Shown piece after piece: positions 1 to 64,000 of a stretch of 64,000 nucleotides of DNA. Each line of letters begins with the position of its first letter. Positions within the stretch are counted from its first letter, which is position 1. The DNA lies in contig NZ_CP045490.1 of the NCBI RefSeq assembly GCF_009392895.1, positions 62,001 to 126,000 on the forward strand. Reading direction: 5' to 3'. The DNA is from Natronorubrum aibiense. Lineage in GTDB: Archaea; Halobacteriota; Halobacteria; Halobacteriales; Natrialbaceae. A program made the translations under genes and the position numbers. The notes under the pieces are model-generated. The model had not been told where the DNA came from. It saw nothing but the letters and a program-made list of their open reading frames with translations, and did no database searches.

Positions 1-322
1 CTGCGACGCCGGCTTTGATGTACTCTCGAACGGTCCGGACGACGTTCGTCGCGTTTCCGTACCCGTTGTCCGAATCGGCGATGAGCGGCACGTCGATCCG
101 TTCCTGGATGTTGCCGGCGTTTTCGATCATCTCCGGCATCGTGATGAAGCCGGCGTCGGGGTAGCCGGTCTTCGAGAGCGAGGTCCCGTAGCCAGTCATG
201 TAGATCGCATCGAAGCCGACGCTGTCGGCGACGGCGGCCGTCAGTGGATCGTGGACCCCGGGACAGGCCAGCAGTTCGTCTTGCTCGAGGCGCTCGCGAA
301 GCGCCGTTCCGTAGTTGGTCAT
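1..322 (-). CDS. Isocitrate lyase/PEP mutase family enzyme (N-terminal part, cut by window edge)
   Basis: The reading frame starts at an ATG at 322 and runs off the left edge after about 107 residues, so the C-terminal two thirds are missing. The visible part reads PGVHDPLTAAVADSVGFDAIYMTG near residues 19-42 and then ADSDNGYGNA, the metal/substrate loop of the PEP mutase/isocitrate lyase superfamily (methylisocitrate lyase, oxaloacetate decarboxylase and relatives). Such enzymes cleave or rearrange C-C or C-P bonds of 2-oxo or 2-hydroxy acids in the cytoplasm. It lies 51 bp after the isochorismatase-type gene on the same strand and is probably the last visible gene of the hyuAB operon. The exact reaction cannot be assigned. 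Confidence 0.85.
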   Translation of the reverse strand, partial: MTNYGTALRERLEQDELLACPGVHDPLTAAVADSVGFDAIYMTGYGTSLSKTGYPDAGFITMPEMIENAGNIQERIDVPLIADSDNGYGNATNVVRTVREYIKAGVA

Positions 323-373
323 GGTCGACCACAGGGGTGTCCTCGGCAAGCGGGTGTCGATTCGGCTCGTCTG

Positions 374-1015
374 TCAGTGTAATTCATCAGCATTCTCTGA
401 GAGGTGGTTGATGACGGCATCCGTCGTGACGACGTCGCCGTATTTCGCGTCGATGTCGAAGAGGTTCGCGCGGTGTGGCCCCTCGGCGCGGTCGCCGACG
501 GCGTCTTCGGGGACGATGGTGCGGTAGCCGTGCTGGAGGCTGTCGACGGCCGTCGCGCGGATACAGCCGCTCGTGGTGACACCGGCGAGCACGAGCGTGT
601 CCACGCGCTGGGTCGTCAGCTCCGTCTCGAGGTCGGTTCCGAAGAAGGCACTCGCGTACTTCTTGAGGATGACTCGTTCGTCGCCGACGGGTTCGATCCG
701 ATCGTCGACTTCGACGGCCTCAGTTCCGAGTCGCAGCTCTCGCAGCGCGGGCACCTTCTCGATGAACCGTCCGGCGTCGCCGTAGGACTCCTCGAACGCC
801 ACGGTCGTAAAGTATCGCGGCAGGTCGTGTTCGCGGAAGGCCGCGAGCAGTCGCTCGGTCTGCTCGAGCACGTCGGCAACGTCCGAGCCAAGGCTGGTGT
901 CGGGGTCCGTGAAGGCGTTTATCAAGTCGATGACGAGCAGTGCGGGCCGGTCGCCGAGGCCGACGCTCGCGCCGAAATCGTCCTCGTCGTAGTGGGCGTC
1001 GTGTGGTGGGTCCAT
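374..1015 (-). CDS. Isochorismatase-family cysteine hydrolase, likely N-carbamoylsarcosine amidase-like
   Basis: This 213-residue protein has the cysteine-hydrolase triad of the isochorismatase fold: Asp30 in ALLVIDLINAF, Lys118 or 119 in VILKKYASAFFGTDL and Cys151 in GVTTSGCIRATAVD. The pattern is that of amide hydrolases such as N-carbamoylsarcosine amidase and nicotinamidase-like enzymes, not of true isochorismatases. It follows hyuB by 36 bp on the same strand. Hydantoinase HyuAB opens N-methylhydantoin to N-carbamoylsarcosine, which an enzyme of this family cleaves to sarcosine, CO2 and ammonia, so the neighbourhood supports that role. The substrate is inferred from context only. Confidence 0.87.
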   Translation of the reverse strand: MDPPHDAHYDEDDFGASVGLGDRPALLVIDLINAFTDPDTSLGSDVADVLEQTERLLAAFREHDLPRYFTTVAFEESYGDAGRFIEKVPALRELRLGTEAVEVDDRIEPVGDERVILKKYASAFFGTDLETELTTQRVDTLVLAGVTTSGCIRATAVDSLQHGYRTIVPEDAVGDRAEGPHRANLFDIDAKYGDVVTTDAVINHLSENADELH

Positions 1016-1051
1016 TGTGGATCGTGTGTGAATGGTGGGTTCGCGTGTCGA

Positions 1052-2905
1052 TCAGTCGTGTCGGTCGTCGAACTCCCGGCGTTCGGCGGCGATGCGCTCC
1101 GCGAGCGTGTCGTCATCCGGCAGCGGGCCGTAATCGAACGCCGCGGGTTCGTCGCGGCTCGAGCGAAGCTCGTCGCGTCGGTCTTCGGTCGCCGCCTCGT
1201 CGACGGTTCCATCCTCGAGGACGACGCCGTACTCCTCGCGAGCGGCCGTCTCGGAGAGTAGTCCGCGGCCGACCTCTCGAGCGACGACTGCGGGATCTCG
1301 CTCGAGTGGATCGCCAAGGCCGCCGCCACCGGCGGTCGAAAAGACGAGTTTGTCGCCGGCGTCGACGGCGACGTTTTCGACTTTCGACGGCAGGTCTTCT
1401 TCGGTACCGTCGGTTAGGAGCAGTTTCTTCTCGCTGGTCTGGGCGTGGGAGCCGCCGTCGACGCCCCACGGGTAGGTGTGGGCACGGTCGTCCTGGAAGG
1501 TGATCGCCCCCGGCTCCTCGAAGGTGTAGACTTTCGTGATGCCGTGGCCGCCGCGGAACTCACCGGCACCGCCGGTGTCGGTGCGGGTGCTATACTCGTC
1601 GATAGTCAGCGGGTAGTAGGCCTCTTGATACTCTGCGGGCACGGTGCGGAACAGCGGCCACCACGAGTGACCGTCGAGGCCGTCGCCGCCCGGTCGGGCC
1701 GGAATCCCGCCGTAGAGAATTTCGAGCATCTGGAAGTCGTTGCCCTCCGAGTCCGTCCCCGCGTAGACGAGGTTCGGCGACGTGCCGTAACTGCCGGCGA
1801 CGGAGAAGCCGTCGATAAGCTTCGAGAACGTCGCCTGCAGGACGTCGAACTGGCGGGCCATCATCGGCAGTCGGTTGCCGAGTGCCGCCGGGAACTCCGG
1901 TTGGACGACGGATCCCTTGGGCAGCGTCACCTCGAAGAGGTCGTAGTAGCCGTCGTTGAACGTCAGCAACGGGTCGAAGGCCATGATGAGGAAGACCCCG
2001 GTGAACATCTTGAACATCTTCTCGTTCAGCAGGAAGTTCACCGTCCCCGGCACCTGTTCGTCCGTGCCGGTCCAGTCGAGGTGGACCGTATCTCCCTCTC
2101 GGTAGATCTCGAGGTGGAGTTTGATCGGACCGTTGCCCATCCCGTCGTCGTCGACGTAATCTTCGAACGTGTAGCGTTCTCCTTCGGGGATGAACTCGCG
2201 GATGAGGTCGATCATCCCGTCGCGGGTGCGGTCGAGGATGGCGTCACACGCCTCGACGTACGTCTCCTTGCCAAAGCGGTCACAGAGTTCGTGGATGCGC
2301 GTTTCGGCGGCTTTCGTCCCCGCCGCCAGCGCCTTGATGTCGGCTTCTGCGTGATCGGGCAGTCGCGTGTTGTGGGCGAACGTCTCGAGTAGTTCGCTGT
2401 CGATCTCCCCACCTTTGTAGAGTTTGACCGGCGGCAGTCGCATCCCTTCCTCGAAGATCGTTCGCGCCTGCACGGGCATGCTGCCGGGCGTCTTCCCGCC
2501 GACGTCCATCAGGTTCCCCCACTGGCTCGAAAAGCCCACGAGGTCGCCGTCGTAGAAGATCGGCCGCAACAGGAGCATGTCCGGCGTGTGCGAGACCGCC
2601 CCGGCACACATGTAGGGATCGTTGGTCGCGATCACGTCGCCGTCCTCGAGATCATCGCGCTCGAACGGCGAGTTCTCGAGGATGGTGTCGATCGCCGAGC
2701 CGAACTGGCCCATGATCATCCGTCCCGCAGCGTCGGCGATCAGCGGGAACTGGTCGGACTGTTCGCGGATGACGGGACTGATCGCCGTCGTCTCGACGAC
2801 CCGATCCATCTCGTAGCGGGTGTTCGAGAGCGTGCTCTCGATGATGTCGAGCGTGGTCTGGTCGATGTCGTGGTCGCCGACGAACTCCGGTGTCGTGTCG
2901 CTCAT
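1052..2905 (-). CDS. hyuB: Hydantoinase B/oxoprolinase family protein (HyuB)
   Basis: The 617-residue product has the usual length of HyuB. It shows the family landmarks NDPYMCAGAVSHTPDMLL, GMRLPPVKLYKGGEI, LDWTGTDEQVPGTVN and the glycine-rich GGHGITKVY near the end. HyuB is the subunit that pairs with HyuA in ATP-dependent N-methylhydantoinase, 5-oxoprolinase and acetone/acetophenone carboxylase-type complexes. The start codon overlaps the hyuA stop (ATGA, 2902-2905), which implies translational coupling and a stoichiometric complex. No ligand motif separates hydantoinase from oxoprolinase; the following amidase gene favours hydantoin-type substrates. Confidence 0.93.
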   Translation of the reverse strand: MSDTTPEFVGDHDIDQTTLDIIESTLSNTRYEMDRVVETTAISPVIREQSDQFPLIADAAGRMIMGQFGSAIDTILENSPFERDDLEDGDVIATNDPYMCAGAVSHTPDMLLLRPIFYDGDLVGFSSQWGNLMDVGGKTPGSMPVQARTIFEEGMRLPPVKLYKGGEIDSELLETFAHNTRLPDHAEADIKALAAGTKAAETRIHELCDRFGKETYVEACDAILDRTRDGMIDLIREFIPEGERYTFEDYVDDDGMGNGPIKLHLEIYREGDTVHLDWTGTDEQVPGTVNFLLNEKMFKMFTGVFLIMAFDPLLTFNDGYYDLFEVTLPKGSVVQPEFPAALGNRLPMMARQFDVLQATFSKLIDGFSVAGSYGTSPNLVYAGTDSEGNDFQMLEILYGGIPARPGGDGLDGHSWWPLFRTVPAEYQEAYYPLTIDEYSTRTDTGGAGEFRGGHGITKVYTFEEPGAITFQDDRAHTYPWGVDGGSHAQTSEKKLLLTDGTEEDLPSKVENVAVDAGDKLVFSTAGGGGLGDPLERDPAVVAREVGRGLLSETAAREEYGVVLEDGTVDEAATEDRRDELRSSRDEPAAFDYGPLPDDDTLAERIAAERREFDDRHD

Positions 2906-4965
2906 TGTCCCTCACCTCGGGTGATCTCGAGGTTGCCGTAGCGATCGACGGTCGCGGCGTGATCGGGCTGGACGACGACCGTCGAGTCGTCGTCGGTGAC
3001 GATCGCCGGGCCCTCGAGTTCGTTGCCCGGCCGAAGTTCGGTTCGGTCGTAGATCGGCGTCTCGTAGTACGAGCCGTCGAAGTACACGTCACTCCAGTCG
3101 ATTTCGGCATCGCTCGGATCGGCGTCGCTCAGTTCCTGCTCGTCGATCGTGACGCCCTGCAGCGTCCCTTTGCCGATGACGCGCAGCGTCGCGATCTCGA
3201 GCGGTGCGTCGAGCGAGAAGCCGAACTGGCGGTCGTGGCGCGCCTCGAAGTCGTCTTTGATCTCCGCGAGGCCCGTCTCACTGCGGAGGTTCTCGATATC
3301 GACCGGGATCGACATCTGGATGTCCTGTCGGAAGTACCGACAGTCGGCAACGTACTCGAACGTCTGGTCGGTCTCGTCGACGCCCTCGGAGGCGAGCCAC
3401 GAACTCGCGTCGTCCTCGAGGGCTCGAAGCTCCGCGTGTACATCCTCGCCGTCGACGTCGTCGTCCGTCTCGAGGTACGTCTCGGAGAACTCGTTTTGGA
3501 TGTCGGAAGTGAGAAAACCGAAGGCAGACATGACGCCCGGCCCCGGTGGGACGATCAGTGGATAGGCGTCCATCACGTCCGCGAGTGCGTTGGCGTGCAT
3601 CGGCCCGGCCCCGCCGAAGGCGACGAGTCCGAACTCCCGCGGGTCGTAGCCCCGTTCGACGCTCACGACCCGGAGCGCGCCGTGCATGTTCTCGTTGACG
3701 ATATCGAGAATGGCCTGTGCGGCCTCTTCGACGGTCGTGTCCCGTTCGTCGGCGATTGTCGCCACGGCATCGCGGGCGGCCTCGCGGTCGAGGTCCATCC
3801 GCCCACCAAGCTGGACCGACGGCGGAATCCGGCCGAGGACGACGTTCGCGTCCGTGACCGTCGGCTCTTCTCCACCTTGTCCGTAACACGCCGGTCCGGG
3901 ATCGGCACCGGCGCTTTCCGGCCCGACCTGCAGGGAACCGTTCAGTTGCACGCGGGCGATCGAGCCGCCACCGGCTCCGACCGTGTTCACGTCGACCGAG
4001 CGGGATTTGAACTCCCGATAGCCGACTTTCGTCTGCCGTGTCGTCTCAGCCGAGCCACCCTCGACGAGCGAGACGTCGGTCGAGGTCCCTCCCATATCGA
4101 GCGTCAGCACGTCCGGAACGCCCTTCTTTTGGGCGATCGTCGCCGCACCGACGACGCCCCCACTCGGTCCCGACAGCGCGAGTTCGACCGGTCGTTCCTT
4201 GGCCGCTTGCGAACTCATGAGCCCGCCGTCCGAGCGGACGACGTTCATCGTAGCCGTCGATCCCGCCTCCCCGAGCGATTCGTCGAGATCCTCGAGATAC
4301 GAGATGACCGTCGGCCGCGCATAATCGTTGATCGCGGTCGTCAGCGTCCGTTCGTACTCGCCGTACTCCGGGACGATCTCCGAGGAGATCGACACCGGCA
4401 GCTCCGGCGCTTCTTCGGCGACGATCTCGCGGACGCGCTCTTCGTGGGCCGGGTTCAGATAGGAGTTCAACAGCGCGACGGTCAGCGCTTCGACGCCGGC
4501 AGCCTCGAGTTCCCTGACGGCTTCCCGTACTGCGGACTCGTCGAGCGGTTCGGTCTCCTCGCCGTCGGGTGAACTGATCGTCCCAGCGACGCCGCGGGTG
4601 TCGACCAGATCCGCGAGCGGGTCCGGCTTCTCCATATCCATCCACCCATACAGCGGGCCGGGCGTCCACGCCCGGGCGAGATGGAGCACGTCCTCGTGAC
4701 CCGCCGTCGTGATGAGCCCGACCCGTGAGCCCGTCTCCTCTAAGAGCATGTTCGTGACGACCGTCGTGCCGTGAAAGAGGAGTTCGAGTTCCTCGACCGA
4801 GGTGCCCGCTTTCGCCGTCGCCTCTTTGACCCCGTGAATCACGCCCTCGGAGGGGTTCGCGGGCGTCGAGAGGACTTTGTCGATCGTGAGTTCGTGTGTC
4901 GTTTCGTCGAAGACGATCACGTCGGTAAACGTTCCGCCGACGTCGACGCCAAGATTATATGTCAT
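2902..4965 (-). CDS. hyuA: Hydantoinase A/oxoprolinase family protein (HyuA)
   Basis: The 687-residue protein starts MTYNLGVDVGGTFTD, the ASKHA-type phosphate-binding motif of HyuA, and contains the second nucleotide motif LTLDMGGTSTDVSLV, NTVGAGGGSIA and GADPGPACYGQGG. HyuA activates the substrate with ATP and HyuB completes ring opening. A longer frame from 5064 would run through the divergent promoter and lacks family similarity, so ATG 4965 is chosen. A TATA-like ATATATAA (5033-5040) and a 14-bp palindrome (5015-5028) lie just upstream. The HTH gene at 5130 is divergent and is the obvious candidate regulator. Confidence 0.93.
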   Translation of the reverse strand: MTYNLGVDVGGTFTDVIVFDETTHELTIDKVLSTPANPSEGVIHGVKEATAKAGTSVEELELLFHGTTVVTNMLLEETGSRVGLITTAGHEDVLHLARAWTPGPLYGWMDMEKPDPLADLVDTRGVAGTISSPDGEETEPLDESAVREAVRELEAAGVEALTVALLNSYLNPAHEERVREIVAEEAPELPVSISSEIVPEYGEYERTLTTAINDYARPTVISYLEDLDESLGEAGSTATMNVVRSDGGLMSSQAAKERPVELALSGPSGGVVGAATIAQKKGVPDVLTLDMGGTSTDVSLVEGGSAETTRQTKVGYREFKSRSVDVNTVGAGGGSIARVQLNGSLQVGPESAGADPGPACYGQGGEEPTVTDANVVLGRIPPSVQLGGRMDLDREAARDAVATIADERDTTVEEAAQAILDIVNENMHGALRVVSVERGYDPREFGLVAFGGAGPMHANALADVMDAYPLIVPPGPGVMSAFGFLTSDIQNEFSETYLETDDDVDGEDVHAELRALEDDASSWLASEGVDETDQTFEYVADCRYFRQDIQMSIPVDIENLRSETGLAEIKDDFEARHDRQFGFSLDAPLEIATLRVIGKGTLQGVTIDEQELSDADPSDAEIDWSDVYFDGSYYETPIYDRTELRPGNELEGPAIVTDDDSTVVVQPDHAATVDRYGNLEITRGEGQ

Positions 4966-5014
4966 ATGGTACCGTGTACTGTGTGGCTCATGCTGTCGGG
5001 GCGTAAGCGTTGTC

Positions 5015-5028
5015 CCAACAGCTGTTGG
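5015..5028. promoter_or_regulatory. Perfect 14-bp palindrome, candidate operator of hyuAB
   Basis: CCAACAGCTGTTGG reads identically on both strands. It lies between the hyuA TATA-like box (5033-5040) and the hyuA start (4965), where a bound protein would block transcription initiation, and 100 bp before the divergent HTH gene. Operator function is inferred. Confidence 0.55.
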
Positions 5029-5032
5029 CGAC

Positions 5033-5040
5033 TTATATAT
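5033..5040 (-). promoter_or_regulatory. hyuA: TATA-like box of the hyuAB operon
   Basis: On the minus strand this reads ATATATAA. Transcription would begin about 27 nt further on, near 5007, giving a leader of about 40 nt before the hyuA ATG at 4965. Confidence 0.5.
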
Positions 5041-5090
5041 CACGATAGTTATACTCGGCGACACACGGAATCGCTGACTGCGTCGCGTAT

Positions 5091-5098
5091 CTTTTTAG
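5091..5098 (+). promoter_or_regulatory. TATA-like box of the HTH regulator
   Basis: CTTTTTAG lies about 32-39 nt before ATG 5130, the spacing expected for a leaderless or short-leader haloarchaeal transcript. Confidence 0.5.
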
Positions 5099-5129
5099 CA
5101 GTGGGTGACAATCGCATACGAACGCAGAG

Positions 5130-5792
5130 ATGTTCATCGCGACCGTCCACTTCACCCAACACCGCGAATGTATCCTCCGCCGGCTTACGGCCGACGTCGA
5201 CACGCCGATTCCGATCGAGATCGAGGAGATCCAGAACGGGTTCGTCACCTTCGTTCTCCACGCCGGTCCCCACGCCGACTCCTTTCAGGCGGAACTCGAG
5301 GCCACAGACCACGTCAAACACGTCAACCGGCTCGACGAGGAGAACCTCCTCGTGACGAAACCCTCGTGTGGCGCGTACTCGGCGATCTATCAGAACCACG
5401 GTACTCTGCGGCGGTCGAACACGGTTTCTGGTCGCCAGCGCGAGTACAACATCCTCGTGTTCCGACGCGAAGACTTAAAGAACATCCTCGACGACTTAGC
5501 CGGATTCGGGACGGTCACGCTCGGGAAACTCGAGGAGTTCAGAGCCACGACCGAATCGTCGCTCACCGAGCGCCAGCGCGAGGTCGTCACCGAGGCACTC
5601 GAACGTGGCTACTACGACTGGCCGCGAGAGCTCACGAACGAGACACTCGCGGACGAGCTGGGGATCAGTCGAGCGACGCTTCACGAACACCTTCGCAAAG
5701 CCGAACGGACGCTTCTGTCGTCGGCGCTAGCAGAGAGCCACAGGCAAACCGGTAGAGGCCAGTTCGAACGGATCGACATCGAGCAGGAGTGA
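5130..5792 (+). CDS. Helix-turn-helix transcriptional regulator, bacterio-opsin-activator (HTH-10) type
   Basis: The 220-residue protein has an N-terminal sensing region followed by LTERQREVVTEALERGYYDWPREL and LADELGISRATLHEHLRKAERTLL at about residues 143-195. This is the C-terminal HTH of haloarchaeal bacterio-opsin-activator-like regulators. It is transcribed away from hyuA across a 164-bp gap containing a perfect palindrome, so it is the likely regulator of the hydantoin operon. ATG 5130 is chosen over the upstream frame because a TATA-like CTTTTTAG sits at 5091-5098. The inducer is unknown. Confidence 0.9.
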   Translation: MFIATVHFTQHRECILRRLTADVDTPIPIEIEEIQNGFVTFVLHAGPHADSFQAELEATDHVKHVNRLDEENLLVTKPSCGAYSAIYQNHGTLRRSNTVSGRQREYNILVFRREDLKNILDDLAGFGTVTLGKLEEFRATTESSLTERQREVVTEALERGYYDWPRELTNETLADELGISRATLHEHLRKAERTLLSSALAESHRQTGRGQFERIDIEQE

Positions 5793-5841
5793 TCGTCGGA
5801 ATCTCGACAGTGTGTCTGCAGAGCAGCAACACCAGTCTCAT

Positions 5842-6375
5842 TTATCGACTGCTCGTTCCCGACTCGAGTGCGGACAGGTACACGAAGTACGCCAGTCCTG
5901 CAACGACCAGTGATACGGCCAGCACGGTGACCCCGACGAAGCCGTCGAGCGCTGCTTGCGGATTGTTCCACAGGTAGACGCCGCCTTCGATCGCGAACGC
6001 AGTCAGGCCACCGTAGAACAGCGCCAGCGCGGTCGCTCGGACCACTGCCACCCCACCGCGGTCACGGCTCTGGAACAACTCGACGACGAACAAGAGCGCA
6101 AACACGAGCAGATAGAACGGGCCGGGAATCGCCTGCCCGAGCGTCTGCGGACCGGTCACTGCGATATAGCCGTAGTACGCCAGCGCGAGCAACACGCCGC
6201 CGATCAGCGTCAGCGACAGCCCGTAGCCGCTGGCGTCCTCGACGGCTGTCGGGACGACGCCATCGCTCGTGTCAGCATCACTCGTTGCCTCTGGGTCGGT
6301 GCCGCTCGGATTCGGCCGCTCCTTCTCTGCACTCGAGTCCGTTGTCGTTCGGTCGTCATCACTGTCGCTGGACAT
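5842..6375 (-). CDS. Four-helix membrane protein of unknown function
   Basis: The 177-residue product begins with about 48 acidic, Ser/Thr-rich residues (SSDSDDDRTTTDSSAEKE...). Hydrophobic segments follow near residues 52-72, 85-102, 110-130 and 142-170, separated by short charged loops. No enzymatic motif is visible. It stands alone between the HTH gene and the decayed locus at 6.4-7.1 kb. Codon use and composition look like a genuine haloarchaeal membrane protein, but the function is unknown. Confidence 0.7.
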   Translation of the reverse strand: MSSDSDDDRTTTDSSAEKERPNPSGTDPEATSDADTSDGVVPTAVEDASGYGLSLTLIGGVLLALAYYGYIAVTGPQTLGQAIPGPFYLLVFALLFVVELFQSRDRGGVAVVRATALALFYGGLTAFAIEGGVYLWNNPQAALDGFVGVTVLAVSLVVAGLAYFVYLSALESGTSSR

Positions 6376-6451
6376 ATCGGCTAGTGTCCATCTAGCAGTA
6401 GAAAAGTCATCACTGGATTATCAATGAACTAATGTCACCGTCCAGGACCAG

Positions 6452-6622
6452 TCATCTTGAGAGTACCAGCGTGACGGTGCTCCCTTGAGGATCGGCATCT
6501 CCAAATTTGATCGTGCCGCCTGCACGGGTCACGCTCCGTTTGACCAGCCACAGCCCATACCGTTTCTGTAACTGTAACAGCGTCACCTGAACCCTCCCGA
6601 TACCACCGGTACAGTTCACTGA
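6452..6622 (-). pseudogene. Fragment of a histidine kinase ATPase domain (C-terminal tail)
   Basis: The frame ending at 6452 closes with YGLWLVKRSVTRAGGT followed by IKFGDADPQGSTVTLVL. This is the G2-box helix and final strands of a histidine-kinase HATPase_c domain, where GTGYGLWLVKR is normal. The preceding kinase-like piece SELYRWYREGSGDA lies in another frame (about 6563-6620), and the conserved GTG before YGL is lost, so at least one frameshift has occurred. No sensor or phospho-acceptor domain is attached. It is a decayed remnant joined to the tail of an unrelated gene. Confidence 0.55.
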
Positions 6623-7092
6623 GCCGCCCGCTTTGGAATCCATGACGAATCTGAGTCCGTGATCTTGGCCGCGGCTGCCGCAGGTAACCGTTCGTGACCA
6701 CGTGTGCGTTCTGTTGTCGCCGCGTTCGACGATGCACACCGTCACGTCACCGTAGGTCCAGCCATCGACGGTGCACATGGTCGTCTCGTTCGGGCCGACG
6801 ACGAACGATTGGCTGTCGACGCCGTCGTCGACCAGCGTCACGTTTCGATAGCCGCTTGGCCAGACAAGGTTGGCGTAGGTCACGAGCCGCCGATCGCCGT
6901 CGTCACCTCGAAGTTGAGATAGCCCGCTGCAGCCAGATCCTCGACCGTGTAGGCGGTCACGTGATACGTCGCGTCATCGTCGTTCTCGAGCGTCACGACT
7001 GGTTCGGGAGTACCCCTCGTGACGGCAGCGCCGACGATAACCACGCTGACGAGGATCACACCGAGGAGGGGCGTGGAACGGCGGGTGACCAT
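6623..7092 (-). pseudogene. Frameshifted haloarchaeal hypothetical protein (N-terminal hydrophobic anchor)
   Basis: Two frames abut here. The first (7092-6880) encodes a 70-residue piece with hydrophobic segment PLLGVILVSVVIVGAAV ending in NFEVTTAIGGS. The second starts with a GTG overlapping that stop (GTGA, 6880-6883) and reads VTYANLVWPSGYRNVTLVD. Reading the second frame a little further upstream gives DGDRRLVTYANLVW, which continues NFEVTT smoothly, so a single-base shift near 6895 has probably split one gene. The alternative is two translationally coupled genes. The C-terminal end runs into the kinase fragment. Confidence 0.5.
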
Positions 7093-7114
7093 ACACCTGA
7101 TTGCGGAACGCCGG

Positions 7115-8644
7115 TCAGTTGTTCGTCACTTCAACATTGTGTAGACCGAAGTTCACGTATGTGACCGGTGCCGGTACGATGATCTTCTCCGATTTGCCGA
7201 GCGCTGGTTCGACGCCCTCGAGGGCCGGATCGTGCTCGATGGTTGGGGTCCCGCTCGGATCAGAGAATCCACCACCGACCAGTGAACCCTGAACATCCAT
7301 GGTTCCGCCGAGATCGAACGTCTCTCGAGACGTGTCGTTCGTCGGCGCGTAAATCACTCCAGTGAAACTCTGCGTCCCGGATGACGTCATTTTGAACGAC
7401 GACGTTCCGTATATCTGCAGATGCTTCGACTTATAATCGGTATCAGTTACACCCTCAACGGAGATATTTGCATTTCCGTCCAAATTGAATCCGCCTGTCG
7501 TATAGATGTGCAGTTCGGACTCATTTGAGTGGTTTGTAACAGTTAAATCACTGCTCCCGATGTTGATAGACCCATTAACAATCACTGTCGTATCTCCCTC
7601 TGAAAGATCAAATTCGAGATTGTCAGGCAGCTCATCATTGGATCCACCTCCTTTTGTCATACCGAAGTTCTCGGTATAGTACGTTCCACTCGAGACAGTG
7701 CCGTCTTCGACGGCCTCGTCTAACTCAGTGTATTCGTCTTCCCCTTTGTCAACTAACGCCCCGATCTCGTCGTCGATTGGTTCTAAACCGAGCGAATCCG
7801 TCGGACGGGCATCTCCCTCGAGATGATCCTCTTCACCACTAATCGAGCCACCATAGACGACGTCACCAATGATCTCGTTTGCGCCATCTAATTCGAGATC
7901 ACCTTCGACTGCGATCGCTTGCTCGAAGTACGAATCGAGTTCGACTTCGCCGAGAAGGGCCGTCACTTCGCCGTGCGTTTCGTTAATTGGTTCGGCGTGG
8001 ATCGCGTCCGGTCCGATTTCGTTCTCGAAGTGTTGTTCCCAGCCGCGATAGTACTGACTCGTCACGGTAATATTGACGATCGTACTGTTTGCGACCATGT
8101 TCTCCTGCTCGACGTCGTCGTGTGTCATCGAGATGTCGCCGGAGCCGAGCGTCTCTTCGCCGTGGACGGTCGTCAGCGAAAAGCTCAGACTCTCGCCGCC
8201 ATTTTCCTGGGAGTCGTCGTAGTTGAATTTCGGGCCGGAGACGACTCGAGTCTGATTCCCCGTCTCTCTGAATACGGCGCCGCCTTCGAACGCGATGACT
8301 TCTCCATCATCGGCTTCGTACTCGATCGCACCGAACTCCCGTTCGATCGGATCCTCGCCACCGTATTCGATCACGATCTCACCGGTGTTCTCTCTCGTCA
8401 CTGCACCCTGCTCCCCAGCGTTTAGATTGATGTTCCGGGTCGAATCTTGTTTGACCGTCGTGTCCTCCAAGGAATGTCGGAGTTCGACGAATGACTGTTC
8501 GACGCGGTCGTGTTCAGCCTGCTGTTGTTGTTCCGACAGTGCGTAACTGCCAGCGAGCAACAGTCCAATGCTGCCGATCGCGACGACGCCAATGAGAATG
8601 ACGATGCTGATAACTGACGACTGCGCTCGAGTCCGAGCGGTCAC
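7115..8644 (-). CDS. Large type-IV-pilin-like/DUF7289-type surface protein
   Basis: The protein (509 residues from GTG 8644) opens with TARTRAQSSVISIVILIGVVAIGSIGLLLAGSYALSE, a short basic stretch plus one long hydrophobic helix as in haloarchaeal pilin-like DUF7289 proteins. An acidic, Asn/Thr-rich extracellular part follows, and the last 150 residues are repetitive beta-rich (DLTVTNHSNESELHIYTTG, FTGVIYAPTNDTS), similar to DUF7305-type tails. GTG 8644 is preferred over TTG 8680 because GGAGGG lies about 5 nt before it. It is probably membrane-anchored by the N-terminus and exposed outside. No partner gene adjoins. The family name is from recognition by eye. Confidence 0.8.
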   Translation of the reverse strand: MTARTRAQSSVISIVILIGVVAIGSIGLLLAGSYALSEQQQQAEHDRVEQSFVELRHSLEDTTVKQDSTRNINLNAGEQGAVTRENTGEIVIEYGGEDPIEREFGAIEYEADDGEVIAFEGGAVFRETGNQTRVVSGPKFNYDDSQENGGESLSFSLTTVHGEETLGSGDISMTHDDVEQENMVANSTIVNITVTSQYYRGWEQHFENEIGPDAIHAEPINETHGEVTALLGEVELDSYFEQAIAVEGDLELDGANEIIGDVVYGGSISGEEDHLEGDARPTDSLGLEPIDDEIGALVDKGEDEYTELDEAVEDGTVSSGTYYTENFGMTKGGGSNDELPDNLEFDLSEGDTTVIVNGSINIGSSDLTVTNHSNESELHIYTTGGFNLDGNANISVEGVTDTDYKSKHLQIYGTSSFKMTSSGTQSFTGVIYAPTNDTSRETFDLGGTMDVQGSLVGGGFSDPSGTPTIEHDPALEGVEPALGKSEKIIVPAPVTYVNFGLHNVEVTNN

Positions 8645-9341
8645 ACCATCCCTCCGTGAGTTCGAATCAAACGAAACCAATAGTCCATCGTCGCCATCAT
8701 GTGACGACGGTAGGAGATGTGAAAATTAAACCGAATTGATCGTTCATCTCTGGTTATCAGTTTAGCGGTCGTTCTGTATCGGATTGAAGCCCCACAAGGA
8801 GGTATTGAACTGGAAACCCGCATCTGCGATTTTGCAGTCTCTTTCCGTGGGTGGGTCAGTTCTTGTCCGGTTGCTGTATCGTACGCAGTCCTCCTCGAGG
8901 AACGGCACGACTGTGAGGAAGATGACGCGGTCGGACGAGCGACACGCCATCACGGGAGCGGTCGATCAGGTGCTTTGGGCCCCGAATCGAGTCAAATATC
9001 CAATGGGCTTAACTGTTGGGAGTACTATATGTCTCTTGGCGGGGAACGGAGGCCTGTCGTTGCCGACAGTATCCGTCCCAACTGAGACATCACGTCCCCG
9101 CCATCGGTCGCGATCGCTTCACTGTCGTCTCTCGATTGGACTCCGATCGCTGATCCCCTTCGGTGGACCCACCACCACCGAAACGGGGGCTCCACGCCAG
9201 TTTCTGGTCGATGCTATCCGTGTGTTCTCGAGGCCGGTTCTCAGTAGATCCGTTCGTACAGCAGCCACCCCAAAACCGTAGCGACTACTGTCGAAGGCGT
9301 TGGCCTCGCACTTTTGTAGCTTGGGTACTTAAATAACGCTC
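8645..9341. other. Intergenic region, no supported gene
   Basis: This stretch separates the divergent pilin-like and ABC transporter genes. A 165-codon open frame at 8784-9281 has arginine/serine-rich composition unlike haloarchaeal proteins and no recognisable motif, so it is not annotated. TTAAATAA at 9329-9336 is TATA-like but only 6 nt before the GTG at 9342. It would fit better with a start further downstream (see the ABC ATPase entry). Confidence 0.5.
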
Positions 9342-10469
9342 GTGACTGCGCGAGAAAACGAGGGGCAACCGAACGGAGGTCCGGTCGATTACCTCCTCGA
9401 TGACCGATCGGTCGTGAGCGTCGCCGATCGGCTGTCGCTCGACGAAGGGACCCGCAGCGAGGGACGCGATCCGCTCTCGGAACGCTTCGCCAGTGTCGAC
9501 ACGCTGCCGACGGAAGATGGCAGCATGGCTGTTTCGGTAACTGGTTTGCGAAAGCGCTTCGGCAACGGAACGGAGTCCGTCGTCGCCGTCGACGACGTTT
9601 CCTTCGACATCGAAACCGGCTCGATCGTCGGTCTGTTGGGACCGAACGGCGCCGGGAAGACGACGCTCATCAAGTCGATTTTGGGCATGGTGCTTCCGGA
9701 CGAGGGGTCCGTTCGGATCGGCGGCATCGATGTTTACGAGCACCCTCGAGACGCGTACGCGCACGCCGATGCGATGCTCGAGGGTGCCCGGAACGACTAC
9801 TGGCGGCTGACCGTCAGGGAGAACTTGCAATACTTCGCGACGATCAGCGGCGTCGACCCGGATTCGGTTCGCGGGCGCCACGAGCGGCTTCTGACCCAGC
9901 TGGGGCTTGCGGAGAAAGCAGACGTTCCCGTCCGCGACCTCTCGCGAGGGATGAAACAGAAAGTCTCGTTGGCCAGCGTCCTCGCCGGCGGTGCCGAGGT
10001 CGTTTTCCTCGACGAGCCGACGCTGGGGCTGGATATCGAGAGTTCGCGAACGCTCCAGCGGGAACTGCGACGCCTCGTCGAGGAGGAAGCCCTCACCGTC
10101 GTGCTCAGCAGCCACAACATGGACGTCGTCGAGACGGTGTGTGACCGCGTGCTCATCATGTCCAACGGCGGGATCATTGCAGACGACACCGTCGACGCGC
10201 TGCTGTCGGGCACCGATCACCACTCCATCGAAATCACGAGCCGTGACCTCGATTCGACCATCGTCTCGGCCCTCGAGGAGCGCTTCGAGACGATCAGTGT
10301 CGAGCCACGCGATCGAGGGCACCGGATCACCGTGACGACGGATAGCGACGGGCTGTACGCGCTGCTGGCCCATCTCCGCGCCGAAGACGTCTCCCTCGAG
10401 CGCGTCCGGACGATCGAGCCGGATCTCGAGGACGTCTTCGTCGACCTGACGGCCGGGAGGGACCGATAA
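9342..10469 (+). CDS. ABC transporter ATP-binding protein
   Basis: From GTG 9342 the protein has 375 residues: Walker A GPNGAGKTT (100-108), signature LSRGMKQK (200-207), Walker B VVFLDEPTLGLD (220-231) and H-loop His258 in LSSHNMD. The arrangement is that of drug/antibiotic-type ABC-2 exporter ATPases. The first 61 residues are a non-conserved acidic extension; ATG 9525 (MAVSVTGLRKRFG) would give the usual 314 residues and would also fit the TATA-like sequence at 9329-9336. The stop overlaps the start of the permease gene by one base, so they are translationally coupled. The cargo is unknown. Confidence 0.92.
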   Translation: MTARENEGQPNGGPVDYLLDDRSVVSVADRLSLDEGTRSEGRDPLSERFASVDTLPTEDGSMAVSVTGLRKRFGNGTESVVAVDDVSFDIETGSIVGLLGPNGAGKTTLIKSILGMVLPDEGSVRIGGIDVYEHPRDAYAHADAMLEGARNDYWRLTVRENLQYFATISGVDPDSVRGRHERLLTQLGLAEKADVPVRDLSRGMKQKVSLASVLAGGAEVVFLDEPTLGLDIESSRTLQRELRRLVEEEALTVVLSSHNMDVVETVCDRVLIMSNGGIIADDTVDALLSGTDHHSIEITSRDLDSTIVSALEERFETISVEPRDRGHRITVTTDSDGLYALLAHLRAEDVSLERVRTIEPDLEDVFVDLTAGRDR

Positions 10470-11278
10470 TGGCCAGCCAGCAGGGAACGGATGAAACGCC
10501 GCGTCCGGCCGGTTACTATCACCTCGCGCGGGCAGTGCTCTACCGCGAGTTCCTGATCTTCGTCCGCTATCCCGCCAACGCGATCGGCGGCATCGTCATC
10601 TCGGTGTTCTTCTTCGGCGTCCTCTTCTATGGCGGACGGATGATCGCTGGACAGGCGCTGACCGACTCGATCGAGGGGCTCATCGTCGGCTACTTCCTGT
10701 GGACGCTGTCAGTGGGCGCGTACTCCTCGATCTCGAACGACATCGCGAGCGAGGTCCAGTGGGGAACCCTCGAGCGCCACGTGATGACGCCGTTCGGGTT
10801 CGCGCCCGTGGCGCTGTTGAAAGGCGTCGCGAAGATCGTCCGGACGTTCATTACCTCGACGATCATCCTGATCGCGATGATCCTGATCACTGGGACGACG
10901 CTCGAATTGAATCTGCTCACGATCGTCGTCGTCGCGACGCTCAGCATCGTCTCGGTGCTCGGACTCGGGCTCGCAGCCGGTGGGGTGACGGTGCTCTACA
11001 AACAGATCGGCAACTGGCTGAACCTTCTCCAGTTCGGGTTCATCGTGCTCATCTCCGCTCCCGCGTTCGACCTCGGGTGGATGCAGGTGCTCCCGCTCGC
11101 CCACGGCAGCGCCCTCCTCCAGCGGGCGATGGTCGACGGTATCCGTCTCTGGGAGTTCACGGCGTTCGACCTCGTGCTGTTGGCCGCGACCGCAGCCGGT
11201 TATCTGGCGCTCGGGTACGTCGTCTTTCAGTACGCGACTCGTCGAGCACGACGGCTCGGCGTGCTCGGCGACTACTGA
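10469..11278 (+). CDS. ABC-2 type transporter permease
   Basis: The 269-residue protein has about six transmembrane segments (near 33-55, 68-90, 115-140, 145-170, 178-200, 232-255) and the ABC-2 pattern, including SNDIASEVQWGTLERHVMTPFG, the typical cytoplasmic coupling region. It overlaps the ATPase gene by one base (TAATG) and pairs with it as a half-exporter or two-component exporter. No periplasmic binding protein is present, consistent with export. The substrate is unknown. Confidence 0.92.
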   Translation: MASQQGTDETPRPAGYYHLARAVLYREFLIFVRYPANAIGGIVISVFFFGVLFYGGRMIAGQALTDSIEGLIVGYFLWTLSVGAYSSISNDIASEVQWGTLERHVMTPFGFAPVALLKGVAKIVRTFITSTIILIAMILITGTTLELNLLTIVVVATLSIVSVLGLGLAAGGVTVLYKQIGNWLNLLQFGFIVLISAPAFDLGWMQVLPLAHGSALLQRAMVDGIRLWEFTAFDLVLLAATAAGYLALGYVVFQYATRRARRLGVLGDY

Positions 11279-11355
11279 TCGACTCGTCGATCGCCACGCC
11301 GTATGGATTCGCTTGGACCACGAGCCTCAACTGGTTGCCGCCCGTCAGCACGGCT

Positions 11356-11601
11356 ATGACCCACGACCGAATTCACGCCCGGAAACCGGCGCACGACCTC
11401 GAGCGCTGGTCCGTCGGCACGATCGAGTCGATTACCGACCGGGACGGCCACTGCGCCTTCGCGGTCCAAACCCTTGACGGCGAGACGATCGAACTCGTCG
11501 TTACGGTTGCCATCCGGGAGCTGGTGGTGCGACGGCTCGACCTCGAGGACGGCGAGTCACCGATCGGGGCCCGCGTCTGGTATCGACAACATGGCGGCTG
11601 A
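11356..11601 (+). CDS. Small conserved haloarchaeal protein (81 aa)
   Basis: ATG 11356 opens an 81-residue frame reading MTHDRIHARKPAHDLERW, GTIESITDRDGHCAFAV, then TIELVVTVAIRELVVRRL and ending VWYRQHGG. The composition is acidic with balanced hydrophobics, as expected of a folded haloarchaeal cytoplasmic protein, and the longer upstream frame is arginine-rich shadow. It lies 77 bp after the ABC permease. The function is unknown; it resembles small beta-rich haloarchaeal families of about 80 residues. Confidence 0.65.
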   Translation: MTHDRIHARKPAHDLERWSVGTIESITDRDGHCAFAVQTLDGETIELVVTVAIRELVVRRLDLEDGESPIGARVWYRQHGG

Positions 11602-11672
11602 CTGGTGTCGGATGAGAAAGGAATGACTCGAGTCCGATCTCGAGTTGCCGATCAGCGTGCTCGGGAGACGAA

Positions 11673-12695
11673 TCAGTCGGATTCGGGTTCCGACTCTGTG
11701 TCGTCGTCGGCCGCGAGAGCAGTGTCCGTTGTCCCGTCAGATTGGTCGTCAGCGTGCTCTGCGTCGCTGTCTGCTTCGTCCGTCCCATCCTGTTGATTGT
11801 CGGTGTGCTCCGCTTCGTTGTCATCCGCGGCGTCACCGTTTACCGGGCTCTCGGCTTCAGTATCGCCGTCCGTCACGTTGCTGCCGTGGTCGTCAGTGTT
11901 CTCGTCTTCGGTCCCGTCGCTTTGCACCTCAGTACCCTCAGGTTCGACCTCGTCGTCGGTCGACTCGTCGTGTCGTTCACCGTCACCGTCAATTTCGGCG
12001 TCATCGCCGGTCGACTCGTCGATCGAATCGGAACTCTCCGTTCGGTCCGTCTCGTCGCCGTCTTCGTCCGGCGGCGACTCGCTGTCGGAGCCGTCAGTCG
12101 ATTGTGGTGAGTCGGTCTCCGTCGCCGTCATCGTGTCGTCGGTGTCTTCTGGTGATTCTTCCCCTGGCGGTGTCTCGGATGCTGTGGATTCACTGTCCGC
12201 TACCGTTTCGTTCCCGTCAGCCCCGCTCTCGTTCGCGCCTCCGTCTTCGGTCATCGTCTCACCCTCGGTCGCGCCGATGCCGCCGGCAGAGTCGTTCCCA
12301 TCGGGTTCGGCCCCGTTGACGTCCGTTCCGTCTTCGGCCGTCTCGCCGTCACTCGAGCCCTCGTCATCGATCTGTGTATCGTTTGCAGCCGCCCCGGTGT
12401 CGCTTGAGGGCGTCTCAGATCCTTGTTCGGGGCCGCCGATGTCGTCCGGCAGCGACGAGCCACTCGAGCCGCAGTCGTCGGCCGACGCGTTTTCAGAGCC
12501 GTTCTCGTGATCGTGCTCGAGAGTATCTAGCGCTATTTCATCCGCGAGTGGAACCGAGAACGTCTCGCTGGTCGAGAACGTTCCTGACACGGATTCGGTG
12601 TCGGTAAACACCGCAACGGTGACCGCGCCGCCGGCGAAGCCAGCCGTTGCGACGAGGAGACAGATGACGACGACGAGCGCACGACTCGAGGTCAT
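11673..12695 (-). CDS. Secreted acidic Ser/Thr-rich low-complexity protein with SipW-type signal
   Basis: The 340-residue product has a hydrophobic N-terminus (ALVVVICLLVATAGFAGGAV, residues 6-25) followed by TVAVFTDTESVSG, a variant of the SipW-cognate AYFSDxExxxGN motif, but no twin arginine. From about residue 60 it is almost wholly Asp, Glu, Ser, Thr, Gly and Asn, without exact repeats, as in disordered cell-surface spacers. Its start overlaps the stop of the signal peptidase gene (ATGA), so it is co-translated with its probable processing enzyme. A matrix or wall-spanning role is inferred. Confidence 0.8.
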   Translation of the reverse strand: MTSSRALVVVICLLVATAGFAGGAVTVAVFTDTESVSGTFSTSETFSVPLADEIALDTLEHDHENGSENASADDCGSSGSSLPDDIGGPEQGSETPSSDTGAAANDTQIDDEGSSDGETAEDGTDVNGAEPDGNDSAGGIGATEGETMTEDGGANESGADGNETVADSESTASETPPGEESPEDTDDTMTATETDSPQSTDGSDSESPPDEDGDETDRTESSDSIDESTGDDAEIDGDGERHDESTDDEVEPEGTEVQSDGTEDENTDDHGSNVTDGDTEAESPVNGDAADDNEAEHTDNQQDGTDEADSDAEHADDQSDGTTDTALAADDDTESEPESD

Positions 12696-13744
12696 TCAGA
12701 ATCCTCCGTCGATTCCTCCGGCGGCGCTGGTTCGGGAGTCTCCGCCCACTCTATCGGCGAGGATGCGTCGGGTTCCATCCCCTGTGCTGTCGCAGCGTCC
12801 GCCGAGTCCGTCGGCTCACGCTCGGTCGCTTTCGCCTCTGTCGGCCTCGAGTCCGTCGCGGCCGACCCCATAGCGATCTCGTCGGCAGTCGTCACGCTCG
12901 AGCCGCCATCCGTTGCCGCACCATCGTCGCTCACGTCACCGGGTGCTGTCGGTACCGGTGGCGATCGCTCCCGTTCTGCGGTGTCGCCTCGAGCGGCCAG
13001 CAACAGCCCACCGGCGGCGAGCGCCGAGAACGTCGCCGCGAACGCGATCGAGATCGTCAGCGTGGTCTGAAGCTCGAGGGCGACGTAGATCGCGTAAACG
13101 GCGACGGGGACCAGAATTACGGTCGACAGCCGCAGGTCGGTCGGGCTGATGGTGAACTCTGCGGCCGTCGACGCCGCGGGCTCGGAGGCCGTCGGTTCTG
13201 CACTGTCGGTGGTGTCGTCGCTGTCGCCGCCGTCTGCAGCCGCGTCAGTTCGGCCGGCACGCACGAGCGACCACAGTTCGGTCACGACGAGCAGCCCCAG
13301 CGGAACGGCGACGAGCAGGACGAACCCGAGCGGCGTGCTCACGGCCTGAATCGCGTAGCCGATGTAGGGAATCGTCAGGACGACGACGCCGAGGACGTTC
13401 GCTGCCGGGACCAGGCTGGCGTCCACGTCGCTATTTGCGTCTCCTTTCGTCTCGAAGGCGAGTCCGGCCTCGGTCTCCTCGACCCCTACGACGCGGTGCG
13501 TCACGGGCGTTTCTTCACTCCCGCGAACGTACGTGATCACGTCGGCCGTCTCGATCGTCGCCGGGTCCCGGTCGGCGACGACGACCACGTCACCGGCCTC
13601 GATCGCGGGTGCCATGCTGCCCGAGAGGACGACGAAGCTGTACTCCGCGCCGATCACGCCCGGAACCGCGTAGATAACGAACGGGACGACGAGGGCGATC
13701 AACAGGACCAATCCGACTCTATTTGCGAGTGTTTTGTAGTTCAT
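12692..13744 (-). CDS. SipW-like signal peptidase I (S26B, ER/archaeal type) with acidic C-terminal extension
   Basis: The 350-residue protein has an N-terminal membrane helix (10-30), the nucleophile motif VVLSGSMAPAIEAGDVV with Ser43, and VTHRVVGV with His83. The His in place of Lys marks the archaeal/ER S26B subtype to which Bacillus SipW belongs. Asp residues in TKGDANSDVD complete the site. One to two further helices (about 133-155, 210-255) and a Ser/Glu/Thr-rich tail follow. It is embedded between SipW-type substrate genes, abutting the previous stop (13745) and overlapping the next start, so it is very probably the dedicated processing enzyme for this cluster. Confidence 0.92.
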   Translation of the reverse strand: MNYKTLANRVGLVLLIALVVPFVIYAVPGVIGAEYSFVVLSGSMAPAIEAGDVVVVADRDPATIETADVITYVRGSEETPVTHRVVGVEETEAGLAFETKGDANSDVDASLVPAANVLGVVVLTIPYIGYAIQAVSTPLGFVLLVAVPLGLLVVTELWSLVRAGRTDAAADGGDSDDTTDSAEPTASEPAASTAAEFTISPTDLRLSTVILVPVAVYAIYVALELQTTLTISIAFAATFSALAAGGLLLAARGDTAERERSPPVPTAPGDVSDDGAATDGGSSVTTADEIAMGSAATDSRPTEAKATEREPTDSADAATAQGMEPDASSPIEWAETPEPAPPEESTEDSE

Positions 13745-14710
13745 TTACGATGTCACCCCACAGAGGTAGTTCTCCTCGGTGTCGAGCGCCTCGAGGACGG
13801 TGAGGCTGTACGTGCCGTCGGAGATCACGAGTCCCGGCCCGAACGGCTGTGAGCAGCTGATGTGGAAGTCGCCGATGGTGGTTCCGTCGACGACGACGTC
13901 GAAATCGGGGCCGCCCTTGATTCCGGGTGGATCGTGGAGGGCCGCAGTGAACGTGTCACCGGGTTCGACTGTTCGCTCGAACTCGACCGTATCCGACCCT
14001 CGCAGCAGTGTCAGTGTCGTCTCGCCGTCCGGCCCGTCGTACGCGAAGGTCGCCCGTGCGATGCGGTTCCCGTTTTGCTCGGGACAGGCGACACAGTCCG
14101 GGGGCTCATCGCAGGGCGCAACGCTCTCGAAGGGATCACGAGCACTGTCTGCATCGACGTGACGGCACTGTTCGGCGACCAGTTCGACCGTCAAGTCGGT
14201 CGTCTCGCCTGCTAGCGAATCCGGGACGTCGTCGGGCAGTTCCCACTCGAGTGAGAGCGCGACCGGTGTCTCGGGGTCGGTACAGCCCTCGAGTCGAACG
14301 CCGGTGGCGAGCGTTCGCGAGACGGCCGACAGGCTGCCCGCGGTGATCGTCTCGCCGTCGACGCGGAAGACGACTGCGAGGGCGTCACCGAGCGAGTCGC
14401 TGATCGGTGGACAGCGCGTTCGGAGCCAGAGGCGTGCCGGATTCGTTCCGACGGTCAGGGAGACGGCGATCGTGTCACCGTCGCCCCGGTCGATCCCGTC
14501 GAACGCGAACGCCAGTCGGCCGTCGACGATCGAACACGCGTCGCAGTCGACGTCGATGGCGATCGAGCCGGTCTTGAGCGCGTTCGTCACGCGCTGGCGG
14601 TCGCTCAAATACGCGCCGGTGCCGACGCCGGCGACCGCGCCAGCGGTACCGATGCCACCGACTGCGGCGAGTATCTGGCGGCGGCTCAGTCCGATGGGCT
14701 CTTGACTCAT
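13745..14710 (-). CDS. Tat/SipW-type secreted protein with extra C-terminal domain
   Basis: The 321-residue protein starts at ATG 14710 (MSQEPIGLSRRQILAAVGG); a longer frame adds unrelated Arg-rich sequence. It combines a twin-arginine signal with the SipW-like GAYLSDRQRV motif near residues 32-41. The TasA-like scaffold runs to LVAEQCRH (177-184). An additional Cys-containing domain of about 135 residues follows, ending in DFHISCSQPFGPGLVISDG and LEALDTEENYLCG. The gene overlaps the previous one by one base (TGATG) and is followed directly by the signal peptidase gene. It is probably a cell-surface or matrix protein with a passenger domain appended after the scaffold. Confidence 0.82.
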   Translation of the reverse strand: MSQEPIGLSRRQILAAVGGIGTAGAVAGVGTGAYLSDRQRVTNALKTGSIAIDVDCDACSIVDGRLAFAFDGIDRGDGDTIAVSLTVGTNPARLWLRTRCPPISDSLGDALAVVFRVDGETITAGSLSAVSRTLATGVRLEGCTDPETPVALSLEWELPDDVPDSLAGETTDLTVELVAEQCRHVDADSARDPFESVAPCDEPPDCVACPEQNGNRIARATFAYDGPDGETTLTLLRGSDTVEFERTVEPGDTFTAALHDPPGIKGGPDFDVVVDGTTIGDFHISCSQPFGPGLVISDGTYSLTVLEALDTEENYLCGVTS

Positions 14711-15429
14711 CAGCTTCCCCCGCACTGTTCTGCGCCGACTGCGAGTTCGAACTCGAGGGACTGGTTTTGCCACTCGTTCGTAGCCGATTCGCTGATGGTC
14801 CACGCGAATCCCAGACAGAGTCGGTCTCCTTTGGCGAGACAGTTGCCGAAGCCGTTTCGAAGCCGGAGACCGTCGGTTCCGGGCCCGTACGTCTCGCCGA
14901 ACTCGGAGAGGGATGACTCGATGTCGGGATCGTCGGGAATCGCTCCCGTCCCAGTACAGCCGCCGATGCCGAACAGTCCGGTATCGTACCAGAGTGCGAC
15001 GTCGACGACCTCACTGAGATCGCCCGAAACGGTCGGAACCAGTCTGATTCGTGTGTCCATGTCCTCTGCAAGGAGCCCGAGGCTGATCGTTCCGGTATCT
15101 CCCGGAAGGACGTTCGACGCCTCGATCAGGGGGCCATCCGTCGCCGCGTCGTAGCCGTCGATATACGCATCGGCAGGTGCGTCTCCTGCGGTCCACGCAG
15201 TCTCGTTTACGATCGGCGCCGCGTTCACCATGCGATCGTTGTAGGTGCTGTACCAGGCGACGCGGAGTCGTGGTCCGTCGTTGCCTTCCGTCTGAGCATA
15301 GGTGTAGTTCGTGTATTCCGGCGTGTCGCCCGTAACGGTCGCTCCTCGGAATCCGAGGGTAACGAGTCCGGCGGTACCGACGCCGCCGAGTAGCTTTCGC
15401 CGAGTGATCGTCGTTGTGCGTTGTGTCAC
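14710..15429 (-). CDS. Tat-signal secreted protein, divergent member of the surface family
   Basis: The 239-residue protein has a twin-arginine signal (TITRRKLLGGVGTAGLVTLGF) but lacks the AYFSD SipW motif. Its scaffold resembles the neighbours: SNVLPGDTGTISLGLL corresponds to their DVKPGDSGEVTFGI, and the C-terminus LEFELAVGAEQCGGS to FDLSFYTEQCRHN, with RHN replaced by GGS. It is the first gene of a four-gene overlapping set with the next secreted protein, the signal peptidase and the acidic protein. Being Tat-exported without the SipW motif, it may be processed differently. Confidence 0.78.
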   Translation of the reverse strand: MTQRTTTITRRKLLGGVGTAGLVTLGFRGATVTGDTPEYTNYTYAQTEGNDGPRLRVAWYSTYNDRMVNAAPIVNETAWTAGDAPADAYIDGYDAATDGPLIEASNVLPGDTGTISLGLLAEDMDTRIRLVPTVSGDLSEVVDVALWYDTGLFGIGGCTGTGAIPDDPDIESSLSEFGETYGPGTDGLRLRNGFGNCLAKGDRLCLGFAWTISESATNEWQNQSLEFELAVGAEQCGGS

Positions 15430-15739
15430 TGTCGTACCTCAGTTCGCTCAGCCGCCTCCGGCGGACTGGCCGTATTCGTCGCTCGTGATAGTCGCGGAAT
15501 GCATGGACCGCTGTACTCCGCTGGCGGGGATATGAATGACAGTCATACCGTTCGCGGACGGATCCGGCAGGTCCATGCTACCGCCCACAGCTGCCGTGGC
15601 AGGTCCGGCCTACCATCGTCGATAGCACGCTTTCGTGGCCACAACCGAGCCCGTTCCCGGGCCGTCGAAACCGAGCTGTGGACGCCTGCTGATCGATCGG
15701 GCGTGGACCAATGTGATACACACTCACTGTCCCGAACGA
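15430..15739. other. Intergenic region before the signal peptidase operon
   Basis: No gene is supported in these 310 bp. A dyad ATGAC-A-GTCAT lies at 15536-15546, about 107 bp before the start at 15429; a related dyad occurs upstream of the DUF4870 gene (23420-23435). No clear TATA box was identified. The promoter of the operon should lie here. Confidence 0.4.
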
Positions 15740-17086
15740 TCATGCTTCGAAGGGATCGATGGGATCGGGGTTGTGTCGGCACTGCTCGGTGTAGAACGAC
15801 AGATCGAACGCGACGCTGTCACCTTGGACCTCGTTGCCGACGGTGGTCGGGAGGTGCCACTCGAAGGCGATGAATCGAGTGTTCGACGGCTCGAAACAGA
15901 CCGCTTCCGACGCTGGTGGCTCCTCGGGTGGAAGCACGTCGTAGCAGAAACTAACGTGGCTGACACCGTAGCGTTGGGTGCTGTTTCGAAGCGGTGCGCC
16001 GAGTCCAACACCCGAATCGGCAGTGAGGACGTCGTCGCTGCTCTCCTTTCGGTAGACGTTCCCGTCCGGACCACCCTTGACGATGACGGCGCTCACCTCG
16101 AACCCATCGAGCGTGAAATCGAACTCGCGGACGTCGCCGCCGGACAGCTCGGTCACCGTGATCGTGACGTCGCCGACCGGCGTGGTGTACGTCTCCGAGT
16201 CGCCCACCACATTCGGCAGGTCTTCCGATTCGATCTTGATCGCCCGGAACAGGCCGAGATCTTCACACGTCGGGTTGCGCGGGACGACCTCCTCGTCGCC
16301 ATCCTCGAGCATCTCACCGTCGCCTGCTGTCGTATCCGGGACGCCGAGGTCGACGTCGGGGTCATACGCGAGCATGATGCCCGCATTCAACAGGTCGAGG
16401 ACCTCTCTGAGCGAGCCGGCGGCGATGGCTGGTTCCCCCGGATCGAACACGTTGTTACCGTTCGTGTCGTACCACGCACGAGCGCGGATCGCATCGGCCA
16501 GCTCCGGGCCATTGCTCTCCGGATGGCTGCCGTCACCCTCGTCGACGAGGGCGCCGTGGAGCCAGATGTAGCCGGGGTTGTCACAGAGTTTGATGCCGAA
16601 GGTCACTTCACCGGAGTCGCCCGGCTTCACGTCGTCGAGTTCGATGAGCGCGTCGTCGTTCGGGGCGAACGACGGACCATCGAACGTTGCGATCTCCGCA
16701 CAGCTAAACTCGAGGTTCGTGCCCGCCATCGCCGCCTCGAGGGGGTCGCTGTACGCGGCGCGGTCGACGTACTCGTCGACGCCGTCGTCGCGTTCGAACG
16801 ACTGGAGACCGTCGCCGTCGTGGTCCGGATAGGCGTTCACGAACGGGCGGCCAGCCGTGCCGTAGTCTTCGGGACGCCCTGATTGGGGCGCGCCGTCGTA
16901 GAGCTGTTGCCAGGTGACGCTCAACTCGAGTTGTCCTGCGGTGAGTGTGTTCCCCGAGAACGTCTCGCGGTCGCTGAAGTAGGCGGTCGTGCCGAGTCCC
17001 GCACCTGTCGACGCAATGCCGACGGCACCGAGACCCGCTAACACGCGTCGTCGGGAAAACCCAACCGCTGAATCGGTCGTTGTCAT
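15740..17086 (-). CDS. Tat/SipW-type TasA-like surface protein with inserted beta domain
   Basis: The 448-residue protein starts at ATG 17086 (MTTTDSAVGFSRRRVLAG), with twin arginines at 12-13 and the SipW motif TTAYFSDRETFSGN at 33-46. Scaffold landmarks are DDVKPGDSGEVTFG (151-164), NPGYIWLHG (170-178), RARAWYDTNGNNVFD (201-215), AAGSLREVLDLLNAG (222-236), FEWHLPTTVGNEVQGD (408-423) and YTEQCRHN (432-439). Between 280 and 385 it carries an extra domain ending VKGGPDGNVYRKES and GVSHVSFCYD, absent from the paralogues. The leader contains a two-hairpin element shared with the next paralogue. It is probably a secreted matrix or surface-fibre protein. Confidence 0.88.
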   Translation of the reverse strand: MTTTDSAVGFSRRRVLAGLGAVGIASTGAGLGTTAYFSDRETFSGNTLTAGQLELSVTWQQLYDGAPQSGRPEDYGTAGRPFVNAYPDHDGDGLQSFERDDGVDEYVDRAAYSDPLEAAMAGTNLEFSCAEIATFDGPSFAPNDDALIELDDVKPGDSGEVTFGIKLCDNPGYIWLHGALVDEGDGSHPESNGPELADAIRARAWYDTNGNNVFDPGEPAIAAGSLREVLDLLNAGIMLAYDPDVDLGVPDTTAGDGEMLEDGDEEVVPRNPTCEDLGLFRAIKIESEDLPNVVGDSETYTTPVGDVTITVTELSGGDVREFDFTLDGFEVSAVIVKGGPDGNVYRKESSDDVLTADSGVGLGAPLRNSTQRYGVSHVSFCYDVLPPEEPPASEAVCFEPSNTRFIAFEWHLPTTVGNEVQGDSVAFDLSFYTEQCRHNPDPIDPFEA

Positions 17087-17098
17087 GATTGCTCCCTC

Positions 17099-17130
17099 GT
17101 GGGACGTCCCACCGGCGGAGTCGAACCGCC
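17099..17130 (-). promoter_or_regulatory. Two-hairpin, tRNA T-arm-like mRNA leader (copy 1)
   Basis: On the minus strand hairpin A is GGCGG-TTCGACT-CCGCC (17130-17114), an ideal tRNA T-arm. After one spacer base comes hairpin B, GTGGG-ACGT-CCCAC (17112-17099). Hairpin B ends 12 nt before the start codon, directly before a GGGAG ribosome-binding site. The GTGGGAC strand could instead pair with GTCCCAT at 17197-17191, closing a 92-nt multi-branched fold with two further stems (17135-17151, 17160-17176). The same element lies at identical distance before the paralogue at 18986. Confidence 0.6.
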
Positions 17131-17246
17131 GTCCCGCGGCCTCGAGCCGCGTCACGTGCTCTCGGCGAGGCCGAGAACGCTGTGCTCCAAATGGGACCCA
17201 AGTGTGGCCCGTCGGATCGGCCGACGAAGCTGCTGTCACCTTCGAT

Positions 17247-18986
17247 TCAGTTCGGAGCCGTCTCTGCGACGAAGTTGTGCCGGCACTGCTCGGTGTAGAG
17301 CCCGAGATCGAACTCGAGGGACGCTCCTTGGACGTCGTTGTTGTCCATCGTCGCTTCGGGATCGGTCGACCGGATCGGGAACGACCAGCTGAAGCCGACA
17401 CAGTGGGTCATCTCCGGTTCGAAACAGTCGATGCCGTCCTCACGCGGCACGGCGTCGATGATCCGTCCGGGATCGCTCTCGAGGACGTCGAACACCTCGG
17501 CAAGGGTTCCGCAGGCGACGACTTTCTCCGGGAGAATCTCGATCGCGACCTGTGCGAACAGGCCGGGGATCGACGCCGGGTCGTCGATGTTGAAGAAAAA
17601 CGCCGGGTCGCCGCCGTAGGCGAACGGATCGCCGCTGAAGGTCGCGGCCGTCGCGCCGCTGACGTCGATCGGCAGTCCCGCCGGCCCGGCCATCACGCGC
17701 TGGGTAAACTCGGCACGGGAGTCACCGGCATCATCGCCGACGATGAAGATGCTCGTCGCGTAGTCGGGGTCGGTTCGGGCCGCGTTCGCGGCGGTCAACA
17801 GATCCTCGAAGCGATCGTTCGTCAGGCTCCCGCCGAAGTACGGCTCGCCGTCCGTGAACGTGATCGACTGCGGCTTGCGGCTGTCGTCGATGCGACCGTC
17901 GAACAGATCCATGAGTTCGCCGAACCCTTCCTCGAGGGCCGTTCCGGTGCCGTCGAACAGATCGTCGAGCTGGTCCCGAAGGTTCCGTAACGGCGCCTCG
18001 CCGCTCCCGTCGAGCGTCACCAAGTCGATGATGTCCGACGTGAATCCGTCGTCGTCGGGATCACCCCAGCCGCTGAGGTCCGCCGACGTGACGACGTTCG
18101 GGCCGGGATTGCTCGAGTCGCCGTCGCTGCTGTAGCCGTCGAAGAACACCGCGCCGATACGGAAGTCGTCGCTGTCGATGTTCGGGTCGGCGTCGATTTC
18201 GCCCTGCAGGAGGTCGACGAAGTCGATGACTCCTTGTTCGACGAGATCGATCTTCGCGGTCTGGCTGTAGGTCGTCTCGCCGTACTCGGCGTCGCCGACC
18301 GTGATCGAGTCGCCCGTGACGATCCCGTTGTACTGCGAGTACAGCATCGAGCCCGAGAAGTCGATCATCAACACGAGATCGGATGGCTCGAGGTCGTCGT
18401 AGACGTTGTCACAGTCCTCGTCGCGCCAGATCTTCGCGCGGAGGTAGTCGGCGAGCTGGCCGTCGCCAGCGCCGGGAGTCTCGCCGGTAACCTCGCCGTT
18501 CATCCAGACGTAGCCGGGGTTGTCACAGAGCGTGAACCCGAACGTGACCTCGCCTTCGTCACCGGGTTTGAGATCGGCGAGCGAAATCGCCGGCCGCGGT
18601 GCATCTCCCAGCCCCTCGAAGTCGCCACACGAGAGCGGGATGTTGCGCCCGTCCGCAGGGTCGTCGCTCGGATCGTCGACGTAGGTCAGGCCGCCGAGCG
18701 ACTGAATCCCGTCGTCGTCGTGATCCGGGTACGCGTTGATCCAGGGGCGACCGGCCGTGCCGTAGTCTCCCGGACGAACCGACTGGTCCGCCCCGTAGTA
18801 GAGCTGTTGCCAGCTGCCGTGCATGGTGAGCTGGCCGGCGGTGAGCGTGTTTCCGTCGAACGATTCCCGGTCGCTGAAGTAGGCGGTCGTCCCGAGTCCC
18901 GCGCCGACCGACGCGACCCCGATCGCGCCGAGTCCGCCGAGGATCTTTCGTCGGGAAAGACCGACCGTCTCGTCGTTGGTAGTCAT
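17247..18986 (-). CDS. Tat/SipW-type surface protein with nested von Willebrand A domain
   Basis: The 579-residue protein has twin arginines at 12-13 and TTAYFSDRESFDGN at 33-46. The TasA-like scaffold shows DLKPGDEGEVTFG (138-150), NPGYVWMNG (156-164) and KIWRDEDCDNVYD (185-197). A vWA domain then interrupts it at about 203-487, with MIDAS residues Asp209, Ser211 and Ser213 in LMIDFSGSM. The scaffold resumes at VVACGTLAEVFDVLES (489-504) and closes with NDVQGASLEFDLGLYTEQCRHN (550-571). vWA domains bind protein ligands through a metal ion, so this may be an adhesin-like surface component. The leader shares the two-hairpin element with the previous paralogue. Confidence 0.9.
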   Translation of the reverse strand: MTTNDETVGLSRRKILGGLGAIGVASVGAGLGTTAYFSDRESFDGNTLTAGQLTMHGSWQQLYYGADQSVRPGDYGTAGRPWINAYPDHDDDGIQSLGGLTYVDDPSDDPADGRNIPLSCGDFEGLGDAPRPAISLADLKPGDEGEVTFGFTLCDNPGYVWMNGEVTGETPGAGDGQLADYLRAKIWRDEDCDNVYDDLEPSDLVLMIDFSGSMLYSQYNGIVTGDSITVGDAEYGETTYSQTAKIDLVEQGVIDFVDLLQGEIDADPNIDSDDFRIGAVFFDGYSSDGDSSNPGPNVVTSADLSGWGDPDDDGFTSDIIDLVTLDGSGEAPLRNLRDQLDDLFDGTGTALEEGFGELMDLFDGRIDDSRKPQSITFTDGEPYFGGSLTNDRFEDLLTAANAARTDPDYATSIFIVGDDAGDSRAEFTQRVMAGPAGLPIDVSGATAATFSGDPFAYGGDPAFFFNIDDPASIPGLFAQVAIEILPEKVVACGTLAEVFDVLESDPGRIIDAVPREDGIDCFEPEMTHCVGFSWSFPIRSTDPEATMDNNDVQGASLEFDLGLYTEQCRHNFVAETAPN

Positions 18987-18998
18987 AGTATGTCCCCG

Positions 18999-19030
18999 AT
19001 GGGGAAGCCCACTTGCGGAGTCGAACCGCC
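18999..19030 (-). promoter_or_regulatory. Two-hairpin, tRNA T-arm-like mRNA leader (copy 2)
   Basis: On the minus strand hairpin A is GCGG-TTCGACT-CCGC (19029-19015), followed after two bases by hairpin B, GTGGG-CTTC-CCCAT (19012-18999). Hairpin B ends 12 nt before ATG 18986, directly before GGGGA. Loop sequences differ from copy 1 while stems and distances are kept. A GTGGG on the plus strand at 19093-19097 could also form a roughly 90-nt enclosing stem. No complete tRNA can be folded. Confidence 0.6.
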
Positions 19031-19123
19031 CCTGTAAACCGCGATCACGGTCGTACCGGCCGGTCCGCGAGCGTCCGATCGCCCGCTACCGGGTGGGTGG
19101 TCAGTCGAACGTTGGATGGCTAC

Positions 19124-19882
19124 TCAGGGTGCGAGTCCCATCGCGTTGTCCAGGACGCTTGCTGCGTCGTTGTGGCGCGCCTGTTCGGCGTAGAACGTCA
19201 TGCTCGAGGTCAGCGTCGCCCCCTGAATCTCGTTGCCAACGGCCGTCGGAATCGTGACCTCCAGACAGACGGTCACCATCTCGCCGGGTTGGAAGGTGAC
19301 AGGTCCCTCCTCGTCGGAGACGATGATGCCACTCTCGAGGCTCGCGAGAAGGGCGGCCAGCGAGTCGTAGGCCTGCTCGTGTTCGACACCGTCGACGGTG
19401 GTCGTGAGCGTCGCCGTCGCCGATTCGCCGATCGTCGAGAGATCGTCCTCATCGTCGATATCCCAGAGGTCGGCCAGATCGACGGTTCCGGCCTCGACAC
19501 CGTTTTGTTCAGCTGCATCGCCGACGACGACCACGTAGCCGGGGTTGTCGTTGACAGTGATATCCCAGCAGAATTCGTACTCGTCACCGGGTTTTGCGTC
19601 CTCGATATCGATTTCCGACTGCACCCAGATGCCGTCTTCTTCAGAGCCACTTTCGTAAGCCGCCTCATCGGGGCCCATTCCGTCTTGGTCGACGTAGCGG
19701 ATCGACTGCTCGACCTCGAGGCTGAACTCGCCTGCCGTGATCGTGTTCCCCTCGAACGTCTCGCTGTCGCTGAAGTACGCTGTCGTTCCCAGTCCCGCCC
19801 CCGCGGAGGCGATGCCGATCGCGCCGAGTCCACCGAGCACGCGTCGGCGGGACAGTCCAATGTTGCTGTTGTCGTCGGTCAT
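19124..19882 (-). CDS. Tat/SipW-type TasA-like surface protein, minimal scaffold
   Basis: This 252-residue protein is the shortest member with the complete signal. Twin arginines lie at 12-13, TTAYFSDSETFEGN at 33-46, IEDAKPGDEYEFCWDI at 93-108, NPGYVVVVG at 113-121 and TAVGNEIQGATLTSS at 213-227, ending YAEQARHND (231-239) with Ala in place of the usual Cys. It has no passenger domain, so it approximates the bare scaffold of the family. The start is preceded by AGGAG. A leader hairpin CGGGC-TCGAG-GCCCG lies at 19907-19921. It is probably the first gene of a run with the 579- and 448-residue paralogues. Confidence 0.88.
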   Translation of the reverse strand: MTDDNSNIGLSRRRVLGGLGAIGIASAGAGLGTTAYFSDSETFEGNTITAGEFSLEVEQSIRYVDQDGMGPDEAAYESGSEEDGIWVQSEIDIEDAKPGDEYEFCWDITVNDNPGYVVVVGDAAEQNGVEAGTVDLADLWDIDDEDDLSTIGESATATLTTTVDGVEHEQAYDSLAALLASLESGIIVSDEEGPVTFQPGEMVTVCLEVTIPTAVGNEIQGATLTSSMTFYAEQARHNDAASVLDNAMGLAP

Positions 19883-20220
19883 GTGTTTACTCCTGAGCGA
19901 CCGACGCGGGCTCGAGGCCCGTTGTGGTCGTTCAGTTAACTCTCCAGGAGCGAGCGTCGGACGTAGTTACGAGCAGATACGTCACGATCGAACGACACGA
20001 TCGAACTCGATCGATCGGCACGAACCTCCCGTTCGAAGGCTGTAGGGTCGCCGAACCGCTATTTATCGCTCTCGAATACCCGCTGGATCGACTGGATTAC
20101 CGGCTCGATCCCAGACGGTCGGGACGACATACCGCCCCCAGTGTCGGTCGCTGGCCGACCGTACGCGGTGATAGGCCGACACGACCGGTGGCGGTATGTG
20201 ACACATGCTGACGTATCATC
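19883..20220. other. Divergent intergenic region with a promoter element shared with the 518-residue vWA gene
   Basis: Between the surface protein gene (minus) and the winged-helix gene (plus) lies CGTAGTTACGAGCAG (19962-19976) followed by A and TACGTC. The same block occurs at 22594-22615, and each copy is about 78-80 bp before its minus-strand gene. Its first ten bases form the dyad CGTA-GT-TACG. A hairpin lies at 19907-19921. No gene is supported here. Confidence 0.5.
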
Positions 20221-20772
20221 ATGTATTACTGTTCAGCGATCACGATGTTTCGAACGACCGTCCTCTCTGAGGGAGATATCTACGAGGTGCTCTCGAACAG
20301 TCGCCGCCGCGAAGCGCTCCGGCACCTGACCGACGTCCGTGGCTGTACGGTGACGATCGGGGAGCTCGCGGCGACAATTGCAGCGACCGAGGCCGGTCAG
20401 TCGCCAGCCCCAAGGCCAGCCCGCGAGAGCGTTCGTAGCTCGCTCCACCAGACGCACCTCCCGAAACTCGACGAACTCGGCATCGTCAGCTACGATCGAA
20501 CGACCGGCACCGTCTCACTGTGTGATCCCGCGCGGGACGTGGATCGATACATGGAGATCCTCGCTCCCTACGGGCTCACTTGGAGCGAGCTGTATCGAAC
20601 CTTCGGCATCGGCTCGTTGTTGGTCGTTCTCGCGGCGCTGCTCGAGGTACCCCTCGTTGGCGCGGTCGATCCGCTGTTGTGGGCCAGTGGCTCGCTCGCA
20701 GCGTTTGCGGTGGCGATCGCCGCTCAGTTCTGGTCGAATCGCTGGGCCGTGCTTCGAACGTTGTGGAGCTGA
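20221..20772 (+). CDS. Membrane-anchored winged-helix protein (DUF7344 type)
   Basis: The 183-residue product has an N-terminal winged helix: IYEVLSNSRRREALRHLTDV, then VTIGELAATIA and HQTHLPKLDELGIVSYDRTTGTVSL at about residues 22-102. Two hydrophobic helices (about 125-148 and 150-170) would anchor it in the membrane with the HTH inside. ATG 20245 (MFRTTVLSE) is an alternative start that matches family length better. It is divergent from one TasA-like gene and convergent with the 518-residue vWA gene, so it probably regulates this surface cluster. The second such protein at 24673 is a paralogue. Confidence 0.8.
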   Translation: MYYCSAITMFRTTVLSEGDIYEVLSNSRRREALRHLTDVRGCTVTIGELAATIAATEAGQSPAPRPARESVRSSLHQTHLPKLDELGIVSYDRTTGTVSLCDPARDVDRYMEILAPYGLTWSELYRTFGIGSLLVVLAALLEVPLVGAVDPLLWASGSLAAFAVAIAAQFWSNRWAVLRTLWS

Positions 20773-20959
20773 GCCGGAGTGTACCGACCGGTCGTCGACA
20801 CTCGTTTTCCGTCGCGTTGTAATCGTCAGTGTCAGCAGTCACACCAGCCGGCGACCGTGAGCCGAGACTGTGTGTCGGTCGTATCGCTCGAGTCAGCCGA
20901 CGTCGAAAAATCAGTTTCTCATCACTATCGCGACAGCGATACCGGTCGCCAGCCCGCGA

Positions 20960-22516
20960 TCACGCGGATGCGAACGGGTTCTGCTCGCCGTCGTTGTGTC
21001 GGCACTGTTCGGCTGCGAAGCCGATTGCAAACTCGACGGAGTCGGTCTGGACCTCGTTGCCGACGTCGGTGGGCAACTCCCATTCGAAGCCAAAACAGCG
21101 CGTGACGGCAGTGCTGTAGCACGCCCGCTCTCCCTCTTGGAGGTTCGCGTCGAGCGGGATGCCCTCCTCGAGCGCTTCCATCACTTCCCGGAGCGTGCCC
21201 TCGGCGATGACCGCTTCGCCGCTGAGGACGACCGAGGCGATCTGTGCGTAGATGTCGTCGAGTTCGGCACCTGTGGGCGTGTCGTAGTACAGTGTCGTGC
21301 CGTTGCTCTCGCTGGCCATCGCGATGAGTGTGTTCTGTGCGGTGCTTCCGTTGGGGACGCCCAGCCCGATCGTAAACACCGTAATGGCGTCGTCTTTGGC
21401 GTCCTGGGCAGCGTCGATCGCGTTCTGGACGTGATCGCTTCCGGACCGAGCCGACCGGTTCGGCTGGCCGTCGCCGAGTAGGATGATGACCTGATCGGCC
21501 CCGCGATCGTTGGCCTGCAGTTCGTCGGCCGCGAGGTCGACGCCGACGTCCATCATCGTCGACCCGCCCGCGGTGATCCCCGCAGAGCCCGGTTGAAGTT
21601 GTGATTCGACCAGCGAGTGGTCGCCCGTCAGCGGTTGGACCAGCGACCCGCTCGAGTCGAACGTCACGAGGCCGATGCGGTCGTTCGAGCCGAGGTTGTC
21701 GACGAACGTCAGCGCAGCCGCCTTCGCGTTCTCCATTCGACTGCCGCTCCCGCTGCCCATCGAGCCCGAAGTGTCGATCGAGAGCATCACGTCGACACCC
21801 TCGCCCTCCTCGCCACCACCCTCCGATTGATGGATGTTATCACAGTTGTCGTCGTACCAGATCTTCGCCTTGATCGCGTCGGCGAGTTGGCCGTCCCCAT
21901 CCGGGTCGTCGGTGGGAAGGCCCATCTCCTCGAGCGCGCCGATCTCCGGGCCGGTGTAGCCGTTCTGGGCGTTCACGGTGAGCGTGCCGCCCATCCACAT
22001 GTAGCCGGGGTTGTCGTAGAGGTGCGTGCTAAACGTCACTTCGCCGTAGTCGCCGGGTTTGACGTCGCCGATGCGGATCAGCGCCGCCTCGAGGTCGCCA
22101 GCGTCGACCAGTTCTTCGCGTCGGAAACCCTCACCCTCTTCGGATTCGGGGTCGAAGATGCCGTTCGCGCCGCGGACCCAGTCGTCCGCATCGGGGTAGG
22201 CGTCGCGCCCGGGCACCTGATCGAGCAGGTAGATCCCAGTGTCCTCGTCCGTTGGGTTCATCTCCTCGTCCGCGAACGTGGCGTCGGGGTAGTGCTGCTG
22301 GAGTTCCTCGAGGCGGCCGTGACCGCCGCGGTAGGTCATCCGGTAGTCCATCTTGAGGTCGAACTCACCCGCTGTGAGCGTGTTCCCCACGAACGTCTCG
22401 CGGTCGCTGAAGTACGCCGTCGTTCCCAGTCCTGCACCCGCACTCGCGAGACCGATCGCACCGAGCCCGCCGAGAATGCGTCGGCGGGACAGTTCTATAC
22501 TGTTCTCATCTGTCAT
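20960..22516 (-). CDS. Tat/SipW-type surface protein with nested von Willebrand A domain (second copy)
   Basis: The 518-residue protein has twin arginines at 11-12 and TTAYFSDRETFVGN at 32-45. The scaffold blocks are GDVKPGDYGEVTFS (150-163), NPGYMWMGG (169-177) and KIWYDDNCDNIHQ (218-230). A vWA domain fills 241-432 with a complete MIDAS: Asp248, Ser250, Ser252 in SIDTSGSM, Thr320 in GGST and Asp349 in LLGDGQPN. The scaffold resumes at VIAEGTLREVMEALEEG (436-452) and ends FEWELPTDVGNEVQTD (477-492), AAEQCRHND (501-509). It has an AGGAG ribosome-binding site and the promoter block shared with the 252-residue paralogue. It stands as its own transcription unit. Confidence 0.9.
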   Translation of the reverse strand: MTDENSIELSRRRILGGLGAIGLASAGAGLGTTAYFSDRETFVGNTLTAGEFDLKMDYRMTYRGGHGRLEELQQHYPDATFADEEMNPTDEDTGIYLLDQVPGRDAYPDADDWVRGANGIFDPESEEGEGFRREELVDAGDLEAALIRIGDVKPGDYGEVTFSTHLYDNPGYMWMGGTLTVNAQNGYTGPEIGALEEMGLPTDDPDGDGQLADAIKAKIWYDDNCDNIHQSEGGGEEGEGVDVMLSIDTSGSMGSGSGSRMENAKAAALTFVDNLGSNDRIGLVTFDSSGSLVQPLTGDHSLVESQLQPGSAGITAGGSTMMDVGVDLAADELQANDRGADQVIILLGDGQPNRSARSGSDHVQNAIDAAQDAKDDAITVFTIGLGVPNGSTAQNTLIAMASESNGTTLYYDTPTGAELDDIYAQIASVVLSGEAVIAEGTLREVMEALEEGIPLDANLQEGERACYSTAVTRCFGFEWELPTDVGNEVQTDSVEFAIGFAAEQCRHNDGEQNPFASA

Positions 22517-22934
22517 GGTGTCTCCTGATCGAGCGGGCTGTGTCTGATGTTCGAATCACTCGCTCGGTCAGTGGGAGACACGGCGGTTTGGGGCGTAGTT
22601 ACGAGCAGGTACGTCGCCGACGAACGTGCGGTTTGGAGCCGGTACGCTCCACCTGCCGCTGGCACCGATGACAGTCGGCCGTCGATACCGTCGGCTGGGC
22701 GATCGAACTGGTTTCCACACCAACCACATCGTCATCACACGATCGGGTGTGGACTGCCTTTCAGACGGTCTCGAGTTCCCGGGGCACCGCAGAACGGTCA
22801 GGGCTGACCGGCACCGACGGACAGTCGTCCGTCTCAGTGACACCTATCGCTCCTCGAGGTCCGGTACTGACTACGAAATGTCGCTGTCTCGGCGGCACTC
22901 GAGCGATCAAAAAGCGGCTGCTGTTCGACCGTGG
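22517..22934. other. Intergenic region holding the promoter of the 518-residue vWA gene
   Basis: CGTAGTTACGAGCAG at 22594-22608, then G and TACGTC, matches the block at 19962. A longer dyad (CGAGCG 22530-22535 with CGCTCG 22561-22566) encloses TGAT-GTTCGA-ATCA, giving the leader a hairpin just upstream of the ribosome-binding site. The remaining sequence shows no gene. Confidence 0.45.
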
Positions 22935-23381
22935 TTAGGCCGTCGACGCGTATCGGCGAGCGTAGCCCCCAACGAGCGGAACCGTGTACTCCTCGCCGGT
23001 GTACGCCTTGTACATGAGGCCGAGCCATGCGAGCACCGCGACCGGAACGAGAAGCAGGCCTATGGCACCGAGTGCGAGCCCGGCAAGCCAGCCGACGACC
23101 GGAACCAACGCGAGTATGGTCGCAGCGACCGATAATCCGACCGAGAGGACGAACAGCCCGCCGAAGACGATGGTGCTCTGGGCCGCATGCAACCGGACGA
23201 ACTCGTCTTCCGGCTCGAGGACGTACAGCAAGATTCCGGTCACCGGTCCGAGGACGTAACTCACTGCCGCTGCGACGTTCGACTCGAGGCCGGTTCCGGG
23301 TTCGTGACTGGTCTCTGCGCTGGGTTCGGCGTCGGTCTCTGGTTCGGGCTCGTCGACCGTGTGGTGGTTTTCGTGAGACAT
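22935..23381 (-). CDS. DUF4870-family membrane protein
   Basis: The 148-residue protein begins with an acidic, Pro/Glu-rich cytoplasmic stretch (1-30). It continues with GLESNVAAAVSYVLGPVTG, ILLYVLEPEDEFVRLHAAQS and three to four membrane helices, ending YKAYTGEEYTVPLVGGYA. The FVRxHAxQS pattern after the second helix is the hallmark of DUF4870 (Tic20-like) proteins, which are common and of unknown biochemical role. It is a single gene whose promoter region carries the dyad GTATG-N5-CATAC (minus strand, about 23420-23434). Confidence 0.85.
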   Translation of the reverse strand: MSHENHHTVDEPEPETDAEPSAETSHEPGTGLESNVAAAVSYVLGPVTGILLYVLEPEDEFVRLHAAQSTIVFGGLFVLSVGLSVAATILALVPVVGWLAGLALGAIGLLLVPVAVLAWLGLMYKAYTGEEYTVPLVGGYARRYASTA

Positions 23382-23492
23382 GCTGTTCTCACTATCTGGA
23401 ACTGTTCAGTCGAGATAAGTATGACTGCCATACCGACCGAATCGACCGTCAAAACAGGACTCGATACTGATGTCGAACCCATCCAAATTCTA

Positions 23493-24344
23493 TCATATAC
23501 TCCCCGCGAACGTGTCCGGGTCGACGTCCATCTCGAACAGCCGCGCGTTACACTCGGTACACGTCGCCGCGACGACGTCGCGGGTCCGACAACAGGATTC
23601 GACCACGTCCTGTGAAAGTGCCACCGAGCCGTCGCAGGTGGGACAGCGCTCGAGGAACAGCCGCAACACACCGAGAAGGTCCGTTTTGAACGAGAGCGGC
23701 CGTCGCTCCCAGTCGGGGTCGCGCTCTGAAAACGCCCTCGCGGCGGCTGCGTCGGCGACACATGCGGCCCGCGATGGCCAGTTCGCGAGGTGGACACCGT
23801 CTGCCTGCACGACGAACGCGTGCGGTTTCGTTTCGAACTCGAGTCGGTCCGGTTCGATGTCGGCGATCCAGCCGAGGCTCCGCTTGATCGCGGCGTCGTC
23901 GGTCCGGTGGATGGCGATCGAACGCTCCCATTCGTCGACGAACGCCGACTCAAGTGCCACGTCGTCGGCGTTCGGATCGTCGACGACGACACCGATCTCG
24001 AGCAAGATCGCCTGTGGGTCGTCGTCGATCCAACCGACGCGCGACGGTTCCGTATCGAACAGCGCCATGATCCAGGACGGGAAGTACTGTTTCGTCAGCA
24101 TCGGCGTTCCCGGGACTATGTAGCCACGAAAGTAGATGATTGCGACGGCACCGACGAGCGTCGCGATGCCCGTCCCGAACGCGAAGGGCGCACCGATAGC
24201 CGTCGCGACGAGTACGATGACGGCCGCGGTGGCGGCTGCAATCACGAGATTGAGCAGCGTGCAGGGTATGCATCGATGTTCACCGGTGTACGCCGGATTC
24301 TTCATCGCCGAGAGTGACGCCAAGACGCGCTGGGTGGGGGTCAT
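23493..24344 (-). CDS. Haloarchaeal membrane protein with C-terminal zinc-ribbon-like cysteines
   Basis: The 283-residue protein has GEHRCIPCTLLN near its N-terminus, two transmembrane helices (about 32-55 and 58-75) and a soluble acidic domain. The C-terminal region reads RCPTCDGSVALSQDVVESCC and then ATCTECNARLFEMDVD. The CxxC pairs suggest a zinc ribbon that includes the extra CC in between. The N-terminal Cys pair next to the first helix is also notable. No catalytic motif was recognised and neighbours give no hint. The function is unknown. Confidence 0.75.
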   Translation of the reverse strand: MTPTQRVLASLSAMKNPAYTGEHRCIPCTLLNLVIAAATAAVIVLVATAIGAPFAFGTGIATLVGAVAIIYFRGYIVPGTPMLTKQYFPSWIMALFDTEPSRVGWIDDDPQAILLEIGVVVDDPNADDVALESAFVDEWERSIAIHRTDDAAIKRSLGWIADIEPDRLEFETKPHAFVVQADGVHLANWPSRAACVADAAAARAFSERDPDWERRPLSFKTDLLGVLRLFLERCPTCDGSVALSQDVVESCCRTRDVVAATCTECNARLFEMDVDPDTFAGSI

Positions 24345-24672
24345 ACCGACAGATGAACTGCAATCGTCGTAGTTGTAGCCACCCTACCGAAAACGGGTTA
24401 GTTGGGTTTCTTCGCCGGTTCGCACATCCGTGCTTTCGATCCGATCGTAGCTACCTCCATGTGTGACAGCTTTCGACACGTGGAGTCGAATGCGGGCCGA
24501 GTCTGTATCCATCCCCCATTGCTGACCAGTCCATTATTATTTGTTGTCATTCCAGCCCAGTCTAATTCATATCTTGATTACAATCGCGCAAGATAGTTAC
24601 TATTCTACTGGTAATACCGAAAATAATATAAAAATAATAACATATATGTGCTTGTGGATGTTACACTAACCC
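24345..24672. other. AT-rich intergenic region with promoter for the winged-helix gene
   Basis: From about 24535 the composition falls sharply to A/T-rich, with AATATAAAAATAATAA near 24625-24640 as a strong TATA candidate 30-45 nt before the ATG at 24673. No gene is seen. The abrupt composition change is unusual for this window and may mark acquired DNA or an extended promoter. Confidence 0.5.
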
Positions 24673-25257
24673 ATGGGGGGAAGTTCGTCGCGGGGGACGG
24701 AGCGGAGAGTCTCTGAAACGGATCAATCGGTCGGTGGTTCTGATGGGGAAGCACAACTATCGAGAGACACGGTATTCAAAACACTCTCCAATCGTCGTCG
24801 TCGGCTCACACTTCAGTACCTTTCCGAACACGGCACGAACGACGCGCCAGTTCGGCTTCGTGACCTCGCCGAATGGATCGCAGCCGCAGAGAACGACGTT
24901 CCCGTCGAGTCAGTCACGTACAAACAACGCAAACGGGTCTACACGTCTTTGTACCAGTCTCACTTGCCGGCGCTTCATCGAGATGGAATCGTCCAGTACG
25001 ATCGTGCCCGCGGAACCATTTCGATGACACCGGCTACCGGCACGTTCGATACGTATCTCGGATTCACTTCACAGACCGGTTCCGCCTGGTCGCTGTACTG
25101 GCTCGGACTCGGTGTCGCGTTGCTACTTGTTGCGCTTCTCTCCTGGTTTAATGTCGTCTCGTTCCCAATCTCCAGTCCGCTTCTCACGTTGGTGGTGTCG
25201 CTGGTGGTGCTCGCGTCCGCTGTTATATTTGCGCACACTGGCGCTCGCAGCGACTAA
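24673..25257 (+). CDS. Membrane-anchored winged-helix protein (DUF7344 type), second copy
   Basis: The 194-residue protein carries SRDTVFKTLSNRRRRLTLQY (about 29-48), VRLRDLAEWIAAAEND and YTSLYQSHLPALHRDGIVQYDRA, the winged helix of the same family as the gene at 20221. Two hydrophobic helices (about 137-158 and 163-187) follow at the C-terminus. The N-terminal 28 residues are Ser/Gly-rich. It is a single gene behind an AT-rich promoter and ends 44 nt before a run of seven T. It is probably a membrane-tethered DNA-binding regulator; the targets are not evident. Confidence 0.82.
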   Translation: MGGSSSRGTERRVSETDQSVGGSDGEAQLSRDTVFKTLSNRRRRLTLQYLSEHGTNDAPVRLRDLAEWIAAAENDVPVESVTYKQRKRVYTSLYQSHLPALHRDGIVQYDRARGTISMTPATGTFDTYLGFTSQTGSAWSLYWLGLGVALLLVALLSWFNVVSFPISSPLLTLVVSLVVLASAVIFAHTGARSD

Positions 25258-25300
25258 TCGAACCACGAATACGGATGACTCTCTCGTGATGACGAACGCG

Positions 25301-25307
25301 TTTTTTT
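25301..25307 (+). terminator. Oligo-T terminator after the winged-helix gene
   Basis: Seven consecutive T follow GACGAACGCG 44 nt after the stop at 25257. Archaeal RNA polymerase terminates at oligo-T on the non-template strand without needing a hairpin. Confidence 0.45.
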
Positions 25308-25456
25308 GATTCACACGCCGTTCGGAGCTGCCCTCTACGCGTCGATCTCTGTCCTGTTCACACGACTCGAGAGATGTGTCGCGTCTCCGGACCTGTGGGA
25401 ACAGCGACGCAGACGAACACCTGCACCCGCGAGTTATATGCTGAACAGGCGCAATA

Positions 25457-25476
25457 CCACGGCCTGAAGGCCGTGG
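25457..25476. repeat. Left-end hairpin of the TnpB element
   Basis: CCACGGCC-TGAA-GGCCGTGG is a perfect 8-bp stem with a tetraloop, of the kind recognised at the left ends of IS200/IS605 elements by the HUH transposase. The exact left boundary was not determined and may lie 10-20 bp further left. Confidence 0.6.
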
Positions 25477-25596
25477 ATACGCGCTGTCACTTAGTGACCC
25501 GTTCCACCGTCCTCGACAGGGCTGGATATTCTACCGTTCTCAATCCAAACTTTCACAAGAGATGCGAGTATAAGTGATTATAGAGACGTTCCACGA

Positions 25597-26916
25597 ATGC
25601 TGGAAGTCCACCGCACTCATCGGGCGAAAATCCTCAACCACCCACAGGCAGAGGATTCGCTTGACCGGCACGGGTGGAGTGCTAGTAAACTCTGGAACGT
25701 CGCTAACTACCACTCCCGAGAAGTGTGGGAGGAGACGGGCGAGATTCCTGACCACAGCGACCTCAAAGACGAGTTGAAGACTCACACCAAATACAAGGGG
25801 CTTCACTCACAGTCCAGTCAGCGCGTTCTGGAGGAACTCGCTGAAGCCTTCAACTCGTGGTACGGCAAGAGGAAGTCCGATACTCGAGCGAATCCGCCCG
25901 GCTACCGCAAACGCAACTACTACGACGACCACGGCAATCGCGTCCACGAAGAACACCCGCGTAGCACGGTGACGTGGAAGCAAAACGGCATCCGCCACGA
26001 CACCAAAAACAACCGCGTCCGACTCTCGAAAGGCGCAAATCACAAGGAACACCCCAAAGCGTGGGAATACATTCTGGTCGAATACGAAACCCGTCCCGGC
26101 GTAGAGGTTGAGAACCTGCAACAAGTCAGGGCCGTCTACGACAGAGCGAACGAGCGATGGGAACTGCACCTCGTCTGCAAAGACGAGATTGAGACGCCCA
26201 CCGCACCCGGTACTGAGACGGCAGGTGTCGACCTCGGCATCTGTAACTTCGCCGCCGTTGCGTACAGCACGGAAGAAGCCGACCTATACCCGGGAAATCG
26301 TCTGAAACAGGACGGCTACTACTTCGCGAAAGAAATCTCGAAGTGTGACGATTCAGGTGGCGAAACAGCAACCCGACTTCACCACAAGTGGTCGGAACGC
26401 CGTACCCACTTCTTTCACTCCTTAGCGAAGCACATCGTTGAGCGATGTGTTGAGAAGAGGGTTGGTCGCATCAACGTCGGCAGACTAGCTGGTGTTCGAG
26501 AGGACGAGAACGGCGAGTCGAAGAACTGGGGCCGCCACGGCAACCTCGACCTGCACGGGTGGGCATTCGACCGCTTCACCAGCATCCTCACCTACAAGGC
26601 GAAGGGTGAGGGTATCGAAGTCGTAGAAGTTTCAGAGCGCGACACGAGTAAGACGTGTTGTGTCTGTGGGAGGGAAGACGACAATCAGCGTGTTGAACGT
26701 GGCTTGTACGTGTGTGAAGAGTGTGATGCAGCGTTCAACGCTGACGTGAACGGGGCGGAGAACATCCGTCTCGAGTTGAACCGAAGTAACTCCGAGTCTT
26801 CCGGGCAGGTGTCTGGGGATAGGAGTACCGGCTGGTTGGCACAGCCCGGAGTCTACCTTCACGACCTCTCCCGCGGATTCCAACCTCGGAGAGAGGTGGT
26901 AGACTGCAAACCATAA
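25597..26916 (+). CDS. tnpB: TnpB RNA-guided nuclease of an IS1341-type element
   Basis: The 439-residue protein has an N-terminal Trp/His-rich region (DRHGWSASKLWNVANYHSREVW), the RuvC-I motif AGVDLGICNFAAVA (Asp about 216), the region GRINVGRLAGVREDENGESKNWG supplying the acidic RuvC-II residue, and the zinc finger CCVCG...CEEC followed by FNADVNGAENI with the third catalytic Asp. Length and order are those of intact haloarchaeal TnpB. TnpB cleaves DNA guided by an RNA derived from the element right end and favours element retention. No frameshift is seen, so it may be active. Confidence 0.93.
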   Translation: MLEVHRTHRAKILNHPQAEDSLDRHGWSASKLWNVANYHSREVWEETGEIPDHSDLKDELKTHTKYKGLHSQSSQRVLEELAEAFNSWYGKRKSDTRANPPGYRKRNYYDDHGNRVHEEHPRSTVTWKQNGIRHDTKNNRVRLSKGANHKEHPKAWEYILVEYETRPGVEVENLQQVRAVYDRANERWELHLVCKDEIETPTAPGTETAGVDLGICNFAAVAYSTEEADLYPGNRLKQDGYYFAKEISKCDDSGGETATRLHHKWSERRTHFFHSLAKHIVERCVEKRVGRINVGRLAGVREDENGESKNWGRHGNLDLHGWAFDRFTSILTYKAKGEGIEVVEVSERDTSKTCCVCGREDDNQRVERGLYVCEECDAAFNADVNGAENIRLELNRSNSESSGQVSGDRSTGWLAQPGVYLHDLSRGFQPRREVVDCKP

Positions 26917-26979
26917 TATCCCAACCCAGCGGCGCGGTGCCGTGGGATTCCCGCGTCTTCAGGCGCGGGAGGATGTCAA
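26830..26979 (+). ncRNA. Probable omega (right-end) guide RNA of TnpB
   Basis: In TnpB systems the guide RNA scaffold covers the 3' end of tnpB and the right end of the element, and the guide is the flanking sequence beyond it. Here the tnpB stop (26916) is followed by CGTGGGATTCCCG and the hairpin ending GCGGGAGGATGTCAA. The predicted guide would start at about 26980, inside the osmC gene. The 5' boundary is a guess. Confidence 0.5.
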
Positions 26980-27434
26980 GCATCAAGCGATTCGATGGTC
27001 ACGTTCGTCGGCGTCGGGTTTCCGATGTTGTCGCCGACGGGGCAGCGCTCTTCGACTGCTGCGCTCAACGCATCCAGAGTGTCTTCGTCGGCGTCAGACT
27101 CGACTTCGATTTTCACCTGAAGCTCTTGATATCCCGCTCGAACGTCTTCAGCGGCGCCGAGGAACTTTCGTGGATCGAGATCACCCTGGATCTCGATCTC
27201 GACGCTGTCGAGATCGATCCCACGCTCTTCGCTGACGGTATGCACGACGACATTGAGACACCCGGCCCACGCGCCGATGAGGTACTCAACGGGGTTTGGG
27301 CCACTGTTCGTGCCGCCCAGCGCTGCGGGCTCATCAACGACGAATTCGAAATCACGCGCCTCAACGACCGTCTTCGTCTCGCTCTTACTTTCAGCCGACA
27401 CTGCGAACCGTTCGACGTGATCTGCCTCGCTCAT
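26976..27434 (-). CDS. OsmC family peroxiredoxin-like protein
   Basis: The 152-residue protein has the OsmC pattern: NPVEYLIGAWAGCLNVVVH with Cys59 and VEERCPVGDNIGNPTP with Cys131, the two cysteines that reduce organic hydroperoxides or act on small thiol substrates. The length is normal. Its last codons (GAT GCT TGA) lie inside or against the right end of the TnpB element, whose terminal GGATGTCAA contains the stop on this strand. The original C-terminus may therefore have been replaced by a few residues, although the fold appears complete. Confidence 0.9.
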   Translation of the reverse strand: MSEADHVERFAVSAESKSETKTVVEARDFEFVVDEPAALGGTNSGPNPVEYLIGAWAGCLNVVVHTVSEERGIDLDSVEIEIQGDLDPRKFLGAAEDVRAGYQELQVKIEVESDADEDTLDALSAAVEERCPVGDNIGNPTPTNVTIESLDA

Positions 27435-27528
27435 TTACTGGTTCGATGAACTACTCTCTGATGAAGTGACCGATTGTGGGCGAATGCGCCGCCCTCTGTG
27501 ACGCTCATGCATCCCCTTCTTTCCAGCA

Positions 27529-27550
27529 GCGAGGGCTCTCGAGCCCTCGC
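27529..27550. repeat. Inverted repeat with 10-bp perfect arms
   Basis: GCGAGGGCTC and GAGCCCTCGC are exact reverse complements separated by TC. The hairpin is as strong as the ends of IS200/IS605 elements, but no transposase is nearby. It could be a relic element end, a transcription-related structure or an operator upstream of the OsmC gene. Confidence 0.5.
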
Positions 27551-27866
27551 TTGTCGCGGATTGGGATAATGGAGGGAGTCGCTCGTTACGGCAACTATTG
27601 CGATTTCCAGTCACTCCAGCAACTACGCCACCTATACTGAATACGAGTTTCACACTGCTACCTGAATACCGAATCCGTGCTACTGATGATAACGACTGAA
27701 GCGGGTACTCCACCGATCGCATAACTGTCGGCCGGTCGAACGTTCACTGACCGTCGGTGATTCGTGATGTCCGCGAGACCGTCGGTTTCGCTTGATGAGT
27801 CGCCTCGGCGTCTCGAATCACTTGACTCCGAGGCGGTTCACGTACCTCCCTACTGCCCCTCATAGA

Positions 27867-27875
27867 TTTATATGG
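27867..27875 (+). promoter_or_regulatory. TATA box of the creatininase-family gene
   Basis: TTTATATGG lies 22-30 nt before ATG 27897, the arrangement of a leaderless haloarchaeal transcript. This supports the chosen start against the longer frame from 27792. Confidence 0.65.
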
Positions 27876-27896
27876 CCAATTGTGGCATATGGAAAC

Positions 27897-28718
27897 ATGC
27901 CCCACTCGAGTAGGCTTGACGAACTACGACATCCGGAGGTCGAAGCGTATCTCGACGGTACAGAGACACCGACTGCGTTGATCCCAGTCGGGACGACAGA
28001 ACAACACGGCGAACATCTCGCCATGGGAACCGACGCGTTCATTCCGACTGAGATCTGCGAGCGAATCGCCGAGGACGTCGATGCACTCGTTGGTCCGCCG
28101 ATAAACTACGGTGCATCGGATATGCACGCCGGGTACGATGGAATCTCGTATCTCAATTACCGGACGTTAGCGACGGTAGTACGCGATATCGCGTACTCGC
28201 TGGCCGAGAGCGGGTTTACCGACGTCGTGTTCATTTCGGGCCATCTCACGAACGACTGGGCGGCGAAAGTCGGTGCCAACCAGGCTTCACACGATCTACC
28301 CGAAGAGCATTACGTGTACGCATTTCCCTACTGGGACGCGCTGAGTGGAGAGGATATGGAAGACTACCTCTCTTTCGATGCTGGATGGCACGCGAATATC
28401 GGCGAGACAGCCGCTGTAATGGCTATCGACGAGGGCCTTATCGACCTCGAGAGCACGTCCTTCGATGAACCCGACCTGCCGGAGGACATCGAGAATCCCG
28501 CAGCATTGTTAGATCACCTCCTGATTGGCAAAGGTGCATACTACCGGGTCAGCGAAACCGGTACGTGGGGTGATCCAAGCGAGGCGACCGCCGAACTCGG
28601 CGAGGAGTACTTTGACACGATCACGCACGCCGTTGCCGAACTTATCAATACCTTCCAAGAGGTTCGAGACGAAATCTACCAGCGAAAGCGCCCGGATCGT
28701 GCACAAGAGCAGTGGTAG
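27897..28718 (+). CDS. Creatininase (creatinine amidohydrolase) family metal-dependent amidase
   Basis: The 273-residue protein contains LIPVGTTEQHGEHLAMGTDAF at about 24-44, which supplies Glu, His and Asp metal ligands, and VFISGHLTND at about 108-117, which corresponds to the family NGHGGN loop with substitutions. The HAxIGETAAVMAID region (about 162-175) carries the last Glu ligand. Members hydrolyse creatinine, formamidopyrimidines or maturation peptides, so the substrate is open. The altered GHGGN loop argues against classical creatininase. It is a monocistronic, leaderless gene about 23 kb from the hydantoinase operon. Confidence 0.88.
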   Translation: MPHSSRLDELRHPEVEAYLDGTETPTALIPVGTTEQHGEHLAMGTDAFIPTEICERIAEDVDALVGPPINYGASDMHAGYDGISYLNYRTLATVVRDIAYSLAESGFTDVVFISGHLTNDWAAKVGANQASHDLPEEHYVYAFPYWDALSGEDMEDYLSFDAGWHANIGETAAVMAIDEGLIDLESTSFDEPDLPEDIENPAALLDHLLIGKGAYYRVSETGTWGDPSEATAELGEEYFDTITHAVAELINTFQEVRDEIYQRKRPDRAQEQW

Positions 28719-28829
28719 CCTCGTTTTGAGTATCTACGTTTCCAGAACCGAATCTGTCCGGGAGGTCGTTCCAGAACTATAGTCATGGCTTCGAAAAGCC
28801 GTACCCGGCCGCTGTAGTCACGACTGCAC

Positions 28830-29252
28830 TCAGCCCCACGTCCACCGTTTGTCGAGGACGTACCGATAGATACCACTGAGCGCGATGGCGATCCCGTTGG
28901 CCAGCAGATACGGCGTCCGGAGCCACTCGACGAACAGAAAGAGGATCCCAAGCTGAATCGGGATCGCCGTCCCGCGAACGACGTTCGTTTTGAGTAAGCC
29001 GACGAAATACTCGATTCGCCCCGTGTTCTGTGACGCTCGAAAGGTCCACGCGTTGTTGAGCACGTACGAGAGAATGATGGTGAGTTCGATGGCGATCAGT
29101 GCCCCGAGGAGATAATAGAGCCCTGCCCTGTCGACGAACGCCCAGAGCAACACCATCTGAACGCCAGCGGCAACGATCCCAACGATGACGAATCGTCGCA
29201 ACTGTGGCGCGATCGGACCGCTGTAGAGATTGCGGAGGAACGAACGGACCAT
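28830..29252 (-). CDS. GtrA-family membrane protein
   Basis: The 140-residue protein has four membrane helices (about 20-40, 48-68, 88-108, 112-130) and the GtrA signatures RRFVIVGIVAAGVQ, LSYVLNNAWTFRAS and LSGIYRYVLDKRWTW. GtrA proteins are thought to flip polyprenyl-linked sugars or otherwise assist cell-surface polysaccharide synthesis. Its start abuts the stop of the sulfatase-fold gene, so the two are co-transcribed and may act on the same surface glycan or glycolipid. Confidence 0.9.
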   Translation of the reverse strand: MVRSFLRNLYSGPIAPQLRRFVIVGIVAAGVQMVLLWAFVDRAGLYYLLGALIAIELTIILSYVLNNAWTFRASQNTGRIEYFVGLLKTNVVRGTAIPIQLGILFLFVEWLRTPYLLANGIAIALSGIYRYVLDKRWTWG

Positions 29253-30695
29253 CTATCGATAGCCGAGTGCTGTCAATCGTGCCTCGAGATCGTCGTCGAT
29301 TTCCCCGTCTTTGTCGTCGCCATCGCTTGTTGCAGCTGTCTCCCGTAGCACGCTCGCATGGTCTGCAGTGATCGCCGTGAACGCTTCGATTCGCTCTTGT
29401 TGGTCTGGGGTCGGATCGGTCGCAAGGTTCGTTTGCTGGGTCGGATCGGCGGGTCGATGGTACAGTTCACGGTCGTTCGTGTCGACGTTCTCGATGTAGA
29501 CCCAGTCCTGATCGCGAACGCTAATGAGCAACTCGCCATCCTCGAGCGACCGCGGGATCGGCTGTGCGGTCACGTCCTCGTCCCGAACAGTGACCGAGAC
29601 GACTGGTTCGTCGATCGGTGGCTCGTCACCACGAACGCTCGAGGCGAGTGACTGCCCGGACCAGGCGTCCGGTGGCTGTACGCCGAGCAGGTCCGTCGCC
29701 GTCGGCGGAATCGCGTCGAGCCCGACCTGCCGTTCCACGCGCCGGTTCTCACAGCCGGGCACATCGATGAGAAGCGGGACGCGAATCAGTTCGTCGTACA
29801 ATTTCGGATAGTGTGCGAGATGTCCGTGCTCTTGGAACTCTTCGCCGTGGTCGCCGGCTACAATAACGGCGGTGTCGTCATCGACGCCGGTTTCGGAGAG
29901 CGTCTCGAGGAGGCGACCGATGCTTGCGTCGACCTGTCGAACCGCTGCTTGATAGAGCGTTCGGAGGTCCTGAAGTGTGCGTTCGCTGACGTCCAAGCCG
30001 AGTCCCGTCCGGGTGTGGGCGAGCAACATCCGGTGGGTACCAACCAGTCCGTCCGACACTTCCCGGATGTAGCGAGGCGCGGGAACGTAGGGCGTGTGGA
30101 CGTCCATGTAATGAACCCAGAGGAAAAACGGTTCGTCCGTCTCTTCGACAAACGAACTCGCCGCGTGTTCGACGTCGAACAGCCGTGACGTGTCCAGAAA
30201 CGGTCGGTCCTCAGTGTTGCCTCGAAGCCACGATCCGGCGCGGCGGATCGGGGATGCGGCCAGTTGCAACCACGCCTCGACAGTCGGGTGAGTGGCGAGA
30301 TAGCGACTGTACACGCTGGAGCCAACGTTCGCAACGAACGAGTCGAATTCGTCAAACCCGTCGTCGTAGCCCCAGTGTGACGTTAGAAATCCGTTTGCAG
30401 CGTTGAACCCACCAGTCGAGAGTCCCGCATCCGACAGGATACTAGCAAGCGTCGGCGAATGCTCGACACCGATCTCCTCCGAATCGGCAAACACCGGTCG
30501 TGAGGCCAGCATCGACGGGAACGAAAACGGCGTCCAGTTTCCGGTCGCAAAGGCCCGTTCGAAGACGGTCCCACGGTCCGCGATCGAACGCAACACGGGT
30601 GTGTGTCGGTCGTCGTTGTACGGGCTGATTGCGTCCGCCCGAAGCGAATCGATCGTGACGAGAACGACGTTCGAAACGGATCGATCTGTTCCCAT
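29253..30695 (-). CDS. Sulfatase-fold (alkaline-phosphatase superfamily) hydrolase/transferase
   Basis: The 480-residue protein starts at ATG 30695. It reads NVVLVTIDSLRADAISPY (metal Asp), then FATGNWTPFSFPSMLASRPV where sulfatases have C/S-x-P-x-R, and later VIVAGDHGEEFQEHGHLAH with metal Asp/His and IRVPLLIDVPG. The nucleophile position holds Thr rather than Cys or Ser, as in phosphoglycerol transferases, so formylglycine sulfatase chemistry is unlikely. No signal peptide is visible. Coupling with GtrA suggests modification of surface glycans or lipids. Confidence 0.85.
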   Translation of the reverse strand: MGTDRSVSNVVLVTIDSLRADAISPYNDDRHTPVLRSIADRGTVFERAFATGNWTPFSFPSMLASRPVFADSEEIGVEHSPTLASILSDAGLSTGGFNAANGFLTSHWGYDDGFDEFDSFVANVGSSVYSRYLATHPTVEAWLQLAASPIRRAGSWLRGNTEDRPFLDTSRLFDVEHAASSFVEETDEPFFLWVHYMDVHTPYVPAPRYIREVSDGLVGTHRMLLAHTRTGLGLDVSERTLQDLRTLYQAAVRQVDASIGRLLETLSETGVDDDTAVIVAGDHGEEFQEHGHLAHYPKLYDELIRVPLLIDVPGCENRRVERQVGLDAIPPTATDLLGVQPPDAWSGQSLASSVRGDEPPIDEPVVSVTVRDEDVTAQPIPRSLEDGELLISVRDQDWVYIENVDTNDRELYHRPADPTQQTNLATDPTPDQQERIEAFTAITADHASVLRETAATSDGDDKDGEIDDDLEARLTALGYR

Positions 30696-31036
30696 TCGGC
30701 TACACCCTCCCACTGGGGAATCGACTCGAGCAGACTCGGTTCCATCGAGCACTGGTAGTTCGTCGGCCCCCCACCGGTATCCGAAACGGACGGTTCAACA
30801 CCCCCAATTTGGTTTGATTAGACACGGTACTAGTAACCGATCAGTAAATTATCGGAATGAGCGTTTCGATATCGTCGAAAACACTCACAATAGATTACAT
30901 ATCCCGGGGCGAATCCGCTCCATTTCGGGTCTCAGCTCGCCAAGTAACCGGGTATGTCACGTTTCGACTGTCGGGTGGGGCCGTTCGTTCTCGAGGAGAG
31001 AAGAACGCTTATGGTTACTAACCGGTTAGTCAACAC
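30696..31036. other. Divergent promoter region with TetR-type operator
   Basis: The region separates the sulfatase-fold gene (minus) from the zinc-ribbon membrane protein gene (plus). CTTATGG at about 31008-31014 is TATA-like, 23-29 nt before ATG 31037, and a perfect palindrome lies between (31017-31030). No gene is seen. Confidence 0.5.
31017..31030. promoter_or_regulatory. Perfect 14-bp palindrome, probable TetR operator
   Basis: ACTAACCGGTTAGT is a perfect dyad 6 nt before ATG 31037 and just after a TATA-like box, where binding would block initiation. The pattern and length are typical of TetR-family operators, and a TetR gene lies immediately downstream on the opposite strand. Confidence 0.6.
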
Positions 31037-31477
31037 ATGGGCCAGTCGATATCGCAGAAGCGACCGTGGCTTGCAGCACTACTCGCGGCACTCGTTACCG
31101 GGCTCGGCCATGCGTATCTCCGTCGGTGGCGTCGCGCATTCGGATGGCTCGCTGTCGCATTTCTCACGACAGCGCTGTTCGTCGATCCGACTGTCGTCGA
31201 CACGGTGGCGACCGGGGGCGGCGGCCTCGATGAGTTGGTTGCGACCGGTCCGATGCTGCTCGTCGTCGGTCTCAGTATCGTGGACGCGTATCTCCTCGCT
31301 CGTGCCCAGACCGTCGTCTCGAGTGTCCCAAACGCCGCGTCGGAGGAATCACACACCTGCCCCCACTGTGGCAACGAACTCGACGACGACCTCGAGTTCT
31401 GTCACTGGTGTACGGAATCGCTCGAGGGTCGTAACGGAGATCACCGCGAGGAACCAGCGACGGACGACCGCGACTAA
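31037..31477 (+). CDS. Membrane protein with C-terminal zinc ribbon (DUF7575 type)
   Basis: The 146-residue protein has hydrophobic segments at about 10-28, 33-50 and 66-88, including GLGHAYLRRWRRAFGWL as in small multi-pass proteins. It ends in a zinc ribbon HTCPHCGNELDDDLEFCHWCTESLEG with four cysteines. It lies behind a TetR-type palindrome and ends overlapping, tail to tail, with the TetR gene (31474-31477). The TetR protein is therefore likely to repress it. The biochemical role is unknown. Confidence 0.8.
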   Translation: MGQSISQKRPWLAALLAALVTGLGHAYLRRWRRAFGWLAVAFLTTALFVDPTVVDTVATGGGGLDELVATGPMLLVVGLSIVDAYLLARAQTVVSSVPNAASEESHTCPHCGNELDDDLEFCHWCTESLEGRNGDHREEPATDDRD

Positions 31478-32073
31478 TCGTCGGCGACTACGCGCGCAGT
31501 CACGTATTCCTCAGCGGTCCGTCGTGCCGTCGCGAGTGCACAGTCTTCGTCGAGCACGACGGCTCGAGTACGGGCACCGTCGACGATCGTCATGAGTGCG
31601 CGGGCCACGTGCTCCGTATCGACGTCGTTGAACACGCCGTCTTCGATTCCGTGATCGATCACCGTCCGAAGCAGGTATCTGACGTACTCGTCGTTCTGGC
31701 GAAACCGCTCACTGAACCGTTCTTTGTACGGTGCTTGGCTTCGCATTTCTAACACGGCGACGAGCAGATCGTGATGATCTTCGGGGTCGACGAGGAGTTT
31801 ATCGAGGAGTAACTCGAGTCGCTGCTCGGGATCGGTCGTCTCGACTTCGTGGACAGCGTCCTTGAATCGATCGAGGATGAAGTCGAGAAACGCTGCGAGT
31901 AGATCCTCTTTCGTATCGTAATGATAGTGGATCGCAGCGGTCGATTTTCCGTACTCGTCGGCGATCCGTTTGATCGTGAGATCGGCGTATCCGTACTCGC
32001 GAAGCGCGCGATACGTTGCACGCATGATCTCCTCGTTCGGATCAGACACCGTCTCGTTCCGCGGATCAGCCAT
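31474..32073 (-). CDS. TetR/AcrR family transcriptional regulator
   Basis: The 199-residue protein starts at ATG 32073 (MADPRNETVSDPNEEIM); an upstream ATG at 32121 adds a non-conserved stretch. The N-terminal HTH reads MRATYRALREYGYADLTIKR, IADEYGKSTAAIHYHYDTKEDLL. The C-terminal ligand domain follows with AVLEMRSQAPYKERFSERF. The predicted operator ACTAACCGGTTAGT precedes the convergent neighbour. Haloarchaeal relatives often repress transporters or membrane proteins. The ligand is unknown. Confidence 0.92.
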   Translation of the reverse strand: MADPRNETVSDPNEEIMRATYRALREYGYADLTIKRIADEYGKSTAAIHYHYDTKEDLLAAFLDFILDRFKDAVHEVETTDPEQRLELLLDKLLVDPEDHHDLLVAVLEMRSQAPYKERFSERFRQNDEYVRYLLRTVIDHGIEDGVFNDVDTEHVARALMTIVDGARTRAVVLDEDCALATARRTAEEYVTARVVADD

Positions 32074-32342
32074 TGTACAGGTAGTTACGTGGGCGTCAGA
32101 TAACAGTTTTGACCGCTGCATCTAGGATCGATGAGCGCTTGTTGCGTTCGTTCCCAATCGCTCCCTCTCGGACTCGAGCGGATGATCCGTCTGCTCGTTC
32201 CTGTTCTCGAATGCTCTTGACTGGCCGATTAGTAAGCTCGATGCGAACAGGACGAACGATGGGATCGTAACGGAGCGCTTTTGCTTTCGAAACGGAACAT
32301 CCACGCTCTGTGGGAGAACGAGCTGTGTCGATTCTACGTCGC

Positions 32343-32765
32343 CTACTCGACCGCCACAACCGCATCGAGTTGGACGTCGGCACCGCCGAGCAGCTCCGAG
32401 ACGCCGACAACTGACCGCGCCGGCACCTGTTCGTCGAATGCGTCTCGATAGACGTCGTTTATGGCCTCGTACTGTTGTAAGTCGGTGAGATACACCGTCA
32501 CTTTGAGGACGTCATCGAGGGTTCGGTCGTACCCCTCGAGCGTCTCGCGCAGGTTTTCGAGACACCGCTCGAGTTGTTCCGGCGCAGATTGCCTGTCGTC
32601 GACGGTACCGTCCACTGTTGGAAGATGTCCTTCCAGGAACAGCAGATCCGAGCTGCCGGTTTTCTGTCCGTAACCGCCGACGTAATCGGGCCCGTCACGC
32701 TGTTTGCGACCTGTAGCACTTGCACGAGACGTCAATTGATTTCGTTCGATGTTCGATTGCCTCAT
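32343..32765 (-). CDS. RidA family protein (Rid/YjgF/UK114)
   Basis: The 140-residue protein shows LLFLEGHLPTVDG, the helix QLERCLENLRETLEGYDRTLDDVLKVTVYLTD, and the active-site end DEQVPARSVVGVSELLGGADVQLDAVVAVE. Arg117 corresponds to the RidA arginine that binds the enamine/imine carboxylate, and the C-terminal Glu140 is retained. Such proteins speed hydrolysis of reactive enamines to ketones. The first 20-25 residues are atypical, so the true start may be further in. It has no operon partner. Confidence 0.85.
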   Translation of the reverse strand: MRQSNIERNQLTSRASATGRKQRDGPDYVGGYGQKTGSSDLLFLEGHLPTVDGTVDDRQSAPEQLERCLENLRETLEGYDRTLDDVLKVTVYLTDLQQYEAINDVYRDAFDEQVPARSVVGVSELLGGADVQLDAVVAVE

Positions 32766-33264
32766 ATGCTAATTGAGTGGCTGGCCACGTATAGGTGTGT
32801 TGGGTCAAACCTGCAAGACTGTGACCAATTCACAGTCTCATTCTCTCGTTACACAGTTTCGCGAAGCCGAGATATTTGGTGGTAAAGATGGTTTAAAGCA
32901 CCTTTTCGTTTATTATGTCTTTCGCTACTTTCGTCTCTGAACCCTCACTCTCTCGTGTGATTACTGAATAAAACTAGCAAGATAGAAATCGAACGAGGGC
33001 ATCGATCTTCTGTTGTATCAGCGATCGTATCCGCAAGTATTATTTGAATACTCTTTCAACTACGAGTGATGCCAACAGCGACACGACGTCATCAGCGCGG
33101 TTTCTGGTATACGACAGATAACGTCAGTTCGAACGCCGCCAGCCACAGACGCTCGCGCGCATTCGAGATGGGGGTCCGTGCGGGCCACGGTAGCCGGTTA
33201 CGACCCTCTCGCACCGCAACCGGCGTCGTCACAATGCCGACGGTATCGAACACGGGGGCGACGA
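32766..33264. other. Intergenic region before the arsenic operon, no supported gene
   Basis: A 68-codon frame at 33066-33272 overlaps the acr3 start and has Arg/Ser/Thr-rich composition without any motif, so it is not called. No ArsR-type gene or dyad was recognised. AT-rich sequence around 32930-33060 may include the promoter. Confidence 0.45.
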
Positions 33265-34431
33265 ATGAGTAGCGCCGACACGCACGAACACGGGCCGAAT
33301 TGTGGCTGTGAGAGCTGTGGTGACCCGCGGTCGATGGATTTCCTCGATAAGTATCTCACCATCTGGATCTTCGGTGCGATGGCGATCGGCGTCGGACTCG
33401 GGTTCGTCGCGCCGTCGGTCACCGGACCGATCCAGGACCTTCACCTCGTTGAGATCGGACTCGTCCTGATGATGTATCCGCCGCTGGCGAAGGCGGACTA
33501 CTCACAGCTCCGGACGGTCTTCAGTAACTGGCGCGTGCTCGGGCTGAGCCTCGTCCAGAACTGGCTCATCGGCCCGACGCTCATGTTCGGGCTCGCGGTG
33601 ATCTTCTTTAGCGGGTTGGTTCCCGGCCTGCCGGCGCGTCCCGAGTACTTCCTCGGCCTCGTGTTCATCGGCATGGCACGGTGTGTCGCGATGGTCCTCG
33701 TCTGGAACGAGTTGGCCGAGGGGTCGACCGAATACGTTACCGGGCTGGTCGCGTTCAACAGCCTCTTTCAGATCGTCACCTACGGCGTGTACGTCTGGTT
33801 TTTCGGCCTGTTCTTACCGCCGCTGCTCGGGATGGAGACACTTGTCGCTGGCATCGAAACGTTCGACGTGACGCCGACGCAGGTTCTCGAGGCGATCGTC
33901 ATCTTCCTCGGCATTCCCTTCGCCGGCGGCTTCCTCACCCGGTACGTCGGCACGCGAACGAACGGCGAGGAGTGGTACGACGAGGAGTTCGTCCCGAAAA
34001 TCGATCCGCTTACGCTGGTTGCGCTCCTGTTTACCGTCATCGTGATGTTCGCGACACAGGGTGAGAACATCGTCGGGGCACCTGGCGACGTGTTGCTCAT
34101 CGCCGTCCCGCTGACGATCTACTTCGTCGTGATGTTCCTCGTGAGCTTCGGGATGGGGAAAGGGATCGGCGCGGACTACTCGACGACGACGGCGATCGGT
34201 TTCACCGCCGCCTCGAACAACTTCGAACTCGCGATCGCCGTCGCCGTCGCGGTGTTCGGCGTTGGCTCTGGTGTCGCTTTCACGACGGTTGTCGGCCCGC
34301 TAATCGAGGTGCCCGTCCTGCTTGCACTGGTCAACGTTGCCCTGTACTTCCAGCGGACGTTCGACTGGAGTGGTGCCACGACCGGCGGTCTTGGACCGTC
34401 CGCTTCGGAACTGACCCCAGAAGACGACTGA
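33265..34431 (+). CDS. acr3: ACR3-family arsenite efflux transporter
   Basis: The 388-residue protein starts at ATG 33265 with a His/Cys-rich tail (MSSADTHEHGPNCGCESCGD) that could bind metalloid. About ten membrane helices follow, with ACR3 hallmarks: VEIGLVLMMYPPLAKADYSQ, IGMARCVAMVLVWNELAEGS (with the conserved thiolate Cys) and GFTAASNNFELAIAVAVAVFG. It extrudes arsenite using the membrane potential. The arsenate reductase gene follows 13 bp later, so the pair reduces arsenate and exports arsenite. Confidence 0.95.
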   Translation: MSSADTHEHGPNCGCESCGDPRSMDFLDKYLTIWIFGAMAIGVGLGFVAPSVTGPIQDLHLVEIGLVLMMYPPLAKADYSQLRTVFSNWRVLGLSLVQNWLIGPTLMFGLAVIFFSGLVPGLPARPEYFLGLVFIGMARCVAMVLVWNELAEGSTEYVTGLVAFNSLFQIVTYGVYVWFFGLFLPPLLGMETLVAGIETFDVTPTQVLEAIVIFLGIPFAGGFLTRYVGTRTNGEEWYDEEFVPKIDPLTLVALLFTVIVMFATQGENIVGAPGDVLLIAVPLTIYFVVMFLVSFGMGKGIGADYSTTTAIGFTAASNNFELAIAVAVAVFGVGSGVAFTTVVGPLIEVPVLLALVNVALYFQRTFDWSGATTGGLGPSASELTPEDD

Positions 34432-34444
34432 GTACGATATTCCA

Positions 34445-34903
34445 ATGCCCACAGACACCAATTCCACAGCACCGACCCGTATCGCCTTCGTCTGCGTCCA
34501 GAACGCCGGCCGATCGCAGATGGCCTACGCGTTCGGTCAACGAGAAGTCGAGGCGCGCGGCCTCGAGGACGAAATCGAACTGCTCACCGGTGGGACGGAC
34601 CCCGCCGACCACGTCCACGATGAAGTCGTCAGTGCGATGGCTGACGTCGGAGTCGATCTCGCCGATCGGACGCCGCGAGAGATCACGTTCGAGGAGACCA
34701 AACGGAGTGATTACGTCGTCACGATGGGCTGTTCGGCCAGCGGGGTCTGTCCCGCGGGCTGGGCGGGCGAGAACCGCGACTGGGACCTCGACGATCCGGA
34801 TGGAGAGTCCCCGGCTGACGTTGCGGCGATCCGAGACGAGATCGAACAGCGCGTCGGCGCGCTGTTCGACGAAATCGAAGCCGCTCGAGCTCGTCCCGAC
34901 TGA
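34445..34903 (+). CDS. arsC: Arsenate reductase, low-molecular-weight phosphatase (ArsC) family
   Basis: The 152-residue protein has the phosphatase P-loop CVQNAGRS (Cys17 to Arg23) and DYVVTMGCSASGVCPAGW, with the two downstream cysteines used to relay the disulfide, then RDWDLDDPDGES. This is the thioredoxin-coupled ArsC class. It reduces arsenate to arsenite, the substrate of the upstream ACR3 pump. ATG 34445 is 13 bp after the acr3 stop. No regulator gene is linked. Confidence 0.94.
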   Translation: MPTDTNSTAPTRIAFVCVQNAGRSQMAYAFGQREVEARGLEDEIELLTGGTDPADHVHDEVVSAMADVGVDLADRTPREITFEETKRSDYVVTMGCSASGVCPAGWAGENRDWDLDDPDGESPADVAAIRDEIEQRVGALFDEIEAARARPD

Positions 34904-35027
34904 TACGGTCTGCTGTACTGAGTTACCGGTGTAACCGCGACCGTCCTGTGGTTGCACCGGAACTGACGCAGAGTAGTCCGTATGACGCGATTGTCGCACT
35001 GACACTACCGTGCGGTCGGCCCATACC

Positions 35028-35861
35028 CTACGTCATTCGGCTCGAGAACACGCTTCGAATCCGGTTCGTGCTGTTCTTTCCGACGAACTGGAGCACTTCT
35101 ATTGCGGATGGTGCTTTTCGATACGTCCCCAGTGATGCCGGTGTGAACGGATCGGACGTGGGATCGTTGAACGTGGTGATACCGTCGACCAGCAGTTGGC
35201 CCAGTACAGTGGTGCGTTGCCGGCGTTTGACAGCGTCGAACGTGTCGTGCTCGTAAATCGGAACGTCCTCGACGGCGACGATTCGACCCCCGTCGACGCG
35301 ATCGGTGAGTTGCTGAAGTGTTATCCCGACCGTGCTTTCGCCGTCCAGAAACTCCCAGAGGGCACCGATCCGCCCCCGGTACTCCCTGATGTCGCTGAAG
35401 TGGAACGACAGGACACCACACTCGAGGGCGTCGAGAACACGTCCCGTGAGCAGCCCAAAACCGAACCGAAGGGCGACGTCCGTCTCGGCTGCGATCCGGT
35501 CGACGACGTCGTCGGGAAGTGATGTCCAGTACTCGTCTTCCCGGTTCGGTGAACAGCGAACGACGTCTGCATCAGCGAGTGCATCGACGGAGGTGTAGTG
35601 ACGCGGTTCGTCGTATGCAGGTGGACCGCGAAGTGTCCTGGTGAGGACATCGCTGGCCCACACGAACAGCCAGAGGCCCCAGCTTCTGGCCTCTCCGAGG
35701 AGGTACTGCAGCGACCGATCCTGAACACAGCGCGGATCGTCGTTGATAAGGACCAGCGGAATCTCGACAGCGGTCTCATCCACCAGATACTGGATTGCTG
35801 ACGCCTGATATGCGGGCATGACGTCGTTTTGCAGCAGTACGCAGACGGAGTTACATCGCAT
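35028..35861 (-). CDS. Formyltransferase-fold protein (methionyl-tRNA formyltransferase-like)
   Basis: The 277-residue protein starts at ATG 35861 (MRCNSVCVLLQNDVMPAYQ). It contains GVLSFHFSDIREYRGRIGALWEF, matching the formyltransferase INxHxSLLPxYRG segment with Ser in place of the catalytic Asn but His retained, and TLQQLTDRVDGGRIVAVEDV with the conserved Asp. Members transfer formyl groups from formyl-tetrahydrofolate to tRNA, GAR or amino sugars. Archaea do not use formyl-Met-tRNA, so a sugar or other small substrate is more likely. There is no operon partner. Confidence 0.8.
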   Translation of the reverse strand: MRCNSVCVLLQNDVMPAYQASAIQYLVDETAVEIPLVLINDDPRCVQDRSLQYLLGEARSWGLWLFVWASDVLTRTLRGPPAYDEPRHYTSVDALADADVVRCSPNREDEYWTSLPDDVVDRIAAETDVALRFGFGLLTGRVLDALECGVLSFHFSDIREYRGRIGALWEFLDGESTVGITLQQLTDRVDGGRIVAVEDVPIYEHDTFDAVKRRQRTTVLGQLLVDGITTFNDPTSDPFTPASLGTYRKAPSAIEVLQFVGKNSTNRIRSVFSSRMT

Positions 35862-36502
35862 TCGTGCTGTTTGCACACCAACGACGGTCTTCAACGCTCG
35901 TACGCGGATACGACGTTGCAACTGGGCCGAACGTTTAACTACGGGTGTAGAAAGTCATTGATACTAACATATCGCACCACGGTTGGGTACTGCGCCCCGT
36001 CGAGGATATCTGGTACTGACTGTCGTGGTCGTCGATTACCGTGAAGTTCGTCGACGCGTTCGTGGCGTCGTTCTGTTCGATGTCGTGAATACGTGCTCGA
36101 TTTACGAGGCCACCTGTCCACTCGACCGCTGTACGGACCGTGAACGACGCTTGCTCGAGGCCTGCAGAGACTGCTTCCGTCACTGATACGTATGTTGACA
36201 CGTAGTCCAGTTACGATACTATTGTCTCAACAACGCAATATAGTAGGTATACCTTTTCGCATCGTTCGTGGTGCGTCTTCCGGTCAATATTGTACGCTCC
36301 TGTCATCGCTTCCTCTTGGTAGCGATTCCCTGTTTCTACTATATCGGCGGTCTCAAGCGGAACACAAGCCGAATCCGAATACTGTCTCCACACCACTCAA
36401 ACGAACAATGATCATGTTTTCTATACAGAATTCGGAAATAACGTGTATCTCCGATGGAGTTACAACTGGTCCTCTACGTATTTGCTATTGGATAATATTC
36501 AC
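35862..36502. other. Intergenic region, one possible degraded frame
   Basis: Apart from the weak minus-strand frame at 35935-36201 nothing is supported. The last 200 bp are AT-rich and carry the promoter of the OsmC-like gene. Confidence 0.4.
35935..36201 (-). CDS. Possible small ORF or gene remnant (88 aa)
   Basis: The frame reads MSTYVSVTEAVSAGLEQASF, TVRTAVEWTGGLVNRARIHD and NASTNFTVIDDHDSQYQIS. Its early part has protein-like haloarchaeal composition, reminiscent of extracellular beta-rich proteins, but the end (TGRSTQPWCDMLVSMTFYTRS) does not. It has no promoter or ribosome-binding site that I can point to. It could be the tail of a decayed surface protein. Confidence 0.25.
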   Translation of the reverse strand: MSTYVSVTEAVSAGLEQASFTVRTAVEWTGGLVNRARIHDIEQNDATNASTNFTVIDDHDSQYQISSTGRSTQPWCDMLVSMTFYTRS

Positions 36503-37042
36503 ATGACTCTGAAAAACGGAATCGATATCGAGGCGTTCGAACGACTCACCGGCGCTGCCGATGATGACCCAGCAAACGCTGCATTCAGATTTTTTGCAGA
36601 AACCGAGTGGACTGGCGAAACAACGTGTGAAACCACTGTTAGCAACATCGAAAAGGGTGGTACACTCGTTGAATCGCCAGAGTTCACCATGGAAGGTGCG
36701 CTATTCGGACATCGTGATGCACCGAACGCACTCGAGCAGTTGCTTTCGTCGCTCGGAACCTGCCTCACGATCACGTACGCCGCACACGGTGCGAAGCGTG
36801 ATATCGAAATCTCCGAAATCCGCCTCGAGTTCGAGGGACGCGTCGATATGCGCGGGCTCCTTGGACTCGCCGACGACGTCCGCCCTGGCTTCGATCGGAT
36901 CGAGTGCACCGCACACATCGAATCGCCCGCATCGACGGCTGAACTCGAAGCGTTACAAGAAGTCGCCCACTCGACATCGCCCATCTTAGACAACCTCGAG
37001 AACGAAGTTACGGTCGACATTCAACACGCCACCGCGGAGTGA
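36503..37042 (+). CDS. OsmC family protein lacking the second cysteine
   Basis: The 179-residue protein starts at ATG 36503 (MTLKNGIDIEAFERL). It has NALEQLLSSLGTCLTITYAAHG with Cys87 and VDMRGLLGLADDVRPGFDRI. Where OsmC has a second Cys (CPV) it reads VAHSTSPILDNL, so that position is Ser159. Without the resolving cysteine it is unlikely to be a two-Cys hydroperoxide reductase and may bind or modify another substrate. It is convergent with the patatin gene, ending 8 bp before it. Confidence 0.87.
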   Translation: MTLKNGIDIEAFERLTGAADDDPANAAFRFFAETEWTGETTCETTVSNIEKGGTLVESPEFTMEGALFGHRDAPNALEQLLSSLGTCLTITYAAHGAKRDIEISEIRLEFEGRVDMRGLLGLADDVRPGFDRIECTAHIESPASTAELEALQEVAHSTSPILDNLENEVTVDIQHATAE

Positions 37043-37050
37043 CGTGTTGA

Positions 37051-38037
37051 CTACGGCCGTCCTCTGAGAAAACGTTCGGCGCGTCGCTGTCCCCGCTGGA
37101 GCAGTCGTTCAATAAACTCCGGATCTCGATCGACCTTCGTTGGCGCGGCGAGATCGCTGCCCAGATCGATGAACTCGACGTCGATCGGCTTGTACTCCCG
37201 CGGGAGGCTCCCTCGTTCGATCAGGTCGTTCATTTTCTCGATGAAGTACACCTCCTGATACAGCGAGAGGTTGCCCGCCAGTTCGTTGCGCCGGTCCGCG
37301 ATATCCTCGACCGATTGCGGTACGTCCTCGCGATGTTTGGGATTGATTTGGACGATCCAGATCTCGTCTGGTTTCTTCGCCGCCTTCTGTGGCCTCGTCA
37401 GAAAATCTCGAACCGGGGGATTCTGGGAGAATAGTCCATCCCAGTACCAGTGGGCGTCGATCTCGACCGCTTCGAACAGCGTCGGAATCGCCGCCGACGC
37501 AAGTACAGTCTCCGCGGTGACCGCCTCGTTGCAAAAGGTCGTGAACTCTCCTTCAGTTACGTCTGCCGCCCCGAGGATCAGGTCAACCGACGTTTTGTCG
37601 GCGAGTTCGGGAACGCGTTCGAACTCAATGTGTGTCTCGAGCGTGTCCAGAAACCGATCGCGTCCAGCCTCGGTGTACGGGAGTTCGTAGGGGCTGAACA
37701 GCGGCAGCGGGCCGCCCCGTGCGGCGAAGTGGGCCAGTGCGACGAGCCACGCGTTGGAGACCGTATCGAACGGCGACCGAGCCGAGAAGTCACGCCAGAT
37801 CGAATCGAGTATCCCAACGGCACGGTCGGTTCCACTGTCGGCCAAGCCGTACCAGGCGGCAGTTGCACAGACGGCTCCACCCGAGGTCCCGCTCAATCCA
37901 ACGAGTTCGTAGGAACGGTTGTCACACTCTCGGAGCAGGCGTTTGAGAACGCCTGCAGTAAACGCCGTATGGCTGCCACCGCCCTGACAAGCGATCGCCA
38001 CTCGAGTGGGACTGTCGGAACCGGGACCGGTACTCAT
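37051..38037 (-). CDS. Patatin-like phospholipase
   Basis: The 328-residue protein has the patatin oxyanion loop ACQGGGSHTAFTAGVL (17-31), the nucleophile elbow GLSGTSGGAV with Ser52, and the second catalytic residue Asp200 in YWDGLFSQNPPV, where the usual DGG reads DGL. It continues with WIVQINPKHRED. The Ser-Asp dyad hydrolyses phospholipid or other acyl esters. No signal peptide or transmembrane helix is seen, so it acts in the cytoplasm or at the inner membrane face. It is a single gene. Confidence 0.9.
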   Translation of the reverse strand: MSTGPGSDSPTRVAIACQGGGSHTAFTAGVLKRLLRECDNRSYELVGLSGTSGGAVCATAAWYGLADSGTDRAVGILDSIWRDFSARSPFDTVSNAWLVALAHFAARGGPLPLFSPYELPYTEAGRDRFLDTLETHIEFERVPELADKTSVDLILGAADVTEGEFTTFCNEAVTAETVLASAAIPTLFEAVEIDAHWYWDGLFSQNPPVRDFLTRPQKAAKKPDEIWIVQINPKHREDVPQSVEDIADRRNELAGNLSLYQEVYFIEKMNDLIERGSLPREYKPIDVEFIDLGSDLAAPTKVDRDPEFIERLLQRGQRRAERFLRGRP

Positions 38038-38155
38038 GTCTCATCTGTCAACCCGTTTTCCTATAGTGTTACGGGAACGGTTTTCGAGGCGGAATCTCGG
38101 TTGTGTCGGTTTTCGAAACGGGATCGTCTGCCTGCGTTTTCGACTCGAGCCCGAC

Positions 38156-38422
38156 TCACACGACTTCTGTCTCTGGAACAGTGTTCGAAAGTTGATCGAT
38201 GACTGTCACCGCTCCGTTTTTATCTATACGGATCGTGTAACCATTGTACGAAAATTCGACCATAGACGGGATTTTTTCGGGCGTGGTCGCTCGGAAGAGC
38301 GAATCGAGTGCGTCTGTATCGATAGCGTTGTGGAGTGGTGGCTCGAGTTCTTCGACTGGAACGCCGTCGCGTTCGGCGACAGACTGTACGACTTTGAGGC
38401 TAACTGGCTGATCGTGGGTCAT
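38156..38422 (-). CDS. HalOD1 output domain protein
   Basis: The 88-residue protein (MTHDQPVSLKVVQSVAERDG, VPVEELEPPLHNAIDTDALDSLF, VEFSYNGYTIRID) is a stand-alone HalOD1 domain, a haloarchaeal output domain usually found in or beside signalling proteins. ATG 38422 is preferred over 38443 because the upstream ATG lies within a TATA-like TTTATATAG on the minus strand (about 38440-38448), leaving a leaderless start. No partner kinase or receiver is adjacent. Confidence 0.82.
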   Translation of the reverse strand: MTHDQPVSLKVVQSVAERDGVPVEELEPPLHNAIDTDALDSLFRATTPEKIPSMVEFSYNGYTIRIDKNGAVTVIDQLSNTVPETEVV

Positions 38423-39151
38423 ATTCAGCGCTGCCAGATTCAACTATATAAATGCAGGTGTTCGTCCAATGACGCACGTCAGACGATCGCTTGAACAGTT
38501 CTCGAGAACTGCTGCCACGTTGATTGACGTGCAGGCGTGCTTGAACGGCACAAAACAACTGAAACGGCTCACACACCGACGGCACAGCTGCCGTTCGACC
38601 AGGTGGATAATGACGTTCAGTGGCTACCACAATATCACATGACGGATAGGAATACTGCAAAAAGTACTTTCACAACTATTTCCGGATTTGTTGGTTATAT
38701 CTAAATAATATATGTCGTCTTCACATTCTATTTGATATTCACACAGAATCGATATCGACCGAGCTCAGCTCCCCCGTTTAAAGCTAATATTGCTTGGAAC
38801 CGACTTGCTCGAGACGCTCGTGCTCTCACATTCGTTGCGTCGCTGAATCGGAAAGTGGATGTTATCGTGCGTTATACCGACGATTTCGAGCTGGATTTGA
38901 GAGATTGCTGTCTTTTACTAGCCTCAACATAGTCTTGGCTGTGGATCTGTTCGTTGTGAGAAACGGGACAGTCTTAAAATATCAGTAAAGGTATACCATT
39001 ACCGAAGTACTGCTTATCAGATAGTATAAAAAGAAGAAAATAACCTACTCAGAAATAACTCGAGTCGCCGAATTTGTTCGAAGCCAGTCCGTGTGGATCT
39101 TCGGTCGTACAGAAAGAAAACGAATGGTATACAGCCTCGAGATCGAATCCG
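38423..39151. other. Long intergenic region, partly AT-rich, no supported gene
   Basis: It holds the HalOD1 promoter at its left end and AT-rich stretches around 38640-38760 and 38985-39055. Short frames at 38732-38988 have no recognisable motif and do not overlap in a way that suggests a real gene. It may contain a decayed mobile element, but I cannot support that by eye. Confidence 0.4.
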
Positions 39152-41158
39152 TCAGTCTTCGATCGTCTGGACGGTATCCGTCGTGGATCGCTGGCCGAGT
39201 CGTTTTCGGATGGGGTTCTGGAGTTGGATCGCGACCATCACGAGGATGATTCCGACGCAGGCGAGTCGAACCACCATGTTGGGGTACACCATCGCGAGAA
39301 CCCCGAGGACGAAGTAAACGCCCTTGATCGGGAATTTAACGGCCGGGCTCTCGTGGAAGAACGTGCCGTGGTAGTTGAGGCCGTGAGCGATGCCGAACGC
39401 GCCGAGCAAGGCGATGAATCCCGACACGAACGTCTCCGTTCCCCAGCCACCGACGACGATTTCGGGATTGTAGATGAACGCAAACGGCAGGACGTAGATC
39501 GGCGCGGATATCTTCAACGCCTCGTGGGCTGTCCGCCAGAAGTTACTCTCGGCGATCCCCGTCGCGACGACGACCGCAATCGCGATCGGCGGCGTGAGCC
39601 CGGAGAGGATTGCGGCGTACAGCACGAAGAAGTGCGCCGCCAAGTCCGGAACGAAGAACTGCTGGATCAGTGCCGGTGCGATCAGCGATGCGACGATGAC
39701 GTACGCTGCAACGGTCGGCATTCCGAGTCCCAGAATAATCGAAATGATCATCGCGAGGATCACGGCGTACAACATGACGCCACCGGAGATATCAAGCAGT
39801 GCGAGCGAGAGCACACCCGGAATGCCCGACGCTTCGAACACGTCGACGACGCCGTTGATCGCTGCAATGATGATCGCAATCGGTGCCAGAATCATCGCCC
39901 CTTCTCTGAACCCGATCGCAGTATCACCGAGTAGGCTGCCGAACTCCCGTTGGAGACTCTCGCCCTCGAGTGCCGTCTGCACTAACGGGAACCCGAAGCC
40001 GGTGACTAACATCACGATAATAGTGTAGAGTGCGGACGTGAGCACGGTGTACTGGAGCACGCCGAGCATGAAGACCAGGACCGCGAACGGAATACCGAAC
40101 CGGAGACACTGGATCGCAAACTCTCTCGTCGACATCCGCTCGTCGAACTGGCTCTCCACGTCGATATCGATCGTCTTCCCTTCGAGTTGACCGATTCCCT
40201 TGTAATGGACGGCGATAACGACGGAGCCGTAGAATACGACCGCGGGAACGATGCCCGAGACCATGACCTCGAGATACGTAATGCCGAGCAGTGAGGCCAT
40301 CACGAACGCCGCCGCACCCATGATCGGCGGCATGATCTGTCCACCGGTCGAAGCGACGGATTCGATTCCGCCGGCCGTTTCGCTTTTCATCCCTGTTTCT
40401 TTCATGAGCGGGATCGTGAACGAGCCGGTGATCGCCGTGTTCGCCGCTTGGCTCCCGGTAATCGAGCCGATGATGATGCTTGAGGTCACCGCGGATAACG
40501 CGATGCCGGAGCGAATGTAGGTCGCCATCCGGAGCGCGACACGCATGATGAGGTCGAACGCGCCGAAGCCGCGCATCAGTCCGGCGTACAGCAAGAACAA
40601 GGCGACCCACGTTGCGATGATCCTGGATATCGATCCGTAGACGCCTTGAAAGTCGAGCACCATGATGTTCGCCGTACGGTTGAGACTGAACCCGCCGTGG
40701 CGAAGGATCCCCGGCGCGAGGTCGCCGTAGAGGCCGTAGAGGAGCGCGCCAACGATGACGGCCAGGAACGTAAAGCCGTAGGCTCGGTACGAGAGATAAA
40801 GGATCACGAGCACGAACGCGATAGCGATCGCGTACTCTCGAGGTAACGCGGTCCCGACACGAATCGAGAGCAGCGTGTCGTAAAACACCGTCATATATAC
40901 TGTCGTCACGATCGTCACGACGGTGGAGAGAGCGAGTCCGACCAGCTCCAATCGTCGTTCCTCTCTGTACGCCTCGATCAGCTCGTTACCGAGATAGACG
41001 ACGATGATCGCGCCGAGAAAGATCACGGTGAACAGAATCCGGTCCATCCGCTGGGTGAACGCGTAGTATAGAACCCAGACCCACGTTATAATCGCTAATG
41101 CCGTTACCACATCGTTGGCGACCTCTAATCGGTCTTTGTTTGAAATTGAGTAAACCAT
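39152..41158 (-). CDS. TRAP transporter fused permease (4TM + 12TM)
   Basis: The 668-residue protein is hydrophobic throughout. The first four helices correspond to the small DctQ-like part, followed by the large DctM-like part with SSIIIGSITGSQAANTAITG, GGIESVASTGGQIMPPIMGA, LGLGMPTVAAYVIVASLIAP and LSGLTPPIAIAVVVATGIAES. Fused permeases of this type work with TAXI-family binding proteins, which is the gene 31 bp upstream. Together they import an organic acid (glutamate, dicarboxylates or others) using an ion gradient. The solute is likely to feed the catabolic genes to the right. Confidence 0.95.
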   Translation of the reverse strand: MVYSISNKDRLEVANDVVTALAIITWVWVLYYAFTQRMDRILFTVIFLGAIIVVYLGNELIEAYREERRLELVGLALSTVVTIVTTVYMTVFYDTLLSIRVGTALPREYAIAIAFVLVILYLSYRAYGFTFLAVIVGALLYGLYGDLAPGILRHGGFSLNRTANIMVLDFQGVYGSISRIIATWVALFLLYAGLMRGFGAFDLIMRVALRMATYIRSGIALSAVTSSIIIGSITGSQAANTAITGSFTIPLMKETGMKSETAGGIESVASTGGQIMPPIMGAAAFVMASLLGITYLEVMVSGIVPAVVFYGSVVIAVHYKGIGQLEGKTIDIDVESQFDERMSTREFAIQCLRFGIPFAVLVFMLGVLQYTVLTSALYTIIVMLVTGFGFPLVQTALEGESLQREFGSLLGDTAIGFREGAMILAPIAIIIAAINGVVDVFEASGIPGVLSLALLDISGGVMLYAVILAMIISIILGLGMPTVAAYVIVASLIAPALIQQFFVPDLAAHFFVLYAAILSGLTPPIAIAVVVATGIAESNFWRTAHEALKISAPIYVLPFAFIYNPEIVVGGWGTETFVSGFIALLGAFGIAHGLNYHGTFFHESPAVKFPIKGVYFVLGVLAMVYPNMVVRLACVGIILVMVAIQLQNPIRKRLGQRSTTDTVQTIED

Positions 41159-41189
41159 ATTTATTTCCGGTGGCGGATGCAGCTATCGA

Positions 41190-42239
41190 CTATTCGTCAC
41201 CGCGAGTCCAGCTGTCATCCCAGACGTCGTTCTCTTCGTACCAGTCCGCGGCGCCGGGATGGATCGGTATCTCGTCCGTGTGCGTCAGTGCGAACGTGAA
41301 GTTTTCCGGATCGGACCAATCCAGGATCGTCGGGTTCGCGTCCTGCATCGACTGGTAGTTGTTGTGACAGATCTCCATGAGTTCGTACACTGCGTCCGCG
41401 GGAATGTCCGGACTGAACAGGTACGGGTAGGTCTCCGTCCACGTGTGTTTCGGGAAGTCACCACCCTGAACGTCCTGTTCCCACCCGCCGATCTCGTCGA
41501 CTTCCTGATAGCCGGCACCGCCGAAGTCCTCGGCTGCAGTGACGAAGTCGTCGGTCATTTCGATCGCCCTGACGTCGACGCGCGAGTCGATCTCGGTCGC
41601 CCACGACGGCAGCTGCGTGAAGTTCGAGGTGTAGACGACGAACGCTTCGACGCGACCTTCCTCGAGGGCGCTTGCGGCCTCTGTCGTTTCGAAGTTGACG
41701 ACGCCCTCCTCGAGTTCCTCCCAGAGGCCGGCGTTTCCGTACATCTCCTCGGTCATCGCACGCAGCCCCCACCCGGCGGGAAGGGCGTAGATGTCTCGTC
41801 CGGGGAGATCGTCGGTCGTTTCGATGTCGCTGTCCTCGAGGGCCATCCAGTACAGGTTCAGCGAAAGGTGGCCGAACCCGTGTTGTGGGTAGTCGGAGAC
41901 GTTGTCCGGCGCCTCGAACGGGCCGGTCTCCTGAAGGGCCTGATTCAGGATGTAGTTCCCTGCGGAGTAGGAGTTCAACTCGCCGTCCGCGTACAGGCGG
42001 ATGGACTGTGGGTCACCGCCCGCGTCCTGAGTGATGAAGTTGATCGAGTCCGACTCCTGGCTCACGACCCGCTGGATCGCCTGCGAATTTCCGTACGTAG
42101 ATGACCCCGAAGACGACGAACCGACGGTCATATCGACCTGATCCCCACCACCACCGAGACAACCTGCGAGGGCGACTGCACCGATTCCAGCAGACCCCTT
42201 CAGTATAGCTCTCCGAGACTGTTTACCATTCTCAAGCAT
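41190..42239 (-). CDS. TAXI-family TRAP transporter solute-binding lipoprotein
   Basis: The 349-residue protein starts at ATG 42239 with a Tat lipoprotein signal SRRAILKGSAGIGAVALAGC, with lipidated Cys31. The TAXI body follows: TVGSSSSGSSTYGNSQAIQR, the region NFITQDAGGDPQSIRLYADG, and LPAGWGLRAMTEEMYG. It captures a carboxylate at the outer membrane face for the fused permease encoded 31 bp downstream. A TATA box at 42261-42270 gives a leaderless transcript, supporting the start over the longer frame from 42434. Confidence 0.94.
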   Translation of the reverse strand: MLENGKQSRRAILKGSAGIGAVALAGCLGGGGDQVDMTVGSSSSGSSTYGNSQAIQRVVSQESDSINFITQDAGGDPQSIRLYADGELNSYSAGNYILNQALQETGPFEAPDNVSDYPQHGFGHLSLNLYWMALEDSDIETTDDLPGRDIYALPAGWGLRAMTEEMYGNAGLWEELEEGVVNFETTEAASALEEGRVEAFVVYTSNFTQLPSWATEIDSRVDVRAIEMTDDFVTAAEDFGGAGYQEVDEIGGWEQDVQGGDFPKHTWTETYPYLFSPDIPADAVYELMEICHNNYQSMQDANPTILDWSDPENFTFALTHTDEIPIHPGAADWYEENDVWDDSWTRGDE

Positions 42240-42260
42240 CGTTATGACGATGATGGCTAT

Positions 42261-42270
42261 ATTATTTAAA
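42261..42270 (-). promoter_or_regulatory. TATA box of the TRAP transporter operon
   Basis: On the minus strand this reads TTTAAATAAT and lies 22-31 nt before the start codon at 42239. This is a textbook haloarchaeal promoter for a leaderless message. Confidence 0.7.
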
Positions 42271-42462
42271 CTTTTCCCCGGAATACACCCAACAGTCTCT
42301 ATTCCGACGTATAATTTGGATAAATAACTACCTTTGGCCCTGTTCGTCGAACAGTATGGAAATACCCATCGGCTATCGGCAACCGATAGTTGGTATGCAA
42401 CACCATACGGATGAAACCGATGTGACCCGAGCACGCTCGGTCACAGGCAGACGCGATCGGTG

Positions 42463-42999
42463 TTACTCCGTCATCGATTGCACAGCCGCGAGCCACTCGA
42501 GAAACGCATCGATGATCCTGACTCGGAGATCGAGCAACTGGCTCCGATAGCCCGTCGCGTTCGATGATGAGCTTTCGTCCTCGTGGCGAGCCTCGAGCGT
42601 ACGTAATCGGTCACGCGCCTCGAAGAGTTGCGCTTGCAATGCGTTGAGCTCGTCGTGTTGTGCAGCCGTCGGCAGGTGGTGGAGAAAGCCGAGTTTCAAG
42701 AACAGGTGCGAGTGAAACGTTGGATTCGAAATATCGTCGACGGGTTCACTGAGCAGTGTTTGCAGTCGCTCGTGGCCAGCAGACGTGATCTCGTAGCCGT
42801 ACTCGTCTCCGTCCCGGACGGATGTGACGTGACCGTCGTCCTCGAGTTGCGAGATCGTCGGCATGAGGATACCGGTACTCGCACCCCAGTACCGGCCGAA
42901 GCTGTGTCGGAGCTTCTCGTGGATTCGGTTCATCGTCGCGGTTTCCTCTTCCGCGAGCACACCGAGCACACCGAGACTCGCGAGCTGTCGTTGCTCCAT
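42463..42999 (-). CDS. PadR family transcriptional regulator
   Basis: The 178-residue protein starts at ATG 42999 (MEQRQLASLGVLGVL). It has the PadR winged helix: MNRIHEKLRHSFGRYWGAST, then GILMPTISQLEDDGHVTSVRDGDEYGYEIT. A coiled-coil C-terminal half follows (HDELNALQAQLFEARDRLRTLEARHED). It sits between the TRAP operon and the divergent SDR gene and is the only recognisable regulator of the catabolic island. A TATA box (43024-43030) 25-31 nt before the ATG supports the start. Confidence 0.88.
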   Translation of the reverse strand: MEQRQLASLGVLGVLAEEETATMNRIHEKLRHSFGRYWGASTGILMPTISQLEDDGHVTSVRDGDEYGYEITSAGHERLQTLLSEPVDDISNPTFHSHLFLKLGFLHHLPTAAQHDELNALQAQLFEARDRLRTLEARHEDESSSSNATGYRSQLLDLRVRIIDAFLEWLAAVQSMTE

Positions 43000-43023
43000 A
43001 CGTACAGTCGTTCTCGTGAGCAG

Positions 43024-43030
43024 TATTAAA
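43024..43030 (-). promoter_or_regulatory. TATA box of the PadR gene
   Basis: The minus strand reads TTTAATA within GGATTTAATACTG, 25-31 nt before the ATG at 42999, giving a leaderless transcript. Confidence 0.6.
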
Positions 43031-43134
43031 TCCTCCACGCACTCGCGGTCACTCGAATGGAGAGTTCTGTTCGAATTTCTATCAACAGATCGTCAAAAGA
43101 GGGATATGTCCGCTCCATCTTTGAGACAACGAAC

Positions 43135-43914
43135 ATGAACGTTCACGCAGAGACAGCCTTCGTAACCGGCGGGAGCGTCGGCATCGGCCGGCTGATCAGC
43201 CTCGAACTCGCAAACCACGGCGTCACGGTCGTCGTGGCCGATCTCGATGCAGACGCGCGGAAAGGAACAGTCGACGAAATCGAAGCGAACGGCGGAACCG
43301 CGGTCGAAACGCATCTCGACCTCACCGAGCCAGCGTCTATCGACGCCGCGATCGAGTCTGCGGAAGACGCCGTCGGAACGATCGATATTCTGGTGAACAA
43401 CGCCGGCATCGCGGGGCCGACAGCACCGCTCGAGGAGACCTCGCTCGAGGAGTGGGACACGACGTTGTCGATCAATCTCCGCGGTGCGTTCCTCTGTACG
43501 CGCGCGGTCATTGGTGAGATGAAAGCACAGGGGTACGGACGCGTGATCAATATCTCCTCGTCGTCGGGGAAACGCGCGGTTCCGATGCGTAGTCCGTACG
43601 CGAGTTCGAAGGCAGGATTGCTGGGACTCACGCGAACGACGGCAGCCGAAGCGGGCCCACACGGCGTCACCGCAAACGCGATCTGCCCGGGCCCAGTCGA
43701 TGGTCCACGGATTCAGAACGTCATCGACGAGCGTGCCGAAAACTCCGAGCAGTCCCGCGCGGAGATCGTCGAGGAAAAAGAAGGGGAAGCGCTCACCCGG
43801 TCGTTCGTCGACCCGGAGGACATCGCCGCAACGGTGGCGTATCTCTGTTCGGACGCCACCGAGAATATCACCGGACAGGCGCTCAACGTCTCGGGCGGGA
43901 AGATCATCCATTGA
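43135..43914 (+). CDS. Short-chain dehydrogenase/reductase (FabG-like)
   Basis: The 259-residue protein starts at ATG 43135. It has the Rossmann motif FVTGGSVGIGRLIS (9-22), VNNAGIAGP, and the catalytic Ser-Tyr-Lys in NISSSSGKRAVPMRSPYASSKAGLLGLT. It ends with the typical LCSDATENITGQALNVSGG. It oxidises or reduces a hydroxyl/keto group with NAD(P). It is followed after 122 bp by the first class III CoA-transferase in the same direction and lies divergent from PadR. The substrate is not assignable. Confidence 0.93.
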   Translation: MNVHAETAFVTGGSVGIGRLISLELANHGVTVVVADLDADARKGTVDEIEANGGTAVETHLDLTEPASIDAAIESAEDAVGTIDILVNNAGIAGPTAPLEETSLEEWDTTLSINLRGAFLCTRAVIGEMKAQGYGRVINISSSSGKRAVPMRSPYASSKAGLLGLTRTTAAEAGPHGVTANAICPGPVDGPRIQNVIDERAENSEQSRAEIVEEKEGEALTRSFVDPEDIAATVAYLCSDATENITGQALNVSGGKIIH

Positions 43915-44036
43915 CCATGCCTCTCTCGCTCTCGAGACTCGATCCCGAGACTCGCTAGTCGAGTCGGCGGCATGCCGTCGCTGGAAACGTTTGGCGAAAG
44001 ATAACACATATCAATAGTGACGGAGATGGAACGGTT

Positions 44037-45221
44037 ATGCAGCCACTCGACGGTATCGACGTCCTCGATTTCACACAGTCGATCGCGGGACCGATCTGTA
44101 CGCAATCGCTCGCGGCGCTCGGTGCCAACGTCGTCAAAGTAGAGCCGCCGGAGGGAGACGCGTTCCGTCCACTGATCAACGGCGCGATGTTCGCCTCGTG
44201 CAACCGGGGGAAACGGAGTCTGTCGCTCGATCTCAAACGCGATGAGGGACAACAGCTCGCACGGGAGCTGGCGGCCGAAGCGGACGTCGTCGTCGAGAGT
44301 TTCCGACCGGGCGTCCTGGAGCAGTTCGGCCTCGAGTACGAGTCGGTCGCCGAAACGAATCCCGATGTCGTCTACTGCTCGGTGACGGGATTCGGTCAGG
44401 ATGGTCCGTACGAAGACTATCCCGCGTACGATCCGATCGCACAGGCGATGTCCGGCCTCCTGAGCGTCACTGGTCCAACCGACGGGAAACCGGTTCGCGT
44501 CGGCACCAGCGCGATCGACTACACCACCGGCCTGACTGCCGCGATGCTCGTTATGGGTGGGCTGTTGGGTCGGCGATCGGACGGTGGAACGCACATCGAC
44601 GTCTCGCTGTTCGACGTGGCGACGACGTGGATGGGCTACTGGGTCGCACAGTACACCGCTACCGACCGGGTGCCGACGCCGTCCGGCGACGGCATCTACG
44701 GTATCTCACCCTACGGGATCTACGATGCCGGCGACGGTGAACCGTTCTACCTCGCGACGGCATCGACTAAACTGTACCACCGACTCTGCCGGACGCTCGA
44801 GCGAGACGACCTCCTCGAGGATGACCGATTCGAGACGCTCACGGATCGCTGGGAGCACCGCGAGTCGCTGCGAGCCGAACTCGAGGCGACGTTCGACGCG
44901 TACGACCGCGCCGAACTGGTCGAGTTGCTCGTCGCGGCCGGCGTCCCGGCAGGACCAGTGCGGTCGGTCGACGAACTCGTCGAGGACGACCCGCACGCAG
45001 CGTCGCGGGAGCTATTCGTCGAGACGTACAACCAGCACCTTGAGACGCCGTGTCGGACGACTCGACTGCCGTTTCGATTCACCGATGGCGCGGTCGATAC
45101 GCTCGGATCGCCACCTCGACAGGGAGAGCACACGAGCGCGGTCCTCCAGGAGTGGGGCTACGACGATGAGACCGTCGAGATGCTCTTCGAGAACGATGTC
45201 CTCCACGGTCAAGCGGAGTGA
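44037..45221 (+). CDS. Class III CoA-transferase (CaiB/BaiF family), copy 1
   Basis: The 394-residue protein has the family N-terminus DVLDFTQSIAGPICTQSLAA, then ADVVVESFRPGVLEQFGLEY, VYCSVTGFGQDGPYEDYPAYD with the catalytic Asp of YDPIAQAMSG, and HIDVSLFDVATTWM. Such enzymes move CoA between organic acids through an aspartyl-CoA intermediate. It is closely similar along its length to the second copy at 57119, so the two arose by duplication. It is followed by an MFS transporter gene. The acid pair is unknown. Confidence 0.94.
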   Translation: MQPLDGIDVLDFTQSIAGPICTQSLAALGANVVKVEPPEGDAFRPLINGAMFASCNRGKRSLSLDLKRDEGQQLARELAAEADVVVESFRPGVLEQFGLEYESVAETNPDVVYCSVTGFGQDGPYEDYPAYDPIAQAMSGLLSVTGPTDGKPVRVGTSAIDYTTGLTAAMLVMGGLLGRRSDGGTHIDVSLFDVATTWMGYWVAQYTATDRVPTPSGDGIYGISPYGIYDAGDGEPFYLATASTKLYHRLCRTLERDDLLEDDRFETLTDRWEHRESLRAELEATFDAYDRAELVELLVAAGVPAGPVRSVDELVEDDPHAASRELFVETYNQHLETPCRTTRLPFRFTDGAVDTLGSPPRQGEHTSAVLQEWGYDDETVEMLFENDVLHGQAE

Positions 45222-45301
45222 GCCACCACGTCCTGTGTGAGTTTGGTGGGTCCCTCGCGAAAGGCGAGGCGATCACCGTCGTTCGTCCCAGTCCCCAGAA
45301 C

Positions 45302-45310
45302 GTTTAATAT
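45302..45310 (+). promoter_or_regulatory. TATA box of the MFS transporter gene
   Basis: GTTTAATAT lies 24-32 nt before the GTG start at 45334, so the gene is probably transcribed alone and leaderless. Confidence 0.55.
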
Positions 45311-45333
45311 CGATACCGACAGATGATTTTTGA

Positions 45334-46557
45334 GTGACGAGCAACACGTTGGGATACTTCTCTACCGTCGTGAGTAGCGTGCGCGAGCTGCTGAGTGGCC
45401 GACGCGGGACCGTTTTGATCGCGATTTCGTGTGGCTGGTTCCTGTCGATGGGCGTCAGGATGATCTATCCGGTGATGTTGCCGTACCTCCAGACGGCGTA
45501 CGATCTGGATCTGACGACGGCAGGCCTGCTTCTGACAGTGCTCTTTTTTGCCTACGCGGTCGGGCAGCTCCCGGGTGGTGTGCTCGCCGACAAAGTCGGT
45601 GAACGGATCATCCTCTCGTTGAGTATGGTGATCGCCGCTGTCACGCTGGTACTCGTCATCCGCTCGCCGTCGTCGCTCGTCCTATTTGTTGCGACAGCGC
45701 TGTTCGGGTTCGGGACGGCGTTGTACGCAGTCGGTCGGTACACGATCCTCCCTCGACTGTATCCAGAACAGATCGGCGCTGCCAACGGCATGACCGCGTC
45801 CTCTCAGGACGCCGGCCAGTCCGTCCTTCCGCCGCTTGCCGGCGTCATCGCTGCTGGACTGTACTGGCAACTCGGCTTCGGATTTGCCGTTCCGTTGTTT
45901 CTTGCGATGGCCGTCGCGCTCTGGGTAATCACGCCCACCCGCACGTCGGCTCACGACGAAAACGATACGGACGGACTCTCGGTTGCTACCCTCCGGTATA
46001 TCGGCTCGGTGTTGCGACAGCCCGGAATCGTCTACCCGACAGCTGTGTTGGTGCTTGGACTGTTCATCTGGCAGGCGTTCACGGGCTTCTATCCGACGTA
46101 TCTGGTCCAACAGAAGGGGCTCTCGACGTCGCTCGCCAGTGGCCTCTTCGGCCTCTTTTTCGCGCTGGGAATCCTGATCAAACCGCTGTCCGGGAGCGCC
46201 TACGACCGATTCGGCGCGCGTCGCTCGGTGTTGGTCGTCTCGAGCGGCCCAGTTATCGCCTTCCTCGTGTTGCCGTTTTCCGACGGCTTCTGGGTGCTCG
46301 CGGGCGTGACGGCGCTCGTCAGTACCTTGCTTGGTTTTGCGACCGTCACGGAGCCGTACCTGCTCGAGCAACTGCCCGTGGACATCCGCGGGACGGGATT
46401 CGGCATCCTTCGAACGATCGCGTTTACCGTCGGTGCGCTGGGACCGGTGGTCTTCGGGGCTGCTGCCGACCGCGGCTTCTTCGATGAGGCGTTCATGGCA
46501 CTGGCCGTCATCGCCGGCGCGATGTTGCTTCTCGGACTGCGAATCCCGAACGCGTGA
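45334..46557 (+). CDS. MFS transporter
   Basis: The 407-residue protein has twelve predicted membrane helices in two halves. The MFS loop 2-3 motif is GGVLADKVGERIILS and its counterpart in the second half is SGSAYDRFGARRSVLVV. GTG 45334 is chosen because a TATA box lies 24-32 nt before it. Located after the CoA-transferase, it may import a second acid substrate or export a product. Specificity cannot be read from sequence. Confidence 0.93.
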   Translation: MTSNTLGYFSTVVSSVRELLSGRRGTVLIAISCGWFLSMGVRMIYPVMLPYLQTAYDLDLTTAGLLLTVLFFAYAVGQLPGGVLADKVGERIILSLSMVIAAVTLVLVIRSPSSLVLFVATALFGFGTALYAVGRYTILPRLYPEQIGAANGMTASSQDAGQSVLPPLAGVIAAGLYWQLGFGFAVPLFLAMAVALWVITPTRTSAHDENDTDGLSVATLRYIGSVLRQPGIVYPTAVLVLGLFIWQAFTGFYPTYLVQQKGLSTSLASGLFGLFFALGILIKPLSGSAYDRFGARRSVLVVSSGPVIAFLVLPFSDGFWVLAGVTALVSTLLGFATVTEPYLLEQLPVDIRGTGFGILRTIAFTVGALGPVVFGAAADRGFFDEAFMALAVIAGAMLLLGLRIPNA

Positions 46558-46616
46558 TCGCTCGCCGATAGCGAAGAAAACACTATTACCCGAGACGACT
46601 ATCGAGATACCGACTC

Positions 46617-46772
46617 ATGGGAACGAAATCGATCGTCGATCGGCTGCTCGAGATCGACAATCAGGTGCATGCGGCGATGCCGGTCAAAGACAGCTACAGC
46701 AAACTCTTCTTCCGAACGATCCTCTGGTTCGCGTTCTTCGTCGCCGTCTCGCTCGTCATTTCGAGCGTGTAG
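46617..46772 (+). CDS. Small single-helix membrane protein (51 aa)
   Basis: ATG 46617 opens a 51-residue frame: MGTKSIVDRLLEIDNQVHAA, MPVKDSYSKLFFRT and a hydrophobic C-terminal helix ILWFAFFVAVSLVISSV. The composition and amphipathic-then-hydrophobic layout look genuine, and the gene fills the space between the MFS transporter and the zinc dehydrogenase. It could be a small membrane subunit or regulator of a neighbour. No family was recognised. Confidence 0.55.
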   Translation: MGTKSIVDRLLEIDNQVHAAMPVKDSYSKLFFRTILWFAFFVAVSLVISSV

Positions 46773-46892
46773 CGGGCTGGACGGCACTCGACATCTCGGA
46801 CGCATCGGTCAGCGGAACCCGGAATGCGTACTGTTATCGTTCGACCCGATCATATCGGTGTCGTGAGCGAGAACGATCCTGCAACGGGGACG

Positions 46893-47912
46893 ATGCGCGC
46901 GCTGATCAAAGCACGACCGGAACGGGGCATGACGCTCGAGCGCCGTCCGATTCCGGAACCGGGACCGGGCGAAGTCCGGCTTCGCGTCGAATCGGTCGGT
47001 ATCGACGGCGGTGCGGAGGCGCTGATTTATGACTGGCACGAGAGCAAACACCACTACGCGGACACACTCCCGCAACTGTTCGGCCACGAGTGTGCTGGCG
47101 TGATCGACCGCGTCCATCCGACCGTCGACCGGCATCAACCGGGTGAACGCGTCGCGGTCGAGCCGGTGGTCGGCTGCGGCGCGTGTCGCCACTGCCACAC
47201 CGGCTCGTTCGCCATCTGTCCGGACCGGCGACTCATCGGTCTCGACGCCGATAGCGACGGCGCGCTCGCCGAGTACGTGGTCGTCCCCGAAGCAACGCTG
47301 TACCCGATCGGCGACCTCGAGCCCGATGTCGGCGTCTTTCTCGAACTGCTTGCGCTCGGCGTCCACGCCCTCGAGCAGTCGACGTTCGAACTCGGCGATC
47401 GAGTCGCGATCGCCGGCCCGGGTGCGGTCGGAATTGGGATGCTGGTCGCCGTCGCCGCGGCGGGTGCCAGTTCGATCACCGTCATCGGGACTGACGCCGA
47501 CATCGACGACCGCTTCCCGCTGGCAACGGAACTCGGTGCGACGACGACGGTCACCGCTGAAGACGGCCTTGAGGACGGTGCCGAGTTCGATGTCTTCTTC
47601 GAAGCGTCGGGAAGTCCGGGTGCCCTGTCGATGGCGACGGACGCGATTCGGCCCGGCGGCGAACTCGTCCAGATCGGCCTCTTTCACGGCCACGAAACGG
47701 TTCCCGTCGATCTCACTCGACTCACTCGCCGAGGCGTGTCGATCACGACCGTCTACGGTCGTCGGGCCTCGAGTTGGGACCGCGCGATCGCGGTCGCGGA
47801 CGGACTCGATCTGTCGCCGGCGATCGGGCCGTCGTTCGCACTCGAGGAGTACGAGGCGGCGTTCGAGGCGGCCGAAAACCGGGCGGGGATCAAAATCACG
47901 CTCCACCCGTAG
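46893..47912 (+). CDS. Zinc-dependent medium-chain dehydrogenase (threonine/glucose dehydrogenase-like)
   Basis: From ATG 46893 the protein has 339 residues; GTG 46863 or ATG 46824 would lengthen it. It has GHECAGVIDR (His65, Glu66 as zinc ligands), the structural-zinc motif CGACRHCHTGSFAIC (Cys95, 98, 101, 109) and the NAD-binding AGPGAVGIGMLVA. The usual catalytic-zinc Cys is replaced by Asp38 in VGIDGGAEALIYDW, as known for Haloferax mediterranei glucose dehydrogenase. It probably oxidises a sugar or hydroxy acid. Confidence 0.88.
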   Translation: MRALIKARPERGMTLERRPIPEPGPGEVRLRVESVGIDGGAEALIYDWHESKHHYADTLPQLFGHECAGVIDRVHPTVDRHQPGERVAVEPVVGCGACRHCHTGSFAICPDRRLIGLDADSDGALAEYVVVPEATLYPIGDLEPDVGVFLELLALGVHALEQSTFELGDRVAIAGPGAVGIGMLVAVAAAGASSITVIGTDADIDDRFPLATELGATTTVTAEDGLEDGAEFDVFFEASGSPGALSMATDAIRPGGELVQIGLFHGHETVPVDLTRLTRRGVSITTVYGRRASSWDRAIAVADGLDLSPAIGPSFALEEYEAAFEAAENRAGIKITLHP

Positions 47913-47920
47913 CGGTACGC

Positions 47921-48673
47921 TCAGTCCTCGACGATTGCAAACGCACGGATCGGACTCGCGGTTGCGCCGTGCAGTGGCAGCGGCGTCGCACTGAAGACGA
48001 AGCGGTGGGACGGAATGGCGTCGACGTTCCGGAGGTTTTCGACGATGAGCGTGTAGGAATCGGGCGCGCCCTCCCGAAGGAGCACGCGGTGGGCGGGCAT
48101 CGAGACGTCGCCGGCGATGTCGACGTTACCGCAGTCGATCCCGACGACGCTCACGTCACGTTCGTAAAGCCACTCTGCGCCCGCTTCCGAGAGGCCAGGA
48201 TGGTCTCCCAGATACGTCTCCTCGTCCTCAGGCAGATAGTCGTCCCAGCCGGTATACAGCAGCACTGAATCGCCGGGTTCGACCTCGACGCCGGCGTCGG
48301 CCGCCGCCCCCTCGAGCAGGTCGGGTCCGATCGCACCTTTCGGGCCGGCCTCGGAGACGTCGAGCCAGACGGCCGGGCCATGACACTCCTCGAGCTCGAG
48401 TTCGTCGATTGTTTTCCCGTCGGGGTGGAGATGAAACGGCGCGTCGATGTGCGTGCCGTTGTGTTCGGCGATGTAGACGAAGCCGTTGACCAGCGAGAGA
48501 TCGTCGACCCCCTTGCCGCGCCAGGTGTCTTCGGCCTGCTCGTGGTTCATGCGAGTGCCCGACAGAAACAGCGGACTTCGGCCGTGATTGGGGTGGTTCG
48601 CCATCTCTTCGGTGATCTCGGCAGTCAGGTCGATCAGTTGAGACACGGCCACACATGGGTACTGGTACCTCAT
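47921..48673 (-). CDS. Cyclase family metal-dependent hydrolase (kynurenine formamidase-like)
   Basis: The 250-residue protein starts at ATG 48673 and carries the cyclase signature AEHNGTHIDAPFHLHPDG (metal His and Asp) with SVVGIDCGNVDIAG further on. The family includes kynurenine formamidase and isatin hydrolase, which open amide or lactam bonds with a divalent metal. The acyl-CoA dehydrogenase gene ends 17 nt upstream on the same strand, so the two form an operon. The substrate is unknown. Confidence 0.88.
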   Translation of the reverse strand: MRYQYPCVAVSQLIDLTAEITEEMANHPNHGRSPLFLSGTRMNHEQAEDTWRGKGVDDLSLVNGFVYIAEHNGTHIDAPFHLHPDGKTIDELELEECHGPAVWLDVSEAGPKGAIGPDLLEGAAADAGVEVEPGDSVLLYTGWDDYLPEDEETYLGDHPGLSEAGAEWLYERDVSVVGIDCGNVDIAGDVSMPAHRVLLREGAPDSYTLIVENLRNVDAIPSHRFVFSATPLPLHGATASPIRAFAIVED

Positions 48674-48690
48674 AACTGTTCGTAGGACGG

Positions 48691-49854
48691 TTAGTCGTAC
48701 AGGCGGTTGGCCACCACGAGCCGATTGATTTCGTTCGTTCCCTCGTAGATCTGCATCCCTTTCGCGACGCGCATGCGCCGTTCGACCGGGTAATCCTTCG
48801 AGTAGCCGCGGGAACCGTGGATCTGGACGGCTTCGGTCGTCACGTCCATCGCGACGTCCGTCGCCTTCGTCTTCGCCATCGCTGCCTCGGAGGTGACGCG
48901 CTCGCCGCGATCCCGTTTCGCCGCCGCCGAGAGGGTAAGCAGCCGCGAGGCTTCGATCTCGATCGCCATGTCCGCGAGTTTGAACGACACGCCTTGGAAC
49001 TCGCGGATCGGCTGGCCGAACTGCTCGCGGTCGTCGGCGAACGCCACGCTCTCCTCGAACGCCCCCTGTGCCACGCCGACGCCCTGTGCGGCTGTCCCGA
49101 TGCGACCGATATCCAACCCCTCGAGCACGTATCGGAGCCCGCGTCCCCGTTCGCCGATGATGTTCTCGGCGGGGACGCGAACGTCGTCGAACCGGAGTTC
49201 CGTCTCGATCGATGCCTCGCCTTCCATACACGGGATGTCGCGGACGAATTCGAGGCCGTCTCGGTCGGCCGGGTTCGGGACGCCGATCAGGCTGACGCCC
49301 TCGTGGGCCGCGTCGTCTTCGTCGGCCGTCCGAACGCCGACGACGAGGAAATCAGCGACGCTGCCGTTGGTCGTCCACACTTTCTCGCCGCTCAAGATGT
49401 ACTCGTCACCGTCTCGCCTTGCTGTCGTCTCGAGCGAGCCCGCATCGCTGCCGGCCTCGGGTTCGGTCAGCGAGAGCGCGGGGAGCCACTCGCCCGAGCA
49501 GATATTGCCGAGCCACTCCTCGCGTTGCCACTCTTCGCCGAACTCGTGGATCGGATAGCCGACAAGGCTGGCGGCGACCGAAGCGGCTCCGGCGAGGAGC
49601 TTCCAGCTGCGGGAGAGTTCCTCGATCGTGATCGCGTAAGAGCGGTAATCCAGCCCGAGGCCGTCGTACTCGGTTCCATACTGGACCCCGTGGAAGCCGG
49701 CGTCGGCGACCCGGTCGACGACCTCCATCGGGAAGGTGCCGGACGATTCGTACTCCTCGACGTGCGGTTCGACTTCCTGTTCACAGAACTCCCGAACCGT
49801 CGCTCGGTGCTCCTCGTGGGCCTCGGTGAGTTCGAATGCTGTCGTTGGTATCAT
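48691..49854 (-). CDS. Acyl-CoA dehydrogenase (Glu in YEGT motif)
   Basis: The 387-residue protein starts at ATG 49854 (MIPTTAFELTEAHEEH). It has the FAD/substrate motif LSLTEPEAGSDAGSLE, GEKVWTTNGSVADFLV, the helix IEASRLLTLSAAAKRDRG, and QIYEGTNEINRLVVANRLYD with the catalytic Glu371. This is the medium/short-chain type that removes alpha-beta hydrogens from acyl-CoA and passes electrons to ETF. It is co-transcribed with the cyclase-family gene and faces the acyl-CoA synthetase gene. Confidence 0.94.
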   Translation of the reverse strand: MIPTTAFELTEAHEEHRATVREFCEQEVEPHVEEYESSGTFPMEVVDRVADAGFHGVQYGTEYDGLGLDYRSYAITIEELSRSWKLLAGAASVAASLVGYPIHEFGEEWQREEWLGNICSGEWLPALSLTEPEAGSDAGSLETTARRDGDEYILSGEKVWTTNGSVADFLVVGVRTADEDDAAHEGVSLIGVPNPADRDGLEFVRDIPCMEGEASIETELRFDDVRVPAENIIGERGRGLRYVLEGLDIGRIGTAAQGVGVAQGAFEESVAFADDREQFGQPIREFQGVSFKLADMAIEIEASRLLTLSAAAKRDRGERVTSEAAMAKTKATDVAMDVTTEAVQIHGSRGYSKDYPVERRMRVAKGMQIYEGTNEINRLVVANRLYD

Positions 49855-49958
49855 AACATACGACCGTGCTGATCGTGTTCGTAGCTTGGTGTCATCCAAC
49901 ATAATTCCGTGGGATACCGTCTCATTCCGGTCGGTTTTCGCCGGTGGACAGCAGTCTT

Positions 49959-51539
49959 ATGATGATGTGCTCCGATACCGCGTGTGTGACACAGCCAACC
50001 ACTGCTGATCTTCTCGGACAGACGGCGGCTCGGTTTCCGGACAGACCTGCGCTCCGGGACCCAGCACGCGACGAAACGATCGCCTTCGCACAACTGGACG
50101 AGCGCGCACGGACCCTCGCGACCGGACTGCTCGAGGCCGGCCTCGAGCCCGGCGATCACCTCTCAGCGCTGTTGACCGATTCGATCGAGTTCGTCGAACT
50201 CCTCTTTGCGGCGGCCCACGCCGGCCTCGTGTTCAACCCGATCAGTTACCGGGTCCCGCCGAAACGGCTCGCGTACGTGCTCGAGCACGCCGAATCGATC
50301 GGCCTCGTCGTCGACGAAGACTGTCTGGACACCGTTCGGGCGCTCGAGGCCGAAGAGTTACCGGATCTGCTCGTGGGCGTCGGGACCGACGCCGAACCGG
50401 TCACGGTGCCGTACGAGCAGTTCGAGGACGACACCGGGACCGACCGGACTGCCGACCTCGAGGTCGACGTCGACGAATCCGACCCGGCAATGCTCCTCTA
50501 CACCTCGGGGACGACGGGACAGCCCAAAGGTGTCCTCCACTCTCATCGGAACGTCGTCACCGCCGCGCTCGTCTCACTGCCGTACAATCGCCTTCGGCCA
50601 ACCGATGTGAACGTCGCACTCGGCCCACTCTATCACGTCGGGCCGCTGCTCTGTAACGTCCTGCCAGCGCTGAACGCGGGCGCGTGTAACGTCATCCAGC
50701 ACGGGTTCGATCCGGCGACGACGCTCGAGCGGATCGATTCGGAGGGGATCACGACCATGTGGGCCGTCCCGACGCACGTGCGGGCGCTGGTCGACGAACC
50801 GTCGATCGAGGAACGAGCCGTCGAGGGCGTGCGGATGATCCAGTACTCCGGTGCGGCGATGCCTGCCGCGGTCGCGACACGCGCACGTGAGCACGTCTCG
50901 GACTGCGATTTCGTCAACGCCTATGGCACGACGGAGATCACCTTCGGGACGCTGATCCATCCGGAGTTCCACGACGAGAAACTGGGCAGCATCGGGCAGG
51001 CCGCGCCCAACGCGGCCGTCCGCATCGTCGACGCCGAGGCCCCCGTTCCGGACGCCGTCGTCGACACCGACGAGGTGGGCGAACTGCTCGTCAAGGCCGC
51101 CACGTGCATGCTCGAGTACTGGAAGGACCCGGAGGCGACTGACGAGGCGATCGTCGACGGCTGGTATCGAACTGGCGACCTCGGACGGCGCGACGCGGAC
51201 GGCTTCCTCTACTTCGTCGACCGGAAAGACGACATGATCGTCAGCGGCGGCGAGAACATCTATCCAGCGGAAGTCGAGGAACTTCTCCACAGTCATCCGG
51301 AGGTCCGTTCGGGGGCGGTCGTCGGCGTCCCCGACGACGAGTGGGGGGAGGTCGTCACGGCGTTCGTCGTTCCGGCCGACGAGGACCTCTCGAACGATGA
51401 TCTTGAGGAGTTTTTCGTCGCGTCCGACGCCCTCGAGTCGTTCAAACGCCCACGTCAGTACGTGTTCAAAGAAGCGCTGCCGAAAACGAGCAGCGACAAG
51501 ATCGATCGGCGGGCGTTGCTCGAGTCGACGACGGAGTAG
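49959..51539 (+). CDS. AMP-dependent acyl-CoA synthetase/ligase
   Basis: The product is about 526 residues from ATG 49959; two more in-frame ATGs follow immediately and the true start is uncertain. Motifs: P-loop LLYTSGTTGQPKG, VNAYGTTEITFG, WYRTGDLGRRDADGFLYFVDR, KDDMIVSGGENIYPAEVEE and the acylation Lys in LPKTSSDKIDRRAL. It activates a carboxylic acid to acyl-CoA through an acyl-AMP. It is divergent from the acyl-CoA dehydrogenase and convergent with the SDR. With them it makes an activation-oxidation set. Confidence 0.94.
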   Translation: MMMCSDTACVTQPTTADLLGQTAARFPDRPALRDPARDETIAFAQLDERARTLATGLLEAGLEPGDHLSALLTDSIEFVELLFAAAHAGLVFNPISYRVPPKRLAYVLEHAESIGLVVDEDCLDTVRALEAEELPDLLVGVGTDAEPVTVPYEQFEDDTGTDRTADLEVDVDESDPAMLLYTSGTTGQPKGVLHSHRNVVTAALVSLPYNRLRPTDVNVALGPLYHVGPLLCNVLPALNAGACNVIQHGFDPATTLERIDSEGITTMWAVPTHVRALVDEPSIEERAVEGVRMIQYSGAAMPAAVATRAREHVSDCDFVNAYGTTEITFGTLIHPEFHDEKLGSIGQAAPNAAVRIVDAEAPVPDAVVDTDEVGELLVKAATCMLEYWKDPEATDEAIVDGWYRTGDLGRRDADGFLYFVDRKDDMIVSGGENIYPAEVEELLHSHPEVRSGAVVGVPDDEWGEVVTAFVVPADEDLSNDDLEEFFVASDALESFKRPRQYVFKEALPKTSSDKIDRRALLESTTE

Positions 51540-51548
51540 CGGGACTGA

Positions 51549-52292
51549 TTACTGCATTCGCTGGCCGCCGTTGACGTTCAGCGTTTCGCCGGTGACGAAC
51601 GAGGCATCCCGAAGGTACGCGGCAGCCTGTCCGATGTCTTCGGGCTTCCCCAACCGTCCGACCGGAATCACCTCCTGCCGTTTTTGTTCCTTCTCTTCTT
51701 CCGAGGTCGTCGCGTCGGTCATGTCCGTCTCGATGTAGCCCGGCGCGATGGCGTTGACGCGGATCGTCGGCCCGAACTCGAGTGCGTGACTCTTCGTGAG
51801 GCCGATGATCCCGACCTTCGACGACGCGTAATGTGGTTCGTAATCCGCGCCGGCGTGGGCGAGCCGCGAGGAGAGGTTGATGACCGACGGGCATTCGGCG
51901 ACGGTCGATTCCTCGAGGTGGGGGAGTGCGGCTTTCGTCACCGCGAACGTCCCGGCAACGTTGACGTTCATCACCCGCCTGAAATCGTCGGGTGAGAGGT
52001 CGGGCGTGTACCGGTGTTGGTTGATGCCGGCGTTGTTCACCACGTGGTCGAGCGAGCCGAACGCGTCGACGGTCGTCTCGACACACGCCTCGACCGCGTC
52101 GTCGTCGCCGATATCCGCCTGCACCGCGATCGCGGCCCCGTCGGTCTCGTCCTCGATCGAGTCGACGACCTCGAGCGCTGCCGCTTCGCTGCTCCGGTAG
52201 TTGACTGCGACGTCGTAGCCGTCCGCGGCGAAGCGACGGGCGATGGCGCGACCGATGCCTCGAGACGCTCCCGTGACTAGTGCTGTGGGCAT
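51549..52292 (-). CDS. Short-chain dehydrogenase/reductase (3-oxoacyl reductase-like)
   Basis: The 247-residue protein starts at ATG 52292: MPTALVTGASRGIGRAIARR, HVVNNAGINQHRYTP, NLSSRLAHAGADYEPHYASSKVGIIGLTKS (Ser-Tyr-Lys) and PGYIETDMTDATT, ending FVTGETLNVNGGQRMQ. The pattern matches FabG-type 3-hydroxyacyl dehydrogenases. Placed between the acyl-CoA synthetase and the CoA-transferase subunits, it could oxidise a 3-hydroxyacyl-CoA. The longer frame upstream is not coding. Confidence 0.93.
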   Translation of the reverse strand: MPTALVTGASRGIGRAIARRFAADGYDVAVNYRSSEAAALEVVDSIEDETDGAAIAVQADIGDDDAVEACVETTVDAFGSLDHVVNNAGINQHRYTPDLSPDDFRRVMNVNVAGTFAVTKAALPHLEESTVAECPSVINLSSRLAHAGADYEPHYASSKVGIIGLTKSHALEFGPTIRVNAIAPGYIETDMTDATTSEEEKEQKRQEVIPVGRLGKPEDIGQAAAYLRDASFVTGETLNVNGGQRMQ

Positions 52293-52435
52293 ACAGGGTG
52301 GTTCGCAGGAGTCTGCTAATACTTTTCCCCGATACGGACTGCTGTAGTCAGTTACAGCAGACCGTATGAAACGGGGGACTGGACGAACAGGGACAGCGGT
52401 GAGAGCGGTGTTCGGTGTTCGTCCGTGGGTTCGGA

Positions 52436-53275
52436 TTATTCGCTTTGGCCCGTGTACTGTCCGTCGGGATCGAGATCTTCGCGAATGATTCGCAGTTCCT
52501 CGTCGGTGGGTTCGGGCGTCGTCTGCACGTCGTCGGCGAAGTCGATGTCCCAGCCGGTCTTCTCGCGGACCTCCTCGCGGGTCGTCCCCGGGTGGAGCGA
52601 GTCGACGTACATCTCGCCGTGTTCGTCGAACCGGCAGACGGCCAGATCGGTGATGATCGCCTCGGGGCCGCCCTCGAGGCCGAGTTCTTTCCGTCCTTCG
52701 CGACCGCCGACGAAGCCGGGGCTGGTAATGAAGTCGACCTCCTCGGGGAACCGGCGCTCGGAGTGAGGGGTGACGACCAGCGTTCGGTCGACGTGACACG
52801 CGATTTCACATGCGCCGCCGCTGCCCGGCAAGCGGACGATCGGATCGTCGTAGTCGCCGATCACCGTCGAGTTGATGTTGCCGTACTTGTCGATCTGTGC
52901 CCCGCCGAGGAAGCCGACGTCGAGGCGGTTGGCCTGCAGGTAGTAGTTGAAGCCGTTCGCCATCGGTTCGATCGAGAGCGCTCCGGATGCCAGCCCCGGA
53001 TCGCCGATCGAAAGCGGGGGCGACTCCGGATTCGAGCCGATCGTCCCCGACTCGTACATCATTCGCAAACCGGGTGCGTGCGTCCGCTTCGCCACGTTAC
53101 AGGCGAGATTCGGCATCCCGATGCCGACGAGGACCGAGTCGTCGTCGGTGAGTTCTCGTGCCGCCGTTACGACCATCAGTTCGTTGTTCGAGTAGGTCAT
53201 CGTTCCGTCGGTGTCTGTCGCGTTCGTGCCATCGTTCGATTCGCTGTCAGCCCCCGCGTCCGAGTTTCCCGTCAC
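52436..53275 (-). CDS. Class I CoA-transferase, beta subunit (glutaconate CoA-transferase B-like)
   Basis: The 279-residue protein starts at a GTG (53275) overlapping the alpha-subunit stop (GTGA). The first 25 residues are an acidic linker (TGNSDAGADSESNDGT). The domain then begins MTYSNNELMVVTAARELTDD, with VGIGMPNLACNVAKRTHAPG and the catalytic Glu in MMYESGTIGSNP. GAQIDKYGNINSTVIG and LPGSGGACEIACHVD follow. It forms the active subunit with the alpha protein. The CoA acceptor acid is unknown. Confidence 0.9.
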   Translation of the reverse strand: MTGNSDAGADSESNDGTNATDTDGTMTYSNNELMVVTAARELTDDDSVLVGIGMPNLACNVAKRTHAPGLRMMYESGTIGSNPESPPLSIGDPGLASGALSIEPMANGFNYYLQANRLDVGFLGGAQIDKYGNINSTVIGDYDDPIVRLPGSGGACEIACHVDRTLVVTPHSERRFPEEVDFITSPGFVGGREGRKELGLEGGPEAIITDLAVCRFDEHGEMYVDSLHPGTTREEVREKTGWDIDFADDVQTTPEPTDEELRIIREDLDPDGQYTGQSE

Positions 53276-54189
53276 GATCGGTACCTCCCCATGTCGACGG
53301 GCGTGGCGTAGGCGCTCTCTGGCTCGAGATCGAGCAACTGATCGACGCCGAGTTTGCGGACGTACTCGCGTCTGTCCGCGACGCTGTACACCCACTCGTC
53401 GAGCCACGCTTCGACGCGGTCGACATCGCTTGCGATGTCGGCCCACTCGATGTACGCCTCGTTGTCGCGGCCGTAGTAGCCCTGCGCGTAGGAGGGGTGA
53501 GAACCGTAGGAGTCTTCGACGACGTAGTCGACGTCGTCGCTCGTGATCATCGTCCGGTTCGGGTCGCTTCGGATCGTCTCCTCGGAACACAGCTCCTCGA
53601 CCGTCAGGATCACCGTGTCAGCGGCGAGCGCGGCGATCTTCTGTTCGCCCTGAATGCCCCAGAGGTGGGCGTTGCCGTTCTCGTCGGCTCGCTGGGCACG
53701 GACGACGGTGACGTCCGGTTCGATCGGGGCGACTGCATAGACATAATCGTCGTCGAACGGGCTCTCGATCCGCGCGATGTTCTCGTTGTGCTCGGGCAGA
53801 TCAGAACCGATGAACCCGCGCAGCGGTGCGAACGGCAGATTCGAGGCCCCCGCCTGGAGGGCTGCGATCATCCCGAAGTGGGTGTACTCCTCGAGTTCGA
53901 TCTCGGTCGGCACTCCCTCTTCGGCGGCACGTCGAAACGCCGGCAAACTGCCGACGCCCGGGTTGCCGGCCCACGAGAAGGTCACCTTGCTCGCACAGCC
54001 GGCGGCAATCAATTGGTCGTAGATCAGGTCGGGCGTCGCCCTGACGAGGTCGAGGTCACGCAGTTCCTGTCTGATCATCTCGTGGCCCGCAGCGAACGGA
54101 ATGAGGTGGGTAAACCCCGCGAGATACACTTTGTCGCCGTCAGAGACGCCGTTAGAGATGGCGTCCGTCATCGTCGTAACATTCGTCAT
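53272..54189 (-). CDS. Class I CoA-transferase, alpha subunit (glutaconate CoA-transferase A-like)
   Basis: The 305-residue protein has AISNGVSDGDKVYLAGFTHL, DQLIAAGCASKVTFSWAGNP, PFAPLRGFIGSDL and VTVVRAQRADENGNAHLWG, the layout of the alpha subunit of glutaconate/oxoadipate-type CoA-transferases. The stop overlaps the beta-subunit start by four bases, implying coupled 1:1 synthesis. It is divergent from the ThDP enzyme gene over a 117-bp gap that must contain both promoters. Confidence 0.92.
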   Translation of the reverse strand: MTNVTTMTDAISNGVSDGDKVYLAGFTHLIPFAAGHEMIRQELRDLDLVRATPDLIYDQLIAAGCASKVTFSWAGNPGVGSLPAFRRAAEEGVPTEIELEEYTHFGMIAALQAGASNLPFAPLRGFIGSDLPEHNENIARIESPFDDDYVYAVAPIEPDVTVVRAQRADENGNAHLWGIQGEQKIAALAADTVILTVEELCSEETIRSDPNRTMITSDDVDYVVEDSYGSHPSYAQGYYGRDNEAYIEWADIASDVDRVEAWLDEWVYSVADRREYVRKLGVDQLLDLEPESAYATPVDMGRYRS

Positions 54190-54306
54190 AGCTGATTCGA
54201 ACTGCGTGAAGTGTGGTTCAATACCATGATAAGGATTTCCATTGTCCGAGTCTGCGGGGATCGATTCGTCCTAAAGATTTACGCCGGATACGCATAGAGT
54301 ATACCT

Positions 54307-55950
54307 ATGAACGTCAACGAGGCGATTATTGACTGTCTGGTAGCTAACAGCATCGACACCCTGTTCGGGATTCCAGGGAAACAGTCGCTCCCGCTGAACG
54401 AGGCCATTAGCGAGCGTGACGACATCGAGTTCGTCATGGCACGCCACGAGACAGCCGTCTCGCATCAGGCGTGGGGGTACGCGGAAACGAGCGGGGAGAT
54501 GGCCGCAACGGTCGTGATCCCCGGTCCGGGCGATATGAACGCGATGAACGGACTGAAGAACGCGCTGAACGACTGCACGCCGCTGCTCCACATCGCCGTC
54601 GAGACCGAACCCGAGATTCGCGGCGGCGACGGCATTCACGAGACGCCGCCGGACACCTACGACAACGTCGTCAAGGAGAACATCACCGTCGAGACGCCCC
54701 AGAGTACGGTCGCCGAACTCCAACGCGGAATCGACGCCGCATTGACGGCACCGATGGGTCCCGTCCGAATCGGCATTCCGAAGAACTTCCTCAAGATGGA
54801 CACCGAGGTCGCCGAACCCGGGGAGGTCGAACGCCAGTCGTTCGGCGACGTGCCGGCAACAAAGGTCGATCGGGCGGCCGACCTGCTCGCGGACGCGTCC
54901 GCGCCGGTCATCATCGCCGGCGGCGGCATCCGTGCCTCCGGTGCGAGCGAGGAGCTAAAAACCGTCGCCGAGCGACTCGAGGCTCCGGTCGTCCTCACCT
55001 ACAAGGGAAAAGCGGTGTTTCCCGATGATCACGACCTCGCCGGCGGCGTCCTCTGTGGCGGGACCGGCACGGCCCAGAAAGAACTCATCGCCGACTCCGA
55101 CGCTGCCTTAGGCGTCGGCACCGACTTCGACGCAGTTACCATGCAGAACTGGTCGATCGACGTCCCAGACAACCTCGTTCACGTGACCCTCGATGCGGAC
55201 GACATCGGAACGGGCTACGATCCGGAAGTCGGAATCGTCGCCGACGCCGCGGACACGCTCGAGGCCCTCGATGGAGCGCTCGCTGACCGCGAAATCGCCA
55301 GCGAGGGTGGGCCACAGCGGGCACGCAAGACGCGTGCGGCCATCGACGACCGCCTCACGGAACTGCGCGAGGTGACGGAGGCGCCCCTGACCTCGGTCAG
55401 CGCACTCGAGGCGATCCGCGAGGGAACGCCTCGAGATGCGATCGTCGCCGTCGACGCCGGCGGGTTCCGACTGTGGACGCTACTGACGTTCCCGACGTAC
55501 GAGCCGCATGATTACGTCAATCCAGGCTCGTGGGCGACGATGGGGTCGGGACTGCCCTCGGCGATCGGGGCGAAGAAGGCGAACCCCGATCAAGACGTCG
55601 TGGCGCTTACCGGCGACGGCGGCCTGCTGATGTGCATTCACGAACTCCACACGCTCGCTGGCGAGAACATCGACGTGACGGTGATCGTATTGAACAACAG
55701 CGACTACGCGATCATCAGCGAGGAGGCGGGTCGAAGCTACCGGATGGAGCCGGGTGAGTACGGCTGGGACTCCGCGCCGGTATCGTACACGACGGTCGCC
55801 GACGGCCTCGGCATCGATACCATGCGCGCCGAAACGACCGATGACGTCACCGCCACTGTCGCCGAGGCCATCGAGAGTGACGGGCCGACACTCGTCGAAA
55901 TCCCAACCGACCCCTACGAGCCACAGTCGAGCGTCCTGATGAACGAGTAA
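54307..55950 (+). CDS. Thiamine-diphosphate-dependent enzyme (acetolactate synthase-like)
   Basis: The 547-residue protein has the three-domain plan. The N-terminal Pyr domain carries the ThDP-activating Glu in EFVMARHETAVSHQAWGY. The central domain contains PVIIAGGGIRASGASEEL. The C-terminal PP domain has NPGSWATMGSGLPSAIGAKK and the metal motif VALTGDGGLLMCIHELHTLA to VLNNSDYA. Relatives decarboxylate or ligate 2-oxo acids (acetolactate synthase, benzoylformate decarboxylase, oxalyl-CoA decarboxylase). Next to CoA-transferase genes a 2-oxoacid decarboxylase or acyl-CoA lyase role is plausible. AAAGATTTAC about 30 nt upstream is a weak TATA. Confidence 0.92.
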   Translation: MNVNEAIIDCLVANSIDTLFGIPGKQSLPLNEAISERDDIEFVMARHETAVSHQAWGYAETSGEMAATVVIPGPGDMNAMNGLKNALNDCTPLLHIAVETEPEIRGGDGIHETPPDTYDNVVKENITVETPQSTVAELQRGIDAALTAPMGPVRIGIPKNFLKMDTEVAEPGEVERQSFGDVPATKVDRAADLLADASAPVIIAGGGIRASGASEELKTVAERLEAPVVLTYKGKAVFPDDHDLAGGVLCGGTGTAQKELIADSDAALGVGTDFDAVTMQNWSIDVPDNLVHVTLDADDIGTGYDPEVGIVADAADTLEALDGALADREIASEGGPQRARKTRAAIDDRLTELREVTEAPLTSVSALEAIREGTPRDAIVAVDAGGFRLWTLLTFPTYEPHDYVNPGSWATMGSGLPSAIGAKKANPDQDVVALTGDGGLLMCIHELHTLAGENIDVTVIVLNNSDYAIISEEAGRSYRMEPGEYGWDSAPVSYTTVADGLGIDTMRAETTDDVTATVAEAIESDGPTLVEIPTDPYEPQSSVLMNE

Positions 55951-56000
55951 CGACGGCCGATTTCCGACAATCCTGATTCGCCCTCTCCCGCTGCGTTCCG

Positions 56001-56006
56001 TTTTTT
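56001..56006 (+). terminator. T-rich terminator after the ThDP enzyme gene
   Basis: TTTTTTGTTTCGTTCGTTC begins 50 nt after the stop at 55950. It is a plausible archaeal oligo-T terminator. Confidence 0.4.
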
Positions 56007-56063
56007 GTTTCGTTCGTTCGATCCAACTGTGTCCCACTCGAGCGTAGCGGCCGCGTTCAGTGT

Positions 56064-56855
56064 TCAGTCGCGATGAGCGGCGGTGCTTTCTGCGTACTGC
56101 TCGCGAATGCGCTCGCCGGTTTCGATGAGCGTCGTCATGTCCTTCCCGGCGAGCAGATAGTCAAAGCCGCGTTCGACCCGGTCGTCGATATCGTCGGCTC
56201 GAACGGTGAGCGTGCCGACGGGGATGTCGGCCTCGGCTCCAGCGTCGATGACGCGAGCCATCGCGTCCTCGAGTTCGGGGGCGTCCCACTCGGCAAAGAC
56301 GCCGAGCGAAGCCGACAGGTCGGCGGGACCGACGAACAGCGAATCGATGCCGTCGACGGCCGCGATATCGGCGGCGTTCTCGACACCGGTCGGGGTCTCG
56401 ATCTGTGCGATCACGATCACTGACCGATGGTCCTCCTCGACGTACTCGACGAACCGTTGGCCGTAGCCGGCCGCCCGTCCCGATGCCACGCCGCGGACGC
56501 CCTCGGGTGGGTAGCGAGTCGCCCGGATCAGTTCCCGTGCGTCCTCGGGCGTATCGACCATCGGAACGATGATCCCGTCGACGCCGATATCGAGAATCCG
56601 TTTGATCCGAACCGGATCGTTCCAGGCGGGCCGGACGATGACCCCGAGGTCGCCGGGGGCAGCCGCCGCTGCTCGAGTCAGGTCGGCGACGGTCTCGAGG
56701 CTCAGTTCGGTGTGTTCCGTATCGATGACGACGAACTCGAATCCGGCTCGAGCCGCAGCCTCGACGATCGCCGGGTGGCCGATCGATACCCACGTTCCGA
56801 GGGCGTCTCCAGCCGCAAACATAGCGGGAAATCCGTCGTCGGTGGAATACGTCAT
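56064..56855 (-). CDS. HpcH/HpaI family aldolase
   Basis: The 263-residue protein has GTWVSIGHPAIVEAAARAGF, VVIDTEHTELSLETVADL (acid/base region), VDGIIVPMVDTPEDARELI, YPPEGVRG, IAQIETPTGVENA (metal Glu) and LFVGPADLSASLG (metal Asp). These class II aldolases split 2-keto-3-deoxy sugar acids or 4-hydroxy-2-oxo acids to pyruvate and an aldehyde. With the enolase-superfamily dehydratases nearby it would complete a sugar-acid route. It is divergent from the second CoA-transferase gene. Confidence 0.93.
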   Translation of the reverse strand: MTYSTDDGFPAMFAAGDALGTWVSIGHPAIVEAAARAGFEFVVIDTEHTELSLETVADLTRAAAAAPGDLGVIVRPAWNDPVRIKRILDIGVDGIIVPMVDTPEDARELIRATRYPPEGVRGVASGRAAGYGQRFVEYVEEDHRSVIVIAQIETPTGVENAADIAAVDGIDSLFVGPADLSASLGVFAEWDAPELEDAMARVIDAGAEADIPVGTLTVRADDIDDRVERGFDYLLAGKDMTTLIETGERIREQYAESTAAHRD

Positions 56856-57088
56856 CGATTATCCCTCCGGCGAGGTCGGCGACTCGGTCGGGAACGGACG
56901 GCTTGGTGTGCTGTCGGTGTCTGTCGGGCTTGCGGGTATCCCCGCTCGTCGAACGACGTATACATCGTCTACACCTTCATTGCGAACAGCAAAAGCATGT
57001 GGGTCGACCACAATCATCACGAGCGTCCAGTGCAGTACACTGCCGAACGGCGACCCACCAAGACGGAGCCGTTCGGACCTGCCGAAAT

Positions 57089-57097
57089 CATTATACC
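57089..57097 (+). promoter_or_regulatory. TATA box of the second class III CoA-transferase gene
   Basis: CATTATACC lies 22-30 nt before ATG 57119, consistent with a leaderless transcript and with the chosen start. Confidence 0.55.
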
Positions 57098-57118
57098 GCT
57101 CACCACAGAGCAATTGGC

Positions 57119-58315
57119 ATGAAACCGTTAGACGATATCACGGTTGTCGATTTCACACAATCGGTCGCCGGGCCGGTTTGTACGCAACTGCTCGCCGAGA
57201 TGGGTGCCACGGTGATCAAAATCGAACCGCCAGGCGGCGACAACTTCCGGAAGCTGATGGGCGGCGACATGTCCGTGCCGTTCAATCACGGCAAACTCAG
57301 TATCGCCGTCAACCTGAAGACGGACGCTGGGCTGGCGGTTGCTACTGAACTGGTCGACGAGGCCGACGTCGTCGTCGAGAGCTTTCGACCTGGCGTCCTA
57401 GAGAAGTTCGATCTCGAGTACGAGTCGGTCAAGACGCGAAACGAGGACGTGATCTACTGTTCGCTCTCCGGATTTGGCCGAACCGGCCCCTCTCGGTCGT
57501 ATCCAGGTTACGATCCCTGTATTCAGGCGGTCTCCGGGCTGATGTCGATCACGGGGTATCGGGACCGACCGCCAGTGCGAATCCGTGCGAGCCTCATCGA
57601 CTGCGGCACTGGCGCGAACGCAGCCGTCGCCATTCTGGCGGCGATTCGCCAGCGCGACCGGGCCGGCGAGGGCACGGCAATCGACATCTCGCTGTTCGAC
57701 GTCGCTGTCGCCTGGATGTCTTACTGGATCACGAACTACGATCGGACCGGCAGCCTCCCCGAACGCGCCGGCAGCGAGGGGATCGGCAGCGCACCGAACG
57801 GCGTGTTCGAGGCGGGCGAGGGGTACACGTACGTCGCGACCCTCACCGAGACGATGTACGAACGCCTCTGTCACCTCCTCAAGCGGCCGGACCTCCTCGA
57901 GGACGAGCGCTTCGAGACGATCGACGACCGCGTCGAACACCGCGAAGCGCTGCGGGACGAACTTACCGCGGAGTTCGCACGATTCGAGTCGAAGGACCTC
58001 GAGCAGTACCTGCTCGACGCACAGATTCCGGCGGGAGCTATCCAAACGGTCGCGGATCTCGTCGAGGATGACCTACACGCTGCTGAACGCGGCTCGCTCG
58101 TCGAGTCGCGAAACCCCGAAACCGATGAGTCGGTGCTCGCGCCCGCCCTTCCGTTCCGGTTCAGTTCGGGGATTCACGACGGCACGTTCTCGTCGGATCC
58201 GCCCGCGGCCGGCGAACACACCGTCGACGTACTCGAGTCGTTGACGTACGACGAGGCCGAGATCGAGACGATGCTCGAGGACGGCGCGGTCTTTGCGGAC
58301 GACTCGAGTTCGTAG
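57119..58315 (+). CDS. Class III CoA-transferase (CaiB/BaiF family), copy 2
   Basis: The 398-residue protein starts at ATG 57119: MKPLDDITVVDFTQSVAGPV, ADVVVESFRPGVLEKFDLEY, YCSLSGFGRTGPSRSYPGYD with the catalytic Asp of YDPCIQAVSG, and IDISLFDVAVAWMSYW. It matches copy 1 (44037) across its whole length. The longer frame from 56903 crosses the promoter. An acyl-CoA dehydrogenase gene follows after 88 bp on the same strand, suggesting that the CoA ester made here is then oxidised or reduced there. Confidence 0.94.
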   Translation: MKPLDDITVVDFTQSVAGPVCTQLLAEMGATVIKIEPPGGDNFRKLMGGDMSVPFNHGKLSIAVNLKTDAGLAVATELVDEADVVVESFRPGVLEKFDLEYESVKTRNEDVIYCSLSGFGRTGPSRSYPGYDPCIQAVSGLMSITGYRDRPPVRIRASLIDCGTGANAAVAILAAIRQRDRAGEGTAIDISLFDVAVAWMSYWITNYDRTGSLPERAGSEGIGSAPNGVFEAGEGYTYVATLTETMYERLCHLLKRPDLLEDERFETIDDRVEHREALRDELTAEFARFESKDLEQYLLDAQIPAGAIQTVADLVEDDLHAAERGSLVESRNPETDESVLAPALPFRFSSGIHDGTFSSDPPAAGEHTVDVLESLTYDEAEIETMLEDGAVFADDSSS

Positions 58316-58403
58316 CGTCGTTGGTGGGCAGTCTCGAACGAGCAGGTCGCTCACACGAGCGTTCTGCGTAGATTGATAACGATTGGCTCGGTACGTGGAA
58401 CTG

Positions 58404-59540
58404 ATGATCACGCTCAGTGATGAACAGGAGCTGCTCGTCTCGGCGGTAGAAGATCTCGCCGAGCGGGAGTTCACCGACCGCGCATTTAGCTGGAACGGCG
58501 ACCCGCCGTGGGAGAACGTCGAACTGCTCGCCGAGCAGGGCTTTCTCGGAATCAACTTCCCCGAGGAGTACGGCGGCGGCGGCATGACCGAGTTCGACGC
58601 GATACTCACCATCGAGGCCGTCGGGCGCGTCTGTCCCGACACCGCGGAGTTTCTGTACAACCAGCAGCTGGTGGCCCCGCGAGCGATCGAGATGTTCGGA
58701 ACCGACGAGGCGAAAGAACGCTACCTGCCGCCGGTGATCGCCGGCGAGGACAGCATTGCGATCGGCATCTCCGAACCCGAAGCCGGCTCCGACGTCGGTG
58801 CGATGCGGACGACAGTCGAGGAAGACGGCGACGACCTCGTCATCAACGGCGAGAAGACGTGGGTGAGCAACGTCGAACACTCGAGTGCGGTGCTCGTCTG
58901 GACGCAGTTCCCGGAGGGGCTCGGCTCCGTTATCGTCGATTTCGACGCCGACGGCGTGCAGATCGAGAACCACTACACCAACATGGCCGACCACCACCAG
59001 ACGCACTTCGTCATGGAGGACGTTTCTGTGCCGGCCGAGAACGTCGTCACGCGCGGCTCCGAGGGGTTCAAAAACCAGCTCCGGGCGCTCAACTGGGAAC
59101 GGCTGGGCAGTTCGACACTCGCGAACTCGATCGCCCGCTGTGCGCTCGATAAGGCCCTCGAGTACGCTCAACAACGCACACAGTTCGACCAGCCCATCGC
59201 CGACTTTCAGGGCATCGAGTGGAAACTCGCCGACCTCGTCACCGACCTCGAGGCCTCGCGGTCGCTCACCCATCGCGCGGCGATTCAGGCACACGAACGG
59301 GGTCGGATTCCGGACCGACTGGACGCCTCGATGGCGAAACTCTACTCGAGCGAGATGGTCGAGCGGGTCGTCAGCGAGGCCGTACAGATCCACGGCGCGA
59401 ACGGCTACCAGCAAGGCCACCCACTCGAGTACCTCTACCGGCTGGCTCGAGGGCGTCGACTGGCCGCCGGAACGGACGAGATCCAGAAGAATCAGATCGC
59501 TGCCGTGCTCAAGCGAAACGGCTTGCCGGATCTCGCTTGA
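58404..59540 (+). CDS. Acyl-CoA dehydrogenase with displaced catalytic glutamate
   Basis: The 378-residue protein starts at ATG 58404 (MITLSDEQELL). It has GISEPEAGSDVGAMRTTVEE, GEKTWVSNVEHSSAVLVW, and TQFDQPIADFQGIEWKLADL. The usual YEGTNEI reads LAAGTDEIQKNQIA, so the common catalytic Glu is absent. A Glu in LNWERLGSSTLANS (about residue 232) lies where isovaleryl-CoA and long-chain dehydrogenases carry theirs. It follows the second CoA-transferase and probably acts on its product, perhaps a branched or substituted acyl-CoA. Confidence 0.92.
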   Translation: MITLSDEQELLVSAVEDLAEREFTDRAFSWNGDPPWENVELLAEQGFLGINFPEEYGGGGMTEFDAILTIEAVGRVCPDTAEFLYNQQLVAPRAIEMFGTDEAKERYLPPVIAGEDSIAIGISEPEAGSDVGAMRTTVEEDGDDLVINGEKTWVSNVEHSSAVLVWTQFPEGLGSVIVDFDADGVQIENHYTNMADHHQTHFVMEDVSVPAENVVTRGSEGFKNQLRALNWERLGSSTLANSIARCALDKALEYAQQRTQFDQPIADFQGIEWKLADLVTDLEASRSLTHRAAIQAHERGRIPDRLDASMAKLYSSEMVERVVSEAVQIHGANGYQQGHPLEYLYRLARGRRLAAGTDEIQKNQIAAVLKRNGLPDLA

Positions 59541-59555
59541 GCACCGAACCCGGAT

Positions 59556-60335
59556 TCAGTACTCGCGGTCGAACGCAGGCGCTCGATTTTCGCTGAACGC
59601 CGCGATCGCTTCGTGGTGTTCGTCATCGTTTACGCACTCCCACTGGTACTCGATCGCTCGTTCGCAGTAGTCCTCGAACGACTGCTCGGAATCGACGAGG
59701 GCGTTGGTCCGCCGGACGGCGTGTGCGGGTAGGTCGAGCAACTCCGTCGCGAGCTCGAGTGCAGCGTCGTTCGGATCGCTCGCCAGTTCGACTGCGAGGC
59801 CGAGGTCGACGGCGTCCTCGGGTGTGATATCTCGTCCGGTGAGGAGGTACTCTTTGGCCTTCGACTCGCCGATGAGCCGAGGGAGCAACCACGCGCCGCC
59901 GTCGCCGGGGATCAAGCCGACGCGAACGAACCCCTCGCGGAAGAGCGCGTCGGGGCCGACGACCCGGAGATCACACGCGAGCGCGAAATCACAGCCGGCA
60001 CCGATCGCCGGGCCGCCAACCGCCGCGATGGAGGGCGTTTCCATCGCCAGAAGTTGGCGAACGACGTTCTGGACGCTCCAGAGGTAGCCCGCGTACTCCT
60101 CTCTGGACAGCTCTTCGTGCCAGTCGGCCATTTCGGTGACGTCGGCTCCTGCACAGAAGCCGCCGTCGGCCCCCGTCAGGACGACCACGTAAACGCTGTC
60201 GTCCGCGTTCGCCGTCCGGAGTGCGTCGTTGAGTTCGGCGATCGTCCGCTCGCGAAACGCGTTCAGCACGTCAGGTCTGTCGATCGTGATCGTCGCAATT
60301 CCTTCCGTCGCCTCGTATTGAATATCGTCGTACAT
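59556..60335 (-). CDS. Enoyl-CoA hydratase/isomerase family protein
   Basis: The 259-residue protein starts at ATG 60335. It has the crotonase fold motifs ITIDRPDVLNAFRERT, LTGADGGFCAGADVTEM (oxyanion hole), AAVGGPAIGAGCDFALACDL and VGLIPGDGGAWLLPRLIG. At the two positions where hydratases have Glu it carries Asp (GCDF) and Phe (EGFVRVG), so simple hydration is doubtful and isomerase or other crotonase chemistry is possible. It ends 15 bp from the convergent acyl-CoA dehydrogenase and is 10 bp downstream of the enolase-superfamily gene, with which it forms an operon. Confidence 0.92.
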   Translation of the reverse strand: MYDDIQYEATEGIATITIDRPDVLNAFRERTIAELNDALRTANADDSVYVVVLTGADGGFCAGADVTEMADWHEELSREEYAGYLWSVQNVVRQLLAMETPSIAAVGGPAIGAGCDFALACDLRVVGPDALFREGFVRVGLIPGDGGAWLLPRLIGESKAKEYLLTGRDITPEDAVDLGLAVELASDPNDAALELATELLDLPAHAVRRTNALVDSEQSFEDYCERAIEYQWECVNDDEHHEAIAAFSENRAPAFDREY

Positions 60336-60345
60336 CGTCCTGCGC

Positions 60346-61512
60346 TCACTCGTAGGTCCGGCGACCGATTTCGCGCTCGAGGATCTCGTCCCAGTCGTAC
60401 TCGACGCCGAGGCCCGGCCCGTCCGGAACCTGCACGTGGCCGTTCTCGTCGACCGTGTCGAGCATATCCGAGTAGTCGTCGGCATACACCGGCGGCTGCG
60501 TGTTCGGGCAGATCGGGTGGACGAGCGCGACTTCGTAGTAGTTGCTGTTTCGCGTCGCCGCCAGACACTGTCGCTGGGCGGGCCCCGGCGCGTGGTACTC
60601 GACGTCGAGGCCGAACCCTTCCGCGACGTGGGCGATCTTCATCGCCCCGGTGATGCCGCCGTCGTACTCCGGGTCGGCGCGGACGAAGTCCGTCGCCTCC
60701 GCCGCGACGAAATCCGCGTGGGGCTCGAGGCCACGGACGTGTTCGGTCTGCAACAGCGGCGTCTCGAGCATCTCCCGAAGCTTTCGGTGGGCGTGATGTG
60801 AGACGCCGCCGTCGCGGTAGGGGTCTTCGTACCAGAGGAAGCCGGCGTCGTCACACGCCCGCCCGATCTCGAGTGCGTCGGCGAACGTCGCCGGATTGCA
60901 GGCCGGATCGATCATCAGGTCCATCTCGTCGCCGACGCGGCGGCCGACTTCGCGGACGGTTTCGGCCGACTCGGTCGCATCGGTCCAGTCGCCGCCCCAG
61001 TCGTGGATTTTGAAGCCCGGATACCCCAACTCGAGACACTCCTCGGCGAAGTCGGCGAACGCCTCGGGGGAATCCAGCCCGCCGTTTCTGTCGCCCTGAT
61101 AGGTCGAGGCGTACGCCGGGAACGAGGTCCGGTACGTGCCGATGAGTTCGTGGATCGGCGCGTCATAGTACTTCCCCGCGAAATCCCACAGCGCGATGTC
61201 GAGCGGGCCCATGCCCATCCAGTCGTACTTTCTGAGCGCGCGCTTGAACGCGCTCCAGTGGCGCTCGCGCTCGAGCGGATTCTTTCCGATCAGGTAGTCG
61301 GCGACCATGTTGATTTGAGCCGCCGCCGGGGAGTTGCCGCCGACGTACTCGCCCGTGATCCCCTCGTCGGTGTGGATCCGGAGCGCGAACAGTTTCCGCT
61401 GGGTCGTGGTACCCGGTTCGTAGACGATGCTGAATCCGTTCGGCGCGTAGCCGACGTCCGGCAGGTCGTAGCCGAATTCGACGGATTCGATCTTCGTGAT
61501 AGTCGGTGCCAT
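60346..61512 (-). CDS. Enolase-superfamily dehydratase (mandelate racemase/muconate lactonizing group)
   Basis: The 388-residue protein has the capping N-terminal domain (residues 1-125) and the barrel with GFKIHDWGG (Lys168, His170), metal ligands Asp202 in LMIDPACNP, Glu229 in LWYEDPY and Glu257 in LLQTEHVRG, and a barrel-end His in VEYHAPGP. Members abstract an alpha proton from a carboxylate, mostly dehydrating sugar acids. The C-terminus ends PDGPGLGVEYDWDEIL. It is followed 10 bp later by the enoyl-CoA hydratase-like gene. A second member is cut at the right edge of the window. Confidence 0.92.
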   Translation of the reverse strand: MAPTITKIESVEFGYDLPDVGYAPNGFSIVYEPGTTTQRKLFALRIHTDEGITGEYVGGNSPAAAQINMVADYLIGKNPLERERHWSAFKRALRKYDWMGMGPLDIALWDFAGKYYDAPIHELIGTYRTSFPAYASTYQGDRNGGLDSPEAFADFAEECLELGYPGFKIHDWGGDWTDATESAETVREVGRRVGDEMDLMIDPACNPATFADALEIGRACDDAGFLWYEDPYRDGGVSHHAHRKLREMLETPLLQTEHVRGLEPHADFVAAEATDFVRADPEYDGGITGAMKIAHVAEGFGLDVEYHAPGPAQRQCLAATRNSNYYEVALVHPICPNTQPPVYADDYSDMLDTVDENGHVQVPDGPGLGVEYDWDEILEREIGRRTYE

Positions 61513-61652
61513 CTACCTGTTCATCGAGTACTGTTACCAAATCGCTTTCCCTCGGAACGCTGGCCGCGATCAGTCACCGAGCGAATGACTCGAGACCGCC
61601 ACGAGCGCGCTCGCAGGACAACAGTTACGGTGTCGCCGCCGAACTGAGTGGT

Positions 61653-62624
61653 ATGGTCTCGCACGGATACGTCCTGCCGACCCGCGGAATCGTTCTCTCG
61701 GCCGACGACGCACTCGAGCAAGCCGCACGCGTCGAATCGGAAGTCATCGCCCTCGCACAGCAAGCCGAAGCGCTCGGATTCGATGCAGTCTGGGCGGGTG
61801 ACAGTGTCCTCGCGAAGCCGCGCCTCGAGCCCCTCACGCTCTTGAGTGCGATCGCGGGCGCGACGGACGCCGTGACGCTCGGTACAGCGGTGTATCTGCC
61901 ACCGCTTCGCCATCCGGTCCACGTCGCCCACCAAACGGCGACGGTCGACCTCGTCAGCGGCGGCCGACTCGCACTCGGCGTGGGCGTGGGTGTCGGCCCG
62001 GGTGCCGAAGCCGAACACGAACAGCTCGACGTCCCGTACAACCGACGCGGAGCGATGCTCGACGAGGGTCTCGAGATCCTGACCGGGCTCTGGGGCGATG
62101 ACCCGGTCACGTTTGACGGCGAGTTCTTCGAGTTGACCGAGGCCGATATCGGTCTTCGCCCCTGTAGCCCGCCACCGATCTACGTCGCCTCCGCGACGTT
62201 CGACCCGCGCGATGGCTTCCCGCGACCGATCCGCGAGCGAATCAAAGCTCACGGCGGTGGCTGGCTCCCGATCGGAATGACGACCGAGATGTACGCAGCC
62301 GGCCTCGAGCGCGCCCGCGACCTCGTCGACAACGCCGGCCGAAACCCGGCCGCGTTCGAGGCCGCCTACTACCAGGACGTCGTCATCGCGGACACCGAAG
62401 CGGCCGCCATCGAACAAGCGCGGGACTTCCTCGAGCGATACTATCCGTCGTGGGGGCCACTGAGCGACGACGATATTCGAAAGCGTGGCGCGTTCGGCCC
62501 GCCGGACGTCGTCGAAGACCACCTCGAGCGATACGCGGATGCCGGCGTCGAACAGTTCGTCACGCGATTTACGGCTGCGGATCAGCGCGGCCAACTCCGC
62601 CGGTTCGCGGATATCGTCGACTGA
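61653..62624 (+). CDS. LLM-class F420/flavin-dependent oxidoreductase
   Basis: The 323-residue protein starts at ATG 61653 (MVSHGYVLPTRGIVL). It has AEALGFDAVWAGDSVL, TLGTAVYLPPLRHPVHVAHQ and SGGRLALGVGVGVGPGAEAE, typical of luciferase-like monooxygenases and F420-dependent dehydrogenases. It continues ILTGLWGDDPVTFDGEFF and ends with a conserved FVTRFTAADQRGQL. Halobacteria make F420, so either cofactor is possible. It stands alone between two minus-strand genes. Confidence 0.9.
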   Translation: MVSHGYVLPTRGIVLSADDALEQAARVESEVIALAQQAEALGFDAVWAGDSVLAKPRLEPLTLLSAIAGATDAVTLGTAVYLPPLRHPVHVAHQTATVDLVSGGRLALGVGVGVGPGAEAEHEQLDVPYNRRGAMLDEGLEILTGLWGDDPVTFDGEFFELTEADIGLRPCSPPPIYVASATFDPRDGFPRPIRERIKAHGGGWLPIGMTTEMYAAGLERARDLVDNAGRNPAAFEAAYYQDVVIADTEAAAIEQARDFLERYYPSWGPLSDDDIRKRGAFGPPDVVEDHLERYADAGVEQFVTRFTAADQRGQLRRFADIVD

Positions 62625-62722
62625 CCGCTGGCGATAGGACCGTTTCGTAATCCGTGTTCACGCTGCCCTCGCTGCCCACTCCGGCGTTTCCGTGAAAAGT
62701 TCTGGTATGGCTGTCAGGCTCG

Positions 62723-63727
62723 TTACGGGAGCCGACCCGTCAGCGCCTCGCTCGCCGGGGCGAACGCGATCGTCGAGCCGAGGTCGTCCTCGAGCGCCCG
62801 CTCGTAGAGCATGTGCGCTGCGGCGGCCGTCTCGATTCCCGTCCCGCCGCTGTCGAACACCGTGATTTCGTCGTCACTCGTGCGTCCGGGGACGGTTCCG
62901 GCGACGACCTCGCCCAGATCGCCGTGGATGTGGTCTTCCGTGACGACTCCCTCCTCGAGCGCCGCGAGGAACGCCCCGGCGTCGAACGTCGCACGCTCCC
63001 GCAAGTCTGGCACGTAAGTTGCCTGTTCGATCGTCGCCGTGTCGATCTCGCGGCTCCCCTCCTGATACTGACCCATTGCCGTCACGTGCGTTCCGGGTTC
63101 GAGGTCGTCGCCGTCGAAAACTGGCTCGCTCGACTTCGTCGCCGTAATAACGACGTCCGCACCCTCGAGTGCAGCCGCGCTCGCATCGACGGCGTGGACA
63201 TCGGCCTCGAGTTGCTCGTCGAACTCGCTCGCGAACGTCTCTCGGTTTTCGGGGGTCGGTGAGAAAACTCGAATCTCCTCGAAGTCGCGGACGGTCACGG
63301 TCGTGTTGACCTGCCCACGAGCCTGCGAGCCGCTGCCGATGACGGCGAGCGTCGTCGCACCGTCGCGTGCGAGTTCGTCGACGGCGACGGCTCCGGCGGC
63401 TCCGGTCTTGAACGGATTCATGCTCGCGCCGTCGAGGACGGCGAGCGGTTCGCCGCTCTCGGCGTCGAACAGCGGCGTGATGAACCAAGCGTTGCCCGCC
63501 CCGAAGCCGGAGGTGTACATGTACCCGCCAACTACGCCCGTTTCCGGAAGCAAGGCGGCGTAGCTCGTGAACATTCCGTCGGGATCGGCGCGGAAGAACT
63601 TCTGGCGTGGGTAGGCTGGCGCACCCTCGCCGACCTGTCGGTAGCCGTTCCTGACGGCGTCGACGTACTCGGCTGGCGTGGCAAGACCGTCGATTTCGTC
63701 GCTGGTGAGAAACAGTGTGTCTGTCAT
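62723..63727 (-). CDS. Ornithine cyclodeaminase/mu-crystallin family dehydrogenase
   Basis: The 334-residue protein starts at ATG 63727 (MTDTLFLTSDEIDGL). It has the substrate region GAPAYPRQKFFRADPDGMFT, LDGASMNPFKTGAAGAVAVD with the family Lys, the NAD motif AVIGSGSQARGQVN, and FDSGGTGIETAAAAHMLYE with the catalytic Asp. Family members are ornithine cyclodeaminase, alanine dehydrogenase, ketimine reductase and 2,3-diaminopropionate enzymes. It is preceded by the partial enolase-superfamily gene on the same strand (77 bp gap). The substrate is not assignable. Confidence 0.9.
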   Translation of the reverse strand: MTDTLFLTSDEIDGLATPAEYVDAVRNGYRQVGEGAPAYPRQKFFRADPDGMFTSYAALLPETGVVGGYMYTSGFGAGNAWFITPLFDAESGEPLAVLDGASMNPFKTGAAGAVAVDELARDGATTLAVIGSGSQARGQVNTTVTVRDFEEIRVFSPTPENRETFASEFDEQLEADVHAVDASAAALEGADVVITATKSSEPVFDGDDLEPGTHVTAMGQYQEGSREIDTATIEQATYVPDLRERATFDAGAFLAALEEGVVTEDHIHGDLGEVVAGTVPGRTSDDEITVFDSGGTGIETAAAAHMLYERALEDDLGSTIAFAPASEALTGRLP

Positions 63728-63804
63728 ACTCAGACACTCACACTCGAGGTAGAAAAAGACCGCTGATACGAGTCGGTCGACGCGGCGACGGCGACCGGTT
63801 CCGA

Positions 63805-64000
63805 CTACGTTTTGCGGTGTTCCTCGACGACGTCCCAGTCCAGTTCGATCCCCAGTCCCGGTTTGTCCGGTACCGTAATCGTCCCGTCCTGAATCAGCGG
63901 TTCGTCCGCGTCGACGAGGTCGTCCCACCACGGCACGTCTCGTGCGTGGAACTCGAGGGCAAGGAAGTTCGGCACTGTCGCACCGACGTGGACGCCGGCC
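63805..64000 (-). CDS. Enolase-superfamily dehydratase, C-terminal end (cut by window edge)
   Basis: The frame enters at the right edge and stops with TAG at 63807-63805. The visible 64 residues read AGVHVGATVPNFLALEFHAR, VPWWDDLVDADEPLIQDGTI and TVPDKPGLGIELDWDVVEEH. The VPxxPGLGIELD ending with the preceding TVPNFLALEFH block is the C-terminus of mandelate racemase/galactonate dehydratase-type enzymes. It is probably co-directional with, and upstream of, the ornithine-cyclodeaminase-family gene. The remaining part lies outside the window. Confidence 0.85.
   Translation of the reverse strand, partial: AGVHVGATVPNFLALEFHARDVPWWDDLVDADEPLIQDGTITVPDKPGLGIELDWDVVEEHRKT

Follow-up and report, generated by a model that had tools for sequence, protein, structure and literature searches.

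A conserved haloarchaeal locus for the probable assembly of TasA-type fibres, with its own SipW-like signal peptidase

Results

The window is a stretch of 64,000 nucleotides from Natronorubrum aibiense (contig NZ_CP045490.1, positions 62,001 to 126,000). An earlier reading based on the letters alone (the sequence-only reading) had described a signal peptidase adjoining seven secreted-protein genes, and all eight genes were found on the minus strand between positions 11673 and 22516. A 518-amino acid TasA-like subunit (20960..22516; TIGR04088, Pfam VWA, AF2/Foldseek) has a Tat-type signal, a mature start at AYFSD and an inserted VWA domain with the MIDAS motif DTSGSM. It is followed by a bare 252-amino acid TasA-like scaffold, the candidate main fibre subunit (19124..19882; TIGR04088, AF2, Foldseek), and by a 579-amino acid TasA-like subunit whose VWA-type insert is diverged and has the MIDAS motif DFSGSM (17247..18986; TIGR04088, similarity to the 518-amino acid protein, orthologues). 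The 449-amino acid TasA-like subunit (15740..17089; TIGR04088, PF12389, a relative of 529 amino acids on contig C4) carries a non-VWA insert, and its start was corrected from 17401 to 17089. The remaining genes encode a 239-amino acid TasA relative identified by HMM homology (14710..15429), with a twin-arginine signal and without a SipW-cognate motif; a protein of about 321 amino acids with a TasA-like N-terminal half, an AYLSD signal and a C-terminal beta domain (13745..14710, the start being corrected to 14710); the peptidase; and a 340-amino acid secreted acidic Ser/Thr-rich protein (11673..12695; TIGR04088) with its own cognate signal, which is Sec-type and lacks RR.

The 239- and 321-amino acid protein genes overlap by 1 nt, the latter abuts the peptidase gene, and the peptidase and acidic protein genes overlap by 4 nt (ATGA). 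The peptidase was correctly placed, then, in an overlapping operon with three of the seven secreted-protein genes. DUF7344 regulators that flank the locus in divergent orientation had been overlooked. One, of winged-helix type, is divergent from the 252-amino acid protein gene (20221..20772, plus strand; PF24035, 95.5 bits), and the second lies at the cluster edge (24673..25257, plus strand; PF24035, 99.5 bits). A divergent DUF7344 gene stands beside a TasA-like gene in 65 of the 66 loci having both. A scan for bacterial-type promoters and terminators, a method unsuited to archaea, gave nothing above chance.

In Bacillus, SipW processes the biofilm fibre proteins TasA and TapA. The 350-amino acid signal peptidase I of the locus (12692..13744) scored 99.8 bits with TIGR02228 and 96.6 bits with NF046067, the equivalog model for Bacillus SipW. 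Since the latter value is under the cut-off of 190, the enzyme is classified as SipW-like and not as a SipW orthologue by the NCBI rule. With this model the two cluster peptidases of the genome scored 97 and 93 bits and two other signal peptidases of the genome 36 and 22, a difference of about 60 bits in favor of the window peptidase. Residues Ser43, His83 and Asp102 are invariant in all 68 aligned cluster peptidases. The sequence-only reading had relied on the S26B (Ser/His) class; the type I signal peptidases of archaea generally belong to S26B (PMC4343526), so that in archaea this class is uninformative by itself, and it was rejected as evidence for SipW.

A profile search with TIGR04088 (SipW-cognate family, cut-off 19 bits) reached the cut-off in six of the seven secreted proteins, the 239-amino acid protein being the exception. 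Scores by hmmscan were 30.2 (518 amino acids), 35.8 (252), 28.6 (579), 29.5 (449) and 22.5 bits (acidic protein), and the 321-amino acid protein scored 19.6 bits in a whole-genome scan. The five AYxSD-type motifs reported before were recovered as AY[FL]SD in the 518-, 252-, 579-, 449- and 321-amino acid proteins; the 239-amino acid protein has no such motif. The P2' residue of the cognate signals is aromatic or aliphatic, and that of TasA is F (PMC10269814). The 4.35-Mb genome contains nine TIGR04088 matches, of which six lie within this 10.8-kb stretch and two within a cluster on contig C4, so the clustering is not attributable to chance. The C4 cluster has its own SipW-like peptidase and the same ATGA overlap between peptidase and acidic protein genes. 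SipW-cognate genes are almost confined to these two genomic places, each with its own SipW-like peptidase.

The association was also found outside this genome. In a sample of 121 genomes from this family, 49 of the 50 SipW-like peptidases are located no more than 5.2 kb from a TIGR04088 gene, 121 of 132 cognate genes have such a peptidase at a distance of 10 kb or less, and no sampled genome had the peptidase without cognate genes. Co-localisation is nearly absolute. Relatives of the cluster peptidase are encoded in 112 of 242 Halobacteria genomes, a comparable architecture was found in 71 loci, and the locus recurs widely in Halobacteria, across many genera. The control genome of Haloferax volcanii has no peptidase match at E <= 1e-8, a threshold that the cluster peptidases pass, and has a cognate-motif protein. 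NCBI labels the products of the Natronorubrum bangense copy 'SipW-dependent-type signal peptide-containing protein', 'signal peptidase I' and 'hypothetical protein', and a search of the available papers for a haloarchaeal version of the locus found no report.

The AF2 model of the 252-amino acid scaffold had a pLDDT of 86.4 and a pTM of 0.81, with low-confidence N-terminal residues, as expected of a free strand. A predicted scaffold structure unrelated to TasA or camelysin would, by its own terms, have refuted the sequence-only reading. When the model was compared with 350,542 PDB chains by Foldseek, the best match was instead the TasA fibre 8aur (probability 1.00), and the TasA monomer 5of1 ranked fifth (probability 1.00); the TM-scores were modest (0.40-0.46). 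Sequence-only searches linked the scaffold to no TasA chain in the PDB, so the relationship was found by fold comparison and not by sequence. Together with the co-localisation and the NF046067 score gap, this match supports the proposal of a dedicated SipW-like peptidase with TasA-like secreted subunits. The camelysin profile PF12389 (cut-off about 22.5 bits) gave 22.5 bits for the 449-amino acid protein, at the cut-off, and 21.6, just under it, for the scaffold. It matched 40 of 41 scaffold relatives at E <= 0.1 and only seven of the 41 (best E 0.01) after removal of the signal and first strand, which mostly drive the match; it was therefore rejected as proof of homology. In 44 sequences, mature F2 is conserved in more than 90% and P63 and Q199 are invariant; among scaffold relatives K62-P63-G64-D65 are invariant or nearly so. 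Judging from motif and order, F2, P63 and Q199 plausibly correspond to F29, P62 and Q232, the 'proline box' or interface residues of TasA (PMC10151520). A viral origin was rejected, a viral-protein fold search giving only generic beta matches.

Two of the subunits carry a VWA/MIDAS insert that had escaped the sequence-only reading. In the 518-amino acid protein Pfam VWA scored 66 bits over residues 242-424, and its AF2 model (pLDDT 78.7) matched by Foldseek VWA domains that include those of the pilus adhesins Mfa5, SpaC and Streptococcus sanguinis PilB. The 579-amino acid protein shares 39% identity with it, with the MIDAS aligned, and its orthologues carry the same MIDAS motif. Both probably act as adhesive or tip subunits. 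The 449-amino acid protein is 33.6% identical to the 529-amino acid protein of C4. Several paralogues are present, as had been claimed; instead of diversification replacing one major subunit, the set is more aptly described as one bare subunit accompanied by adhesin-bearing and capping paralogues.

Twin-arginine signals, another feature not recorded before, were recognized, with an uncharged stretch after the motif, in 277 of 291 TasA-like ORFs; the NCBIfam TAT model gave 14.8 bits, under its cut-off of 16.7. Given these signals, the subunits are probably exported by Tat in an already folded state.

The 239-amino acid protein had not been recognized as a motif-less TasA relative. Its HMM iterates into the TasA-like set, and the cleavage/donor-strand motif occurs in none of its 49 relatives and in 151 of 163 TasA-like proteins; it could be an acceptor-only fibre end. 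The acidic protein, described earlier as a spacer or matrix filler, has a cognate signal of its own and is the conserved partner of the peptidase, the two reading frames overlapping. That it is nevertheless a secreted matrix or osmotic filler, and the 239-amino acid protein an unrelated secreted protein, neither being part of a fibre, seems rather doubtful. The low-complexity acidic tail differs widely in length and composition, and NCBIfam and Pfam profile scans assigned the 239-amino acid protein to no family. However, 56 of 66 cluster peptidases are followed by an overlapping gene for a small secreted protein, including the C4 version, which has extra sequence after the strand, and the HMM result connects the 239-amino acid protein to the TasA-like set. 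Likeness of the acidic proteins to the donor strand is partial (p <= 0.05 in 14 of 24 sampled; p = 0.016 for the one in the window). The acidic protein seems closer to a TapA-type donor or anchor than to a filler.

Discussion

Gene content, conservation, co-localisation, motifs and predicted fold were observed, and from the genes and fold we infer, with a probability of roughly 65%, a conserved haloarchaeal locus for the assembly of TasA-type fibres. Tat use, cleavage, polymerisation and the role of each subunit are proposed as follows. TasA/camelysin-fold subunits (252, 449, 518, 579, 321 and 239 amino acids) would be made with twin-arginine signals and exported pre-folded by Tat. The SipW-like peptidase would cut after ...GTTA and before the aromatic Y-F start, freeing an N-terminal strand that would enter the groove of a neighboring subunit by donor-strand exchange, as in TasA, to form a cell-surface fibre. 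The bare 252-amino acid protein would be the likely repeating unit, and the 518- and 579-amino acid proteins its adhesive or tip companions. The acidic protein, which would be translated together with the peptidase and leave the cell by Sec, would probably contribute a donor strand borne on its acidic tail, acting as a TapA-like nucleator or anchor, and the 239-amino acid protein could offer the acceptor end. The full combination, a donor-strand fibre of Tat-exported pre-folded subunits with a dedicated peptidase, spliced integrin-like VWA domains and complementary ends (an acidic strand-only protein and a 239-amino acid jelly-roll-only one), is put forward tentatively.

The proteins might instead be individually secreted S-layer-associated adhesins, or carbohydrate- or metal-binding proteins, that have a TasA-like fold and a dedicated peptidase in common but do not polymerise. 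VWA domains are adhesion modules, many TasA-like relatives have additional C-terminal beta domains, a jelly roll alone does not imply a fibre, and there are several unlike paralogues and not one dominant subunit. We consider this unlikely: the strictest residues (first strand, KPGD and Q199) plausibly match the TasA protomer interface (PMC10151520), many loci include a bare-scaffold subunit, and a peptidase-linked donor-like protein with a strand-less 239-amino acid protein suits an assembly system. That they are camelysin-type (M73) metallo-endopeptidases and not structural proteins, as the name of PF12389 and its matches to the relatives would suggest, is very improbable and was rejected, since HExxH is absent from all 291 TasA-like ORFs and TasA is itself structural although grouped with camelysins (PMC9674648, PMC10151520).

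If the fibre-assembly reading is correct, the locus is a second haloarchaeal fibre system that has a processing enzyme, adhesin subunits and regulators of its own, and a genetic handle on adhesion and biofilms. Most discussion of haloarchaeal fibres concerns type IV pili. Tat export would raise the question of how a folded, self-complemented subunit switches to donor-strand exchange; were the subunits so exported, cleavage by the peptidase would be the likely trigger.

Archaeal TasA-related donor-strand fibres include the archaeal bundling pili of Pyrobaculum calidifontis (AbpA) and ABPx of Pyrodictium. Those come from hyperthermophilic crenarchaea; AbpX (9sj2) weakly matches the scaffold profile over the KPGD region (E 0.17). 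The VWA tip pilins Mfa5, SpaC and PilB likewise hold a VWA/MIDAS adhesin domain within a pilus subunit, but in type V or sortase-assembled pili and not in TasA-fold fibres. The deposited sequence of the PDB entry 9p0a ('Pilin') opens with a twin-arginine signal resembling those seen here (E 0.02), the similarity being confined to the signal. The sipW-calY1-bc_1280-calY2 locus of Bacillus cereus also sets several camelysin/TasA paralogues beside one SipW, although neither VWA inserts nor Tat-type signals are described there (PMC10151520). The tapA-sipW-tasA operon of Bacillus subtilis similarly places a dedicated Ser/His signal peptidase together with its substrates in one operon (PMC9674648, PMC10151520) and has cognate signals with an aromatic P2' residue; the fold predicted here, a jelly roll whose N-terminal strand is free, is that of TasA. 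In both a small partner gene overlaps the peptidase gene, at the tapA stop and sipW start in B. subtilis and at the peptidase stop and acidic protein start here. In contrast to B. subtilis, where TasA has a Sec signal, the haloarchaeal subunits have twin-arginine signals, the locus has six TasA-like paralogues, some VWA-bearing, the partner protein bears an acidic tail and lacks a recognisable Ig domain, and the regulators are different (DUF7344).

Results

Contig NZ_CP045490.1 (C3; 356,702 bp), of which the window covers positions 62001-126000, belongs to a 4.35-Mb haloarchaeal genome. All eight genes of the sequence-only reading, seven for secreted proteins and one for a signal peptidase, were found on the minus strand (window 11673-22516), with the starts of the 449-aa and ~321-aa proteins corrected to 17089 and 14710. 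A profile search placed six of the seven secreted proteins above the cut-off of TIGR04088, the SipW-cognate signal model; the 239-aa protein had no match. The last four genes, those of the peptidase and three secreted proteins, are closely coupled: the 239-aa and ~321-aa genes overlap by 1 nt, the ~321-aa and peptidase genes abut, and the peptidase gene overlaps that of the acidic protein by 4 nt (ATGA). A divergent DUF7344 gene adjoins a TasA-like gene in 65 of the 66 loci having both. The genome holds about 37 DUF7344 matches per 4.35 Mb; as the loci are homologous, the 65/66 count reflects conservation and not independent events.

Several neighbors were read by eye. An ABC transporter ATPase and permease pair adjoins the cluster (9342-11278), and a 509-aa protein (7115-8644; start ...TRAQSSVISIVILIGVVAIGSIG) with a type IV pilin-like N-terminus possibly marks a separate surface-protein group just beyond it. 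A TnpB-like RNA-guided endonuclease/transposon ORF lies near the cluster at 25597-26916, and TnpB/IS200 is also found near the Natronorubrum bangense megaplasmid copy of the locus (L094). An ACR3-like arsenite efflux gene followed by an ArsC-like arsenate reductase gene occupies 33178-34903.

Of the nine TIGR04088 matches in the whole genome, this cluster holds six and a smaller one on contig C4 (positions 6144-10683 of locus L018, C4:68000-84000) holds two. The top two signal peptidases of the whole genome against the archaeal model are precisely the two cluster enzymes. Because eight of the nine matches and these two peptidases fall in two clusters, the clustering is not due to chance. The C4 cluster repeats the plan of the window cluster: its peptidase gene overlaps a DUF7344 regulator gene and, by ATGA, the gene of a secreted acidic-tailed protein with additional sequence after the strand, and a 529-aa TasA-like protein is encoded nearby.

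Membership of the S26B class, previously offered as evidence for SipW, is no argument for it, since the type I signal peptidases of archaea belong to that class (PMC4343526). The pairing of a SipW-like peptidase with cognates was borne out when a sample of 121 genomes of the same family was screened for both. Cluster-type peptidases formed a distinct high-scoring group (84-124 bits; others at most 72). For 49 of 50, a SipW-cognate gene is no more than 5.2 kb away (median distance 1.8 kb); among the 100 lower-scoring peptidases listed, 2 have one within 10 kb. Conversely, 121 of 132 cognate genes are within 10 kb of a cluster-type peptidase, and the three genomes with cognates but without such an enzyme are incomplete. 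The window and C4 enzymes scored 97 and 93 bits against the Bacillus SipW model, whereas two further signal peptidases of the genome scored 36 and 22; since both cluster enzymes are under the equivalog cut-off of 190 bits, they are SipW-like and not SipW orthologues by NCBI's rule. Ser43, His83 and Asp102 are invariant in 68/68 aligned cluster peptidases. The cluster peptidase is very probably a dedicated, SipW-like enzyme.

Among class genomes at least 90% complete, its relatives occur in 112 of 242 (46 of 73 genera), patchily inside genera and sometimes on megaplasmids. The Haloferax volcanii control genome has a SipW-cognate protein above cut-off and no TIGR02228 match at E <= 1e-8, a threshold that the cluster peptidases pass. 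The sole bacterial plasmid matching the cluster peptidase was NZ_CP044239.1 of Lacticaseibacillus paracasei (19396-19674, 36.8% identity).

A search of species genomes found relatives of the 252-aa scaffold at 71 loci across Halobacteria. The mature protein was modeled by AlphaFold2 from an alignment of 41 sequences (pLDDT 86.4, pTM 0.81; low confidence in the first seven residues and residues 10-13). Among 350,542 PDB chains, the top Foldseek match was the TasA fibre 8aur (probability 1.00, E 1.6e-3), as the sequence-only reading would predict, and the fifth was the TasA monomer 5of1 (probability 1.00, E 7e-3). TM to the TasA entries was 0.40-0.46, and no other top-50 entry reached probability 1.00. 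The camelysin/TasA family PF12389 matches 40/41 relatives at full length and 7/41 once the signal and first strand are removed, so the TasA link for the protein body rests mainly on the fold. The strictest-kept residues (mature F2, D4, K62-P63-G64-D65, N182, Q185, E198-Q199) plausibly correspond, by motif and order, to F29, P62 and Q232, the most conserved interface residues of TasA (PMC10151520). We consider a TasA-like fold of the subunits highly likely.

The predicted mature proteins start with Y-F-S-D or near variants, so that the residue at P2' is aromatic or aliphatic; in TasA, an aromatic P2' residue was linked to poor cleavage by the ordinary bacterial signal peptidase (PMC10269814). 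The sequence-only reading missed five features: the Tat-type signals, the inserted VWA domain, the TasA kinship of the 239-aa protein, the conserved small secreted protein after the peptidase and the divergent DUF7344 genes. Of the Tat-type signals, a twin arginine and then a long uncharged stretch occur in 277 of 291 TasA-like ORFs (e.g., LSRRRVLGGLGAIG). Most acidic proteins have no twin-arginine signal.

Residues 242-424 of the 518-aa protein form a complete VWA domain (66 bits to the Pfam family) set between scaffold strands, and the 579-aa protein has a diverged form of it. At 49 of 73 loci, TasA-like proteins contain a strict MIDAS motif (57 hits, of which one, L062_48, may be a chance match). 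HMM iteration identified the 239-aa protein as a TasA relative; the cleavage/strand motif is absent from its relatives (0/49, versus 151/163 TasA-like proteins). In 56 of 66 cases the gene of the cluster peptidase is followed by one for a small secreted protein, and most of these pairs overlap by 1-14 nt. The start of this protein moderately resembles the donor strand (p<=0.05 in 14 of 24 sampled; p=0.016 for the window acidic protein).

Discussion

We propose, with a probability of about 0.65, that the locus builds a fibre. Judging from their signal motif, subunits would be folded in the cytoplasm and exported by Tat; from motif and gene pairing together, the dedicated peptidase would cut before Y-F. 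The freed N-terminal strand may then fill the groove of a neighboring subunit, as shown for TasA (PMC9674648). The bare 252-aa protein would be the natural repeating unit, and the VWA proteins, which probably act as adhesins, would sit at the tip or serve in adhesion. A TapA-like donor or anchor might be supplied by the acidic protein, the donor role being tentative; more tentatively still, the 239-aa protein may be an acceptor-only end.

Archaeal TasA relatives (ABP) are already known (cited in PMC10151520, PMC9674648), and in NCBI annotation some of these proteins are already named after their type of signal. A search of the literature, other than the main ABP paper, turned up no account of the haloarchaeal locus, its Tat-type signals, VWA subunits or end proteins. 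The 518-aa model confirms the VWA fold and resembles, among many, that of the pilus adhesins Mfa5, SpaC and PilB. In Bacillus, the TapA N terminus is donated to TasA and tapA overlaps sipW (PMC10151520). TasA of Bacillus is exported through Sec (PMC10269814), whereas the haloarchaeal subunits carry Tat-type signals.
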